In this document: one piece after another, positions 1-64,000 of the stretch
Numbering within the stretch: position 1 is the stretch's first letter
Layout of the letters: every line of letters starts with the position of its first letter
Origin: Antedon mediterranea
Lineage: Eukaryota; Echinodermata; Crinoidea; Comatulida; Antedonidae
Direction of reading: 5' to 3'
Assembly (NCBI RefSeq): GCF_964355755.1
Contig: NC_092672.1
Location: 21,944,501 to 22,008,500 of the forward strand
Length of the DNA: 64,000 nucleotides
The notes under the pieces: model-generated
The model's input: the letters and a program-made list of their open reading frames with translations, nothing else
Told to the model about the DNA's origin: nothing
The model's database searches: none
Translations under genes and position numbers: made by a program

Positions 1-185
1 ATTTACTTATATTTAGGTGGTGTTATGTAATGAATTATAAATCATCCTTGCTGGAGGTTAATTAATCTAATTATTTCGGGTTTCCGTTCTGACCTTGTTA
101 TTATTCTTGATGGTCAATTTTAATTATTATTTCCGCCAGGTGTTTCTTTGTCTCTTAATTATTAATTTTTGACGCGATGTTCTAG

Positions 186-434
186 TACGTGGAGCAAGGG
201 AGTTGTGCAGATACTGTTATAATAATTAGCGATGATGAGGAGACTGTTGTTCCAGGCAGTGATATAGATGATCGTTACATGGAGGCCGAAGAGGTTATCC
301 CCGCGGGTATAGATGAAGGAGTCGAGAGGAGTAATAGGCCTACAAGTTGTATATTTACGTACGTAGACGAGGTGGAGAGAGAATTTTTGTTGAAAATGGA
401 GCGTTTGATTAAACAATCAGTTGTTTCCTTTTAA
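186..434 (+). CDS. Small acidic ORF with SUMO-interaction-like motif (left arm)
   Basis: The open frame of about 82 codons begins right after a TTCTAG that looks like a splice acceptor and has no ATG at its beginning, so it is more likely a 3' exon than a complete gene; the first internal ATG comes about 30 codons in. Near the N-terminus the residues VIIISDDEE match the classical SUMO-interacting pattern, a hydrophobic core followed by acidic residues. The rest is acidic and then turns basic and hydrophobic around EREFLLKMERLIKQ. The frame is kept in the opposite arm with an E to K change in the acidic run. I do not recognise the protein family. Its place upstream of the polymerase promoter suggests a second gene of the element. 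Confidence 0.45.
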   Translation, partial: YVEQGSCADTVIIISDDEETVVPGSDIDDRYMEAEEVIPAGIDEGVERSNRPTSCIFTYVDEVEREFLLKMERLIKQSVVSF

Positions 435-496
435 TTGTTTGCAGTGCTTCCCGTTTAGGTTTAATAAATTATTTTTATGGCGCGTATTTTTGATTT

Positions 497-884
497 GTCC
501 TTTCACTACATCTCTCCAATTTTTTCCCTTTGTTGTTTTAATTAAGGTGTTTCCTGGGTCCATGTTTTCCATTTGGTCGAAGGCTAAATCTAATGGTCAC
601 TGTTGTGGGAGGGTCTTCCTAATTATGTAAGGGCTGTTTGACCAATCTTAATAGCGGACACATTTCCTAAAGGAAGTTCTAAGTACCTTTGTCCTTTCAC
701 TACATCTCTCCAATTTTTTCCCCTTTGTTGTTTTAATTAAGGTGTTTCCTGTGTTCATGTTTTCCGTTTGGTCGAAGGCTAAATCTAATGGTCACTGTTG
801 TGGGAGGGTCTTCCTAATTATGTAAGGGCTGTTTGACCAATCTTAATAGTGGACACATTTCCTAAAGGAAGTTCTAAGTACCTT
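497..884 (+). repeat. 194-bp tandem duplication upstream of the polymerase promoter (left arm)
   Basis: Sequence beginning GTCCTTTCACTACATCTCTC at 497 recurs at 691 with few changes, giving two units of about 194 bp. Each unit includes GGTCGAAGGCTAAATCTAAT and CCTAAAGGAAGTTCTAAG. The second copy ends about 40 bp before the TATA box, so the pair may be an upstream regulatory repeat. The opposite arm carries the same pair. Confidence 0.85.
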
Positions 885-926
885 TGTTTGCATAAATTAT
901 TAAATTTAATTAGTGTCGTGGGATGG

Positions 927-960
927 TATAAAAACAGCGTAAGTGTGGGTAATTTTTCAT
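927..960 (+). promoter_or_regulatory. TATA box and initiator of the polymerase gene (left arm)
   Basis: TATAAAAA at 927-934 is followed about 30 bases later by TCATTC (A at 959), the spacing expected for a TATA/Inr RNA polymerase II core promoter. The first in-frame ATG after it is at 991, 32 bases downstream. An earlier alternative ATG-like start near 943 would lie upstream of the predicted transcription start, which is why 991 is preferred. Confidence 0.6.
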
Positions 961-990
961 TCGCCTACTGATTATTCTAGACTTATTACT

Positions 991-3900
991 ATGGCTCATT
1001 ACGAATCATCATCATCATCTTCCGATTCTAACGATAGCTTGTTTATCGAATGCCAGAGAGCAGTAGAAGCTATCGTTAGTTTATCGCGAAATAATGTCGA
1101 AAATATCGATACCGACGATGTTATCCCCGATATTGGACTACTAGAAGATTTCGTATTTAATGACCAGGATCTTGATTTAGATGTTAGCCAGAGTGTTTCT
1201 GAAGCCGATAGCCTCTCACTTTCGGATATTTGTAATAATGCTATTGAGATAGTGCAGGAGCTATCGGCTAATTTGCGTATTGATGACGTAGAAGTAAGTG
1301 TTTGTTTATTTTATTTTTTTTACATAATATTTATTTTACCGTGTATAATTCTAAAAAAGTAGATTGTGTGTAACCGAACGTGTGTTTACAGCGTTTTACG
1401 GCTTCTTTGTGTTTCTTTCTAATTTATTTATTTATTTTTTTTTAATTTTAAATTTTTTTTTTACCGTGTATATCTCATAAAGTGGTAGTTTATGTAATTG
1501 GGGCATTTACAAAGTGTTTCTGCGTTTACGGTTTATACGCGTTTTCCTTTCTAATTTATCTATTTATTTATTTTTTTTTTTCTGTATAGTACGGTGTTGG
1601 TGCTCACACCAAATGTTTGAGTTTGAGAGGAAATGTCGAGATTAATGATTCAGCGGAGTCTTCGATTATTGAGGTAACTATCGTTTTATTTTCTTTACTA
1701 CTGTTGTTGTTGTTGTTGTTGTTGTACAACGTCTTTTATTTCTTTTTTCTTTACCGTTTTTCTCTTTTTGTTTTCAGCCTGTACCCATACAGTACGGAAG
1801 GGGCGTTAATAGAAAGAGGCTCAGAATCGAAGACGGAGAAGAAGAAGAAGAAGAATTTGTCAATATTGATACTGTTGAAGACGAGGACCTTAACCTTGAT
1901 GAGGTAGAGTTGAATCACTTCTGTAGAATCGTTCAATTAGCTGATAGGTATAATCAACGTTTTAACGCGACTATTAGCGATTTTTTAGTAAATTTTTTAA
2001 ATATTGATCATATAAGTTTAGAGGTGTTTCTGCCCACACTGTATCGAATTTTCGAGCATGTCGTCGATAATCTCTGCATTAACGTGCATGTCGACGACAT
2101 GCTTCGAATAGTCATACAGGCTGAGGGGTTAGATTCACCTATCTCTATCCCTTTTGGACGGAGGGGCCATCTTACGGCTGACGTTATTTTTGCAGCCATT
2201 ATGAAGGTCCTTCAGTCCAAAACGGATATTTTTATTAATAACAAGTTTAAATTTAACGTTCTCCACATGAGAATGCCTAGGGGTGGGGGCTATAGAAGAA
2301 ACGGTATCGACATATTGTTAAATGCTAAATGTATAATTAAGATTAAGAATGATGATAACGAAACTATCTGCTGCGCACGTTACGGGTATTTCTATGCTCG
2401 AAGACAAAATTAACAACGTAACTAGATGGAATAACGTTAGACAGGGTAAGTGTGAACAAAAAAAAGCCGCCCTTCATTTACTTAGAGATTCGGGGGTTAG
2501 GGAGCAGACATGCGGCATCGAGGAAATAAAAAAGATGCAATCAAAATTACCAAATTACCAAATTATTGTCATTTCAAAAGACAATTTAAATTCTGTCATT
2601 TTTAGCGGCGATTATAGAAAGAAGCAGATATATCTTTATCATCATTCTAATCATTACGATCTCATAACAACAATGACAGGTTTTCTAAAAATTGACTATT
2701 TCTGCGATAGATGTCATAAGGGGTATATTCACAAGTACCAACACAATTGTCAATTTACGTGCGTGCTGTGTAAGCACAATGACTGCCCCTCTTCTAATTC
2801 TTTTGAAAATAGAGAGAGTAGAATAGAATGTAAAGAATGTAATAGATTTTTTAAGGATAGGCAATGTTTCACCAATCATAAACAATCTCCTGATTCTAAA
2901 GTTTCAGTATGTGGCAAAATTAAAAATTGTTCAACTTGTAATAGGATCGTTCACAAAGATCACAATTGCCAAAACCGCTTTTGTAGAATTTGTAGGACTT
3001 TCGTTTCATACGATCATCAATGCTACATGGAACCGGTTGTAGCCCCTAAGCATACTGAAAGAAAGTTTAAGAATCAGGAGGCCCGTAACAGAGCTGTCAC
3101 TAAATATTTCTTTTTTGATTTCGAATGCACGCAAGATACAGGCGAACACAAACCAAATTTATGCGTTCTTCAAAAAACTTGTCTTAATTGTATCGACGGC
3201 GCTAATGATTCCGCCGATTGTGACGTGTGTGGGGATAAAACAGTGGTTTTTCACGGGGGGTCTGCATGCGAAGATTTCTGCAATTACGTATTCAAAATTA
3301 CAAATTTAACGAAAATATTACGTGTATCGCTCACAACTTCCAGGGTTTGATAGTTACTTCGTGCTCAACTACCTGTACGAAAACTCCATTGTACCGGATG
3401 TAATGGCTCGCGGTGGTAAACTTATTTCGATTAGGACTAAAGAAACGAGCATTCGATTCATCGATTCCCTTTCATTTCTGCCCATGCCTCTATCCAAATT
3501 GCCCAAAACTTTTGGCATCTCCGAACTTAAAAAGGGTTACTTTCCTCATTATTTTAATTCTTTAGAAAACCAAAATTACGTAGGTCCTTACCCCGATTCT
3601 TCAAATTATTCCCCCGATAAAATGACTACTTCAGGTCGAGAATCTTTCTTTAAATGGTACAACCAGAAAATTGATAGTAATCAAGTATTTGATCTTAAAA
3701 AAGAACTCGTCGAGTATTGTATTAGCGATGTAGATAGTGAAAGAAGAAAGTGTTGTCTTACTTTTAGACATCTTTTTTTGAAAGTAACTATATCGCCGAA
3801 AAACCCTCTACTCGGCGGTGTTGACCCCTTTTCAAATAATTTAATGACAATTGCCTCAGCGTGTAACCACGTATTTTCTAGAAATGTTTTAAAACCATCC

Positions 3901-5695
3901 ACCATCGCTCTATTTCCAGCATCAGGGTATTTAACAACCGTTAACCATTCTCACTCTAGCATGGAATGGCTGTGCTACGAGTCACATAAAAGGGGGGTCT
4001 TTATCCATCATGCCAGAAATGGAGGGGAAAAAATGTTTGGGCCTTACTCCGTCGACGGCGCATGTTTAGAAAACAAAATAATTTTCGAATTTATGGGTTG
4101 TTTTTTCCACGGGTGCCAAGATTGTTATAGACCCGATTCCATTAATCCCTTCAATAACGAGACCATGTTGGAATGCTTTGTCAAGACAAGCAAGAAAACA
4201 CGGTTTCTGAAGGAACAATTTCCAGATTTCGAATACGTCAAGATTTGGGGACACGAATGGAAACGGATCAAGCAATCGTTGGCCCCAAACATTAAATCTA
4301 TCGTCTCCAAAGTTCCTTTAATTAGGCAGACTTTGAATCCAAGAGACGCGTTTTTCGGTGGGAGGACTAATGCCAGTTGTTTGTTCTATAAGGTAAAACC
4401 GGGTGAAGAAATTAATTACATAGATTATACTTCCTTGTACCCTTATGTAAATAAATACGGTACCTACCCCGTAGGGCATCCTGAAATCAATGTCCACGGA
4501 TATCAACGATTATTTCGGCTTGATAAAGTGTAGGCCTACAATCGAAGCGCCTAAAAAATTATTCCATCCGGTCTTACCTTATAGATCAAACGGTAAATTA
4601 ATGTTTGCTCTCTGTAGAACATGCGCCGATTCTCAACAACAAACCGCTTGCAATCATTCCGGTACAGATAGAGAATTTACGGGTTCTTGGGCAACGATCG
4701 AAGTCGCTAAAGCCGTGGAAGTTGGGTACGAGATACGTAAAGTTCACGTAGTATGGCACTTTAAAAATAAAAGCGTGTACTCTGCAGATTCTCCCTCGTC
4801 CGGTCTATTTGCCGCTTACATTAACACCTTTTTAAAATTGAAACAAGAAGCTTCGGGTTGGCCTGAATGGTGTAAAACGCCCGAAGATAAACAAAAATAC
4901 ATTTCGGACTATCGAACCGTAGAAGGTATCGACTTGAATCATGACGACATTGCGTACAATCCTGGGCTTCGATCTCTGGCCAAATTAATGCTAAATAGTT
5001 TTTGGGGTAAATTTGGCCAGCGTGAAAATCTCACGAGAATTAAATATACGCAAGATCCTAACGAGGTTTACGATATTTTATCGAACCCTGGGATAACCGT
5101 TCATGACATAAATTTTGTTAATGATAATTTGGCGGAGGTAAAATACGAGGACGAGGAACAATTTGTAGAAGTTAACCGAAAGGTTAACGTTGTCATTGCC
5201 GCATTTACCACAGCGTTAGCGCGTTTAAAATTGTACGAGCTGTTGGAACAATTGCAGGAGCGCGTCCTGTATTATGATACCGACAGCGTAATCTTCGTAT
5301 CAAAACCCGGAGATTGGGACCCTCCCCTGGGCGACTATTTGGGTCAGTTAACGACCGAAGTCGATCCTAAAGATGGTAAATTCATCGAGTCCTTCGTTTC
5401 TGGGGGGCCTAAGAACTACGCCTATAAATTGGATACGGGGAAGACCGTTTGTAAAGTTAAGGGTTTTACCCTTAACTTTACAAACGCTCAGAAAATTAAT
5501 TTTGACACCGTCTCCAATATGGTAAGGGGTGTTGGCCCCGATACAATTAAGACGGCTGAGAAGAATCGCATAACGCGCAAGCCAAAAACACGAAAGATAG
5601 TCAACGAAACATCGACTAAAGACTATCGAATCGTGTACGACAAAAGAATTATTATCGAAAATTATCGTACAGTTCCTTACGGGTATGTTTGGTGA
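991..5695 (+). pseudogene. Protein-primed family B DNA polymerase, three exons, broken (left arm)
   Basis: Predicted exons are 991-1293 (donor GTAAGT), 1590-1673 (acceptor TATAG, donor GTAACT) and 1778-5695 (acceptor TTTTCAG), all phase 0. Exon 1 is acidic and serine-rich; exon 3 opens with a Glu run. Then come a conserved N-terminal region with Cys/His clusters (about 2690-3030), the exonuclease motifs (DFE near 3120; FDSYF near 3350; an intact YxxxD near 3715), a Cys-containing insert (FFHGCQDCY near 4110), and the polymerase palm motifs: SLYPYV near 4430, KLMLNSFWGKFG near 4985, YYDTDSV near 5270. The product would make element DNA using a protein primer. Compared with the right arm, an 8-base deletion near 2380, a one-base deletion near 3295 and a 14-base deletion near 4490 shift the frame, so this copy is probably dead. 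A 6-base insertion GGCCTA near 4533 keeps the frame. Confidence 0.85.
5446..5486 (+). other. Perfect 19-bp stem-loop inside the polymerase coding sequence (left arm)
   Basis: CGTTTGTAAAGTTAAGGGT at 5446-5464 and its exact reverse complement at 5468-5486 flank a TTT loop. It encodes part of a conserved stretch (around KVKGFTLNF) downstream of motif C. The right arm carries the same structure at 7660-7700. Confidence 0.9.
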
Positions 5696-6459
5696 ATCAC
5701 GGCAATACATTTCTTTTTAAAAATGTAAACATACTTTGTTATAGATAATTATTTGTTACTCTTTATACATTCTTTACCGTACTCTCTCTTTTTTTTTATA
5801 GTTTGAACAAAATATATTTGTAGTTTTAATGTAAATATTTTTATACCTCTTTTAATATAAATAATTTTTATACCCGTTTTTTAAAGTCGAATTTTTGCGG
5901 GGGTTAAGTAAATATATTTTAAAATATTTTTCCGCTTGATTTTCTTATGTCGATACCGTTTCTCTTTTTGTAGAATAAGTACATATATTTCGTAATTTTA
6001 ATTTAAATATTTTACCACTTGAATTCTTATGTCGATACCGTTTCTCCTTTTTGTAAATTAAGTAAATATATTTTTCCACTTGAATTTCTTATGTCGATAC
6101 CGTTTCTCCTTTTTGTAGATTAAGTAAATATTGTTATAACTGTTTTAATGTTAATACATTTTATACTTATAAAAATCGATTTTTGAAGATTAAGCAATAT
6201 TTTTGTAATTTTAATTTAAATATTTTTCCACTTGATTTCTTATGTCGATACCGTTTCTCTTTTTTGTAGATTAAGTAAATATTGTTATAACTGTTTTAAT
6301 GTTAATACATTTTATACTTATAAAGTCGATTTTTGTAGATTAAGCAATATTTTTGTAATTTTAATTTAAATATTTTTCGACTTGAATTCTTATGTCGATA
6401 CCGTTTCTCATTTTGCGGATTAAGCAAATACATGTTTGTAAAGTTATTTTGTTTTGTTT
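5696..6459 (+). repeat. AT-rich 3' block with five antisense 18-mers (left arm)
   Basis: No gene is visible. Irregular tandem repeats of roughly 60-150 bp contain TATGTCGATACCGTTTCT at 5946, 6028, 6090, 6241 and 6391, each followed by a T-rich stretch and, in most copies, a form of GTAGATTAAGTAAATAT. The 18-mer is the exact reverse complement of polymerase exon 3 at 2297-2314. The block lies directly after the stop codon, so it may hold the 3' UTR, the polyadenylation region and possibly replication or regulatory sites. Confidence 0.8.
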
Positions 6460-6667
6460 GTCAATTGACACTTGAACTTGACCTCTATACAAGGACGAAT
6501 AGACTGTGACAATTAACCATGACCTATGGTCAACCGTTTTATTGGGAGGCTCTCAAATTTCGACGAAGTCGAAAACTGAAACCCCATGCTTTTGGGACCA
6601 GAGGTCATGGTTAATTGTCACAGTCTATTCGTCCTTGTATAGAGGTCAAGTTCAAGTGTCAATTGAC
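6460..6667. repeat. Apex of the palindrome with nested hairpin
   Basis: A 66-bp stem (6460-6525 against 6602-6667) surrounds a loop of about 76 bases. At its centre TTTCGAC-GAA-GTCGAAA (6558-6574) forms a second small hairpin. Just outside the stem the arms differ (about 40 bases on the left, about 70 on the right) before long-arm identity resumes near 6420 and 6731. Confidence 0.85.
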
Positions 6668-6730
6668 ACAAGTCTTTTTTCCCATGTTCAGAGTTCAAGT
6701 AATTAACCTTTTAATTATTAACCGCATCCG

Positions 6731-7440
6731 CAAAATGAGAAACGGTATCGACATAAGAATTCAAGTCGAAAAATATTTAAATTAAAATTACAAAAATATT
6801 GCTTAATCTACAAAAATCGACTTTATAAGTATAAAATTTATTAACATTAAAACAGTTATAACAATATTTACTTAATCTACAAAAAAGAGAAACGGTATCG
6901 ACATAAGAAATCAAGTGGAAAAATATTTAAATTAAAATTACAAAAATATTGCTTAATCTTCAAAAATCGATTTTTATAAGTATAAAATGTATTAACATTA
7001 AAACAGTTATAACAATATTTACTTAATCTACAAAAAGGAGAAACGGTATCGACATAAGAAATTCAAGTGGAAAAATATATTTACTTAATTTACAAAAAGG
7101 AGAAACGGTATCGACATAAGAATTCAAGTGGTAAAATATTTAAATTAAAATTACGAAATATATGTACTTAATCTACAAAAAGAGAAACGGTATCGACATA
7201 AGAAAATCAAGCGGAAAAATATTTTAAAATATATTTACTTAACCCCCGCAAAAATTCGACTTTAAAAAACGGGTATAAAAATTATTTATATTAAAAGAGG
7301 TATAAAAATATTTACATTAAAACTACAAATATATTTTGTTCAAACTATAAAAAAAAAGAGAGAGTACGGTAAAGAATGTATAAAGAGTAACAAATAATTA
7401 TCTATAACAAAGTATGTTTACATTTTTAAAAAGAAATTTA
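6731..7440 (-). repeat. AT-rich 3' block with five antisense 18-mers (right arm)
   Basis: Mirror image of the left 3' block. The 18-mer appears on the plus strand as AGAAACGGTATCGACATA at 6738, 6898, 7039, 7101 and 7193. Its coding counterpart in this arm is at 16292-16309. No gene is visible in the block. Confidence 0.8.
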
Positions 7441-7450
7441 TTGCCGTGAT

Positions 7451-9867
7451 TCACCAAACATACCCGTAAGGAACTGTACGATAATTTTCGATAATAATTC
7501 TTTTGTCGTACACGATTCGATAGTCTTTAGTCGATGTTTCGTTGACTATCTTTCGTGTTTTTGGCTTGCGCGTTATGCGATTCTTCTCAGCCGTCTTAAT
7601 TGTATCGGGGCCAACACCCCTTACCATATTGGAGACGGTGTCAAAATTAATTTTCTGAGCGTTTGTAAAGTTAAGGGTAAAACCCTTAACTTTACAAACG
7701 GTCTTCCCCGTATCCAATTTATAGGCGTAGTTCTTAGGCCCCCCAGAAACGAAGGACTCGATGAATTTACCATCTTTAGGATCGACTTCGGTCGTTAACT
7801 GACCCAAATAGTCGCCCAGGGGAGGGTCCCAATCCCCAGGTTTTGATACGAAGATTACGCTGTCGGTATCATAATACAGGACGCGCTCCTGCAATTGTTC
7901 CAACAGCTCGTACAATTTTAAACGCGCTAACGCTGTGGTAAATGCGGCAATGACAACGTTAACCTTTCGGTTAACTTCTACAAATTGTTCCTCGTCCTCG
8001 TATTTTACCTCCGCCAAATTATCATTAACAAAATTTATGTCATGAACGGTTATCCCAGGGTTCGATAAAATATCGTAAACCTCGTTAGGATCTTGCGTAT
8101 ATTTAATTCTCGTGAGATTTTCACGCTGGCCAAATTTACCCCAAAAACTATTTAGCATTAATTTGGCCAGAGATCGAAGCCCAGGATTGTACGCAATGTC
8201 GTCATGATTCAAGTCGATACCTTCTACGGTTCGATAGTCCGAAATGTATTTTTGTTTATCTTCGGGCGTTTTACACCATTCAGGCCAACCCGAAGCTTCT
8301 TGTTTCATTTTTAAAAAGGTGTTAATGTAAGCGGCAAATAGACCGGACGAGGGAGAATCTGCAGAGTACGCGCTTTTATTTTTAAAGTGCCATACTACGT
8401 GAACTTTACGTATCTCGAACCCAACTTCCACGGCTTTAGCGACTTCGATCGTTGCCCAAGAACCCGTAAATTCTCTATCTGTACCGAAATGATTGCAAGC
8501 GGTTTGTTGTTGAGAATCGGCGCATGTTCTACAGAGAGCAAACATTAATTTACCGTTTGATCTATAAGGTAAGACCGGATGGAATAATTTTTTAGGCGCT
8601 TCGATTGTACACTTTATCAAGCCGAAATAATCGTTGATATCCGTGGACATGTCGTTGCGATCATTGATTTCAGGATGCCCTACGGGGTAGGTACCGTATT
8701 TATTTACATAAGGGTACAAGGAAGTATAATCTATGTAATTAATTTCTTCACCCGGTTTTACCTTATAGAACAAACAACTGGCATTAGTCCTCCCACCGAA
8801 AAACGCGTCTCTTGGATTCAAAGTCTGCCTAATTAAAGGAACTTTGGAGACGATAGATTTAATGTTTGGGGCCAACGATTGCTTGATCCGTTTCCATTCG
8901 TGTCCCCAAATCTCGACGTATTCGAAATCTGGAAATTGTTCCTTCAGAAACCGTGTTTTCTTGCTTGTCTTGACAAAGCATTCCAACATGGTCTCGTTAT
9001 TGAAGGGATTAATGGAATCGGGTCTATAACAATCTTGGCACCCGTGGAAAAAACAACCCATAAATTCGAAAATTATTTTGTTTTCTAAACATGCGCCGTC
9101 GACGGAGTAAGGCCCAAACATTTTTTCCCCTCCATTTCTGGCATGATGGATAAAGACCCCCCTTTTATGCGACTCGTAGCACAGCCATTCCATGCTAGAG
9201 TGAGAATGGTTAACGGTTGTTAAATACCCTGATGATGGAAATAGAGCGATGGTGGATGGTTTTAAAAAATTTCTAGAAAATACGTGGTTACACGCTGAGG
9301 CAATTGTCATTAAATTATTTGAAAAGGGGTCAACACCGCCGAGTAGAGGGTTTTTCGGCGATATAGTTACTTTCAAAAAAAGATGTCTAAAAGTAAGACA
9401 ACACTTTCTTCTTTCACTATCTACATCGCTGATACAATTCTCGACGAGTTCTTTTTTAAGATCAAATACTTGATTACTATCAATTTTCTGGTTGTACCAT
9501 TTAAAGAAAGATTCTCGACCTGAAGTAGTCATTTTATCGGGGGAATAATTTGAAGAATCGGGGTAAGGACCTACGTAATTTTGGTTTTCTAAAGAATTAA
9601 AATAATGAGGAAAGTAACCCTTTTTAAGTTCGGAGATGCCAAAAGTTTTGGGCAATTTGGATAGAGGCATGGGCAGAAATGAAAGGGAATCGATGAATCG
9701 AATGCTCGTTTCTTTAGTCCTAATCGAAATAAGTTTACCACCGCGAGCAATTACATCCGGTACAATGGAGTTTTCGTACAGGTAGTTGAGCACGAAGTAA
9801 CTATCATAACCCTGGAAGTTGTGAGCGATACACGTAATATTTTCGTTAAATTTGTAATCTTTGAATA
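7451..9867 (-). pseudogene. Family B DNA polymerase, C-terminal part of the right-arm gene
   Basis: The open frame runs from the LINE junction at 9867 to a stop at 7451. It carries the second exonuclease motif, the third one with its tyrosine changed to asparagine (ENCISDVD against EYCISDVD in the left arm), the Cys-containing insert, and polymerase motifs A, B and C as in the left arm. It is uninterrupted and lacks the left arm's 14-base deletion near motif A and the GGCCTA insertion. The N-terminal part of the gene lies at 15306-17614, on the far side of the inserted LINE and in the same frame. As it stands the gene is split and presumably inactive. Confidence 0.85.
7660..7700 (-). other. 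Perfect 19-bp stem-loop inside the polymerase coding sequence (right arm)
   Basis: Right-arm counterpart of the 5446-5486 hairpin, with arms at 7660-7678 and 7682-7700 and a three-base loop. It is identical in stem sequence. Confidence 0.9.
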
Positions 9868-9930
9868 TTCATTCTTTCTTGGAGATCCAAGAAACATTTA
9901 TTATATATGGCCTTTGGCCCAAATAATATA
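9868..9930 (-). other. LINE 3' end with two stem-loops
   Basis: On the minus strand GGCC-AAA-GGCC is followed by TTTCTTGG-ATCT-CCAAGAAA just before the junction. Terminal stem-loops of this kind in LINE families are recognised by the element's own reverse transcriptase, so this is the probable priming signal. Confidence 0.6.
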
Positions 9931-9956
9931 CAATGTAATACAATATTAAATAAATA

Positions 9957-12900
9957 TCAGTTGAGTGCGTTTAAATATTCTGTTCTACGTTTAAATGAAA
10001 AAAATAAATATTTTCCAAGTTTAACAATAAGATCAGTATTTGTGGCAGACATAAGATAAATATATTTTAATTTAGTTGGGTTGTTTGTATAAAAGGAAAA
10101 CATATATTTAGTTCTAATATCTGAATAAAATGGACCAACTAAAGTGAAATGATATTCATCTTCAATTGATTGTAAAGCACATAATTTGCATAATCTTTCA
10201 TTTCTATTTATACAATTCCATCTTCCTTTTTCAATTTCTAATTCTAAAATTCCTAGTCGTATCTTAGTCATAATTTGTCTATGTTTGTAATTTGTTACTT
10301 TCGTTAGATATTCTTCAATTCCAAACTTATATTTAACGTGCTTGTAATATTGGAGCTTAGAGTGTATCCTAGTATCTTCGTAGAATTTCTGTCGTTCAAT
10401 ATCTGTAAGCCTTTGTTTAAAATTTGAAATAAAAGTATATATATTATTAACCTGTTGTGAGTACCATATGTTACCAAATCCATTTATGCATAGTATTTGT
10501 TTTACGTCATTGGCCCAACATTGCTCATTTCTTTGAGCTTTTCTATATTGAAAATCATAACATTGTTTAATAAATTTGTCATTATCCATTTGGATTACTC
10601 TAAGCCAATAACGAATTATATTAATGATAATTTGAATTTGGATAGTGAATCTTCCACATTCTCCTCTCACTGCAACACTTGGTGCAGAATTACCTATTCC
10701 TAGAATGTATTTACAGAATCTTAGATGAACTTTCTCTAATACTGATATATCATTTAAACCCCATATTTCGCTACCATAAAGTAAGATTGGCATAATCTTA
10801 ACATCAAATATATGGTTCCATATATTAACTTGGAGGTTACCAAAACGTCTATGGGTCAATCCTTTTAATGTGAACAAAGCCTTATTAGCTTGTTGACAAT
10901 TGTATTCTTTGGCTTTATTCCAATTACCATTTGAGTTGAAAACAACTCCTAAATATTTAAAGGATTTGACAATGTCAACTGTATTTCCATTGTAATTCCA
11001 TTTTTCAAATTTGTTAAGATTACCACCATTCTTAAACACCATAATATTACTCTTGTTAACATTGACAGTTACTTCCCATCTTGTACAATAGGTAGATAAC
11101 TTGTTTAAATAATATTGTAGACCATAAACGGTATCACCAAATAACATAAGGTCATCTGCATAGAGTAAATGATTAATTTTTAGATTTCCTATTTGGATTC
11201 TATGCTCGTCGCCTCCCTCATTTAATGTTTCACTCAAATCATTAATAAAAACATTAAATAAAAAGGACGAGAGTGGCGAACCCTGTTGTATACCTATTAG
11301 ACATTTGAAAGAATTACTAATATTGCCGTCGACCTTAACATGTGCTGATAACTTATTGTACATTGAATTAATAACGTTTAACATTTTTCCTTTTACTCCT
11401 GAATTTTTTAGTTTTATGTGAAGATATTGATGTCCTACGGAGTCAAAGGCTCGTTTAAAATCAATGAAAGCAACATATACTTTCCCACGTTTTTTTCCTA
11501 GGTATTTATTAATGATTGTGTTAAGAATAAATACATTATCCGATGTTCTGAACCCCTTTCTAAAACCGGCTTGTTCCTGATGTAGAATGTTATTATCTTC
11601 TGCCCAAAATTGTAATCTTTTATTGATAATATGTAAGAAAATTTTAGCAAAAACAGGAATAAGTGATATTCCTCTATAATTCTCTGGTTGTTCTTTGTCA
11701 CCTTTTTTAAATATTGGGACAATAAGGCTGGTTGCCCATTGCTGTGGAAACTGTCCTGTATTATAAATTATATTATATAATTTTGTTATTAGATTGATTA
11801 CATTTTGAGATGAGTGTATAAAAAGTTCTGGTAATAATCCATCGATTCCAGGTGATTTACCTGTTTTTTGGGATTTAATGGCATGAATTACCTCATCTAC
11901 TGTAATGTCATTATTTAGGTTAGGTTTGTTTTCATTTACAGCAGGTTCATCATTAATGATACTTTCTACATTTTGATTATCTCTATTTTCATCAATATGA
12001 AATAAGGATTCGAAATGAGTGCGCCATGTATTAATACATATGTTACTTGGAAAATTTGGTTTTGTTTGTTTTAGTTTAATCCAGAATGATTTGGAGTTTT
12101 TTTCTCCTAATGATCTAATCAATTCTGTACGTGATCTTTTAATATAGCTGTATTTCATATTTTTTATTAATGTTTTATATTCTTTTTTTATTTCCAGGTA
12201 TGCATTAAGCAATGTTTGTGTACGATTGTGTCGGAATCTATTTAAATTTCTTCGAACTTTGTTTTTAAGTGCAAGACATTGATTGTCATACCATGTGTCT
12301 TTAGCTTTAGTTGTTTTATTGTTGGAATTCCTATGGATAATTCCTTTACATGCATATTCATACAATCTACCTACAGTTGAAACCGCTTCATCAATTAGGT
12401 TATCATTAATCAAGTTAGTTATTTCATTTTTAAGTTCATCGATTTTATTATGCTGTAATCTTAATTTAAATGTTTCAGTATATGTTTCTGACCAATTGAA
12501 TTTAGTTTGTTTAGGATTAGGACAATTTTCAATATTTAATTTTTTTATTTTTATATTATCTTTAGTTAGTAGGCCTAATTGAAACGTAATTGGCATATGA
12601 TCAGATTCTATTCTATTTTCTACTTTCAAATCTTCTATGTACCTGAAGTTATCAGCTTTTGTCAATATATAATCGACTACGCTTTTGCCTTGTTGTCCTA
12701 TGAAAGTGTAGCTTTTACTATACATTGGGTTAATTCTACCATTAGCAATTCTTAAATTCGTTTCTTTACAAAAATTGAGAAGATCTATGCCATAATTATT
12801 CGTGACGTTATCTTCATTAATTCTAATTTTTACATTATCTTCATCATCTTCAATATATAATTCGTTATCCCAATCTATTGGGCATACATCGTTGTTGACA

Positions 12901-13667
12901 TAATCCAATAAATCTCCTGTTCTACCATTGAAGTCTCCAACAATGAATATTTGATTTTTATTATTATATTTATATAAATATTCAGCGTATTCGTTTGTAA
13001 GTATTTCATATAAATTGTTATTATTAGCATATGGGGAGTTTTGTGGTGGTCTGTAAACTACAGCCATTATTATAGCATCGTTCTCCGTTTTGATTCGTAA
13101 CCACATAATATACTTAGATAAGCTAGGTAATTCTTTAACTTTGATATTGGTTTTATAATATATCATAATTCCACCTGTATTTCTACCACGGTGTTGTAAC
13201 TTTTCTTGCATTTTACTTATACAATTATATCCCTTAATGTAGTAGTCATCACTATAAGTTGTCCAAGTTTCAACCAAACATATTACATCGAAATCACAAA
13301 TAAATTTTATAAATTCACAATCACTAAAATTACTTTTTAAACCATTTATATTCCACACAATAGTCTTTAAAGAGGTGGACGTGTAAATACTTTTACTTAT
13401 ATTTTTATTTGTAACATTGGTATATATATTGTTATTATTGACGTTGTTATTCCTATTATTAACGTCGGCGTTTATGTTATCGTTATCTATACCATTTGTT
13501 TGACCATTATTAGTTGTATTGTCAATATTTTCTTTTTCCTGATTTTCGTTATTATTCTCACCTTTATTATTATTATTATTGTCATTTACGTCATTATCAA
13601 CAATTGTACCAATAATATTATTACATTTGTTGTTTATTTGATATGTGTTTGGGCCATGGCCGGACCC
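9957..13667 (-). CDS. LINE ORF2: APE endonuclease and reverse transcriptase
   Basis: The open frame starts immediately after the ORF1 stop TAG (13668-13670) in the same frame, with no ATG before the endonuclease domain. The first ~100 codons are an Asn-rich linker. The APE endonuclease begins at WNINGL (13355) and shows LVETW, VVYRPP, VGDFNGRTGD and SDHMPI. The reverse transcriptase follows, with FKKGDKEQPENYRGISLI, AFIDFKRAFDS, QQGSPLSSFLFN and the catalytic YADD. The C-terminal region has YGSEIWG and a Cys/His cluster (LCKLC...DEYHF) whose last expected Cys is Gly. The protein nicks target DNA and copies element RNA at the nick. The frame is open throughout, so this copy could be active if ORF2 is translated, by readthrough of the TAG or by a non-AUG start. 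Confidence 0.9.
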   Translation of the reverse strand, partial: GSGHGPNTYQINNKCNNIIGTIVDNDVNDNNNNNKGENNNENQEKENIDNTTNNGQTNGIDNDNINADVNNRNNNVNNNNIYTNVTNKNISKSIYTSTSLKTIVWNINGLKSNFSDCEFIKFICDFDVICLVETWTTYSDDYYIKGYNCISKMQEKLQHRGRNTGGIMIYYKTNIKVKELPSLSKYIMWLRIKTENDAIIMAVVYRPPQNSPYANNNNLYEILTNEYAEYLYKYNNKNQIFIVGDFNGRTGDLLDYVNNDVCPIDWDNELYIEDDEDNVKIRINEDNVTNNYGIDLLNFCKETNLRIANGRINPMYSKSYTFIGQQGKSVVDYILTKADNFRYIEDLKVENRIESDHMPITFQLGLLTKDNIKIKKLNIENCPNPKQTKFNWSETYTETFKLRLQHNKIDELKNEITNLINDNLIDEAVSTVGRLYEYACKGIIHRNSNNKTTKAKDTWYDNQCLALKNKVRRNLNRFRHNRTQTLLNAYLEIKKEYKTLIKNMKYSYIKRSRTELIRSLGEKNSKSFWIKLKQTKPNFPSNICINTWRTHFESLFHIDENRDNQNVESIINDEPAVNENKPNLNNDITVDEVIHAIKSQKTGKSPGIDGLLPELFIHSSQNVINLITKLYNIIYNTGQFPQQWATSLIVPIFKKGDKEQPENYRGISLIPVFAKIFLHIINKRLQFWAEDNNILHQEQAGFRKGFRTSDNVFILNTIINKYLGKKRGKVYVAFIDFKRAFDSVGHQYLHIKLKNSGVKGKMLNVINSMYNKLSAHVKVDGNISNSFKCLIGIQQGSPLSSFLFNVFINDLSETLNEGGDEHRIQIGNLKINHLLYADDLMLFGDTVYGLQYYLNKLSTYCTRWEVTVNVNKSNIMVFKNGGNLNKFEKWNYNGNTVDIVKSFKYLGVVFNSNGNWNKAKEYNCQQANKALFTLKGLTHRRFGNLQVNIWNHIFDVKIMPILLYGSEIWGLNDISVLEKVHLRFCKYILGIGNSAPSVAVRGECGRFTIQIQIIINIIRYWLRVIQMDNDKFIKQCYDFQYRKAQRNEQCWANDVKQILCINGFGNIWYSQQVNNIYTFISNFKQRLTDIERQKFYEDTRIHSKLQYYKHVKYKFGIEEYLTKVTNYKHRQIMTKIRLGILELEIEKGRWNCINRNERLCKLCALQSIEDEYHFTLVGPFYSDIRTKYMFSFYTNNPTKLKYIYLMSATNTDLIVKLGKYLFFSFKRRTEYLNALN

Positions 13668-14648
13668 CTATCTAGGTTTATATCTACTATACTTAACTAC
13701 TTTATCATTATCTATATCATATGTAAAAGTTTCGTCATCAATAATGAGTTTATCGTATCTTATTTTGAACGGTTTTCCGCTTTTAATAGCTTCATCTATT
13801 TTTGGTTGTAAATTTTTTCTGATCTTACGAACTCTTGCTGTGTAATCTTCGCTGATAGTAATTTGTTTCCTTCTTTCACCCCGGTCTTCATTTTTGTTCA
13901 TTTTTCGACGTTGTGTTCTACTTGCTTTTAGAACATTTTCTTTAGTTTTGTAATCTTTGAATTTCACAATGATCGGTCTCGGTTTAAATCTTGCGTTGAG
14001 CCTATGTGCCCTCTCAATCTCAATATTCTCCCCACCAATACCGAGATCATTTGTAAAGTGTTCTTTTACTTTCTTCTCACTCTGATCCCAATTCTCATGT
14101 TCGCTATCTATTACTCCATATACTATCAGGTTGTTACGTCTGCTTTGACCTTCAATTTTGTCTATATGTTTGATTAATTGTAAGTTCATTGTTTTAAGTT
14201 GTTGATTTTCTTCTTCTATTATTGTCATTCTTTCGTTTAGTGAGTCCATGTTGCTATTTAGTGTATCAATTTTTTCTTTTACGCTTTTAACATCTCCTGA
14301 AATGTCATCCATTTTCTTATTCAATTTCGTGTTCATTGTTTGTAGTTGTATTAATATATTTTGTATTGGAAGTTCATTTCCTCCCGCATTCAGCGCAACT
14401 TGTGTTGTTGCGTCTTCCGTTGTGGGTTTACCAGTAAGTTCATCCAATGTAGCTTGTCTAGTGTAAACTGGACCTGGATTGCTTTCGATATCGCCGGCCA
14501 AAAAAAGTAACAAGCATAACGCAGATAGTCGTAGTGTAGTTCTAATGACTGCACCTAAAGAACCATGACATTTTATGCGCTTTTGTTTATTTCGTTTTCC
14601 TCTCCAATATAGTCCTATTCTTAACCGGTAATTATCAATGTCAATCAT
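13668..14648 (-). CDS. LINE ORF1 with N-terminal signal-like stretch and 2A motif
   Basis: 326 codons. Residues 1-30 are basic; 39-51 are hydrophobic (LRLSALCLLLFLAG), leading into DIESNPGP at 53-60. That is the 2A signature, at which the ribosome skips the bond between G59 and P60. Residues ~90-170 are a predicted coiled coil. Residues ~175-260 (RRNNLIVYGV, ERAHRLN, RPIIVKFKDYKTK) resemble the RRM/C-terminal region of L1-type ORF1 RNA chaperones. The product should bind element RNA and form a particle with ORF2. In related sea urchin elements the leader before 2A can act as a signal peptide when skipping fails; that role here is inferred. The stop is TAG GGG TCC, followed in frame by ORF2. 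Confidence 0.88.
   Translation of the reverse strand: MIDIDNYRLRIGLYWRGKRNKQKRIKCHGSLGAVIRTTLRLSALCLLLFLAGDIESNPGPVYTRQATLDELTGKPTTEDATTQVALNAGGNELPIQNILIQLQTMNTKLNKKMDDISGDVKSVKEKIDTLNSNMDSLNERMTIIEEENQQLKTMNLQLIKHIDKIEGQSRRNNLIVYGVIDSEHENWDQSEKKVKEHFTNDLGIGGENIEIERAHRLNARFKPRPIIVKFKDYKTKENVLKASRTQRRKMNKNEDRGERRKQITISEDYTARVRKIRKNLQPKIDEAIKSGKPFKIRYDKLIIDDETFTYDIDNDKVVKYSRYKPR
14469..14495 (-). other. 2A ribosome-skipping motif
   Basis: Codons for GDIESNPGP in ORF1 residues 52-60. This matches the D(V/I)ExNPGP consensus exactly. Confidence 0.92.
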
Positions 14649-15305
14649 ATTGATGTAGGAGTTTAAGTGTGATTAGACGTGTAGTTATGTAAGCCAGTGC
14701 GTGCTATGTTGAGGTATTGTAGAACCGGAAGCAACTGGTTTCGGTAATGTGACGTGGCGTTTTTCGATCAAGTCCGGTCATGTGACTTGAAAATTCCGTT
14801 GAATTTTTTATACTGAAGTTATAGATTAAGTTAATGTAACGGAAATTTATAAAGTGAAATTGATATAACTTGTGGAATTTACTATTGAGTTATTACAATA
14901 AACCAAACAAAAGCAACTTATCTTGGTTTGACAGGCCTATGTCGTGGGCCTGCCGCTTAACAGCTGCTCTGGAATGTCGCCATGAGTTATGTTAATCCAA
15001 CAAGTAAAAAATCAGTTCCAATCGGTGTTTAAAAATCCCGCCGCTTAATTGCGGCTTACACAGGTAGTTTACAGTAGCTGTATATAACGTTAAATGTAGT
15101 TTCCGGTGAGAAGGCTGTATAAAAAACGGTTGTCGTAGGCCTAGTATATTGATACTAGTGTACAGCGTCTACTGTACTATAGTAGACAAACGCCTTTTCG
15201 CTGGGCTGGCGTGTTGAACAAACAATTTAAGCATACCGGGCTAGAGAGCATCGGAGAAACACGTTTACACTCGACCGCACCTTATACAGTAAATACGTAA
15301 TACGT
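14649..15305 (-). other. LINE 5' untranslated region
   Basis: About 650 bases between the 5' junction and the ORF1 ATG. It is less AT-rich than its surroundings and has no ORF. Non-LTR elements usually carry an internal promoter here; I can identify no specific box. Confidence 0.6.
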
Positions 15306-17614
15306 AATACGTAATTGCAGAAATCTTCGCATGCAGACCCCCCGTGAAAAACCACTGTTTTATCCCCACACACGTCACAATCGGCGGAATCATTAGCGCC
15401 GTCGATACAATTAAGACAAGTTTTTTGAAGAACGCATAAATTTGGTTTGTGTTCGCCTGTATCTTGCGTGCATTCGAAATCAAAAAAGAAATATTTAGTG
15501 ACAGCTCTGTTACGGGCCTCCTGATTCTTAAACTTTCTTTCAGTATGCTTAGGGGCTACAACCGGTTCCATGTAGCATTGATGATCGTATGAAACGAAAG
15601 TCCTACAAATTCTACAAAAGCGGTTTTGGCAATTGTGATCTTTGTGAACGATCCTATTACAAGTTGAACAATTTTTAATTTTGCCACATACTGAAACTTT
15701 AGAATCAGGAGATTGTTTATGATTGGTGAAACATTGCCTATCCTTAAAAAATCTATTACATTCTTTACATTCTATTCTACTCTCTCTATTTTCAAAAGAA
15801 TTAGAAGAGGGGCAGTCATTGTGCTTACACAGCACGCACGTAAATTGACAATTGTGTTGGTACTTGTGAATATACCCCTTATGACATCTATCGCAGAAAT
15901 AGTCAATTTTTAGAAAACCTGTCATTGTTGTTATGAGATCGTAATGATTAGAATGATGATAAAGATATATCTGCTTCTTTCTATAATCGCCGCTAAAAAT
16001 GACAGAATTTAAATTGTCTTTTGAAATGACAATAATTTGGTAATTTGGTAATTTTGATTGCATCTTTTTTATTTCCTCGATGCCGCATGTCTGCTCCCTA
16101 ACCCCCGAATCTCTAAGTAAATGAAGGGCGGCTTTTTTTTGTTCACACTTACCCTGTCTAACGTTATTCCATCTAGTTACGTTGTTAATTTTGTCTTCGA
16201 GCATAGAAATACCAGTAACAATAGCGCGTGCGCAGCAGATAGTTTCGTTATCATCATTCTTAATCTTAATTATACATTTAGCATTTAACAATATGTCGAT
16301 ACCGTTTCTTCTATAGCCCCCACCCCTAGGCATTCTCATGTGGAGAACGTTAAATTTAAACTTGTTATTAATAAAAATATCCGTTTTGGACTGAAGGACC
16401 TTCATAATGGCTGCAAAAATAACGTCAGCCGTAAGATGGCCCCTCCGTCCAAAAGGGATAGAGATAGGTGAATCTAACCCCTCAGCCTGTATGACTATTC
16501 GAAGCATGTCGTCGACATGCACGTTAATGCAGAGATTATCGACGACAAGCTCGAAAATTCGATACAGTGTGGGCAGAAACACCTCTAAACTTATATGATC
16601 AATATTAAAAAAATTTACTAAAAAATCGCTAATAGTCGCGTTAAAACGTTGATTATACCTATCAGCTAATTGAACGATTCTACAGAAGTGATTCAACTCT
16701 ACCTCATCAAGGTTAAGGTCCTCGTCTTCAACAGTATCAATATTGGCAAATTCTTCTTCTTCTTCTTCTCCGTCTTCGATTCTGAGCCTCTTTCTATTAA
16801 CGCCCCTTCCGTACTGTATGGGTACAGGCTGAAAACAAAAAGAGAAAAACGGTAAAGAAAAAAGAAATAAAAGACGTTGTACAACAACAACAACAACAAC
16901 AACAGTAGTAAAGAAAATAAAACGATAGTTACCTCAATAATCGAAGACTCCGCTGAATCATTAATCTCGACATTTCCTCTCAAACTCAAACATTTGGTGT
17001 GAGCACCAACACCGTACTATACAGAAAAAAAAAAAAAATAAATAGATAAATTAGAAAGGAAAACGCGTATAAACCGTAAACGCAGAAACACTTTGTAAAT
17101 GCCCCAATTACATAAACTACCACTTTATGAGATATACACGGTAAAAAAAAAAAATTAAAATTAAAAAAAATAAATAAATAAATTAGAAAGAAACACAAAG
17201 AAGCCGTAAAACGCTGTAAACACACGTTCGGTTACACACAATCTACTTTTTTAGAATTATACACGGTAAAATAAATATTATGTAAAAAAAATAAAATAAA
17301 CAAACACTTACTTCTACGTCATCAATACGCAAATTAGCCGATAGCTCCTGCACTATCTCAATAGCATTATTACAAATATCCGAAAGTGAGAGGCTATCGG
17401 CTTCAGAAACACTCTGGCTAACATCTAAATCAAGATCCTGGTCATTAAATACGAAATCTTCTAGTAGTCCAATATCGGGGATAACATCGTCGGTATCGAT
17501 ATTTTCGACATTATTTCGCGATAAACTAACGATAGCTTCTACTGCTCTCTGGCATTCGATAAACAAGCTATCGTTAGAATCGGAAGATGATGATGATGAT
17601 TCGTAATGAGCCAT
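15306..17614 (-). pseudogene. Family B DNA polymerase, N-terminal exons of the right-arm gene
   Basis: Exon 1 is 17614-17312, exon 2 is 17016-16933 and exon 3 begins at 16828, with the same splice signals and phases as the left arm. Exon 3 is open from 16828 to the LINE junction at 15306 and does not have the left arm's 8-base deletion. It encodes the Glu-rich start, a conserved N-terminal region (RRNGIDILL, CCARAIVTGI, CGIEEIKKMQ, LYHHSNHYDLI), a series of Cys/His pairs typical of invertebrate DNA_pol_B_2 proteins, and the first exonuclease motif (FFFDFECT). The LINE sits between the first and second exonuclease motifs. The remainder of the gene is at 7451-9867 in the same frame; without the LINE the gene would be about 1,440 codons long. 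Confidence 0.85.
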
Positions 17615-17644
17615 AGTAATAAGTCTAGAATAATCAGTAGGCGA

Positions 17645-17678
17645 ATGAAAAATTACCCACACTTACGCTGTTTTTATA
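17645..17678 (-). promoter_or_regulatory. TATA box and initiator of the polymerase gene (right arm)
   Basis: Mirror of the left-arm promoter. The TATA box reads as TTTTTATA on the plus strand at 17671-17678 and the initiator GAATGA is near 17643-17648. The start codon is at 17614. Confidence 0.6.
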
Positions 17679-17720
17679 CCATCCCACGACACTAATTAAA
17701 TTTAATAATTTATGCAAACA

Positions 17721-18108
17721 AAGGTACTTAGAACTTCCTTTAGGAAATGTGTCCACTATTAAGATTGGTCAAACAGCCCTTACATAATTAGGAAGACCCT
17801 CCCACAACAGTGACCATTAGATTTAGCCTTCGACCAAACGGAAAACATGGACACAGGAAACACCTTAATTAAAACAACAAAGGGGAAAAAATTGGAGAGA
17901 TGTAGTGAAAGGACAAAGGTACTTAGAACTTCCTTTAGGAAATGTGTCCGCTATTAAGATTGGTCAAACAGCCCTTACATAATTAGGAAGACCCTCCCAC
18001 AACAGTGACCATTAGATTTAGCCTTCGACCAAATGGAAAACATGGACCCAGGAAACACCTTAATTAAAACAACAAAAGGAAAACATTGGAGAGATGTAGT
18101 GAAAGGAC
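17721..18108 (-). repeat. 194-bp tandem duplication (right arm)
   Basis: Right-arm copy of the repeat pair upstream of the polymerase promoter, with the same two units and only scattered base differences. Confidence 0.85.
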
Positions 18109-18170
18109 AAATCAAAAATACGCGCCATAAAAATAATTTATTAAACCTAAACGGGAAGCACTGCAAACAA

Positions 18171-18419
18171 TTAAAAGGAAACAACTGATTGTTTAATCAA
18201 ACGCTCCATTTTCAACAAAAATTCTCTCTCCACCTCGTCTACGTACGTAAATATACAACTTGTAGGCCTATTACTCCTCTCGACTCCTTCATCTATACCC
18301 GCGGGGATAACCTCTTCGGCCTCCATGTAACGATCATCTATATCACTGCCTGGAACAACAGTCTTCTCATCATCGCTAATTATTATAACAGTATCTGCAC
18401 AACTCCCTTGCTCCACGTA
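18171..18419 (-). CDS. Small acidic ORF with SUMO-interaction-like motif (right arm)
   Basis: Counterpart of 186-434. The frame opens after a TTCTAG acceptor-like site and encodes VIIISDDEK in place of VIIISDDEE, otherwise nearly the same 82 residues. More upstream sequence is visible in this arm, but no convincing first exon: the nearest ATG gives only a short peptide. It could be the last exon of a gene that starts in the subterminal region, or a fortuitous frame kept by arm identity. Confidence 0.4.
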   Translation of the reverse strand, partial: YVEQGSCADTVIIISDDEKTVVPGSDIDDRYMEAEEVIPAGIDEGVERSNRPTSCIFTYVDEVEREFLLKMERLIKQSVVSF

Positions 18420-18649
18420 CTAGAACATCGCGTCAAAAATTAATAATTAAGAGACAAAGAAACACCTGGCGGAAATAATAATTAAAATTGACCATCAAGA
18501 ATAATAACAAGGTCAGAACGGAAACCCGAAATAATTAGATTAATTAACCTCCAGCAAGGATGATTTATAATTCATTACATAACACCACCTAAATATAAGT
18601 AAATATATTAATAAATAACGCCCCTAAACAAAGAAAGACCTTCATTAAT

Positions 18650-19055
18650 TAAGAATAATCTAATTATTATGAAACCAGGAAAAGAATGACCTTCATTAGA
18701 AACACCTGGCGGAAATTACATAACTAATACAATAACAGGAAAAGAACGACCTTCATTAGAAACACCTGGCGGAAATTACATAACTAGTACGAAACCAGGA
18801 AAAGAACGAACTTCATTAGAAACACCTGGCGGAAATTACATAACTAATACAATAACAGGAAAAGAACGACCTTCATTAGAAACACCTGGCGGAAATTACA
18901 TAACTAGTACGAAACCAGGAAAAGAACGACCTTCATTAGAAACACCTGGCGGATATTACATAACTATTAAAATAACAGGAAAAGAACGACCTTCATTAGA
19001 AACACCTGACGGAAACGACCTTCATTAGAAACACCTGGCGGAAATTACGTAATCA
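18650..19055. repeat. Subterminal array of 60-bp repeats
   Basis: About six to seven units of 60 bp share GAAACACCTGGCGGAAATTA and CAGGAAAAGAACGACCTTCA. Two variants alternate (CTAATACAATAACAGG and CTAGTACGAAACCAGG), giving a 120-bp higher-order unit. A lone copy of the CACCTGGCGGAAAT motif occurs inside the arm near 18465 and, inverted, near 133. This is probably part of the palindrome's terminal region, whose left counterpart lies outside the window. Confidence 0.88.
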
Positions 19056-19639
19056 GGAAATACACCAAGGTCGGGTCTGAAGTACCTCTTTTTCTACTCA
19101 TACATATTCCTGTTTTTTCTTTCAAAAGACTTTTATTTGAAACTGACAATAATTACGTAAATAAATTATACACTTTAGGAGCATTTTGTATTTATAAAGT
19201 AAAGATATTAAGTTTATTGGAAAAAGAAAAAAAAATCAATCTCCTACAAATGTTTAAATCTGAAAAAAAGATAAGAAATATGTAAATCTGCAGGTATACT
19301 GTATATGCTCAACCAGATTAAGGAAGAAAATATGTAAATGAGATACCATGAATGATGAATCTATTATGTTTTTTTTTTTCTTTTTTTTTTTCTTTTTTTT
19401 TTCTTGCTACTATATTGTATGTTTTGTAAATATGTATACCTTGATGATTTGAAAACAAAAAGACAAAATGTGAAAAGCTTTTTATAGATTGATGATAAAA
19501 AAATGATGAAGGATAAGAAGGTTTAGGTTTAAGTGGTGAAGTGTTTTCATCAAAGCCTTCATATTATAGGTATATATATGTAATTTGCACATTCTCACTG
19601 CATGTGGAATTTTGAAATGATAAAATGGTTAAAAGGAAA
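19056..19639. other. Non-coding AT-rich flank
   Basis: No gene seen. It contains interrupted poly(T) tracts near 19370-19405. The outer boundary of the palindromic element may lie near the start of this stretch. Confidence 0.5.
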
Positions 19640-20338
19640 AAAAAAATGTCTTATTTTTTTAATGGATCATTAAACATAAATGTTGTTAAATGATAATGTA
19701 TGTATAAAAAAATAATAGAATAAATAATAAGTTAAAAAAAAAATTGAATGAACCCACATTAGAAAAAAAAAGTTAAATGAAACTTTGATGGGTTATACTG
19801 TAGATGCAAAAAAGGATAATCTGTTGGAAATAAATTTTGTAAACATTTAAAGATCAAAAAAATCAATGTTAAAGGATGAGGAAAATATAATGTTAACAGT
19901 AAAAAGTTAGTAAGTAACTAGTATAACAGAAAATATGCATTGTTTAAATGAAAATATGTTTGCATAGATAAATCCAAAGAAAAATAAAATGGGACAAACC
20001 CATGGGATGGATTTATTAAGCATAAACGTATTATAATTGTATGAAATAAATATGCATGTAGATGGAAAAAAAAAACAACTATGTAAGAAAAAATAAGCTT
20101 TGTTAATGAAAATGTGTTATTGATAATATGTATAAAAAGAGGAAACTATGTAATCAATGTGGTTAAAATAAAATAAAATTTAAGAAGTTATAGATGCAAA
20201 AAAAGGATAATCTGACGGAAATAAAAGTTTTGTAAACATTAAAGAACAAAATATTAATATTAATGTTAAAAGATGAGAACAATATTATGTTAACAGTAAA
20301 CATTTAGTAAGTAATGAGTATAACAGAGAATATGCATT
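19640..20338. repeat. Degenerate tandem array, unit roughly 390 bp (left portion)
   Basis: The block starting TAGATGCAAAAAAGGATAAT and ending AATATGCATT occurs near 19801-19938 and again near 20190-20338. Sequence around 20060-20160 (AACAACTATGTAAG, GAAAATGTGTTA) recurs at 29945-30030, on the other side of two inserted elements. No coding potential. Confidence 0.65.
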
Positions 20339-20744
20339 TGTAGTGAATATTTATCTTTTAGTTGGTTTCGAGCTTTCTCAGGCGTATATCCACTCGACGT
20401 ACACTGCTGTCACTGAATGATAACTCATACAAAAAGTATATTTAACTCAACTAGAACTTTTATTCCTTGTAATTCGATTAATACATCTTTCTACCACTAC
20501 CAGTCAAGCCTTAATATATTCTTTATCATTTTTCCGTTTATCTACTCTGATCTTATTCTCTCTTCTCCTCTTAATATCTATTACATTCCACTTTTATACT
20601 GGACATGCAAATTTTAGGCTTCAGAGGAGGATAACATTTTCTCTCCAAAATTTATACGATTTTGATTGGCTAATAATATAAGACGGACCTGGTCTAAAGC
20701 ATCCTTCTCTAAACACAGAGAATCACAACATCAATAATATGACA
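20339..20744 (-). repeat. 3' LTR of the Gmr1-like element
   Basis: 406 bp, nearly identical to 25978-26383. Differences seen include TTTCGAG/TTCCGAG near the plus-strand start and AGACGG/GGCGG near its end. Confidence 0.93.
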
Positions 20745-20760
20745 TTCCCCTTTTTGGGAA
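20745..20760 (-). other. Polypurine tract
   Basis: On the minus strand AAAAAGGGGAA directly abuts the 3' LTR, the expected plus-strand DNA primer site. Confidence 0.8.
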
Positions 20761-20846
20761 AAAGATTGTGTCAATCTTTCCAAAAATTTAACATTTAAAA
20801 CCATTTTACTTTAAACTATCTACTAATAACACCTCTATAATATTAT

Positions 20847-22781
20847 TTATGCACGGCTTAATACATCTGCATTTCCATTTAATGATCCTTTCTTGTAAAT
20901 AACTTTAAATTTATATCCTTGTAAAAACAGAGCCCATCTCATAAGTCTAACATTGGCACCCTTCATTGAGTCCATCCATCTCAATGTCTGGTGGTCAGTA
21001 TGAACTTGAAATTCACAACCATACAGATAATACTTAAGTTTATTGATAGCCAAAACAATAGAGAGGCACTCTTTTTCTGGCACAGAATATCTCTGCTCAT
21101 GTACAGATAACTTTCTACTTAAGTACACAATGGGATAATCATTACCCTCACCATCTATTTGGCTCAGCACTGCACCTATGCCATAATTTGAGGCATCGGT
21201 TTGCAATATAAACATCTTATCAAAATTTGGGGCTTTTAATACATTATCATCAGTAAGTCGTTTCTTTAAAGTTACGAAGGCATTTTCACATTGTTCATTC
21301 CACTTAACGGTATTACTTTTACTCTTTAAAGTTAAATCAATCAATGGCTTAGCAATATCGGCATAGTTCTGTACAAATTTTCTGTAATAGCCCGTTAATC
21401 CGAGAAATGATCGGACTTGTTTCTTAGACAAAGGTCTGGGAAACTTTTCCACAGCCTCAACCTTATCAATCATGGGTCTAATTTCTCCATTACCAATCTT
21501 ATGCCCCAGAAATTCTACCTGAGCATAGGCAATTTTACATTTCAAAGGCTTTGCTGTCAATCCAGCACTACTTAATCTTTCTAATACATCATTCAAATGA
21601 AAAATATGATCTTTCCAAGTTTGACTATAAATACATATGTCATCTATATATGCCTTAGCATATCCCTCAGTACCTTGTAATACCTTATCCATTAATCTTT
21701 GGAAAGTACTAGAGCTATTTTGCATACCAAATGGAAGTACATTGTAATAATACTGTCCAAATTGTGTAATAAATGCTGATTTGTCTTTGGTCTTAGGATC
21801 CAGAGGCACCTGGTAAAATCCTTTAGTTAGATCTAACGTAGTTATGTATATTGCGGATGATACCTCATCCAACATTTCGTCTATGCGAGGCATAACATAA
21901 GGGTCAAATTGTGTAGTCTTATTTAGTGATCTAAAATCTGTCTCCATTCTAATTTGATTCTGGCCTTTCTTCAGGGCAATAATAGGTGCAGCATAGGCAC
22001 TAACTGTAGGTTCTATTATACCCATAGCCAACATACTATCTAATTCTTCTTTCAATTTACCCTTTAATGCTTGGGGCGTTCTATATGCCCTATGCCTTAT
22101 AGGCATTTCACCATTAGTCTTAATTTCATGTGTCACTAAGTGAGTTCTACCTGGTACATCCGAGAATACATTCTGTTGGTACTTTAACAATTCTGTTAAT
22201 TGTTTAGTTTGTGTATCATTTAAATTACTACTAACGTTAACATCTCTCCATGTTTGTGATTGATGATAAGACAATCCTATGTCTAATTCACTATCTAACT
22301 CATTGTCATAGACTGTTTCATTTAAGTCTACTTCTTCCATCGACTGAACATTTGTTACTACATAATAACCATCTTTACTTATTTCTACTTTATCATACCA
22401 TCTCTTTAACATATTAACATGTAGAATTTGTTTTTCTTTTCTTCTACCTCCTATGTATATTTCATAATTTACATCATTGACCTTTTTTGTAACAGTGAAG
22501 GGGCCTTGCCATTTACTGTCTAACTTACTATTTCCTACTGGAAGGAATATCAACACTTTGTCCCCTTCTACAAATTCTCTATCAATAGCATTCTTGTTAT
22601 AATTGTGGGACATAATTTCTTGTTGTTCAAGTTTGTTTACATTAGCATCTTTCATTAATTCCTCCATTTTTTCTCTTATGTCTAACATGTATTTGATAAC
22701 ATCAGTAGATGTTTCTTCATCTTCTACCCAATTACTTTTGAGTAAACTCAAGGGTCCCCTCACCTCTCTACCATAAAGCAA
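20847..22781 (-). CDS. Gmr1-like pol: integrase tail, reverse transcriptase and RNase H
   Basis: 644 codons. The N-terminus (about 75-130) is a GPY/F-type integrase C-terminal module (GPFTVTKKV...ILHVNMLKRW). The reverse transcriptase follows: IRMETDFRSLN, TLDLTKGFYQVPL, LPFGMQNSSSTFQRLMD, and YIDD in place of the usual YVDD. Then comes RNase H: LQTDASNYGIGAVLSQ, PEKECLSIVLAI, and VHTDHQTLRWM, ending at NADVLSRA, 100 bp before the LTR. In a normal Ty3/gypsy element RT-RNase H precedes integrase; here it follows. The frame differs from the upstream integrase ORF by one base, so the polyprotein is broken near 22800-22830. Confidence 0.92.
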   Translation of the reverse strand: MLYGREVRGPLSLLKSNWVEDEETSTDVIKYMLDIREKMEELMKDANVNKLEQQEIMSHNYNKNAIDREFVEGDKVLIFLPVGNSKLDSKWQGPFTVTKKVNDVNYEIYIGGRRKEKQILHVNMLKRWYDKVEISKDGYYVVTNVQSMEEVDLNETVYDNELDSELDIGLSYHQSQTWRDVNVSSNLNDTQTKQLTELLKYQQNVFSDVPGRTHLVTHEIKTNGEMPIRHRAYRTPQALKGKLKEELDSMLAMGIIEPTVSAYAAPIIALKKGQNQIRMETDFRSLNKTTQFDPYVMPRIDEMLDEVSSAIYITTLDLTKGFYQVPLDPKTKDKSAFITQFGQYYYNVLPFGMQNSSSTFQRLMDKVLQGTEGYAKAYIDDICIYSQTWKDHIFHLNDVLERLSSAGLTAKPLKCKIAYAQVEFLGHKIGNGEIRPMIDKVEAVEKFPRPLSKKQVRSFLGLTGYYRKFVQNYADIAKPLIDLTLKSKSNTVKWNEQCENAFVTLKKRLTDDNVLKAPNFDKMFILQTDASNYGIGAVLSQIDGEGNDYPIVYLSRKLSVHEQRYSVPEKECLSIVLAINKLKYYLYGCEFQVHTDHQTLRWMDSMKGANVRLMRWALFLQGYKFKVIYKKGSLNGNADVLSRA

Positions 22782-23884
22782 TTTAAAAGGTGAATGGCCC
22801 GTCGCTTTACTAGGAACTTCTCTGTATGCAAACAGAAAGGGGGTATGTAGTTATCCCAATTTTTTCTTTGCTTAACTGTAAGTGTCCTTAGCATATTTTT
22901 CAATGTACCGTGAAATCTTTCAACAAGCCCATTGCTTTGGGGGTGGTACACTGTAGTCAATAATTGATTAATCCCCAACATACTACATATAGATTGCATA
23001 ATTGAAGACATGAAATTAGTTCCTTGATCATGTACAATCTCTTCGGGTAATCCTACTCTAGTAAAGACTTCTATTAGAGCCCTGGCTACTGTTTCAGCTC
23101 TAACATTGGGTAACGGGATAGCATCCGGATATCTCGTAGCATAGTCAATTATAGTAAGCATATATTTGTTATTACGGCTTGTTCTAGATAAGGGTCCAAC
23201 AATATCTATCGCTATACGTTTAAACGGTGTACTTATAATCGGTAATGGTATCAAAGTATGTTTCCTTTTACTTTTACCCTTATCTACCTTTTGGCATTGC
23301 TTACAGACTTTACAATAGACTACCACATCTTTAAATATACCTGGCCAATAGAATTGGTTCAGGACCCTACTTTTAGTTTTCTCAACACCCATGTGACCTG
23401 CAAATGGCACATTATGACCTAAGTGTAATACACCCTGTCTACACTGAGTGGGTAATACAATCTGTTCCACTTGGTTATTCTTATCTTTAATACTACTCCA
23501 ATTTCTCATCAATATACCTTGTCTCATAAAGAAACATACCCTATGCTGACCTATTTCTTCTATAGGGACTACCCTGTCAAACACTCCTTTGAGTGAGTCA
23601 TCATTAGTTTGCAATTTGATCAGTTCTTGTTTAGTTAGGTTCAGCTTGTGCTGTTGTTCATAAGTTTTATGTTTGACTGTTTTATCTTTAGCTTTATCCT
23701 CATTTTCGTCAAACAAATTATTCATTTCTGTTCCATTCATATCATCTAAACACTTAGTTTTATTTACTTTGTTGTCATTTACTACTGTTTTCAAGAATTG
23801 TACATTAGTTTCTTTAGGCGGCTCTTCTATCGGCTTAAAGTTACTATCTTTCCCTAACAATATCATTTCGTATTCTACCATCAT
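22760..23884 (-). CDS. Gmr1-like pol: integrase
   Basis: The zinc-binding H2C2 domain is visible (HLGHNVPFAGHMGVEKT, then YCKVCKQCQK). The catalytic core follows, with D in IAIDIVGPL, D in EEIVHDQGTNF, and E in GLVERFHG at D,D-35-E-like spacing. The first ~110 residues have no recognised domain and overlap the end of the protease frame. The last ~20 residues are out of frame with the conserved continuation that lies at the start of the downstream ORF, which points to a single-base indel. The enzyme inserts element DNA into the host chromosome. Confidence 0.92.
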   Translation of the reverse strand: MMVEYEMILLGKDSNFKPIEEPPKETNVQFLKTVVNDNKVNKTKCLDDMNGTEMNNLFDENEDKAKDKTVKHKTYEQQHKLNLTKQELIKLQTNDDSLKGVFDRVVPIEEIGQHRVCFFMRQGILMRNWSSIKDKNNQVEQIVLPTQCRQGVLHLGHNVPFAGHMGVEKTKSRVLNQFYWPGIFKDVVVYCKVCKQCQKVDKGKSKRKHTLIPLPIISTPFKRIAIDIVGPLSRTSRNNKYMLTIIDYATRYPDAIPLPNVRAETVARALIEVFTRVGLPEEIVHDQGTNFMSSIMQSICSMLGINQLLTTVYHPQSNGLVERFHGTLKNMLRTLTVKQRKNWDNYIPPFCLHTEKFLVKRRAIHLLNCFMVER

Positions 23885-24218
23885 TTTCTATTCTGGCTTG
23901 CTCCCTAGTTAGGACGAACATTTCTTTAGCCATAGTTTCCCCACAATTCTGGTCCAAATCATGACCCAATAACATGTCCCTCTGTAATCCTTCGATTACG
24001 GCTACAATCACTTTTCCTGTCACTATCTTACTTTCTATAGCTACCTCAGCTAAGGGGACGGTAATATCGCCTCCTATACCTCTTAACGTAACCCATTTTC
24101 CTGGCAAGTAACATTTGTTAGGCACTAGACTTTCCTTAACAGCTGACTGGGTACATCCCGAGTCTCTAAGCATAGTTATATCCTGTCCTAATTTTCCTGG
24201 TATTGTACACTTCTCCAT
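23844..24218 (-). CDS. Retroviral-type aspartic protease of the Gmr1-like element
   Basis: 124 codons. The active-site signature is LRDSGCTQSAV (DSG), and a second conserved stretch (DMLLGHDL) fits the ILG-type motif near the C-terminal half of retropepsins. It follows gag by about nine bases in another frame and overlaps the integrase frame by 41 bases, so frameshifting or mutation separates the products. Confidence 0.75.
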   Translation of the reverse strand: MEKCTIPGKLGQDITMLRDSGCTQSAVKESLVPNKCYLPGKWVTLRGIGGDITVPLAEVAIESKIVTGKVIVAVIEGLQRDMLLGHDLDQNCGETMAKEMFVLTREQARIENDGRIRNDIVRER

Positions 24219-24226
24219 TTTATTTT

Positions 24227-25138
24227 CTACACTGATTTTATTCCTTCACATCTTAAGCCATCTTTCACATTCGGGCCCTTCTTAGTGTCACTAGTCTTTC
24301 CTTTTGCTACCATCTTAGGACAATCCCCTATTTTATGTCCCTTCTCCTTACAATTAAAGCATAGGCCATTAATCCATTCATTTGAAGGTTCTCTCTGTTG
24401 GAAATTTCTACCATAGTTATGGAATTTGCCTCCCCTTCCGCGATACCTATTGTATCCTTGCTGCCTAGCTCCAGGGTTATTCTGAGTCGTACCATTCTTA
24501 GGTTTACTATTTTCTTGGCCCTTATAATACGTAGGCTTTTTTTCAGAATTTACGGCATTCCAATAGCCACGTCCACCTCTATTAGCTATATAATCATCGG
24601 CTATCATAGCCATATCATAGCTCTTATTTACTTGTTTATCTCTAAGATAAAGCCTCAGATCTTCAGGCATTTTATCAAGTGTCTGTTCCATTATAATTAT
24701 TTCAATAATGCCTGCAGCATCATCTTCTTTTACATTAGCACATTTCATCCAACATTTTAAATAATGGGAGAGCTCATTCAGCCATTCCCTGATGGACATA
24801 TCTTTAACTCTCTTTGAATTTCTAAATTTAAATCTGTAGGTCTCTGCGGACACATCATACTTTTCTAAGATTGCCTTCTTTAAGGTATCATAATCTACAC
24901 ATTCTTTTACGGTTAAGGATGCATATGCTGTCCTAGCTTTACCAGACAGTTCAGGTGCTAACCTAGCGGACCACGTATTCTTATCCCAACCTGTGGCTTC
25001 TGCCAAGTGTTCAAATGTTCTAAAATATATATCAATATCATCTGATTCCTTCAAAGTAGGAACCTTTACCTTCATTTCATCTACTATATTCCTAGCATTA
25101 CTGTAGCTAGACCTATTTTCTAATTCCATCATTTTCAC
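24227..25138 (-). CDS. Gag of the Gmr1-like element
   Basis: 303 codons. A capsid-like region (about 20-170) contains WSARLAPELSGKARTAY and IREWLNELSHYL. A basic Gly/Arg/Asn-rich stretch follows (about 195-250), then a CCHC zinc knuckle (CFNCKEKGHKIGDC). The frame continues upstream of the first ATG to a stop near 25190. A separate frame at 25212-25436 probably encodes the true N-terminus. Confidence 0.85.
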   Translation of the reverse strand: MKMMELENRSSYSNARNIVDEMKVKVPTLKESDDIDIYFRTFEHLAEATGWDKNTWSARLAPELSGKARTAYASLTVKECVDYDTLKKAILEKYDVSAETYRFKFRNSKRVKDMSIREWLNELSHYLKCWMKCANVKEDDAAGIIEIIIMEQTLDKMPEDLRLYLRDKQVNKSYDMAMIADDYIANRGGRGYWNAVNSEKKPTYYKGQENSKPKNGTTQNNPGARQQGYNRYRGRGGKFHNYGRNFQQREPSNEWINGLCFNCKEKGHKIGDCPKMVAKGKTSDTKKGPNVKDGLRCEGIKSV

Positions 25139-25211
25139 TCTTTCTTGTGATTCAATTTTTCTTTTTTTTTTCTTGTTCTCAATCTGCTTCTAATCTTAAT
25201 TGGTCTTGTTG

Positions 25212-25436
25212 TTATTGTAATTCTAACTTTTTGTTTTCGGCCTCGGCCTCGAACTTCATTCGAAAATATTTGAGCATCATATCTTTAGGCATACCGCCGG
25301 GTATTTCAGGCAAATCAATATCCCTAGCCATGTTATCATACATTTCATTGACTTGGTCAACCATATCTTCCCTAGGCCTAGTATCTTTGTCTGACATAGT
25401 CTTATCTATATTTTTACCCGATCTTAAAGTTGTCAT
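25212..25436 (-). CDS. Probable gag N-terminal segment
   Basis: 74 codons starting MTTLRSGK, acidic, ending in a charged helix (FEAEAENKKLELQ) that appears to run on into the Lys/Glu-rich start of the main gag frame. The two are separated by stops and a poly(A) run near 25155-25170, where slippage or a mutation may have broken one gene into two. Confidence 0.5.
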   Translation of the reverse strand: MTTLRSGKNIDKTMSDKDTRPREDMVDQVNEMYDNMARDIDLPEIPGGMPKDMMLKYFRMKFEAEAENKKLELQ

Positions 25437-25907
25437 GCTAATAACAATTTTACTAATGAAATATGTAAACTTATGTATACAAAATATGTTATAAAAGTAT
25501 TTGTATTACCTTGATTCCATTCAGATATGTAAAAATATGAAATCCACATAAATTTTTAAATGCAATACAATCTAAGACATTAATTTACTTCAAAGTCACA
25601 AACAACGTTCCAAGTTCGCTCCGTACAAAAATTTACTTTCGAAATAAAAATTAGTTTACAAAGTCAGCTTTGCAAATCTTCTCCAAATTTACTGGGCTTC
25701 CTTCTGTTACTTCAGTCTTCTTCTTTCAGACCTCGGTGAATATATACAGTATCTCCGATGAATATCCAGCAGTCTTGAGCTCAACAGTACTTCTTCTTCG
25801 TTGTAATATCCAAACAACGCACGGTATAAAAACTGTCAGGAATCCAGATCTTCGTAACCATTTAACTTTTTGGTTACTGATTTAACAGGCCCGTAGAGTA
25901 GGCACTG

Positions 25908-25938
25908 TCACTTCTTCTTCTTCTTCTTCTTCTTGATA
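25908..25938 (+). repeat. (CTT)n microsatellite in the element leader
   Basis: Around ten CTT units in the untranslated leader between the primer site and gag. Confidence 0.85.
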
Positions 25939-25963
25939 CTTAAATCATGTAAACACAAATTTT

Positions 25964-25977
25964 CACCGCTGCCACCA
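25964..25977 (-). other. Primer binding site, tRNA-Leu
   Basis: Minus strand TGGTGGCAGCGGTG directly follows the 5' LTR and is complementary to the 3' end of animal tRNA-Leu (AAG type, ending CACCGCTGCCACCA). Confidence 0.75.
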
Positions 25978-26383
25978 TGTAGTGAATATTTATCTTTTAG
26001 TTGGTTCCGAGCTTTCTCAGGCGTATATCCACTCGACGTACACTGCTGTCACTGAATGATAACTCATACAAAAAGTATATTTAACTCAACTAGAACTTTT
26101 ATTCCTTGTAATTCGATTAATACATCTTTCTACCACTACCAGTCAAGCCTTAATATATTCTTTATCATCTTTCCGTTTATCTACTCTGATCTTATTCTCT
26201 CTTCTCCTCTTAATATCTATTACATTCCACTTTTATACTGGACATGCAAATTTTAGGCTTCAGAGGAGGATAATATTTTCTCTCCAAAATTTATACGATT
26301 TTGATTGGCTAATAATATAAGGCGGACCTGGTCTAAAGCATCCTTCTCTAAACACAGAGAATCACAACATCAATAATATGACA
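25978..26383 (-). repeat. 5' LTR of the Gmr1-like element
   Basis: 406-bp direct repeat of 20339-20744, followed on the plus strand by the GCATT target duplication. Confidence 0.93.
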
Positions 26384-26655
26384 GCATTGTTAAAGTTGTA
26401 TTGTCCCCCAAGACATGAAAAATGAAGATCAATTAAATCAAATTTTGAATAGACCATATTGTAGCTATAATAAAGTTGTTCACTTTCGCCGAAAAAAAAT
26501 CCGAAAAAAATTATTAATTTCGCTAAGAAAAAAGCAAAATAAGTTAATCAATTTTCCCAACTTGTCAGCTCAAAATTTAGGCCGATAGAGCTAACTCATA
26601 AATATGCATGATATGTTAATGAGCATCGACACAGCTGGGATCTGATCTAACAAAC

Positions 26656-27258
26656 ATGGATGATGCACGTTGTGTACAACAACACCCAACAACATCGACG
26701 CGACTGGGGGTTTCCCCTGATCGTATGTAAAGCTAAGCTGTTAATTTGTCGGTAAGTAGGCCTAGACGGTTATTTTAAATAAATAATAATTATATATATA
26801 ACGCAAACTAGACAGACGTTTGTAATAACAGGAAGGTAATTAATTAACTTAGCCTGGGATTTTTTCAGGGCTAGGCCTAGAATAATACATGATAGGCCTA
26901 GGCTAGTAGTAGTAGTAGTAGAAGAGGAGGCAGGCAGCTGGGCTGGGACAATCGGGTCTCTGCAGAAAATGCCCAGCTAGGCCCTATACATTGTACTCTT
27001 CATAGACTGGCCTAGGCTAGGCCATCAATCCGAAAATACAGCCAGCCTGCTGTACCATATACATAATTTACAGTTGAATCTTGTTTAACTAGTTTTTATG
27101 ATAAAAATAAAACAAACATTTTTTCAGGAAAAATGGTTACAATACAACTTACAAGCCTGAAGTTGAGAACCTTCCTCCAGCAGCACTGTACAAGTAGACA
27201 GAGGGGAAAAGCCAGCTTAGCCATTTTACAACACAAACTACTGTTCTTTACCATGTAA
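26656..27258 (+). CDS. Possible two-exon ORF with SAP-like motif
   Basis: Exon 1 would be 26656-26722 (ATG GAT GAT..., donor GTATGT) and exon 2 27128-27258 (acceptor TTTTTTCAG, stop TAA), together 66 codons in frame. The C-terminal half, VTIQLTSLKLRTFLQQHC followed by a basic RQRGKASL, resembles a SAP DNA-binding motif as found at the N-terminus of some invertebrate transposon proteins. It could be a remnant of a transposase gene or chance. The splice model is by eye only. Confidence 0.3.
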
Positions 27259-28610
27259 CTCTGTACTGTAGTAAGTCAAATATTTGTTTTCTCTTTATTA
27301 AGTCTTAGTTGTAATGTGTTTTACCATAGAAAGTTAGTGTACTTATTTGTCAAAGCAAGCAATTTCACTAGCCCACATTTTGCACTAAATGTGCATGATC
27401 TAGACCTATTTATAAATACCAAATTCCAGGTTTTCGTACTTTGCCGAAATTAAAAACTTTAGATTTTGTGAAATATTTAACTTATTTATACATCATTATT
27501 TAAACATTTTTATTTAAAGACGTTGAACTGATGAAGACTGGAACAGAGGTCACATTTGTACTTCATAAAGACAACTGATGATAGACTCTGTATATGATTG
27601 GATATTGCAAGAAAAATATTTGTGATGCTGCATTCGGCCAATATGTTCCCGTTCAGCTTGTAAAATGTTGTATAATTTTTTTTATAAAGCAATAATATTT
27701 GTACAGTATATTATTTTGTAAACATAACATTCAATAAATAAAAAATACTACTACAACAGTACACAGAATAAATTCTTCAATTTTACTTACACTTCATAAT
27801 GTTACTGTAAATATTACAGTGCAAAAGGAGTTAATAAAAAATATATATAGGCCTATATACAGTTACAGTATATCTTATTGAATTCCTGTATTGTTTTTTG
27901 TGTCAATTTGTCTACTAATATCAATGTGTTGATTGTGGCAGTAATTACGGCAGCTATAGTCTTCTAAGATCGCTCATATCCATTACAAAGTGTCATTTTA
28001 ATAGTAAGAAATGTTTCAATAAATTGTGAATGTTGCCACTGTACGATACATTTTGTGTTTCTCACTACTTCACTTGCTCTTATTGTTCAATCAATGTTAA
28101 TACCTGAAAAAAAAGAAGAAAATTGTGTCAAATATCTGCATAAAATGGTTAATTGTGCAAATGTTGATTTGAACCTATTGCATTTGATGCAGAAAATATT
28201 TTTAAAATACTGTACAGTAAACATTCAAAACAATATTTAGATTTATTTGGTAATTTTCTCTGCAGAATAGATAGTTGAAATCCTAACAAATTAAACCAAT
28301 TCATCAGGATGCAAAACAAAATTATAAAACAAAAATACATCCCTCCTGGTGGTGGTCTAGCCCTAGCTAGTAGTGTACTGCCTAGCCTAGGCCTACTACC
28401 TCTACTTATAGAAACAGGAGGCAGCAGTAAGGCTACTCGAGACTGCCTGCCATGTGGTTGTGCTAGTTAGTACTACTAGTATGTAGTAGACTAGTACAGT
28501 AGCAGAAAACTCGGGCCTAGGGCCTAGGCCTGGCTAGGCCTCTCCTGCTAGCGAAACAAAAACTCACCTAACTGAATAAGATTCAACATCAAAGTTACCA
28601 ACTGCAGTTC

Positions 28611-29519
28611 GGCGCTAGTTCCGTTTCGCACCTGTTTTTATTTCGACTTCCTTTTGACTCCAAATTGTTAAGCAACTTATTGTGAATACCACACCTTAAA
28701 ATTGGGCCTCATAAGTACTTTTATGAAGAAGAGTCACATAAAAAGTAACAAATAAATCCTTAAATTGATGATTTTACAGACATGTTTCTCGCATACCGTT
28801 CGCGAATTTAGAATAGGCCTACTCGAAGTTCAATATTTTCGTTTCTATGGAGCACCAAAAGAGCAACAACAATAGATGGTTACAAACTCAGTGGAATGCG
28901 TCTTCTTATTATTTATTATTGAAATACACGTTTAATTTTAATATATTTTGTCAATAAAAATGCTTTAACATTTTACTGCTAACAGTGCTGTTTTCAAATA
29001 GCAACCTACCCTAGGCCTAACTAATAGTAAGACTATAGACTAAGAGGAATATTATTTAGGCCTAGGCCTAGATCAGGTATACCTCTACTCTACAGCATGC
29101 AGTACATGTAATATGATGATGAATTTGTCGATTTTCATTCCTAAAAGTTCCTGCAAAAACCATGTACAGTATCAACAGTAATATTTTTGTTGCATTGACA
29201 AAAAATTGAACGTAATTTTCACCAATAAATGCATTAAATATACGCAATTTACTGAGTTTTTAGCCCTCTGTTATGATTACTCTTTTGGCGCTCCATAGAA
29301 ACAACAACATTGAACATGGAGTATGCGAAATTCACAAACCGATGTGCGAGAAACACGTCTGTAAATTCATCAATTTAAAGGATTTATTTTTTACTTTTTG
29401 TGTGATATCCTTCGTAAAAGTATTTTTGAGGCCTAATTCTAAGGTGTGGTACTCACGATAAAGCTACTTAACCAATTTTGAGTCGAAATAAACGACAGGT
29501 GCGAAACGGAACTAGCGCC
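28611..29519. mobile_element. hAT-like MITE, copy 1
   Basis: 909 bp beginning GGCGCTAGTTCCGTTTCGCA and ending in its inverse. Long inverted arms of about 300 bp are flanked by a perfect 8-bp duplication TGCAGTTC (28603-28610, 29520-29527). An 8-bp duplication is the hAT signature. No transposase. The left arm has TAGGCCTA where the right arm has TA. Confidence 0.85.
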
Positions 29520-29912
29520 TGCAGTTCTACTTAGTATTCTGCTAGCTATAGTTTTCGTGTTTTCTTCAAGATCGTCTCGCGTCACTACTCGACTCTCTCT
29601 ATGCATTGCTATCGTCGCGTTGTTGGCTGTTTGTTGAGAGAACCATCATCCACAAGATGTATCCATACAATATGAATATTTATGAGCTAACTCAGGTCAA
29701 GGGTTAAATTAAACCGGAACACGTTTGTCTTCCAGACAAATAGCTTCCGGTTGGTTAATTTTTGCTTTAAATTACGATTTTCTCGAGTAAAACATTTTTT
29801 TTTTCGATCCAATTTGAGTTCAAAGTGAATAACTTTTATGTGCAATTAAAATGGCCTATTCAACAAAAATATTTTAAAAAAAAATGTTTTCAGGGGGACA
29901 ATACATCTTTAA

Positions 29913-30463
29913 ATGAAAATGTGGTAGATGAAAAAATCAAAAACAACTATGTAAGGAAAAAATAAGCTTGTTAATGAAAATGTGTTACAGATAATAATAT
30001 GTTTAAAAAGAGGAAGCTATGTAATCTATGTTATAATATGTAAACAAATGAATAAAACTCTTTAAATAAGTATATGTAAACAAACATTCTAAATATAATG
30101 ATATGTAGGCCTATAGTGTATAGTGAAAAATATATGTAAAGAGAACAGTTGTATGGAAATAAAAGTGGGATGAACTCACATAAGATAAAAAAAAAAAAAC
30201 AATGTTCATTAATTATTCTAACTAATTATTTGTATTAATATCGTAAATGATTGAACAACCGATCTGCCGATGTAGGATAATATATCATAGTAATACAATA
30301 TAACCAAAACATATGAGATTTCCAAAACCTTCTGCAATACTCATCCGGCATTATTATCAGTGTTGATCCATCTTTTACGATATGTTGTTTATGATTTAAC
30401 AACGAGTTAAAACAAAACTGTTGAGTTTTTTTGTGTATTATTGAATAGCTTTCCATTGTTTTT
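29913..30463. repeat. Continuation of the ~390-bp array, then non-coding DNA
   Basis: 29913-30215 resembles the 19.95-20.2 kb units (AACAACTATGTAAG, AGAGGAAGCTATGTAATC). Beyond that no gene is seen. Confidence 0.5.
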
Positions 30464-31945
30464 ATGACCAAGTTGAGTTTTATTAACTTGTTGAGGGTAT
30501 TAAGCTATTGGTTTCCAGCTGATGAGTGCAATATGCACTCCTGCATAGACAAATGCATGTTTCGTTTTATGCAGGAGATCCAATCAATAGCCACCTCCCT
30601 AACTGTAAGGATCGAAACAGCCATAACATCATCGATAATATTTCCAATTCAAATATTTGATAATTAATAATTTAATGTAAAATAACACTTTTTAAAAAGT
30701 AATTTTCGAACATTTTCTAAACAAATTAAATGAAGATGATGATATGACTGTCCTGGGATAAACCCGTTTCAATTTTAAAAGTGTTTTTCATTTAATTTTG
30801 TTTTCGCAATGACTCCTACAAAATATAATTATGTCTGTTTATAACGAAAGAAAGCGCAATAGGGCCTAGCCTATATGATATAGTTACGTACGTCGTATGT
30901 GTTTTTTGTTTACCGTTTATAATTACATTTTTAAACAATAATCCTTCAAATTCTAAATAGCCTATAGGCCTATAACTTGCCTTACAAAATACTTTGTACC
31001 TTTATAATCATAAATATTCTGATCATAAATGTTCTGATCATGTTATTTATAGTTTACCCATTAGTCTAGCCTAGCTTGTCTGTTCCTTCTTCATCCTCAT
31101 TCACCTCAATTTACCGAAAATTAGGCCAAGCCTAGAGATAGGAATAGGCCTACTACTAGTAGTACTTTTCAGATGCCTGTTTACACTCATATCATAGTAG
31201 TCCGAGTTCAAGTCCTTTTTTACACAAAGCAATATTCATAATTATATTATTGAGTATGGTGGTGTATGATAAACATTTTAATAAATATATGCACAAAATA
31301 GTTTTCACATTGTGTCTGGAGAGACCAAAATAATAATAATATATATGCCTAGGCCTAGTAAAGCTTAGTATCAAAGACCTAGTATCAAATAGGCGGAAAG
31401 AGCCTAGGCCTACGTAGGATACGCACGGGGGCGGGTGTGGTAGGCTAGCGGATGAGGAAGGGGAGGGGGAGTCTGGCAAGGCAGGCTGCTGTACCTTTTT
31501 GACTTGCAATGCAACACAAGTATGAGCTTCTAGGCCTATATATATTTCAACTAAAGGAGCTACTATGATACTATATAGGGTATAACAATAAGGTGTAATT
31601 AATAAATATTAATCACAACGAATAAATCTACAAATTTATCAAAAACACCTACGGTTTGAATGCGTTGTACGTCGCTGCTAGTAGCCGACCGGGCTAGAAT
31701 TGCTGTGGTCTGGTTACAAATTTAAATCAAGGCGGGAACGAGATGCGTAAATGTCACGCGCACGCAAGTTACCATGGCGCGCTGTGTGCTATTTTCACAA
31801 GCACATTCAATTTATAATTATTTTATGATAATTAATTACAGGCCATACTAACGTGTCTAATTACAACTCCCTGGTGCGATGCTGTTACTCTGGAGTACTA
31901 ATCTTAGGCCTATGTAAAGTTAATACAAACAAAATTGTAATTTTA

Positions 31946-32437
31946 AGAGTTTTTAGTTAGGAAATCCCATTCCATAAAACAATGAATGCTTAAAGCTGTC
32001 GTCAAGACAACCATGACTTTCCCCTAGAACTTCCCACGCCTAAAGAGTTGAGTCAGTTTCTAAATATAGATATTGGTACCTGCTCTACAGTCTACACAAA
32101 TTAAAGCCGGCCGTCCGACACACCAGACCACGTGACTGTGTCAATGAACTGAACGAGAAGACTGCTGCTGCCTTTCTATGTTGACACTTTCAGAGTTTTT
32201 ACTTAGGAAATCCCATTCCATAAAACAATGAATGCTTAAAGCTGTCGTCAAGACAACCACTTTCCGCTAAAACTTTCCACGCCTAATAAGTGGCGTCAGT
32301 TTCTAAATATAGATCTTGGTACCTGCTCTATAGTCTACACAAAGAGATGCCGACAATTAAAGTCGTCCGACAAGCAAGACCACGTGAGTCAATAAACTGA
32401 ATGAGGAGATTGCTGAATTCCTTGACACTTTTAGGCT
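31946..32437 (+). repeat. 246-bp tandem duplication
   Basis: AGGAAATCCCATTCCATAAA, GCTTAAAGCTGTCGTCAAGA and GGTACCTGCTCTA occur in two consecutive units offset by 246 bp, with modest divergence. Non-coding. Confidence 0.85.
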
Positions 32438-32734
32438 TATAATTAATATTCGAATAATTTTGCAAGAGGGGCGTTTACTCAACGAAAGCGTTATTTTTTT
32501 GGTGTAATACCATGGTACATGTATAATCAAATAGCCCCTATGAAAAATTACAACACAATTAATATAGAAGTGACAAAACATAGTAAAACTTGTATCAATA
32601 TGCTTGGTAAATTGTAGATGAATGAATTCTACTACTAAAAATAGAAATCTGTTGTAATAGAATATTGTTGTTCCCTATCCAAATAAATACGGTAATATGA
32701 AAATAATTCTTTTTCCACTATAAAATACACATAA

Positions 32735-32762
32735 TACACATTATATATATATATATATATTT
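32735..32762. repeat. (TA)n microsatellite
   Basis: Alternating TA run of about 20 bases or more; a shorter, similar run occurs at 32950-32975. Confidence 0.85.
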
Positions 32763-32779
32763 CTTTTATTCCTGTCCAT

Positions 32780-32945
32780 CCAAGCAGCACTTGCCAGCTT
32801 TATACTATGACGTTATCCAAATTCCTTCACTTTTCTGGCTGTTTTACTTTTCGTTTTGATTTAGCTTTTTGCTTTATTTTGTATCTCCATTGAGATCCAG
32901 CCACTGATACCCACAGCATTGTCATTTTTTCAGTAATTTGCCTTT
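32780..32945 (+). repeat. Dispersed repeat, copy 1
   Basis: Shares GATTTAGCTTTTTGCTT, GAGATCCAGCCACTGAT and CACAGCATTGTCATT with copies near 51820-51930 (minus) and 52856-52915 (plus). Identity of the family unknown. Confidence 0.6.
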
Positions 32946-33790
32946 GGATTTATATATATATATATTATATATATTAAAATGACAAGTACCTTATAGAAAA
33001 ACATTGTAAAAATACAAAATACCGATCATTTCCTTTTGACATTTTGGCAAATTAAAACGCCATGTTGCATTTATTATGACGGATGCAAATCAAATTGTAA
33101 ACAAAATTAGGCCTACTCATAGTTTTCTCCTTTTTAGTGATTAATTGGTCAATCTCATATTGCCGTACGAAAGTCATCATTTCATTTGTCTTTTTATTAT
33201 GATATCGAGATAATTGTTTTGCACCAGTTAGCAAATTCATTTCTATATACCCGTGTAATCTTCATATTTCACTATAATAATTACCATTCTAGAATACAGC
33301 TATAACAGTCAATGAAAACATTAAAATCTTTTTCATTTAACGTATTTAATATAAAACCTTCAAAGCACTTCAAGACGGTAGGCCTATATTCATTGCAGCA
33401 AGACACTGTTGGTTGTTGTGAACGTTCAACCTTTCAGCAACTGTAGGATTTGTCTAAACATTATTTTTAACAAATTCAATTAGTATAAAAAAACTGGGTT
33501 TATTCCCAGGACAGCCATCATCATCATGTGTTTTATAATAATTGATCTTTGCTGGACACAATTCAAAAAATACCTCATAAATATTTGTTTAAATAATAGC
33601 TTATTATTGATGATGCAATGGCTGTTTCGATCCTTAATGTTATAGGAGGTAACTATTGATCGGATCTCCTGCATGAAACGAAACATGCATTGTCTATGCA
33701 GGAGTGCATATTGCACTCATCAGCTGGTAAACCAATAGCGTTAATACCCTCAACATATTAAAACAACTCAACTTGGTTATAAACATGTTA

Positions 33791-34379
33791 ATCGAAAGGT
33801 ATGGTGTAATAAGTAAATATAGTAAGGTAAATGTGATGATAATACGATAAGAAATCAACTCGTTGTTAGTATTACCATGGAGAAATAAGTTAGGACTCCA
33901 TGGTATTACTGAAGATGAGGTGTTAAATAATGATATAATAATGTGAATAACTATAACGATCAAAGTAGCCGTGGCGGCGCAGCAAAAGGTTTGGTACATA
34001 AAGTAAACTGTCTTTAGAATTAATACTATTGTAAAAAGGGATGCACGGCTGGTTTGATCATTGTGGTACATGTATTTAAAACAAAAAATAACTCAATTCA
34101 AATCAAAAACAACATTAAACCTATATAATAAAATAATAACTTACCGTCTGTTACGAATTACTGTATTACCTAATGAAATGAATACACCGGCGATTTCGAA
34201 ATTAAGACGCACCAATGTTACGCTAAATATTAAGTTTGTGGAAGAGTAGAGAAGTCCAAATCCCGTCTCAATGCTAAATAGATGGTCTCAACTCTCGATT
34301 ACAAATCCCACTAATCGATGGAATCATTAAACAAATCCCGCCATGATATTGCTAAATGAATTCATGCTTAGCCGATGAT
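33791..34379. other. Non-coding DNA
   Basis: No gene seen. ATTACCATGGAG and CTCCATGGTATTAC near 33870-33910 form a local hairpin. Confidence 0.5.
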
Positions 34380-34812
34380 AGGGACAAATCCCGTCTATCC
34401 TTATCCCGTCGTAGCGGCGGGATCCCGAACAAAAAAATCCTGGTTGACCGATGGGAGCCACAAACCAAATGACCGAATCCCGCCATCCCGAATTTGCGAT
34501 ATTTTCCCGATCCCGACGGGATGGCCGTTTATCACCGGGATCCCGTGATATCACGAATTTGCGATCTTTTCCCGATCCCGATCCCGGTGGGATGGCCGAT
34601 TCTCACCGGGATCCCGTGATGTCCCGATTTTGCGATTTTTTCCCGATCCCGATCCCGGCGGGATGGCCGATTCCCACCGGGATCCCGTGATATCCCGAAT
34701 TTGCGATGTTTTCCGGATCCCGATCCCGGCGGGATGCGCGAATCCCGGTGGGATTCGGGCATCCCGGCGGGATCCCGTGACATCCCGGTGGGATCCCGGC
34801 GAGATCCCGCAT
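34380..34812. repeat. CCCG/CGGG-rich minisatellite
   Basis: A ~71-bp unit with TTTGCGAT, TCCCGATCCCGATCCCGG, GGGATGGCCGATTC and ACCGGGATCCCGTGA is repeated about four times (anchors at 34496, 34561, 34632, 34703). It is densely packed with short inverted repeats and far GC-richer than its surroundings. All six frames appear open because the repeat lacks stops; none is credible as a gene. Confidence 0.9.
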
Positions 34813-34880
34813 TTATTTTTTATGGGGATCTGTAATTCAGTATCAATGGTCAAGAACGTCAACCTTATTGAAAGTTAATC

Positions 34881-35165
34881 ATAATCAATTATTTTTGAAA
34901 TAGGTAAATGATCAGAGATGTCTGAATTGTAATACCTGATAAAATATCAAAATTTGTAGGCCTATAGAGTATCATGGTGTGACGTCACAATGATAGAGGG
35001 CGCTGCATGGTTGCTAGCCAAACAAAAAATGCGTTCAACGGTACTATGTTGATAAACTGTAAAGATTTGTATTTTCTAATATTTTTGAAATAGGTAAATG
35101 GTCAGAGATGTCTGAATTGTAATACCCGATAAAATATCAAAATTGGTAGGCCTATGGTTTGTGTA
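34881..35165 (+). repeat. ~190-bp tandem duplication
   Basis: TTTTTGAAATAGGTAAATG, CAGAGATGTCTGAATTGTAA and a TAGGCCTA occur in two units about 190 bp apart. Confidence 0.8.
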
Positions 35166-38100
35166 AAAATAATCAATAAGTTCTGCATTTTTTTTTTGTA
35201 ATTGTCATCAGTCGTAGGGAAAAACGTACAATAGTTGATAAGATGATATAAAAAAATTGTTAATTATGCTTATTAAATTTGATTAAAACAATAGTAAATT
35301 CTACCACAATATTACAAAATCTTCATGATTTAAATCTTGAAAACAATTAATTTATAATAACAGCAAAATGTTCCGTGTTATTGTTGACTTGTAAATAAAG
35401 CCAATTATAGTTTGTTTTATTGATTTATAAAAAGCGAATCACATATAGTTCTTTTTTCAATAATAACTGATAATATTTTGTAATAAAAAAAACAGTAATT
35501 GTGTTCTGGAATGTTCGTAACATTTTTATTTAAATACATTATGCGTATGACAAAGATGGTGATTTGTTTTTTGATTTCTGAATCAAATAAATATTATGCA
35601 GAGCTATTTAAGTATGTCTTCACTCAGAGATGTCCATACTGTTCTACTACTACTAGTACTTCAATTTTACTGTAAATAAGAATTTGAGTTCTCTACACTA
35701 AAGGTTATTATTCACATCAGACAGTATATAATAGTGATACATAAGAGGCATTTAATAAGAAATCATAATCACCAGAAATAGAAAAATTAAACTTTTTGTG
35801 TACCACAATAAAAACTGTTCAATACAATTTAAAAGATTTAATATTCCTGGAGTATTATCACAAATAGATAATCATTTAAATTTGAAGCATTCAAAATACA
35901 GTAGGAGGGTTTGTTTATAATTTTATAATTTTATTACTTGATGGGTAGGCACCCAAAAAAATTATATAATAATGTTGTGTATGTATGCTAAAAATGCCTT
36001 AGTAAACATGTGAACTCACATGTTGTATACAAATACTATTGGGCTACTGGTTTAAATGTTGGTTTATATCTAGTAGGACTAAATAATACAATTAATGTGC
36101 ATTACTAGAGTAAGCTAAGCTACAGTAGTGGCATGTTTTGAAATTAAAATGACCATTTTGATTAACTGACATATATAAATGATGAAAGTGAAACTATTGT
36201 TTAATATTAATAGTGACTATGCGTGTATTCTATGTTATGATTTTCTAAAAACCAAGTGATGGTTACCTCACCAATAGAGGTAGCCTAGGCCTCTAGGCTT
36301 ATAATACATAGCAGACAATATTTTTGTGATGAGAATAAATAAAATTAAAATACTTTTTGTCTTTTTCTATTTGGACATTTGGTTTAATCATAAATACATT
36401 TATAGTTCTGACTACATTACTGTAGGTGTCCTGTAAATCATTTTGTTTTTTCCTGTTACTTAGACATTTTTTCATTCATACTTCAAATTATGTCACTGTA
36501 GTAAAAGAATTGTCATGAAAGCATGTCATCCAACATGGAAATATTGCTGTTTTTGGACATGACATCATACCTCAGGTTTTCATAGCCATACAGCAAAGAC
36601 TCTCCTAATATTAACCATGATTTGTATGGTTTCCTAACATCTGACATACTAATGTTGTTGCACCATCTGGTAAACAATCACAATCTATATACTCAAATAT
36701 TTCTTTAATATTTTTGAGCTGGGTCTTTAGGCTTTTACTGTTTTTAATACTGTATTGGTGTTATGTGTGTCTGTTATTTTAACTCTAAGCTGTTAGTACT
36801 GTTTATGATAATATTAATAAACTCCAACAGTGTATTTTCATTTTTAAACATGTCACTAACAAAAAACCAAACTTCTTACATTTTCTTAATGAACTCAGAC
36901 TGTTACAATGCTAGGGCCTCACACAATTTGTTACATTTATTGTACCTTTCTTGCCTACCACAAGTGTCAATTGGAGTAATCCAATTGATGTATAACTTAT
37001 AGTGCTCCAGCCTCTTCTTTTTAGCATTTAAACAAAATTCCATATGTTTATTTTTTTAAGCAGACGTATATTTATTATTTATTTTATTTCTTTATTTTTG
37101 TCAAATGTTAACGTTTTATTTGAAAGAAGAAATAATAAATGTTACTTGAAATGAAATAAATTTATAAATTACTATTATTATTAACTATGTAAAGAAAACA
37201 AATCAAATAGTTTATTCATATCAACGGTATTGCAAAATTAAATTCAAACGCTTTATTGAGTATGACAAAAATTAATCTATTTATCAATGTTTCCTTTTTT
37301 TTTTTTAAGGTCAATTTTAGATTTTATTTTGCATGTGTTTTATGCACACATTATTATATTATAACTTATATTATCAAGGTTCTATCTTTTATTTTTAAAT
37401 GAGATAAAATCCTCTGGATAGGAAATAGGGTAGAATAAACTCTTGAGATGGTGAAAAATGTTTTGTAGAGCAAAGTTTTCAATTGTGTCTTGTTGTGAAT
37501 GAATGATTTGTGGTCTTTATTTTGAATATTATATGGATAAAGATATACAACAATTACGAAAAAAGGAGGATTATATTGGATAACAATGATCAAATAGATT
37601 ATGAAGATTGTAGATTTAGGACAACTACTGTATTACATTACTGATTAACTTGTATTAATCATGTCATTGAATGAATGAACAACAGTGCTGGTTCAAGCAT
37701 GGAGGTATAACCTCTATGGTTCAAGCCACAAAAGAGGAAAAAAAGACAGTGCTTGAACCCTAGTGCATTTAACATCGTGTATAAAACAATGAAAGAGTAT
37801 AAGAGCATGATGTCAATACAGAGAAGAGATTAGTGGCTTTCTGTAGTTTGCAACGCCCTTTTCATTAATTGGGTACGCTGTGTGTTAATAGAGCATTGTC
37901 ACACATTGCATACAAAAACAAGTCATGATATTATTTTATGCTCACAAAACTGAATTCAGAAGAACATCAAACATATATTTCTAAATAAAACTGAAACAAA
38001 ATGAATTAGTAGTTTCTATAATTATAAATTGCTTTAAAAAATAATTTGGGATTTACACTACCCATCTGAATATCATACACCTTAATCTTAATACCTTATC

Positions 38101-41100
38101 AACATGAATCAGATCATTTTTATATTGTCCTTTATTAATAATTATAATATTGACAACAATTCTGATGTTTGTTCATGGTTGTGCAAAGCCATGATAAATA
38201 CAATTGTCACAGCTTGAATAAGGTAACATGAAGAAAATTAAATGAAAACCTTCCTCAATAATATTTCTCTGCTCAAATGCTGGTTTGTAATGAGTTTTTA
38301 ATATTAAATGTGTCTATATAATTTATTGTTTGTTAAGTAGGTCTTTTACCACACTGGTGTTTAATGTGAAATGGTTAAATGTATTCAGAGTGAGATCTGC
38401 CAATGTAAATTATCTTAATTAAAATCATTTACATTAAAAACTTTCAATTGTATTTCTATTATATTTTATCAATTTTAAGTGCTGTTCTTAAAATACAATT
38501 GCAGTCTACAAAATCATGGAGCTATAAAGCTCAATGAGACTGAAAAACTGTTAATGTACACAGCCTATTTAATACTTAGTTGAAATGCCATTATTAGACA
38601 TTTTTAATCATTGATTTATTTAGAGAAATTAATAAAACTTCACCAGAAGTTTTAGAATGGTCATATCAGTTGTATTTTGATTATTTATACTACTATAACA
38701 ATATATGTTCACATTTTGTAGTAATACACTACCAACATGTATAGATAGTATTTACAAAACCCATCTGAATAATTATACTACACCTTAATCTGAATACCTT
38801 ATCCAACCTGAATACAGCATTTATACAGCGAATACTGTTTTGTAGTTTCATTCCATAAAACCATAATTTAACATCAAATAAATAGTCACAAAATTAAAAT
38901 TAAATCTTCTTTATTTTAATAGATTCATCTCTTTGTTTTCTTTTGAAAAAGATTTTAATACACCAAAAAAAAAAAAAAAAAAAAAAAAAAAAAGCATCTA
39001 CCCTGTATGTGATGATACACATGGGGTTAAATCATTTTTCTATTCGACCTATTCGCTAGGACAGAATAATCTGGATTTTTTTTTTAACTACCACACTTTA
39101 TTTCAAAAGATAACATTTTTTAGCATAATTATTTTTTTTTGTAAAATGGCTGCATAATTAGTTATCCACACCTTGGAGGATAACTCCTTGTGATTGTATA
39201 AAATGATCATCAACTTTTTTTATCTGTATTATTCTTCTTTCATTCCACATTTCATAACTTCGTAAAGTTGTGCACCTACTATTTTTTTTAAACGTCAGAG
39301 TTGCGCAACATGACTTTCGCCCGATTTTATGAATTTAAATGATTGATCATAGATCAAAAAACCAAACGTCATTTTGTATTGACACTTTTTTAATTTAAGT
39401 CATATCAAGAGTCAACTTTCTATGGATTAAAAATGGCATGTTTCACAAAGTTACGCGCACAAGATTTCTTACAACCAACACCTGCACTTGCTTTAAATTA
39501 ATGCGCATTCTCAGTTTGTGAACTTAATTCTCTTGAATTTTTCATTATTTAAGCCTTAAAAGAATTGAAAAGTCAATTAAACCATATCAACTTTTATTTT
39601 AATGACTTACTGATTTTGATTTTAAATGCATTATGGCTACTCATACATGCTGATTGCATTCTTAACCCTATTTCACATTGACTATTCTTTTTATTGTACA
39701 AGTTACTAAATGTTTTAGTTTACTTAATTCACTTCCCACAACCTTAATCAATAATCACCTTGACAAATTTCAATATAAATTTACCTCCTGGTTCATCCTG
39801 TTTTTCATCACTGTTTTCCTCCTTGTACTCTATTTGCACAAACATACTTTGCCTATTATATTATTCTTAATAGTTGTTGTTTACAATAGTGATGAAAGCA
39901 TTAATTTTGAAAATTTCTGTAATTTCGCGTGGAAGTAATCATATTTATCTTAATTTATGTCATGTTCATCCCACCAAAATCTGATGATGAAAACAGTTAC
40001 AATGAAATTAGTACTTATGTAGAAACAAGGCTATAAAAAAAAAGGATAGATTCAGGGTTTAACAAAATATATGACATAATCAATTTTAACCGGCTGAAAA
40101 CATCTATTGAAATCCTCCATACATTATGTAGAAGAGCTGACTATTGCAATATGCTTTATTAGTTGATGGCATTCCAAAAGATTGTAAGTATAATTAAGAA
40201 TCATAACAACAATATGTCTGTACATATTAAGGATGAATGTATTATAACAAATAACACATGAAGCCAACAGCAAAACGTATATACCGGTACTCATGCTTCA
40301 AATCAAAATCTATTACTTCTCGGGTTTTAGACAAATGAAATGTTGCTCTCAACGCCCAAAACATCATCTGATAAAGAAGATGAAAAATGGAAAAATATAC
40401 TAAATTATAAACCATTACATAAAATTGTTCCAACTAACTTACAGCTGTATCTGGAAATTGAAAAATAAAAATGAATGTTATATATGTGTTATTGAAAATG
40501 AAAAGCATATGTTCTTATAATTATTGTATACATAACAAATTATGTAAAAATATTGATAACATTTTTATAGGAATAGACAATAGCAGAAGTTCATTTAAAG
40601 AACCTCTTTAATGCATGGCTCAGATTGTCTACAGTATATACATATATACAGTGCTTAAATGCTTTAAGTATCTAATACCTTGCAATTGTATATTCTTTTA
40701 ACAATCGTAAATCATACAGGTTTGATAATGCATTTTTTCTCATATTTGTATAATTTTCTAACAATTTGAATAAATTAGGTGTTTATCAAGTCAATACTGT
40801 ATTCAAATTTAGGAACAGCTTAATCACAAAATAATGGGATCATTGTGCACTTTGTAATATTAATAATTCATTATAATGATGTATTGATACTTTAACACTT
40901 CTTTATTGTATCTTGAACTTTGTTGTTATCATTGATACAATAATACATGAATCAAGTGTCAACAATTATAGAGCATTCATATTAACAGTTAATGTTGACT
41001 GATATGATTTTACTGTAACTTTCATCTCATCTTGAAAATTAAAAAAGTAAATAAAAATTAATTAAATATTAAAAATAATACAAATATAAATAAGGCTGAT

Positions 41101-41330
41101 ATTGATGATATTGATTGCAATTTGCCTAATGAGGTTTGATGATTAAAATGAGAACTCAACAGGGTGAATTTTCAATACAAGATGTAGGCCTACTGTAAGT
41201 AATAATAACCTGTCATTCTTTTAAAATACAAAATAAATTGGCAAATTGATGGTAAATGCCACTTAGAAGAGTTTATATGAAAGTATTTGTATGATAAAAT
41301 TGAATTATCATATGCATTTATTATTTTTAG
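35166..41330. other. Non-coding AT-rich DNA
   Basis: No convincing exon, RNA gene or element was seen on either strand. It includes a poly(A) tract near 38966-38995 and a small foldback near 37683-37770 (GGTTCAAGCA / TGCTTGAACC). The right part is presumably an intron of the ankyrin gene. Confidence 0.5.
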
Positions 41331-41429
41331 AGTGGATCAACACCTCTGATTGAAGCTGCATATAAAGGTTTTGATGAAGTCTGCTTGGTCCTTCTCAATA
41401 AGGGAGCTGATGTAAATCACCAAAACGAG
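41331..41429 (+). CDS. Ankyrin-repeat exon of a host gene
   Basis: A 99-bp open exon bounded by TTATTTTTAG and GTACTT encodes exactly one 33-residue ankyrin repeat: the TPLIEAAYKGFDEVC first half with the TPL(I/H)xAA signature, then LLNKGADVNHQN, the canonical GADVN turn. Phase 0 at both ends is typical of ankyrin genes built from one-repeat exons. Ankyrin repeats mediate protein-protein binding; no other domain is visible, so the host gene cannot be named. Neighbouring exons were not found within several kb, implying introns of at least a few kilobases or exons outside the window. Confidence 0.8.
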
Positions 41430-41867
41430 GTACTTTCACACATTGTATTTCAAACATTTTTAAATATAGGTGGCCAGTACAATTAAATTAATAATTTATG
41501 TTTTGTCATTGATACTGGGATTGTAGGATAATTCAAAGTTAGTACTATTTTAAAATCTAGACTATTGGTATATTTAAATTTGTTTGAAAATGTATACCAC
41601 AAATATTTGTTGACATGCACAACAAATAGTTTCTTTATTTTGCTTTGTTATCCTATTTTGTAAAGAAATTAATCAGAGCCTTATCATTAAAAGTTTACAT
41701 TATTTATATATGCATGTGTTTATTTTCACCAGTCAGAATTGCTAAATTATAGCAGGTATCCTGCTATACTTTATTTGCACAAGTAATTAGCATTGTTTAC
41801 ATAATAGATTAATCAACTGATAACATGTGTACTACAAGTTTTTTCAGCATATCCTAACTTCATTTCC

Positions 41868-42010
41868 TATTCTCCCAATGTAAAGTTTAGCAGGCTAACT
41901 CTCTCGTGACTCTGGAGAGTTTGCGGACGTGAAGCTCCATCCCTATTTTTCCAATGTAAAGTTTAGCAGGCTAACTCTCCTGACTGAGAGTTTACAGACG
42001 CAGCTCAAAG
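41868..42010 (+). repeat. 75-bp tandem duplication
   Basis: CAATGTAAAGTTTAGCAGGC occurs at about 41876 and 41951 in consecutive similar units, each with a partly palindromic GACTCTGGAGAGT/GACTGAGAGT core. Confidence 0.75.
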
Positions 42011-42164
42011 CTCATTTCATAAAGTTTAGTTTGGCAGGGCGACATGTGACATGATACTGTATTTTAATAATAATTCATTTAGAAAATAATTAATAGGAAA
42101 CTTATATTTTAAAGATGTGACCTTATACCAATTCAAAATTACAATAATTACTATGTTTTGTTTT

Positions 42165-42922
42165 AAAGTTAAAATGTGTTTATCGTGGACGACGTGTGAA
42201 TATGTTTTTGACCCGGGCTTCCTTGTCCTTTGTCACTAATAATAGAGGCATATTTGCATATTTTAAAATAAATACGCAATAAAATTCATATAAATAAAAA
42301 TTATATTATATAATATATATTTTATATTATTATATATTAAAATGTATTTTATCTATTATTAAAATATTTCAAAAATAAGCTCAGATGCCGGTGGTGAGCA
42401 AAATATGCGCACTAAAAATAACTTTGGAAAACACCCACCCTAGTTTCAAAACACGATCGCATGTCACGAGGTTAAAATAAACGCCGTGGTTAGGATTCCG
42501 ACACCGGAACTCAACTGTCTACCGTTAGGGAATCCGACACATTAAAGTTAAAATGTGTTTATCGTGGACGACGTGTGAATATGTTTTTGACCCGGGCTTC
42601 CTTGTCCTTTGTCACTAATAATAGAGGCATATTTGCATAGTTTAAAATAAATACGCAATAAAATTCATATAAATAAAAATTATATTATATAATATATATT
42701 TTATATTATTATATATTAAAATGTATTTTATCGATTATTAAAATATTTCAAAAATAAGCTCAGATGCCGGCGGTGAGCAAAATATGTGCACTAAAAATAA
42801 CTTTGGAAAAAACCCACCCTAGTTTCAAAACACGATCGCATGTCACGAGGTTAAAATAAACGCCGTGGTTAGGATTCCGACACCGGAACTCAACTGTCTA
42901 CCGTTAGGGAATCTGACACGCT
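42165..42922 (+). repeat. 379-bp tandem duplication
   Basis: AAAGTTAAAATGTGTTTATC starts both units (42165 and 42544). They are almost identical through to CCGTTAGGGAAT(C/T)(C/T)GACAC. The unit end is also the left end of an inverted-repeat pair whose other copy is at 45801-45843. Confidence 0.88.
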
Positions 42923-43759
42923 ATTGCGCATGCCAAGAGCTCTGGGAAGTGAATTATAGCTTGTGCCACACACACACACCACACTACCACTGCTGCATGC
43001 TGAGAGTCGGAGTGTTAGGATTTACTGTAGCCTAGTTAGTCGTTGCGCGAGCAAGAGAGCGATGGATAAAACTTGGTCTAGGCCATACATGAATTAATAA
43101 TTAAAATACGACTACGTCACGCCTTAAAATAATTATTATGATATTAATAAGAATCAGTATCTATCTACCGTGAGAATCGTAATGCTTTAGTAGCGTTGCG
43201 ACCCTGACTTCCCGAACAGTTTTTTCACATCCACGCGGTGGCTGCCGTCAACAAATTAACTTGTGATTGCATGTTATCAAAGATAGTGTAGTAGGAAGAT
43301 GTTACACTTCCTATTCGTTCAATGCAAATAAAAGCGAGACAACATGGAGCTAAATTTAAAGGCCGCCTCGCACGTTGAGTAGGGATACGGAAGGTTATTG
43401 TGGAAATAGGCTATATAACAGAAGAATAATATGACTGTAAAATTAAGATTTAATACGAATTAACATATAAAATGTACTGTTATCTTTATAGAAAGTGCAA
43501 ATGAATCATATTTTTATGTTTTGGAATACAAATTTGTGTTTCAATTACCTGGAATTGTTTAGGTACCTGGAATTTCTACCATATTTTATTTCTTTTATTT
43601 TAATGTTTTTATTTGCAAATCAACTGAAATTTAAAAAAAATTATTATTTACATTTAATTGTTTATCATTGGACAGAGATTGACAATGTGTATGCCTATAT
43701 AATAATTGATTACGTATGGTTTATTTCTAAATGGGTAATACAAGAGAATAGTAGTATGG

Positions 43760-43805
43760 CTTGTAATCAATCAATCAATCTTTATTGTAATAAATAATAT
43801 TATAC
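43760..43805 (-). other. Possible truncated LINE 3' tail
   Basis: The minus strand reads ...AATAAAGATTGATTGATTGA, a polyadenylation-like signal followed by a GATT microsatellite, as at the 3' end of CR1/L2-type insertions. Confidence 0.35.
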
Positions 43806-44399
43806 AAATAGTCGTCTATAAAAGGGGAAACATATACAATGAATACGGTACCAGTAGGTCGCAACATTCAATAATAAGAATTTAGGACTACGGGTATGTT
43901 TTTTTTACTGAAAAAAAAAACAAGTATTGTTTTTTATCTATTAATTTTAATAATTTAATAATAACTAATAATTATTATATTATGCTTGTAACACTCCGAA
44001 CTTTGGTGCATTCTTAGTAATTTGCAATGATTATGTAATGCCTAACATTATCGATAATATTAATTATAAGCCGATGAGTTCATTAATATTGGTAAGGTAT
44101 ATCAAAGAAAAAAATATCCGTGGGGAGGCCTACTTTACCCCCTTATACTACCCTTACAAAAAATGTTCTATAGAATCTATATATAGAAGTTTTAGAATTC
44201 TATATTAATCTATAGAAACAGATAATTTCTACCTACCCCTAGAGTTTTTAGAAATTGCTGTATAGAAAATATTGAAATTGCAGAAGAATTGCTATCATTT
44301 ATTTATAAATCATAATATTGTTTGCCAAACAATACTTATACTGTAAAATTTGCATTATGACTTCAGACTTGACTGGGGTTTACCAAGATGAGGAAGAGT

Positions 44400-44476
44400 T
44401 TTTATGGGTACGGGTTGGTTTGGGTACGGGTTGGTTTGGGTACGGGTTGGTTTGGGTACGGGTTGGTTTGGGTACG
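44400..44476 (+). repeat. 17-bp minisatellite
   Basis: GGGTACGGGTTGGTTTG is repeated about four and a half times. The G-rich strand could form quadruplexes. The short open frames across it on both strands are products of the repeat. Confidence 0.9.
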
Positions 44477-44919
44477 AGATGACCAGCATCCATTCATGAT
44501 TGCGTCTACAGGCGCGCGTAAGCCTCCTCCTGATCCTAGCTCAGTGTTTACAGTCATGTCATTCCAAAACTCACTCCAAATAAATGTATTAACAATTAAA
44601 AAGATCCAAAAACAGTATGAAAACATCATATTAATTTTTAACTTTGTATAAAAAAAAAAAGAAAGAAGTTTGATGTTTTTTGTGGCTTATTTTTACAATT
44701 TATTGCCGAAAACACCATTTTCGTTGGGATTTGCCATTGCGCTCCTCATGTTTCAGATTCGTCTATCCCTACTCGTTGTGAGAGGCGCCCTATCTCGAGC
44801 GGTTCTCTAATTTTTGAGCGAAGTGTAACATCTTCCTACTACACTATCTTTGATGTTATGTACAGTTATAATGCGTTATATGAAATCTTTTATTTTGTAC
44901 TTAAAAAATCATAAAACTA

Positions 44920-45715
44920 CCGTATATTTCGGTGTATAAGTCGCACTTTTGACACGCAAATTTGACCTCTAAATTAAGGGTGCGTCTTATACACCGAACA
45001 TAAATGCCTCACCACACAGATTGTACATATCTAGCTAAACTAGCTACAGTATACTAACACAACGGCAACCTGCTTCTGCCTAGTTTTTAAGGCATTTTAG
45101 ATGATGTTATACTAAATATGATGAAAAGATTTGTTCATTATGGAGCTGTTGTAGGCGCTCCGATAAAATTTCATTTGTAAACGTTTACGATTGGAATAGC
45201 CTAGGCTAGTATTTATTTATAGTTATACGCACGATTACCGTACCCCCAGCGCAAGCCCTACTTGGCGGCCACATGGTGTACGGTATTAGACTAGTATATT
45301 CTCCAGGTAATTATAGCATGGACCTAGCGTACACACTTCTCGGAAACATAGATACTAATCAAATACGATTGTCCGTGAAAACGTGCGCCCTTTCGAAATG
45401 ATCGAGCGAGGCTAGCCCACACGTACGACGTACGTGTTACACACACGGTCATGCACTCGATGTTGCGGGTGCGAAACTCTTGAATAACAAGTTAGAAAGA
45501 ACTTGTTGAGGCTGGGCGAGGCCGAGCCTAGGTAAGAAAAAACCTAAATAAAGGACAAAATATAACAAAATATATTATCACAATAATATTGATTACAATT
45601 TAAAAAAAAATTGTTTTGATGGAAATATAAGGTGCGTCTTATACATCGACGATATAAAAAATACCGATATTTTACTCTCAGTTAGGGCGTGCGTCTTATA
45701 CACCAAAATATACGG
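44920..45715. mobile_element. TA-flanked MITE
   Basis: The ends are CCGTATATTTCGGTGTATAA and the inverse of CCGTATATTTTGGTGTATAA, flanked by TA (44918-44919, 45716-45717). Subterminal GTGCGTCTTATACA motifs recur three times. Non-autonomous, with a TA target as in Tc1/mariner-type elements. Confidence 0.75.
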
Positions 45716-45940
45716 TAGTCAACTCATGTAATTATACAATTCATAATTATATGAAGTTTATATATGAATGAAGCAACCACTTTTTAATTACAAAATAAAT
45801 GTCGGATTCCCTAACGGTGGGCAGTTGAGTTCCGGTGGCGTAAAATAAAAGGTGATGCAATTATTTTGTTATCAATCAGGTTTTTTATTTATTTTATATT
45901 CCCCAAAATTTATTTTCTGCAATTAAAATTATAATTTTAA

Positions 45941-46490
45941 AGATGTATTGTCCCTTGAAACACAAAAAAATGAAGGTCAAAATATACTAAATTTTAATTG
46001 GCCATATCAAAGTAATATTAAAGTTATTCACTTTAAGTCGAAAATTCGAGCCAAAAACAACAATTTTACGTAATAACAGCTAAATTAATTTGATTACATT
46101 TCGTCTGAAAATAGTCGTGAGCGAAAGTAAACAAAGATTTCAAACCATGAGTATACATTATGCATGATGCTAATTAGGATTGTAACTCGTCACAGTTGAG
46201 AAGGTGTTTTCACACAGATCGCGAGGAAGTTTTATGATTTAATGCATACAGAGTAGCCAAATTAGCGCATTGTATTATAAGATATGTTTTGATCGAAAAC
46301 TTTGACTGGAACTTGGAAGTCAAAGTTATTTTTTTAACCAAAAAACGTCTGTATTTCAGTTAAATGATTTTTTTTTCGACTAATTTTTGGTGAAAGTTAA
46401 TAACTATTATGATACTACAAAATGACCCACTTTTTTTCAAATTCTTTTTATTTTTATTTTTTTTTAATTTGACAAAGGGACAATACATCT
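45941..46490. mobile_element. TTAA-flanked MITE
   Basis: 550 bp with ends AGATGTATTGTCCC and its inverse, flanked by TTAA (45937-45940, 46491-46494). It is the same family as the 26394-29908 element. No ORF. Confidence 0.82.
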
Positions 46491-46494
46491 TTAA

Positions 46495-49400
46495 TAAAAA
46501 TATATTTTCCGTAAAATAATCTAATTAATTTAGTATTAGTATAAGACTAACATCAATTCTTTTCAAAACTAAACTGTTTTATTTGACATTACGTGAACCT
46601 GAAAATCGGCAACGAAATGTCAACGATGTTACACCAATACCACACATGGATAAGTAGCCTGCTACCAAGATCGGGCCCAACGCGACAGGCCCCAGTTTTT
46701 AGGGCTTTGATGACTAGTTGACGCACGATTTTACTGATATAGAAAAGATTATTTAAGTTCAGTTTATTAGGGTTAGATTGATTTTTAGGAGTTTAATTGA
46801 TTATTTTGCGGTTAGGTCTAGGGATGGCCTAAGCCTCTCCCTATTTTATTTATGGGCCTGGCTGTCCATAGTCAGTCCTGATTGTTTTAAAAAACATGGT
46901 AACAGACCTACCTACTGGCCTAGATTTAACAAATCAAAAGACATGTCTTTTTGTTTTACCCTTTCTTTACACCACCAGTACATTTACACCACCAGTACAT
47001 TTACACATTACTGATAATGATATCATCTATTATATCCTGTATAATGGTTTTCACCCATATGCCTATTCTTTTCATAGGAGTCTACATTTAACAATAGGTC
47101 TGTAGTTCATTTCCTTTAATGTTTATTGGATTCTGTTCTTTGTTCATTATATTGTCTACTACAAAATTAGCAGGCACAGAATAATAAAAACACATTCAAG
47201 TGAAAATTGTAATTATATCAGGTGCTTAATTAATATTTTGATTAATTTTCAACATGTAAATTGTCCAATTGAAATGCGTTGTTTTGTCAAATAAGTTGAC
47301 TCCAGTATGTTTCCTTGTACTAATAGGCCTTTGTTAAATAATATTTATTTATTTTACTTACTCTGGAAGCACCTTCATTCAAGAAGTGTGCCACTGTTTC
47401 TAAAGTGTAGCTTCCAAATAAATTATTATATTATATGTAAAAAAAGTGGAGTATAGTTACTTTAGGTAACTAATTATAAATGCATTCATTTTAAATGTGT
47501 TATAATTATAGCTAGAATTCTTTATTTTGTTATTTACTTTATTAATATTAAAAATAAACTTCCAACAGCAAGGACTTATTTAATTACTTATGTGTACACA
47601 TTCAGAATACCATAGATATATTATAGTGAAAATATCTCTATGAGAATCTCTACCAACTGTACTATCTTCAGTTCAGACTAGCCAGCAAGTTTAATAGCCA
47701 ACATGCATTTGAGCAGTGGGGTGTGTGTAATAATTAGAATAGCCATAAGGATATCTCAGAAAAATTAGATATTTTATCATAACTTTTTAACTACTGGACA
47801 GATTTTTTTGAAAAAAAATCTATAATAATTCTTAAAATAATGCAAGACTATAGCAATCATGCTTAATAACGAAAAAGTTATTGTGAATATTACTGAAATT
47901 GTGTTCAGGCAGAATGAGTTTATATCACACTTCCTGTTCACCAAGATAAATTAAACAGATACGATTTTAATCCTTTTTTTCCACTTTGACTGGTGACTCT
48001 ACTTGTAATGATTGTTTATTCTTACTATAGGCGCGCCTATGCGTGAACCTATTACGGTTACGGTATGCACTAAATATGTCCATCATTATGGGATTAAATA
48101 TTATCCTTATTTAGGCTATTTATTAAATAATAATATATTACGAACTGAGGCCTACTAGATAGTAGGCCTATGTGTAGCCACAAATCGTTAAACGATATAT
48201 AATTTAGTCCTACAATTTCACTGAACTCTAAGTATGTGATCGTAAAAATCATATATTTTATGATATTAATATCATAAATAATTTAATTATACAATATCAG
48301 ACTAAAATAGAAGAATTTTAGTTTTGCTAAACGGTCATAATATAGATTGAAACATAAATTAAATGTCATATACAGTAATAAAAATAAGAAATTGTGTCGT
48401 TGGAATTCTAATATACGTATATTTTTGAATATTCATGAGAACAAATTATATAATTTTTTTCATGCGCGCACTAAAATATGATTTTAAAATAAGTTGGAGT
48501 CTTTAATATGCTACAAAATGCACTAGGGTTATTAAATTAAAAAGTTGCTTAAACGGTAAAATTTCGATTTACCAAATGATACGTCTATGGCTTGATAAAA
48601 CATATGATTAATTTGTTAGCTGGTATAAAAACTGCGATATCTCCGTGAAAATTTACTCGATTTTTAAACGGTTTTTTCGAGAAAAAAGCTCAAAGAACAA
48701 TGAACAACTGCACAAAGGTCATGCTTCACTATGATGTATTAGAAACTACTGCGCAGCCTCCGTTTACTTTTACTGAAAAAATGGTTTACAAATTGATAAC
48801 TGTATTTCAAATGAAGACTATGTTATTGTTACATGCAAAAAAGCACTGAATTCAAGACTGACATTTTTGTACAGGCAGACTAACTTCTTAGATGCAAAGT
48901 AGACACTTTTATGCTCTGCAATAATTCAATGTGTTTTCGACTACTGTATGCTACATCAGTCTGGTATTCTGGTATAACTTCTCCTCAAAATAAACTGTAA
49001 CCCTAAATAAAATTGTACAGTTTTTTCTTATCACCCACTAACAATCAACCACTAATGAAACAATTTCATTAACCACTAATGTACAAAACTTCATTAAAGT
49101 AGAAAATTAGTTTAGAGTTATTTTGGAAATATTCTATATTTTTTTGTGGAGAAAACATTTTTTAATTTGTTGAACTTCAGTTTTAATCCTATGTGTCTTT
49201 GTCAATTCTCTATATTTTTCTTCTCTGAGACAAATATGGTACTACATTTTTCACATGTACGCTGAACTTTTATCTGTCCCACTTAATAAAGTTGAATTGT
49301 CGAGTTTGTTGAATTTAGCCTGGTTAGTGTCTGTCCATTCATAGAGATATTATAGTTCACTATAATATCTCTATGGTCCATTCATTCGTTAATTTAATAT

Positions 49401-51237
49401 TTTTACAACTTTAGGACATAGTGTATAGGGTCTTTACTTTTTATAGGGTCTATTGAACCTAGTTTGACTGTCTGTCCATCTTTCTGTTCCCAATTTTAAC
49501 CTTTGGACTTAGGGTATTTAATATACAAATGCCACCTTCGGTTTTTTGCGAGTGGGAGACGTGGAGATGACAATTCACAACGAGAGTATCTCCCCAATCC
49601 TATATTAGAACAAAGTAAATTCACTTTATCTAATTATAATTTGAGTAGAATATAAAAAATGATAATGAAATATAATGAAACACCTAACTTTTTCTTCAAA
49701 TATGTTAGATACAGAGATGCTGTACTGACAGCTGTAAGTTGCTAACTTTTTTTGTGCAATTGTTGTGTATTAAAATTGATTAGGGAAAAAAGAAATCACA
49801 AAACATTTTAATCTTTTGTAGTTTATTGTAAAGAACATTGTTTTTATTTCATTTTCATAAATAGTAGTATACACTTACATATAAATAGAATTCAGTACCG
49901 TAATACCTAAAAACATAAGCCTACAATGTTTCAAGCAGTTATTAGGTAAGGGGAATCATTGGACAGTATTAAACAGTTAACATTAAAAAAAAAATTAAAT
50001 GTATTGTATTTCGGTTCTCAAACAACAAGTGTTGTTCAGTGACTTTATAGAGATCATTACTGCTAGCTGCCAAGATATGTTTTTCTTGGTTCTGTGAGAT
50101 TTTGTTTAGTACATGCTGTTGTATCTCTACACATTTCCAAACTCCTTTATTGCTTTATTAATCCTTCTAGCTTCATTTTCATTTTGTTTTTCATTTCTGT
50201 CATGGTCTGTTTAATGAATAGGAAAAAATATACCATTTAGTGACATGATTTATATATTTATACTTTTATTGTACATGAATGTTATTAAAGTGAAATGAGG
50301 TTGGTTATTTTTTTTTAACATATGTACAAAATTGAACTATGGTGAAATGCATGCAGTACATCATAGAGATATTATAGTGAACTCTATGAGTACATGAATG
50401 TTATTATAAAAAATGTTACACCTTTGTACCAGTAACTTCCATAATGAATGAAGGAATGTTGAATACTTTGATTTGGGTGAGCGTGGGGCTACTGATATTT
50501 TTTACCTACAGTTAATAGTTTACTTAATATTATTTTATTTTTATTTTTTAATTTTAGTTTATTTATATATCAACTGACAGATATGAAAACCTCCACCAAA
50601 AAGTTGATAAACATGAAACAGTAACATCTTTATCTCATTGTAACATTCAACGGAAGCAGGTTAATAATACTGCAGTGTAATTCAGTAAACAGTACACAAA
50701 ACAGTATGAATATTATTATTATAAAGTGTTGTACATTAAACAAGCATTGCAGATTGTTTGTATATCAGAAATATGCACAAAATTAAATTATGACAAAGTG
50801 CCGGTTTAACTTGGTAACAACAGTTTCTACTATAGGCCTACAGTACGATTCCTTAATCTAATAAAACAGTGCATGAATCTTATAATGAATTGATGCACAT
50901 TACACAGGAGGTGGAGGATGGGTAGGGTTAATTGAAATAAGCACAATGGTGGTACTTACCTGACTGAATGTTGAATACTGATTGTTGAATGTGTCTCTCC
51001 TGGCGGAAGGAAACAACAATTTACAAAAGAATGCCATAACATGTGGAATAGCGTTTCATTGTTGTTCACCTAGTTGTGTGTGTGTGTGTTATTATAAAAT
51101 TTATTTTATCAAAATACTAAACCACATTAAAAATGAAATAAAAAATGTTTACATGGACATACACGAAACATTAATATTTATTAGGGCGTCATTCTTTCAC
51201 CCACTAACAAGTTTTACAATAATAAACCTTTTTTCTC
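46495..51237. other. Non-coding AT-rich DNA
   Basis: No gene or large element recognised. Contains three related short hairpins near 47610, 49340 and 50365 and a short repeat of CACCAGTACATTTACA near 46972-47005. Confidence 0.5.
49332..49385. repeat. Perfect 36-bp palindrome flanked by direct repeats
   Basis: CATAGAGATATTATAGT (49340-49356) and its exact inverse (49359-49375) are separated by TC. The flanks both read GTCCATTC, like a target duplication around a minimal foldback insertion. Confidence 0.85.

Positions 51238-51275
<38 letters not shown>
51238..51275 (+). repeat. (CT)n microsatellite
   Basis: About 18 CT units. Confidence 0.95.
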
Positions 51276-51278
<3 letters not shown>

Positions 51279-51819
51279 ATGTGACTTATCTCCAACTTTC
51301 CATACAGAAAATCTTACGATTACAAAATTGATGACCGGATGAGCACCGACTGATTACATTTCCATCTGATAATTAAGACACTGTCTAAAAGTTAAAACAT
51401 TGAAGTATAGATAAGTAAACAAAGATTTTGGTTAAGTTTAATTTAGTAGTCAAACCATTATTTATCCAACGAGAGTTGGCGGACAAACAAACATAACTCG
51501 AATCCTAGATTTCCAACTTTCAAAACATAACAAATATTCTAGTGGTTAAACTGTTGTTATGTTAGTGGTAATGTATTACATTATTGTTAATGCTATATTA
51601 GTGGTTAATTTTTGTTATAAATGTGTCATTTTAACAGAACAAATACCCAGAGATACATTATAGCATTTATGTTATAAGAGTTCAGTTAATAGTCCTATTT
51701 TGATATTTGTGTCTTTTTTGTTTTCATTAATTCTAAAAGCAAGTAATATAATTTAAAATACAAATTGCAGAGTTGTAAAATAAATGTTTCAAACATGCAG
51801 TTGCAAATAAAAAAAAGGA

Positions 51820-51930
51820 AAATTACTAAAAAATAATGACAATGCTGTGGGTGGCTAGATCTCAATGGAAATAAAATAAGCAAAAAGCTAAATCAAAAGT
51901 AAGTAAAAGTTAAAACAGCCAGACATTTTA
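51820..51930 (-). repeat. Dispersed repeat, copy 2
   Basis: Minus-strand copy of the 32780-32945 repeat (AGCTTTTTGCTTATTTTATT, CCACAGCATTGTCATT). Confidence 0.6.
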
Positions 51931-52855
51931 ATATAGATATCTTCTCTATTGTTTGTGTGTAAATGGACATTTATTTATGTTTTGTTAATATTTTTTAATT
52001 ATATGTCAGTCACATATTTTCCATCCTCATGTTTGGTGTAGGACATTAAAACTGCATTCATTGTAATATTTTGTGAGCTTTCAAAGCCTGTTCTTTAATA
52101 TCAGTTCAAACTTGAGAACAACAACCTGGTTGAATATTCTAGCACTCTAATATTGTTCAATGTTTTTAATGTCTTGATTTGTGATGAAAGGAATGTTTGA
52201 TAGTTGGTCTTAACAGTGGCAGATCCAGAGGGAGAAAGTAAAGTACTTTCAATTCATTAATTAAAACACATTTTTTTAGTGCCGTGCTAATTTAGTCTTT
52301 ATTAGAGAATGCCATTGCTGTTGCTGTCGTCACACAAAATTATTGTTATGGGTGTTTAGCTAAGTGGTATGACACATGTTCTTTTGCTGCCTAGCTAGAT
52401 AATTCTGAAGAATATTATCAGCCTAGACAAAGAGCGCACAGGGGAAATATTTGAACACTCTTTTACCCAAGCGATTCCTATACTGTAATTTGAAAACAGT
52501 CCTGATGGTCTCTCCAAAACATGGGAGAGTTTGTGTGTTTGAAAATTACTGAAAAGATGTTCAATTGCATTTTTTTATTACTAAACCCTGCAACCAGTGC
52601 ATCAGCAGAGCGAGAACATTTAGCTCTGGAGACTGTAAAAGATTATCTTTGAGGTACCATAATGGAAGATCGACTAAATGCATTGTTATTGATGTTTGTT
52701 CATCAGGACATTAAACTTAATTACGATGTCATTATTCTTAAGTATGTGAATATGTATCCCCGCTGGATGAAGTATGTAGGCCTATTTTTATTTAGTAAAT
52801 TTACAGCATTGTTATTACATGTTATTGTTAAGATAATAAAATTAATAAGCAGTAT

Positions 52856-52915
52856 AGAGATTCAGCCACTGATTACCACAGCATTGTCATTTTTTAGTAA
52901 TTTTCCTTTTGACCT
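52856..52915 (+). repeat. Dispersed repeat, copy 3
   Basis: GAGATTCAGCCACTGATTAC followed by CACAGCATTGTCATTTTTTA; a partial copy of the same family. Confidence 0.6.
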
Positions 52916-53923
52916 TTTTTATAAGATATAGGCCTATAAGCCTAAAGCCCTAAAACGCGCTCTTTCACTATGTATTATTTAACATAACTATAGGGCAACA
53001 TGTTAAATTTGAAGTCGCATCATATTTTTAAGGTAGTTTATAGTTAGGTAGTTTGTTCGGCCTGCTCATCACGAGACGGGAGTCGGCTGATTTGGCGTAT
53101 GCCTGGAAGACACGACTTGTACTACTGATTGTATTTTATTTAGAAAGATATTTAAGACCTGTTGTGTGATGACAATGTGTTAAATTAGGTCTATAGACCC
53201 TCGTAGGGAAATGCGATCATCATCATGAATCATGGTGATAAGGATGGCGATGGCAGGTGCTTTGGTATTAGCGATCATGTGACATTGACAATGACCTGAT
53301 CGCGTTCTAAAATTGAAACAGTTTATAATTTGTGACATGAAAGGCATGCAACGGTATCCATGGTTGACTGACTTCTGCGTCTCGCGTCGCCACTTCGAAA
53401 GCTCACTATTACCGTAGCGGAAGTACCTTTATCAGGGAATTCCCCCAGATTGTCGCATTGAACGTGTGTTTACCAGCGGAATAAGTAGACTACGATCTTT
53501 TTACCAATTGTTAACACTCTATGGGAGTGTCATTTCCGCGGCCAACTATAGGTGCCATTTATCATAAATTTTACGTGCGAGAATACAATTTCCAACCGTC
53601 TAGTGGTGTCATTTAACAAAATTTGCTTCACCTTAGGTCCCACCTGTGCCTCATGTAATTGGTGACTGGTTGCGTCCCCCTTTACTAGAAGGCTGGATCC
53701 GCCCTTGTTTATGATGAGCAACAATGCCTGTTTTCTGTGTGGTGGAATTAAAAAGAAATAAATATGATTGCAACTTCATTCTCCTTTACACACCTTGAAA
53801 TTAAATTGCATAAATGAATTATTAAATATCAAAATGAATAATATTAAACATAATGTTAGTCCATCATGTACTTCATATTTCATATCATAAAATGCTACCA
53901 GGCACTAATAATAGAATTAGAAG
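52916..53923. other. Non-coding DNA
   Basis: No gene or element recognised. Confidence 0.5.
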
Positions 53924-53943
53924 CCAGGCATATACGAGTGTTG

Positions 53944-55952
53944 ACAAAGTGCGAGGCAGCGAGGCAAGCGAGGCATGCCAAATATTTGTGCGAAGCATCA
54001 TGTTATCATTTCCAAAAGTGCGAGGCATGCGAGGCATATAGTTTACAATTTCAAAAAGGTGCGAGGCATATCTTAACGTGCTATTATGCTATATTATAGG
54101 CCTATAATAATCAATCGATACAAGCGTATCTAAATAGATTCGTGTATACACTCATCATGTTATTTATTTTTATGTAACGATTGTTTTTTCATTCAAGTCA
54201 TATCGTGTCAAATTTTACTTTTACAAAAGTGCCCAAACTACGGTGAACGACAGTCTTCAACTTTCGATAAACAATAATTGTTATAGCGACACACTCATCA
54301 AATGATTGCAATGTTTGTTGGCATTTCGAGCGTGTTCACTCACATGTCTCTCGAACATAGCAGAGTGAAAATAATATTTTGTCACACCCCTGCGCCTAGA
54401 TCCGGTAGACCCGAGAGATGGAAAATTCCTCTTTACTATTTAGCAGGTAGCGGAATGATTCAGCCCTCAGCTCAGAGGATTGTGGTGCATTCCCCTACTA
54501 TAGCACGTGGTTTCAGCAGCAACGCACAGACTTCTCTCTGAGCGGCGTGCCAAAGACATTTTTGACATTCCATTCTCTAGGAACAACACGTGTACCTCTC
54601 TCGCAAATAAGGTGAACAGCGATTGCCAGGACAAGTTCAATAACTGGCGGTGAATAAAAGGTAACTGATATGGCGATCCAATAACATGCCGCAAAGGAAA
54701 AAATTGCAACAGAATTCTGGAGCGCGTGTGAAAAAAGACTTATGTCCGACAATTGCAATACTAGGCCTAAAATTAAACTTTAGCTAATATGCTTAGCCCT
54801 AACCTAAATAAAAGGCCTATGTAGAAAATAATTTAATCAATTTTGATATAATAATAATTGGTGTAATATTTAATAATGATACACTATTCCTGTTTTAGTA
54901 AGCTAGGTATATTACGAACGATTTTTATTTATTGTTGTCCATGTACGTACTAATAAACCTGGCGCTAGTTTCCTTCGCTTGTATTTTTACTCCAAATTTG
55001 ATAACTAACTTTATCGTGTGAATACCACACCTTAGAAGTATACCTCATGAGTACTTTAATGAAAGAATCACATAAAAAGTGACAAATAAATCCTTAAATT
55101 AATGATTTTATATGCGTGTTTCTCGCACACTGTTCGCGAATTTCACTTATTCAATGTTCAATATTTTTGTTTCTATGGAGCGCCAAAAGAGCAACGATAA
55201 TGGAGGACTAAAACTCAGTGGAATGCGTCAATTTCTCATGCATTTATTGGTGAAAAACACGTTTTATTTCAATATATTTGTTAATTTGTCAATAAAAATG
55301 CGGTAATATGTTACTGCTGATACTGTTCTGTTTTCAAAGAATAATAATCGATCCTAAATCAACATCGCTACCTAGTCCAGACCTAGGACATCCTACTAAG
55401 GATATTATGATGAATTTTTATATTTTATTCTTTAAAAGGTTAACGAAACCGTGTACATTATCAACAGTAACATTTTTCCTTACTGACAGTGACAAAATCT
55501 ATTGAAATTGTACTTGATTTTCACCAAATAATGCGTTAAATATAAATGGATTCCACAGAGTTTTTAGCCCTCTAATTAATTTTGCTCTTTTGGCGTTCCA
55601 TAGAAACCAAAATATTGAACATTGAGTGTGCGAAATGCGAGAAAAACAACGTCTGTAAAATCACCAATTTAATGGATTTATTGTTACTTTTATGTGATTT
55701 ACTACTAATTCTAAGCTGTGGTATTCAGGATAAAGTTGGTTAAAATACAAGGCAGGTGCAAAAGGAAACTAGCCTAGCGGGCCTAGGCCTAGGCTACTTC
55801 AATTTCGGTGATTTCCTGCCTTGCAATTTTGAGAAATGATAAAATGATGCCTCGCATTTTTTGATGATGGTAAAACGATGCCTCGGATAAATTTCTGACT
55901 TGCCTCGCATGCCTTCCCTGCCTCGCGTGCCTCGCTGCCTCGCACTTTGTTA
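53944..55952. mobile_element. Inverted-repeat element with GCGAGGCA subterminal repeats
   Basis: ACAAAGTGCGAGGCAGCGAG at the left is mirrored at the right end. Multiple (G)CGAGGCA copies lie within ~130 bp of each end in inverted orientation. Subterminal clustered transposase-site-like repeats are typical of hAT and related families. The interior has no clear ORF and hosts a hAT-like MITE. Exact termini and target duplication not resolved. Confidence 0.65.
54961..55773. mobile_element. hAT-like MITE, copy 2
   Basis: Begins GGCGCTAGTTTCC. It shares with copy 1 GTGAATACCACACCTTA, TCACATAAAAAGT(A/G)ACAAATAA, and the inverted arms around TTTCTATGGAGC(A/G)CCAAAAG. The right end is damaged and no target duplication is evident. 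Confidence 0.8.
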
Positions 55953-55973
55953 CTACCCGGCATATACAGTAGG

Positions 55974-57534
55974 CACATTGGTGGGCTGGTTTGTCCTGTC
56001 ACATCTGGACCGAATCGTCCTGAATTCAACTAGTTATAGTAGCCTAGGCCTAGTAAGTAACGTAATGCTAAACCTAACCTAGTGTTAATTACATGCATTT
56101 TGGTGTTTAAAGCTTATTTTTGGCAAGATCGGCGTGCATGAGTTAGAAACATGAACCAACCATACTATCTCTCAATATTTGCTAGCGATGACCTCTATGT
56201 GATTTGATTGTGACGCAAGATTTATCGAATGCAGCATTTGATAATTTGCAAAAAAATTGGTCTAAAAAAAACTACATTATTCGTAAAAATGTGCCGTTCT
56301 AACATCGCTTAATAAATAAAAGGAACTAAAAGGTGTCCCAGCTCAAACGGCGCTAGCGGTTTTATTATATTAGGAGAAGATAGAGTAAATAGGCTTAATT
56401 GGTTATTGATTAGGCCAAATAAAACCTCCTTTTTAATAAACTTTTTTTTGTAAAGTTGCCCAAGAAATACCACTGAAAATTTTTTACTTTTATAAATTGC
56501 TAAATTGTGTGTGCGGCCAAATATTATTTGAAAGGTGTTAAAACCCATTTCTAGACTGGTATGGATATCGTGCATGAAACTACCCCTACAGCATCGCAAA
56601 GAAGAATATTAATTATGATTTTATATCATTAAGTATGTCACGGCAACATTGCCAGTGGGTTTGGTGTGTTGTGGAGGGTGGACTCAAGACAAGAATAATA
56701 TACATATAAAACACTATAATATTATATGTCCAGATTATCTACAGGTGAATTATCTTCATGAGTCCATTTCCAATTTTACGTCAAAATACAGCACTCTTTG
56801 TTCATGTCACTCCCATATTTCCACTCCATCTTATCCATAATTTCTTCGGTGATTTCTCTGATGTTTTCTAAGCTTAATCTTCTTAATTTGGCACTTCTCT
56901 ATTCTCAAGTGGCACTGTAACACAGACAAATATTACCATAGTATACAGTTCATTTACAGTACCCTATAACATTCATTAGACCAACAATCTATTTTATAAA
57001 TATAACTATTCAACTTACAATGCAGCCTAAATCATTACTCGTACGCAAATCCCAATTTCATTGTCTTATGGTGACAATGCTCACTCGCTCCCCGTTGTCT
57101 ACAAAAAGACTGTATGCGCTACTCCGCAGTCTACATAAAACATCGTTATTCAAATAATTTGCTCATTACCATAATTATAGAGATCACCTGTTGGATTATT
57201 ATTATTTTGTGACAAAGTAGTCAAATTTTGAAAATCATTTTTCACAGTTTAAACTTTTTAATCAAAAATACTATGTAGAAATTTTGTCATCAGTGACTTA
57301 ACTATCAATACTGTGCAACTCCTTTTCATAACTTTCTCACTTGGGTTCACTTCCAGGATTCAACATTTTTTTAAATTACTACTTTTGTGAAATATGGTGA
57401 GGGACCTAAATGATTAATCTCTACAAAACATTGAGTAACTCTTTTAGAACAATTCTGTCCTTAACATTTTATAGTATGCAAATACAGGTTCCTGGCAAAG
57501 CAGCATAAAAGTGGACGTAGTTGTGCAAACATTA
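55974..57534. other. Non-coding DNA
   Basis: No gene or element recognised. Confidence 0.5.
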
Positions 57535-58007
57535 AGGAGGTTTCGCAACACGGTTATGTCACACAAAATTATCGGTTTTCATAAGCCAGTACAAATCTGT
57601 TTCGCATGGCAACAAAATATTGAGGGCGCCATCCAAAATATGACTGCTGTAAATTTGAATGAAATGCAGGTACATGTTTCAATGGTTGCCTATAGGCCTA
57701 GTGTAGCGAGAGAGGACTTTAAAAACTGCTATTTATCAAAATTAACTTGGCATTTTTACTAAATTACTTTCAATAAATTATATATAATTATATTATAATC
57801 ATGAATCATTTTTTATTCAATGCAAAGCGTGCAAAATAGATAAAAAACTATGACTGATGATTTTAAGCTATACTCGTTTTTTAGTTACGAATATGACTGG
57901 TGATATTCGTCAACACAAATACGCTTTACGAATATCAGATCAAAGGTTTAACAAATGTATGACCTATCCGTTTTCGTTATCGTATTCGTAAGGTTGCGAA
58001 ACCTCCA
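57535..58007. mobile_element. TA-flanked MITE with GGAGGTTTCGCAAC ends
   Basis: The inverted ends (A/T)GGAGGTTTCGCAAC at 57535 and 58007 are flanked by TA. About 470 bp with no coding region of note. Confidence 0.65.
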
Positions 58008-59699
58008 TATTATTGGTGCCATCATATATCAACATCTTTATAGGCTATGTAGAATCTGTAGCAAAACTAGCATCGATATGGCTTTTAATCCAATACTATA
58101 AAATGAAAATAGAGAATATTTAATAATATTCTTAATGAATCACAGGATCAAGTGTAAAATTGTATTCAGAGATTTATGGAAAATTATGGTTTCAATTAAT
58201 GTTTACCCAATTTGTAATAATAACGCTATTAAACAAAATAGGGTGAAGTTTGAACAACTTAGTGTATAAGTCCTTTTTATACTGTATTCTAATTGATACT
58301 ATTGTACCACGTCACAATGTTAGCAAACTCCCTGCTTTGTAGCCATACTACAGTTTTTTCATGAACATTTTCTGATTTTTGTAATACCAATATAAACATG
58401 GTCAATTTATTTCATCTAATAGAGATCAATGAAAAAATTAAAATAAAGATCTAAAACAACAGATGATCACATTTGTTGATTTTAAATTGTCTGCTTTACG
58501 GCATATTTAACTGTCTACTGACTGCATATTTAAACATTGATGATTGTTAGAATTCGAATTATTCTGCACTCAGATCTTTAAATCACTGGTGCTTAACTTG
58601 TACATATACTTTACAGTGGAAACAGGATGCTAATTTATCAACTTATATTATCTCTAAAATACTTTGATAACAAGTAGTATATCAACACTGAAATATTATG
58701 AAGAGGGAAGCTTGAATCATTCCAAAATAAGGATAGGCTGCTGTGTAGTGTTCATATGACATGTTCAGTTTTGAAAATAGTAAATAATAAAACCTTACTT
58801 TCTGTCTATAATAGCATTACTCGTAATCATCATTAGCAAGTAAGGAGAAAAGAGGGACTTATACCTTCATTTTAAAATTAGTTTGTCATATATCTATATA
58901 TATACAGCCATGAAAAATAGGAATACCAATACCCAAAAATACAAAAAGATGGGATTTGTAATTTAATGAATAGAGCACGCAAACAGACAGAAACCATTTT
59001 TGTTTTTGGTTATGCATTTTGTTTAATACAATTCAATACCCACATTCTGGATTTCTGTAGTACATTTATCTTTTCAGTTCATATTTTATGCATACAAAAT
59101 TGAGAACCACCAATTCATCACCATTTCCACTTACATTAAAGCAATAATTAGTATTATAGTATTTTGTTATGATGAACTATTATAATTTTATTTAAAGCAA
59201 TTTCAGATAAAAGCTATGCATAGAAATCTTTTGAATTGCAATAAATAAACACATGACCTTTTTCTACGACAATTAAAAAAAGCATTATAGTGAACAAAAA
59301 CTATGATTGTATTGTTTTTCTTGAAAAATCAGTAGATCAGAAATATTTAAAAAACAATGATGAAAATGAAGTTGCAACAATTTGAATATCATTTATTAGT
59401 ATAGGAATGTACAAAAGCCTTAAACTCATACTTACAGTGAGAGCTCACACATTTCATTTTACATACACATGCACTTGAAAATAAAAGTTACACAATGATG
59501 GCACATTATCATCAAAACAAATGTAAATGTACTTTACATTAATTGTTTCTCCACTTAACTGTTTTCACATATTATCATTTATCATTTATATGGGACTGTT
59601 TTGTACTACAATTCTTTATGCTGTTATCAAAATGACTTTATACTATACTGCAATATTTACATTAATCTTCTGTTCTGGTAAAGTAGACCCTATCATAGA
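58008..59699. other. Non-coding AT-rich DNA
   Basis: No gene or element recognised. Confidence 0.5.
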
Positions 59700-60130
59700 G
59701 GCTTACACTATGTATATCAAGGTCTACTCACCCTAATTTGGCCAACATTTTCGGCAGTTAGAAATGTATTGGCCACGAAATATTAATTACATTACTCAAA
59801 ATTTGCGACACCTTAATTCTGTAGTATTTGTCCATAGTATTTCAAGAACGAATTCTGCTCATTATAATATTTTTAATTCATTTCCACGTCTGTTCATAAC
59901 TTGCCTCCAAATGTTAAAGATAGTCTAGTTTTTTCCCTTTCTTCATTTATATATTCACTTATTTTAAACTGTTTTTCTGTATTTAAGTTTATTTAATTTT
60001 TACACTTTAGGGGGTCAGATAGTCACTTGATAGTGTTTTGTTTCACTTTTTGACGATCCCGTCTACCCCCTAAAGTGCTCTGTACCTTGTGATTTTTATT
60101 ATTTATAAAACACGAAATAAATTAAATGCA
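59700..60130 (+). pseudogene. Degenerate 3' fragment of a non-LTR retrotransposon
   Basis: Translated segments (QNLRHLNSVVFVHSISRTNS, then in another frame NLPPNVKDSL) resemble the C-terminal tail common in CR1/Jockey-type ORF2 proteins. Next come a stop, a foldback CACTTTAGGGGGT/ACCCCCTAAAGTG (60004-60076) and an AT-rich tail. It is 5'-truncated and frame-broken. The assignment rests on a general resemblance. Confidence 0.4.
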
Positions 60131-62705
60131 TAGATTATAAATAATTACAATATTGTTTATCATGTGGATGGACGATTGTGTTTATAACACTTTGATTAAC
60201 CCCACACCTCATAGGATACATACAGTACAAAACAATTACGGCCTAGACTCTGCTTCTACAGATCATTTATTCAGACTATTCAGGCCACTGGTTCTTTCTA
60301 AGCATGCACAATACAATTGTGTCATCATCTCCAATGAATCCCTTGCTTACAAGTAATCAAAGTGGTGGTGAAGCAGGTTGATTTGACAGGTTTCCATGTT
60401 ATTTCATTGCCCCTTGCTTAGTCTCAGTAATATTTATTAGTACGTTAACACAACTTCTGTAACACAAGGCAAACTAGTGCTGGTCTATTGATACTAACAC
60501 TAAGGAATCTTCTGACAGACTTATAGCTGGTTTATATCCATTGTTAATCTAATTTATTTTAATTCTGAATTGTTTGACTTGGCATAACCATCTGGTATGC
60601 AAATAACCATCTGGTATGCAAACACAACAATCAAAGGCAGTGTCCTCATTATCACATTACCTCTACAAATTGTTGTACTTTATTATTAGGAATTTAAAAG
60701 AGAAATAAATGTTACCTTTGAGTTTGATTTTTAAATTACAGTATAACAAAGTTTTCTGAGAATAAGAACATGATATTTGGTATGATAATTATCTATACTA
60801 GATGGTCGTGCCCACAGATGGTTCTCGAATACATAATAATTTCAGCGTTAAAAAACTGGTGATTTCAAATGTACGTACAATAATACATGTCGTTTACAGG
60901 AACGAATAAATAGACACTGATTTATGTACTCAACTAAAATTAGCACCCTGAGAATTACAATTTTTAAATATATTAAATATATTCTTTCTCCATTTAGTAA
61001 CGAAATATTAATTGTTTACATGTTTTACAAATAATATATTACTAAACACAGTAAAACATTGCTTTGTAATACTTTGTTGAAACTATCACCATCCTAGTCG
61101 ATTGAAATAGTACAGTACATGTAACGATACATCACTGCGACGTGTATGTTTATATAATGTAAAACAATTTGTGAAAACCACCTCTATTCGGGGAAAATCA
61201 TAAAATCGATTTAATCGTCAAATAAAAATTAAATTATCTAACTCAACTTTATTAGTAGGCCTAATGGTTTAAGTTGATCATTGACACTATTTTAACTAAA
61301 ATAAATACCGGTAACTTAAATTTAAAGTTTAGTTAGCAAAGTTCAAAAGGATGAACTAAAACACCTAATAAAAACCATAAAAGAGGCTATATGAGGATGC
61401 TTGTTTTTCTTGTCTTATCATTATTGAATGAATGTTATTGAATTGAATTCACAGCCTACATATACAATAATATACAATAATGACAAAATGTGATGTTTTA
61501 ATTAAGTTTAACTAAAAATGGAAAACTACAATGTGTATTCCATGCGTACTGTACACCCATTTTTTATTGTTGCAAAGTTTCAAAATGACGCAATGAACTT
61601 TACTCCGTCCATTTGATTGAATGTTAAATTGACCAAATGTAAGTCCCGATAATGAACAGAACAGAGTATGCTCAGTATACTGTGCATAAGCATGCGCAGA
61701 TTAATATGTTGTGTAGATTACCGTCCCCCTTCGTCTACCGTCCTGTCATAATGTCACTAGTAGGTTTTATTGTAAATTAACAGCACACTACGTGCAACAG
61801 CTAATACAGTAGTACTAATCATTGTCAGTATTTTCATTTTTGTTGTAAATGTATAGTTAACAGAGACCTCTTAGAATCAGGCTTCTGAGTCATGTCAGTC
61901 ATACATTCTACTCATTCACCCTTTACCAAAAATTTGGGATTTTTAAAATGTCTTTCTTTCCATCATATATATTCATTTAGGACTGACAATTTCATTCTTA
62001 TAGTTTCATTCTACTGTAAAACAATAATACTCTCATTGTCATTACATTCAGCCTCTTACATTAACATTCAAATTAATTCAGAATAAACACATTTGGATGA
62101 TGAAGCCTAAAAAAAAAAAAACCAGAATAACTAAAAGACAAATAAATTTTGATTTTTATATACATTACTTATACTACCTTTTATAGGTATAAAACATACA
62201 GTGCTAGTTAAAGGGGATTCTGGGTTTAAAATTGCTTTTAAATATCGTTTATTTATTAAATAACAAATATTATAACAATAGACATGTCAGAATGAAGAAG
62301 TAATAATGAGAAATTAAAAAAATTAATTTCATATACATTTTAGTTTAAAAAATTCATGCAAATTCTGTTTTTCAGCAGCTTAGGGAAGCTCATTAATATT
62401 CATGAGATATTCACAAAATCACGTCATCAGTGGATTCCAAACTTGCGACGTCATGTACGTTGTGTTTGTTGACTAATTTACATCTCTCTCCCTTGTCAAA
62501 CGACGACCACCCGATCATTGTGAAATACATTTTTTGTAGATTTTCTAAGCTAGGCCTAAGTGTAATAACAGTAGCATATATTTATTTGACATTTAATGAA
62601 ATACAAAATTTAGTACAGATCATGGAGTCATAAATTATACTATTTTTATACCTCTATAGCAGGGAATAATTTCGCCAGTGTAGCATAGCAAAAAGCTATA
62701 CAAAA
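60131..62705. other. Non-coding AT-rich DNA
   Basis: No gene recognised. A TTAAAGGGGATTCTGGG near 62207 resembles the start of a TTAA-type element but no matching end is seen. Confidence 0.5.
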
Positions 62706-62709
62706 CAAC

Positions 62710-63306
62710 CTTAGATTTGATTTGATTTGATTTATTTCGGCATCAGTACATAAAATATCACAGACATACAATTAAAATTGACAAATATAAAAATACCAAT
62801 ATAAAACAAGGATGCCAAGGATAACTCATAAAAGTCCTCTACGGACTTGTTTCCAATGAGGTCCTTTGAAAGAACAGCAAAAAAGACAAACAAAGCAACA
62901 TAAAAAAATGACAAAAAACAGCAAAAAGGACAATCGAAAAAAGAAGAAGCGCTAATTAAATAGTTTCTAGAGCTAGTGAACGTTCCTGTAGATACTTTTT
63001 AACTTTACTTTTAAAACAACAAACAGTTTGTGATTCCTTAATGTTAATTGGTAAATTATTCCATTCTTTAATAGCATTGTAAAAAAAGGTCACATGTGCC
63101 ATTGGCTTGATAGTTGGGATTCTAAAATTAAAATTGCATCCCCTAGTATTGTAATTATGACTGTCTGAAATTCTAATAAAACGATTGCATAAACAAGGTG
63201 GACAACAATGATTATATATTTTAAAAACATGACAGACTCTAAGAAATTCGACACGGTCTTGAACTTTTAACATACTGTAGAGGCAATTTGCATATGTGTT
63301 AGCAGG
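62710..63306 (-). mobile_element. 5'-truncated CR1/L2-like LINE
   Basis: The minus strand holds a C-terminal ORF2 fragment (63306-62956) containing HNYNTRGCNFNF, FYNAIKEWNNLP and FKSKVKKYL, the usual tail of CR1/L2-like ORF2. About 240 bp of 3' UTR and an AAATC microsatellite (62710-62735) follow. The LTR of another element interrupts it at 63307. Confidence 0.75.
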
Positions 63307-63577
63307 TGTAACGAACGGCATGCAAACCTTTTTATTCTTTGTCTCTCTCTCTCAACTACCGACCGTCGAACAAGCAGGACGTATTTATTTTACTTACCGT
63401 TGTATGTTAACACAAGGAACTTTGCGTATCCTGTACATGTACAGAAGAAACCATTATTATTGGAATATATTATGTGTATATAATTACGGAGCCAAGTATA
63501 AGAAGTTACTAATGATATTTGAACCCAATGCATGCTCTCACAACACAGTATAGTGGGTAAGTTGGATCTCACTAAAG

Positions 63578-63595
63578 TGGTGACCCCGACGTGAT
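63578..63595 (+). other. Primer binding site, tRNA-Trp
   Basis: TGGTGACCCCGACGTGAT is complementary over 18 bases to the 3' end of animal tRNA-Trp (ATCACGTCGGGGTCACCA). Confidence 0.85.
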
Positions 63596-63688
63596 CTAAC
63601 GAGAGTGCTTGGAATATTTAAATATTTTTTCTTCGTCGTTGTTGCAAGATTACTTTGAGTTGTCGTTGTTTGATACGTGAATGGAATT

Positions 63689-64000
63689 ATGGCGAGACCT
63701 TCTCCGGGAAGAGCTACACCGATCAAAATGGCCGCTAGAATGAATGAGGCACCACCTGTGGCGGCTGCTGTAAGTTTAAAATTGCCGCCATTTTGGCCGA
63801 ATGACCCACTTATTTGGTTTGCGCAAGTGGAGGCTCAGTTTGTTACCAGAGGAATTACGGCTGAGGAAACAAAGTATTCGTATATAATTGCTTCTTTGCC
63901 GCCTAATATCGCACAGGAGGTTCGGGATTTATTGCTAAGCCCTCCATACCAGAGACCATATACCCATTTGAAATCGGAATTGGTTAAAAGGACATCCGTG
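63689..64000 (+). CDS. Gag N-terminal part of a Ty3/gypsy element (partial)
   Basis: 104 codons open to the window edge. After a short Pro/Ala-rich leader comes KLPPFWPNDPLIWFAQVEAQ, then FVTRGITAEETKYSYIIASL and an LKSELVKRTSV helix. This conserved block marks the gag capsid region of many invertebrate Ty3/gypsy elements. The upstream alternative ATG at 63681 is in another frame and is ignored. The product would assemble the element's particle. Confidence 0.88.
   Translation, partial: MARPSPGRATPIKMAARMNEAPPVAAAVSLKLPPFWPNDPLIWFAQVEAQFVTRGITAEETKYSYIIASLPPNIAQEVRDLLLSPPYQRPYTHLKSELVKRTSV

What the first reader, a model, noticed from the sequence alone, without database searches (positions are those of the whole stretch)
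1..18604. A giant palindrome that duplicates a whole spliced DNA polymerase gene, one per arm
Seen: near-identical inverted arms of at least 6.5 kb, each with promoter, three-exon polymerase, SIM-like ORF and 3' repeats, an apex hairpin, and no visible capsid, integrase or ATPase gene. Known: protein-primed family B polymerases in Polintons/adintoviruses sit once between short terminal repeats beside those genes. Inference: this may be a distinct class of element whose coding region lies inside its inverted repeat, for example a self-folding linear replicon or a head-to-head replication dimer captured in the genome.
Basis: partly seen in the sequence, partly recalled or inferred. Interest (0 to 1): 0.88.

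Follow-up and report, generated by a model that had tools for sequence, protein, structure and literature searches.

The report
Palindromic transposons with mirrored polymerase genes
In a feather star genome, relatives of the virus-like Polinton transposons exist as near-perfect palindromes that inserted as whole units, so that the genes they carry are present twice in mirror image; this looks like a recurring form of mobile DNA rather than a single accident.

Summary
The palindrome is real: 19,592 bp, from 494 bases left of the window to 19098, with a 5.4 kb LINE in its right arm. It ends in Polinton-type termini with unrelated flanks and a 6-bp target duplication (5 of 6 bases match). The host is very probably the crinoid Antedon mediterranea. 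The same genome holds ordinary single-armed Polintons (integrase, protease, capsid), so the arms derive from a Polinton's polymerase end. But it is no one-off: five loci carry convergent inverted polymerase pairs, a sixth is an asymmetric fold-back, and ten further mirrored elements carry an ALKBH2-like gene instead. Of seven symmetric palindromes whose ends I read, four have exact 6-bp duplications. All 15 loci found with the apex hairpin adjoin such an element; across nine copies its pairs change on both sides together, and arms near the apex are 99-100% alike within 7 of 8 elements while elements differ by up to 18%. Best reading: self-complementary (snap-back) Polinton derivatives, formed and kept symmetric while extrachromosomal and inserted by Polinton integrase. 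Copying mechanism and autonomy are inferred. One giant palindrome (C3:13.84-13.88 Mb) has mirrored host flanks and may be an artefact.

The parts
1..6531 (+). left arm as far as the window shows it (the arm begins 494 bases further left, at C3:21944007)
6459..6668 (.). apex hairpin: stem 6459-6531/6596-6668, 64-nt loop; the same sequence lies between the arms of twelve other mirrored elements
6596..19098 (-). right arm, ending in the terminus CTACT at 19098
9868..15305 (-). LINE (endonuclease and reverse transcriptase) inserted in the right arm only; not part of the original element
7451..9868 (-). right-arm polymerase, C-terminal 805 codons, frame open
15306..16933 (-). right-arm polymerase, N-terminal part of the long exon
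   Evidence: not recognised by Pfam
17243..17662 (-). right-arm first exon (ORF MAHYES...), assigned to the polymerase from splice signals only
990..5695 (+). left-arm polymerase gene, frame broken by small indels
186..434 (+). SIM-like ORF, left arm; preceded by an acceptor-like TTCTAG, so perhaps a last exon
18171..18419 (-). SIM-like ORF, right arm
494..887 (+). 195-bp tandem pair, left arm
17718..18111 (-). 195-bp tandem pair, right arm
5908..6430 (+). 3' repeat array, left arm
6726..7238 (-). 3' repeat array, right arm
18594..19073 (-). 60-bp subterminal repeats, right arm; mirrored left of the window
19099..19104 (.). CATACA, right copy of the 6-bp target duplication; the left copy, CGTACA, lies just outside the left terminus (5 of 6 alike)

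Best explanation
The window holds a palindromic, self-complementary derivative of a Polinton/adintovirus-like element. Shown: two copies of a Polinton's polymerase end (terminal repeat, SIM ORF, polymerase, 3' repeats) are joined tail to tail around a hairpin apex and inserted as one unit; the same architecture recurs in the genome with other arms and other centres. Inferred mechanism: during strand-displacing, protein-primed copying a nascent or displaced strand turned back on itself, in some cases after reading through the apex of an already palindromic element. The product had a complete Polinton terminus at each end, was copied, had its arms kept alike by fold-back pairing or self-templated copying, and was inserted by integrase supplied by full-length Polintons. 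After insertion both arms decayed without selection and a LINE hit one of them.
For: Arms end exactly at Polinton-type termini, flanks unrelated, 6-bp duplication 5 of 6. Exact duplications at C3:21.74M, C11:12.52M, C10:20.26M and C3:14.45M and at the asymmetric fold-back C9:14.28M. Arms map at 95-97% to the polymerase end of full-length elements. Five inverted polymerase pairs and ten mirrored AlkB-type elements sharing the apex. Arms of the window, C9:16.69M and C3:21.74M are sisters, 100/99 each in segment A. Arm-to-arm differences look neutral (syn/non 4/9, 2/8, 2/9) while between-element dN/dS is mostly 0.2-0.5. Different centres: 29377/29413, 29021, about 28.2k, and 28888 joined to 34769 in the coordinates of the C3:20.02M copy. 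Apex pairs: 99.0% of 702 cells paired, 12 of 78 pairs changed on both sides, none on one side only.
Against: The copying step is not observed. C9:16.69M has no matching duplication at its nearest termini, and C3:13.85M has mirrored host flanks. The window duplication has one mismatch. C5:3.33M is mirrored at its ends but not at its centre, which holds another polymerase piece. Arm identity could also come from gene conversion after insertion, although one-arm-only damage (LINE, broken frames) shows that conversion is not complete. In segment B the C9:16.69M pair has only 87/86 and the C3:21.74M arms are not joined by a fork.
Confidence: 0.65

Rival explanations
1. Fold-back artefact of sequencing or assembly: hairpins made reads turn back, and the palindromes are not in the chromosome.
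For: Fold-back artefacts in long reads are described (PMC12870357, seen only in the listing). C3:13.84-13.88M is mirrored over at least 46 kb including host DNA at 0.1-0.4 substitutions per kb in its outer part, as an artefact would be.
Against: For the window, C3:21.74M, C11, C10 and C3:14.45M the mirror stops exactly at the element's termini and the flanks differ, with target duplications. Arms differ by substitutions, indels and a LINE.
Confidence: 0.05
2. Inverted duplication in the chromosome, or two single insertions tail to tail, after or apart from integration.
For: C3:13.84-13.88M shows that mirrored stretches including host flank exist in the assembly. C9:16.69M has no matching duplication and two different terminal types.
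Against: One 6-bp duplication frames the whole palindrome at C3:21.74M, C11:12.52M, C10:20.26M and C3:14.45M, and nearly so in the window. The polymerase-type centres all lie behind the polymerase, and the apex recurs in separate elements.
Confidence: 0.1
3. Each palindrome is an isolated defective by-product of Polinton replication (like defective interfering genomes), with no palindromic lineage that persists; the AlkB-type copies are recent amplifications of one accident.
For: Polymerase-type palindromes have different centres, and C3:21.74M lacks the shared apex. Several AlkB-type copies are 96-100% alike.
Against: AlkB-type elements at C4, C6, C9 and C3:31.2M differ from the query by 25-34% over much of the arm and yet keep the mirrored geometry, the apex and an invariant 28-base loop core, while the stretch with the ALKBH2-like exons stays 90-94% alike at C4, C6 and C9.
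Confidence: 0.2

Closest known systems
Polintons/Mavericks and adintoviruses
   Same: Family B polymerase (PF03175), AGTAG... termini, 6-bp target duplication, terminal repeats shared with full-length copies in the same genome.
   Different: Every gene of the arm is present twice inside the inverted repeat; no integrase, ATPase, protease or capsid gene in the window element.
Snapback genomes of adeno-associated virus (PMC8235507; abstract and passages seen)
   Same: Self-complementary genomes made from one end of the parent, symmetric or asymmetric, with inverted coding regions in the dimer; need helper functions.
   Different: Parvovirus with hairpin ends; seen as particles. Here the parents are Polinton-type, and the palindromes are fixed in a germ line with target duplications.
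Palindromic deletion forms of protein-primed linear DNAs: adenovirus defective genomes, yeast killer plasmid derivatives (recalled; searches did not bring such a paper up in their listings)
   Same: One end of a linear protein-primed genome duplicated as an inverted dimer.
   Different: Extrachromosomal; no integration and no diverging lineage known to me.
Foldback transposons (recalled)
   Same: Long inverted repeats around a hairpin centre.
   Different: Termini, duplication length and genes here are those of Polintons.

Membership tests
Polinton/Maverick | family B (protein-primed type) DNA polymerase | tested here: met
   PF03175 DNA_pol_B_2, E 1e-39; nearest relatives are Polinton/adintovirus-type polymerases. 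Protein priming itself was not tested.
Polinton/Maverick | 6-bp target site duplication | tested here: inconclusive
   window 5 of 6; exact in 4 of the 7 symmetric palindromes whose ends I read, and in the full-length C9:13.25M
Polinton/Maverick | (AGT)2-type ends | tested here: inconclusive
   window AGTAGA (one base off), C3:21.74M and C9:13.25M AGTAGT; motif from PMC8097293
Polinton/Maverick | integrase, packaging ATPase, protease and capsid genes | tested here: not met
   none among window ORFs; present in full-length C9:13.25M, with the ATPase match below the curated cut-off
Polinton/Maverick | single gene copies between short terminal repeats | tested here: not met
   arms of about 7 kb with one polymerase copy each
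Snap-back (self-complementary) derivative of a linear viral genome | one end of the parent in inverted duplicate, parental terminus at both ends | tested here: met
Snap-back (self-complementary) derivative of a linear viral genome | exists as free self-complementary DNA needing helper functions | not testable with these tools
   only an assembly was available
Protein-primed replicon | terminal protein linked to the 5' ends | not testable with these tools
   assumed from the polymerase family

The most novel reading that the evidence does not exclude
A lineage of obligately palindromic, integrating linear replicons lives in this genome: genomes made of two mirror arms and a conserved apex hairpin, which as single strands fold into a half-length duplex and restore one arm from the other, so that arms evolve in concert. 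They borrow Polinton ends and integrase and exchange arm cargo (polymerase, or an ALKBH2-like gene) around a shared apex. The window is a polymerase-bearing member.
Probability: 0.45. Interest if true: 0.9.

Novelty: new variant of a known kind. Interest (0 to 1): 0.8.

Why it matters
If right, Polinton-type elements give rise to germ-line snap-back genomes that are integrated as units, and one such type persists long enough to diverge while staying palindromic. That ties defective snap-back viral genomes, otherwise known as by-products of replication, to transposon evolution, and leaves a natural record of where protein-primed replicons turn back on themselves. Two converging promoters predict double-stranded RNA against the parent's polymerase, a possible route to host silencing or to satellite-like interference; this is testable with small-RNA data.

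Tried and rejected
Searches that led nowhere: the polymerase, alone and as an alignment, found no encoding relative in viral contigs; the genome-contig scan gave one locus, an ordinary single-armed element in a contig filed as a bacterial MAG, presumably misbinned (L001); PDB sequence search with the polymerase found nothing. Literature: one search listed one paper (Bombyx parvo-like virus). Searches (12 listed of 12; 15 of 15; 15 of 222; 7 of 7; 20 of 44; 12 of 34; 12 of 12) showed no paper on palindromic Polintons among the titles and abstract starts shown. That is no proof of absence; most subscription papers are not held.

Considered and dropped: that the apex is a transposon that entered the palindrome later. 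It was found at 15 loci only (all 18 candidates scored), 13 of them between the arms of a mirrored pair and two beside one arm. That the turn points are random: four read ones fall in the short stretch behind the polymerase, which may reflect retention of the polymerase, a size limit near that of the full element, or hot spots; not resolved. C2:20.96M was not counted as a palindrome because its + and - hits cover almost different parts of the query; C1:31.30M is mirrored to the base but matches only the ALKBH2-like exon stretches (79-83%) and has no apex hit, so it is named apart. C5:3.33M is counted as an inverted pair, though its centre is not mirrored. One search compared at most 730 codons of segment A and stopped with an error at its last pair, after printing the others; counts between arms are small. 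The DNA search with window:7226-9868 did not complete; the protein search asked for at the same time was.
Full report
What is in the window. The inverted arms are real: window 1-3292 matches 18604-15306 at 99.4%, 3289-9867 matches itself inverted at 97.2%, and a 73-bp inverted repeat with a 64-nt loop forms the centre at 6459-6668. Window position 1 is not the end of the arm: the window is C3:21944501-22008500 of a 354 Mb genome in 18 contigs, and the left arm goes on for 494 bases to a terminus that mirrors position 19098. The whole is 19,592 bp. A LINE with reverse transcriptase and endonuclease domains sits at about 9868-15305 in the right arm only; not counting it, the element measures about 14.15 kb. 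Each arm has 60-bp subterminal repeats (the left ones outside the window), a SIM-like ORF, a 195-bp tandem pair, a TATA-like box (by eye), a DNA_pol_B_2 polymerase and an array of 3' repeats. The left polymerase frame is broken in several places; the right frame is open apart from the LINE.

Host. The nearest polymerase is from Antedon mediterranea, 96% identity over 64% of the query. Contig C4 of the window's genome has exactly the length, 36,192,472 bp, of a contig behind A. mediterranea proteins; four other contigs (C3, C5, C9, C11) are a few kb shorter than contigs of that species. The host is therefore very probably this crinoid, perhaps in another version of the assembly.

Parents. The same genome has ordinary single-armed elements: C3:20.02M and C10:12.38M, 99.5-99.9% alike, each with an open polymerase frame of 1344 aa, and C9:13250080-13267053 with target duplication taggat and a polymerase with several stops. 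The last encodes an rve-plus-chromodomain integrase, a Peptidase_C5 protease, a weak Pox_A32-like ATPase (20.6 bits, cut-off 22.8), a PC4 domain (E 3e-22), and a protein whose homologues include Porites entries named capsid and major capsid protein at 55-56% identity. Window arms match the C3:20.02M element at about 95-97% from the polymerase-side terminal region to just behind the polymerase.

Unit insertion. The window palindrome ends at its termini; the flanks are unrelated except for CGTACA and CATACA, 5 of 6 matching. Of nine elements whose ends I examined, six have exact 6-bp duplications (C9:13.25M full-length, C9:14.28M fold-back, C3:21.74M, C11:12.52M, C10:20.26M, C3:14.45M), the window has 5 of 6, and two have none: C9:16.69M, whose nearest termini are of different types, and C3:13.85M, whose host flanks are mirrored. 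Among the seven symmetric palindromes this is four exact, one with a mismatch, two without. A target duplication around the whole palindrome with different DNA on either side means that the palindrome existed before insertion.

Recurrence, polymerase type. With the polymerase as query (56 of 185 candidates scored, so counts are lower bounds), convergent inverted pairs appear at five loci: window; C3:21.75M; C9:16.69M; C9:14.84-14.87M, with about 22 kb of other DNA between its arms; and C5:3.33M, 42-59% aa identity, mirrored to the base, 372 of 372 fetched bases alike near the ends, but with a non-mirrored centre that holds another polymerase piece. C9:14.28M is an asymmetric fold-back with a short left and a full right arm. 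By my count about 25 further loci carry single polymerase copies or pieces, some of them with open frames.

Recurrence, AlkB type. With the arm of C3:13.86M as query (40 of 94 candidates scored), mirrored pairs around the same apex appear at ten loci: C3:13.86M, C11:12.53M, C10:20.26M, C3:14.46M, C2:34.23M, C5:20.98M, C3:31.23M, C4:35.61M, C9:17.52M and C6:27.40M; a mirrored pair without apex hit, matching only the ALKBH2-like exon stretches, lies at C1:31.30M; further loci show one side only. In the arm that I read (C3:13.86M) there are a SIM ORF, a PC4-like ORF (interrupted in this copy; E 0.03 for its first piece) and exons of an ALKBH2-like gene (2OG-FeII_Oxy_2 E 1.4e-19; PDB ALKBH2 chains E 1e-33). 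That the other nine share the SIM and PC4-like ORFs was not tested, because the search for that region did not complete; that they share the ALKBH2-like stretch follows. In the diverged copies at C4, C6 and C9 this stretch is 90-94% alike where much of the rest of the arm is 66-78% alike, which suggests constraint on the gene. Three AlkB-type elements whose ends I read are 13.6 kb long.

The apex. All 18 candidate stretches were scored; they fall into 15 loci: the ten AlkB-type elements, three polymerase-type palindromes (window, C9:16.69M, C9:14.87M), and two loci beside one arm only (C5:20.87M, 1.4 kb behind a polymerase copy, and C6:26.87M, next to an AlkB-type arm). It was not found in the full-length copies read, nor at the centre of C3:21.74M. 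Folded as DNA the window apex gives -92.5 kcal/mol, z -22.9. In nine copies (C9:16.69M left out because its stem is truncated; partial copies not used) 99.0% of 702 cells pair, 12 of 78 pairs change on both sides, none on one side only, and slid registers pair at 30-39%. A 28-base loop core is invariant in the nine. Because whole arms are homogenised, this shows maintained complementarity and not by itself selection on a hairpin.

Concerted arms. Next to the apex, the two arms of an element are 99.1-100% alike in 7 of 8 AlkB-type elements (stretches of 112-455 bases; C4:35.61M 91.6%, mostly gaps), whereas between elements the same stretch is 82-99.8% alike. C11 and C2 have lost part of the centre. 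In the polymerase, arms of the window, C9:16.69M and C3:21.74M are sisters with 100/99 support in segment A; in segment B this holds for the window (100/99) and C9:14.84-14.87M (100/100), weakly for C9:16.69M (87/86), and not for C3:21.74M. Arm-to-arm differences look neutral (syn/non 4/9, 2/8 and 2/9; dN/dS 0.60, 1.07, 1.21; C9:14.84-14.87M 0.89 and 0.97 in two pieces), while dN/dS between elements is mostly 0.2-0.5 (up to 0.58 for C9:14.28M against C3:21.74M; 0.56-1.97 for one piece of at most 208 codons). So the arms were alike at about the time of insertion and then decayed, while the gene had been under constraint before.

How the turn may be made. Turn points in the coordinates of the C3:20.02M copy are 29377/29413 (window), 29021 on both sides (C9:16.69M), about 28.2k in ATPase-like sequence 71% alike and somewhat rearranged (C3:21.74M), and 28888 joined to 34769 with a LINE between (C9:14.28M). 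In the window, C9:16.69M and C9:14.87M the turn runs through the AlkB-type apex with none to about 950 bases of its arm. I read this as a strand that left the Polinton template, copied through the apex of a palindromic element and turned back onto its own arm at short homologies; C3:21.74M and C9:14.28M turned without that apex. This is inference. The closest described counterpart is the snapback genome of AAV, symmetric or asymmetric, with inverted coding regions in its dimers (PMC8235507, abstract and passages). Maverick features used here (6-bp duplication, (AGT)2 ends, mean size about 17 kb) are from passages of PMC8097293, adintovirus definitions from passages of PMC11071296. Palindromic adenovirus and yeast plasmid derivatives are recalled.

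Caveats. C3:13.84-13.88M is mirrored over at least 46 kb including host flank, at 0.1-0.4 substitutions per kb in its outer part and 1.9 per kb at its centre, and may be an artefact or a later duplication. It is not used for unit insertion, but its arm served as a query. I had no reads, no RNA and no second crinoid genome. Whether palindromes replicate on their own polymerase or with helper, and how arms are kept alike, is not shown.

Noticed in passing
window 13668-14672 (- strand), inside the LINE: The first LINE ORF contains GDIESNPGP, a 2A-like motif (recalled), near its start.
   Followed up: no
window 20339-26383: A Ty3/Gypsy-type LTR retrotransposon with 406-bp LTRs 99% alike.
   Followed up: partly
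window 2297 and 5946-6391 (mirrored at 6738-7183 and 16292): An 18-base stretch of the polymerase coding region recurs five times, inverted, in the 3' repeats of each arm, so that a transcript through the repeats is antisense to the gene.
   Followed up: partly
window 5447-5485 (and 7661-7699): A perfect 18-bp inverted repeat with a 3-base loop lies inside the conserved CKVKG motif of the polymerase gene.
   Followed up: no
C3:13838012-13884000: A palindrome of at least 46 kb that includes host DNA on both sides of an AlkB-type element; artefact or recent duplication.
   Followed up: partly
C3:13856001-13857172 (L025:1-1172): ALKBH2-like exons (DNA alkylation repair type) carried by mirrored Polinton-type elements; the stretch is more conserved than the rest of the arm in diverged copies.
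   Followed up: partly
window 42163-42919 and 34505-34809: A 379-bp tandem duplication (98%) and a G+C-rich 71-bp tandem repeat.
   Followed up: no
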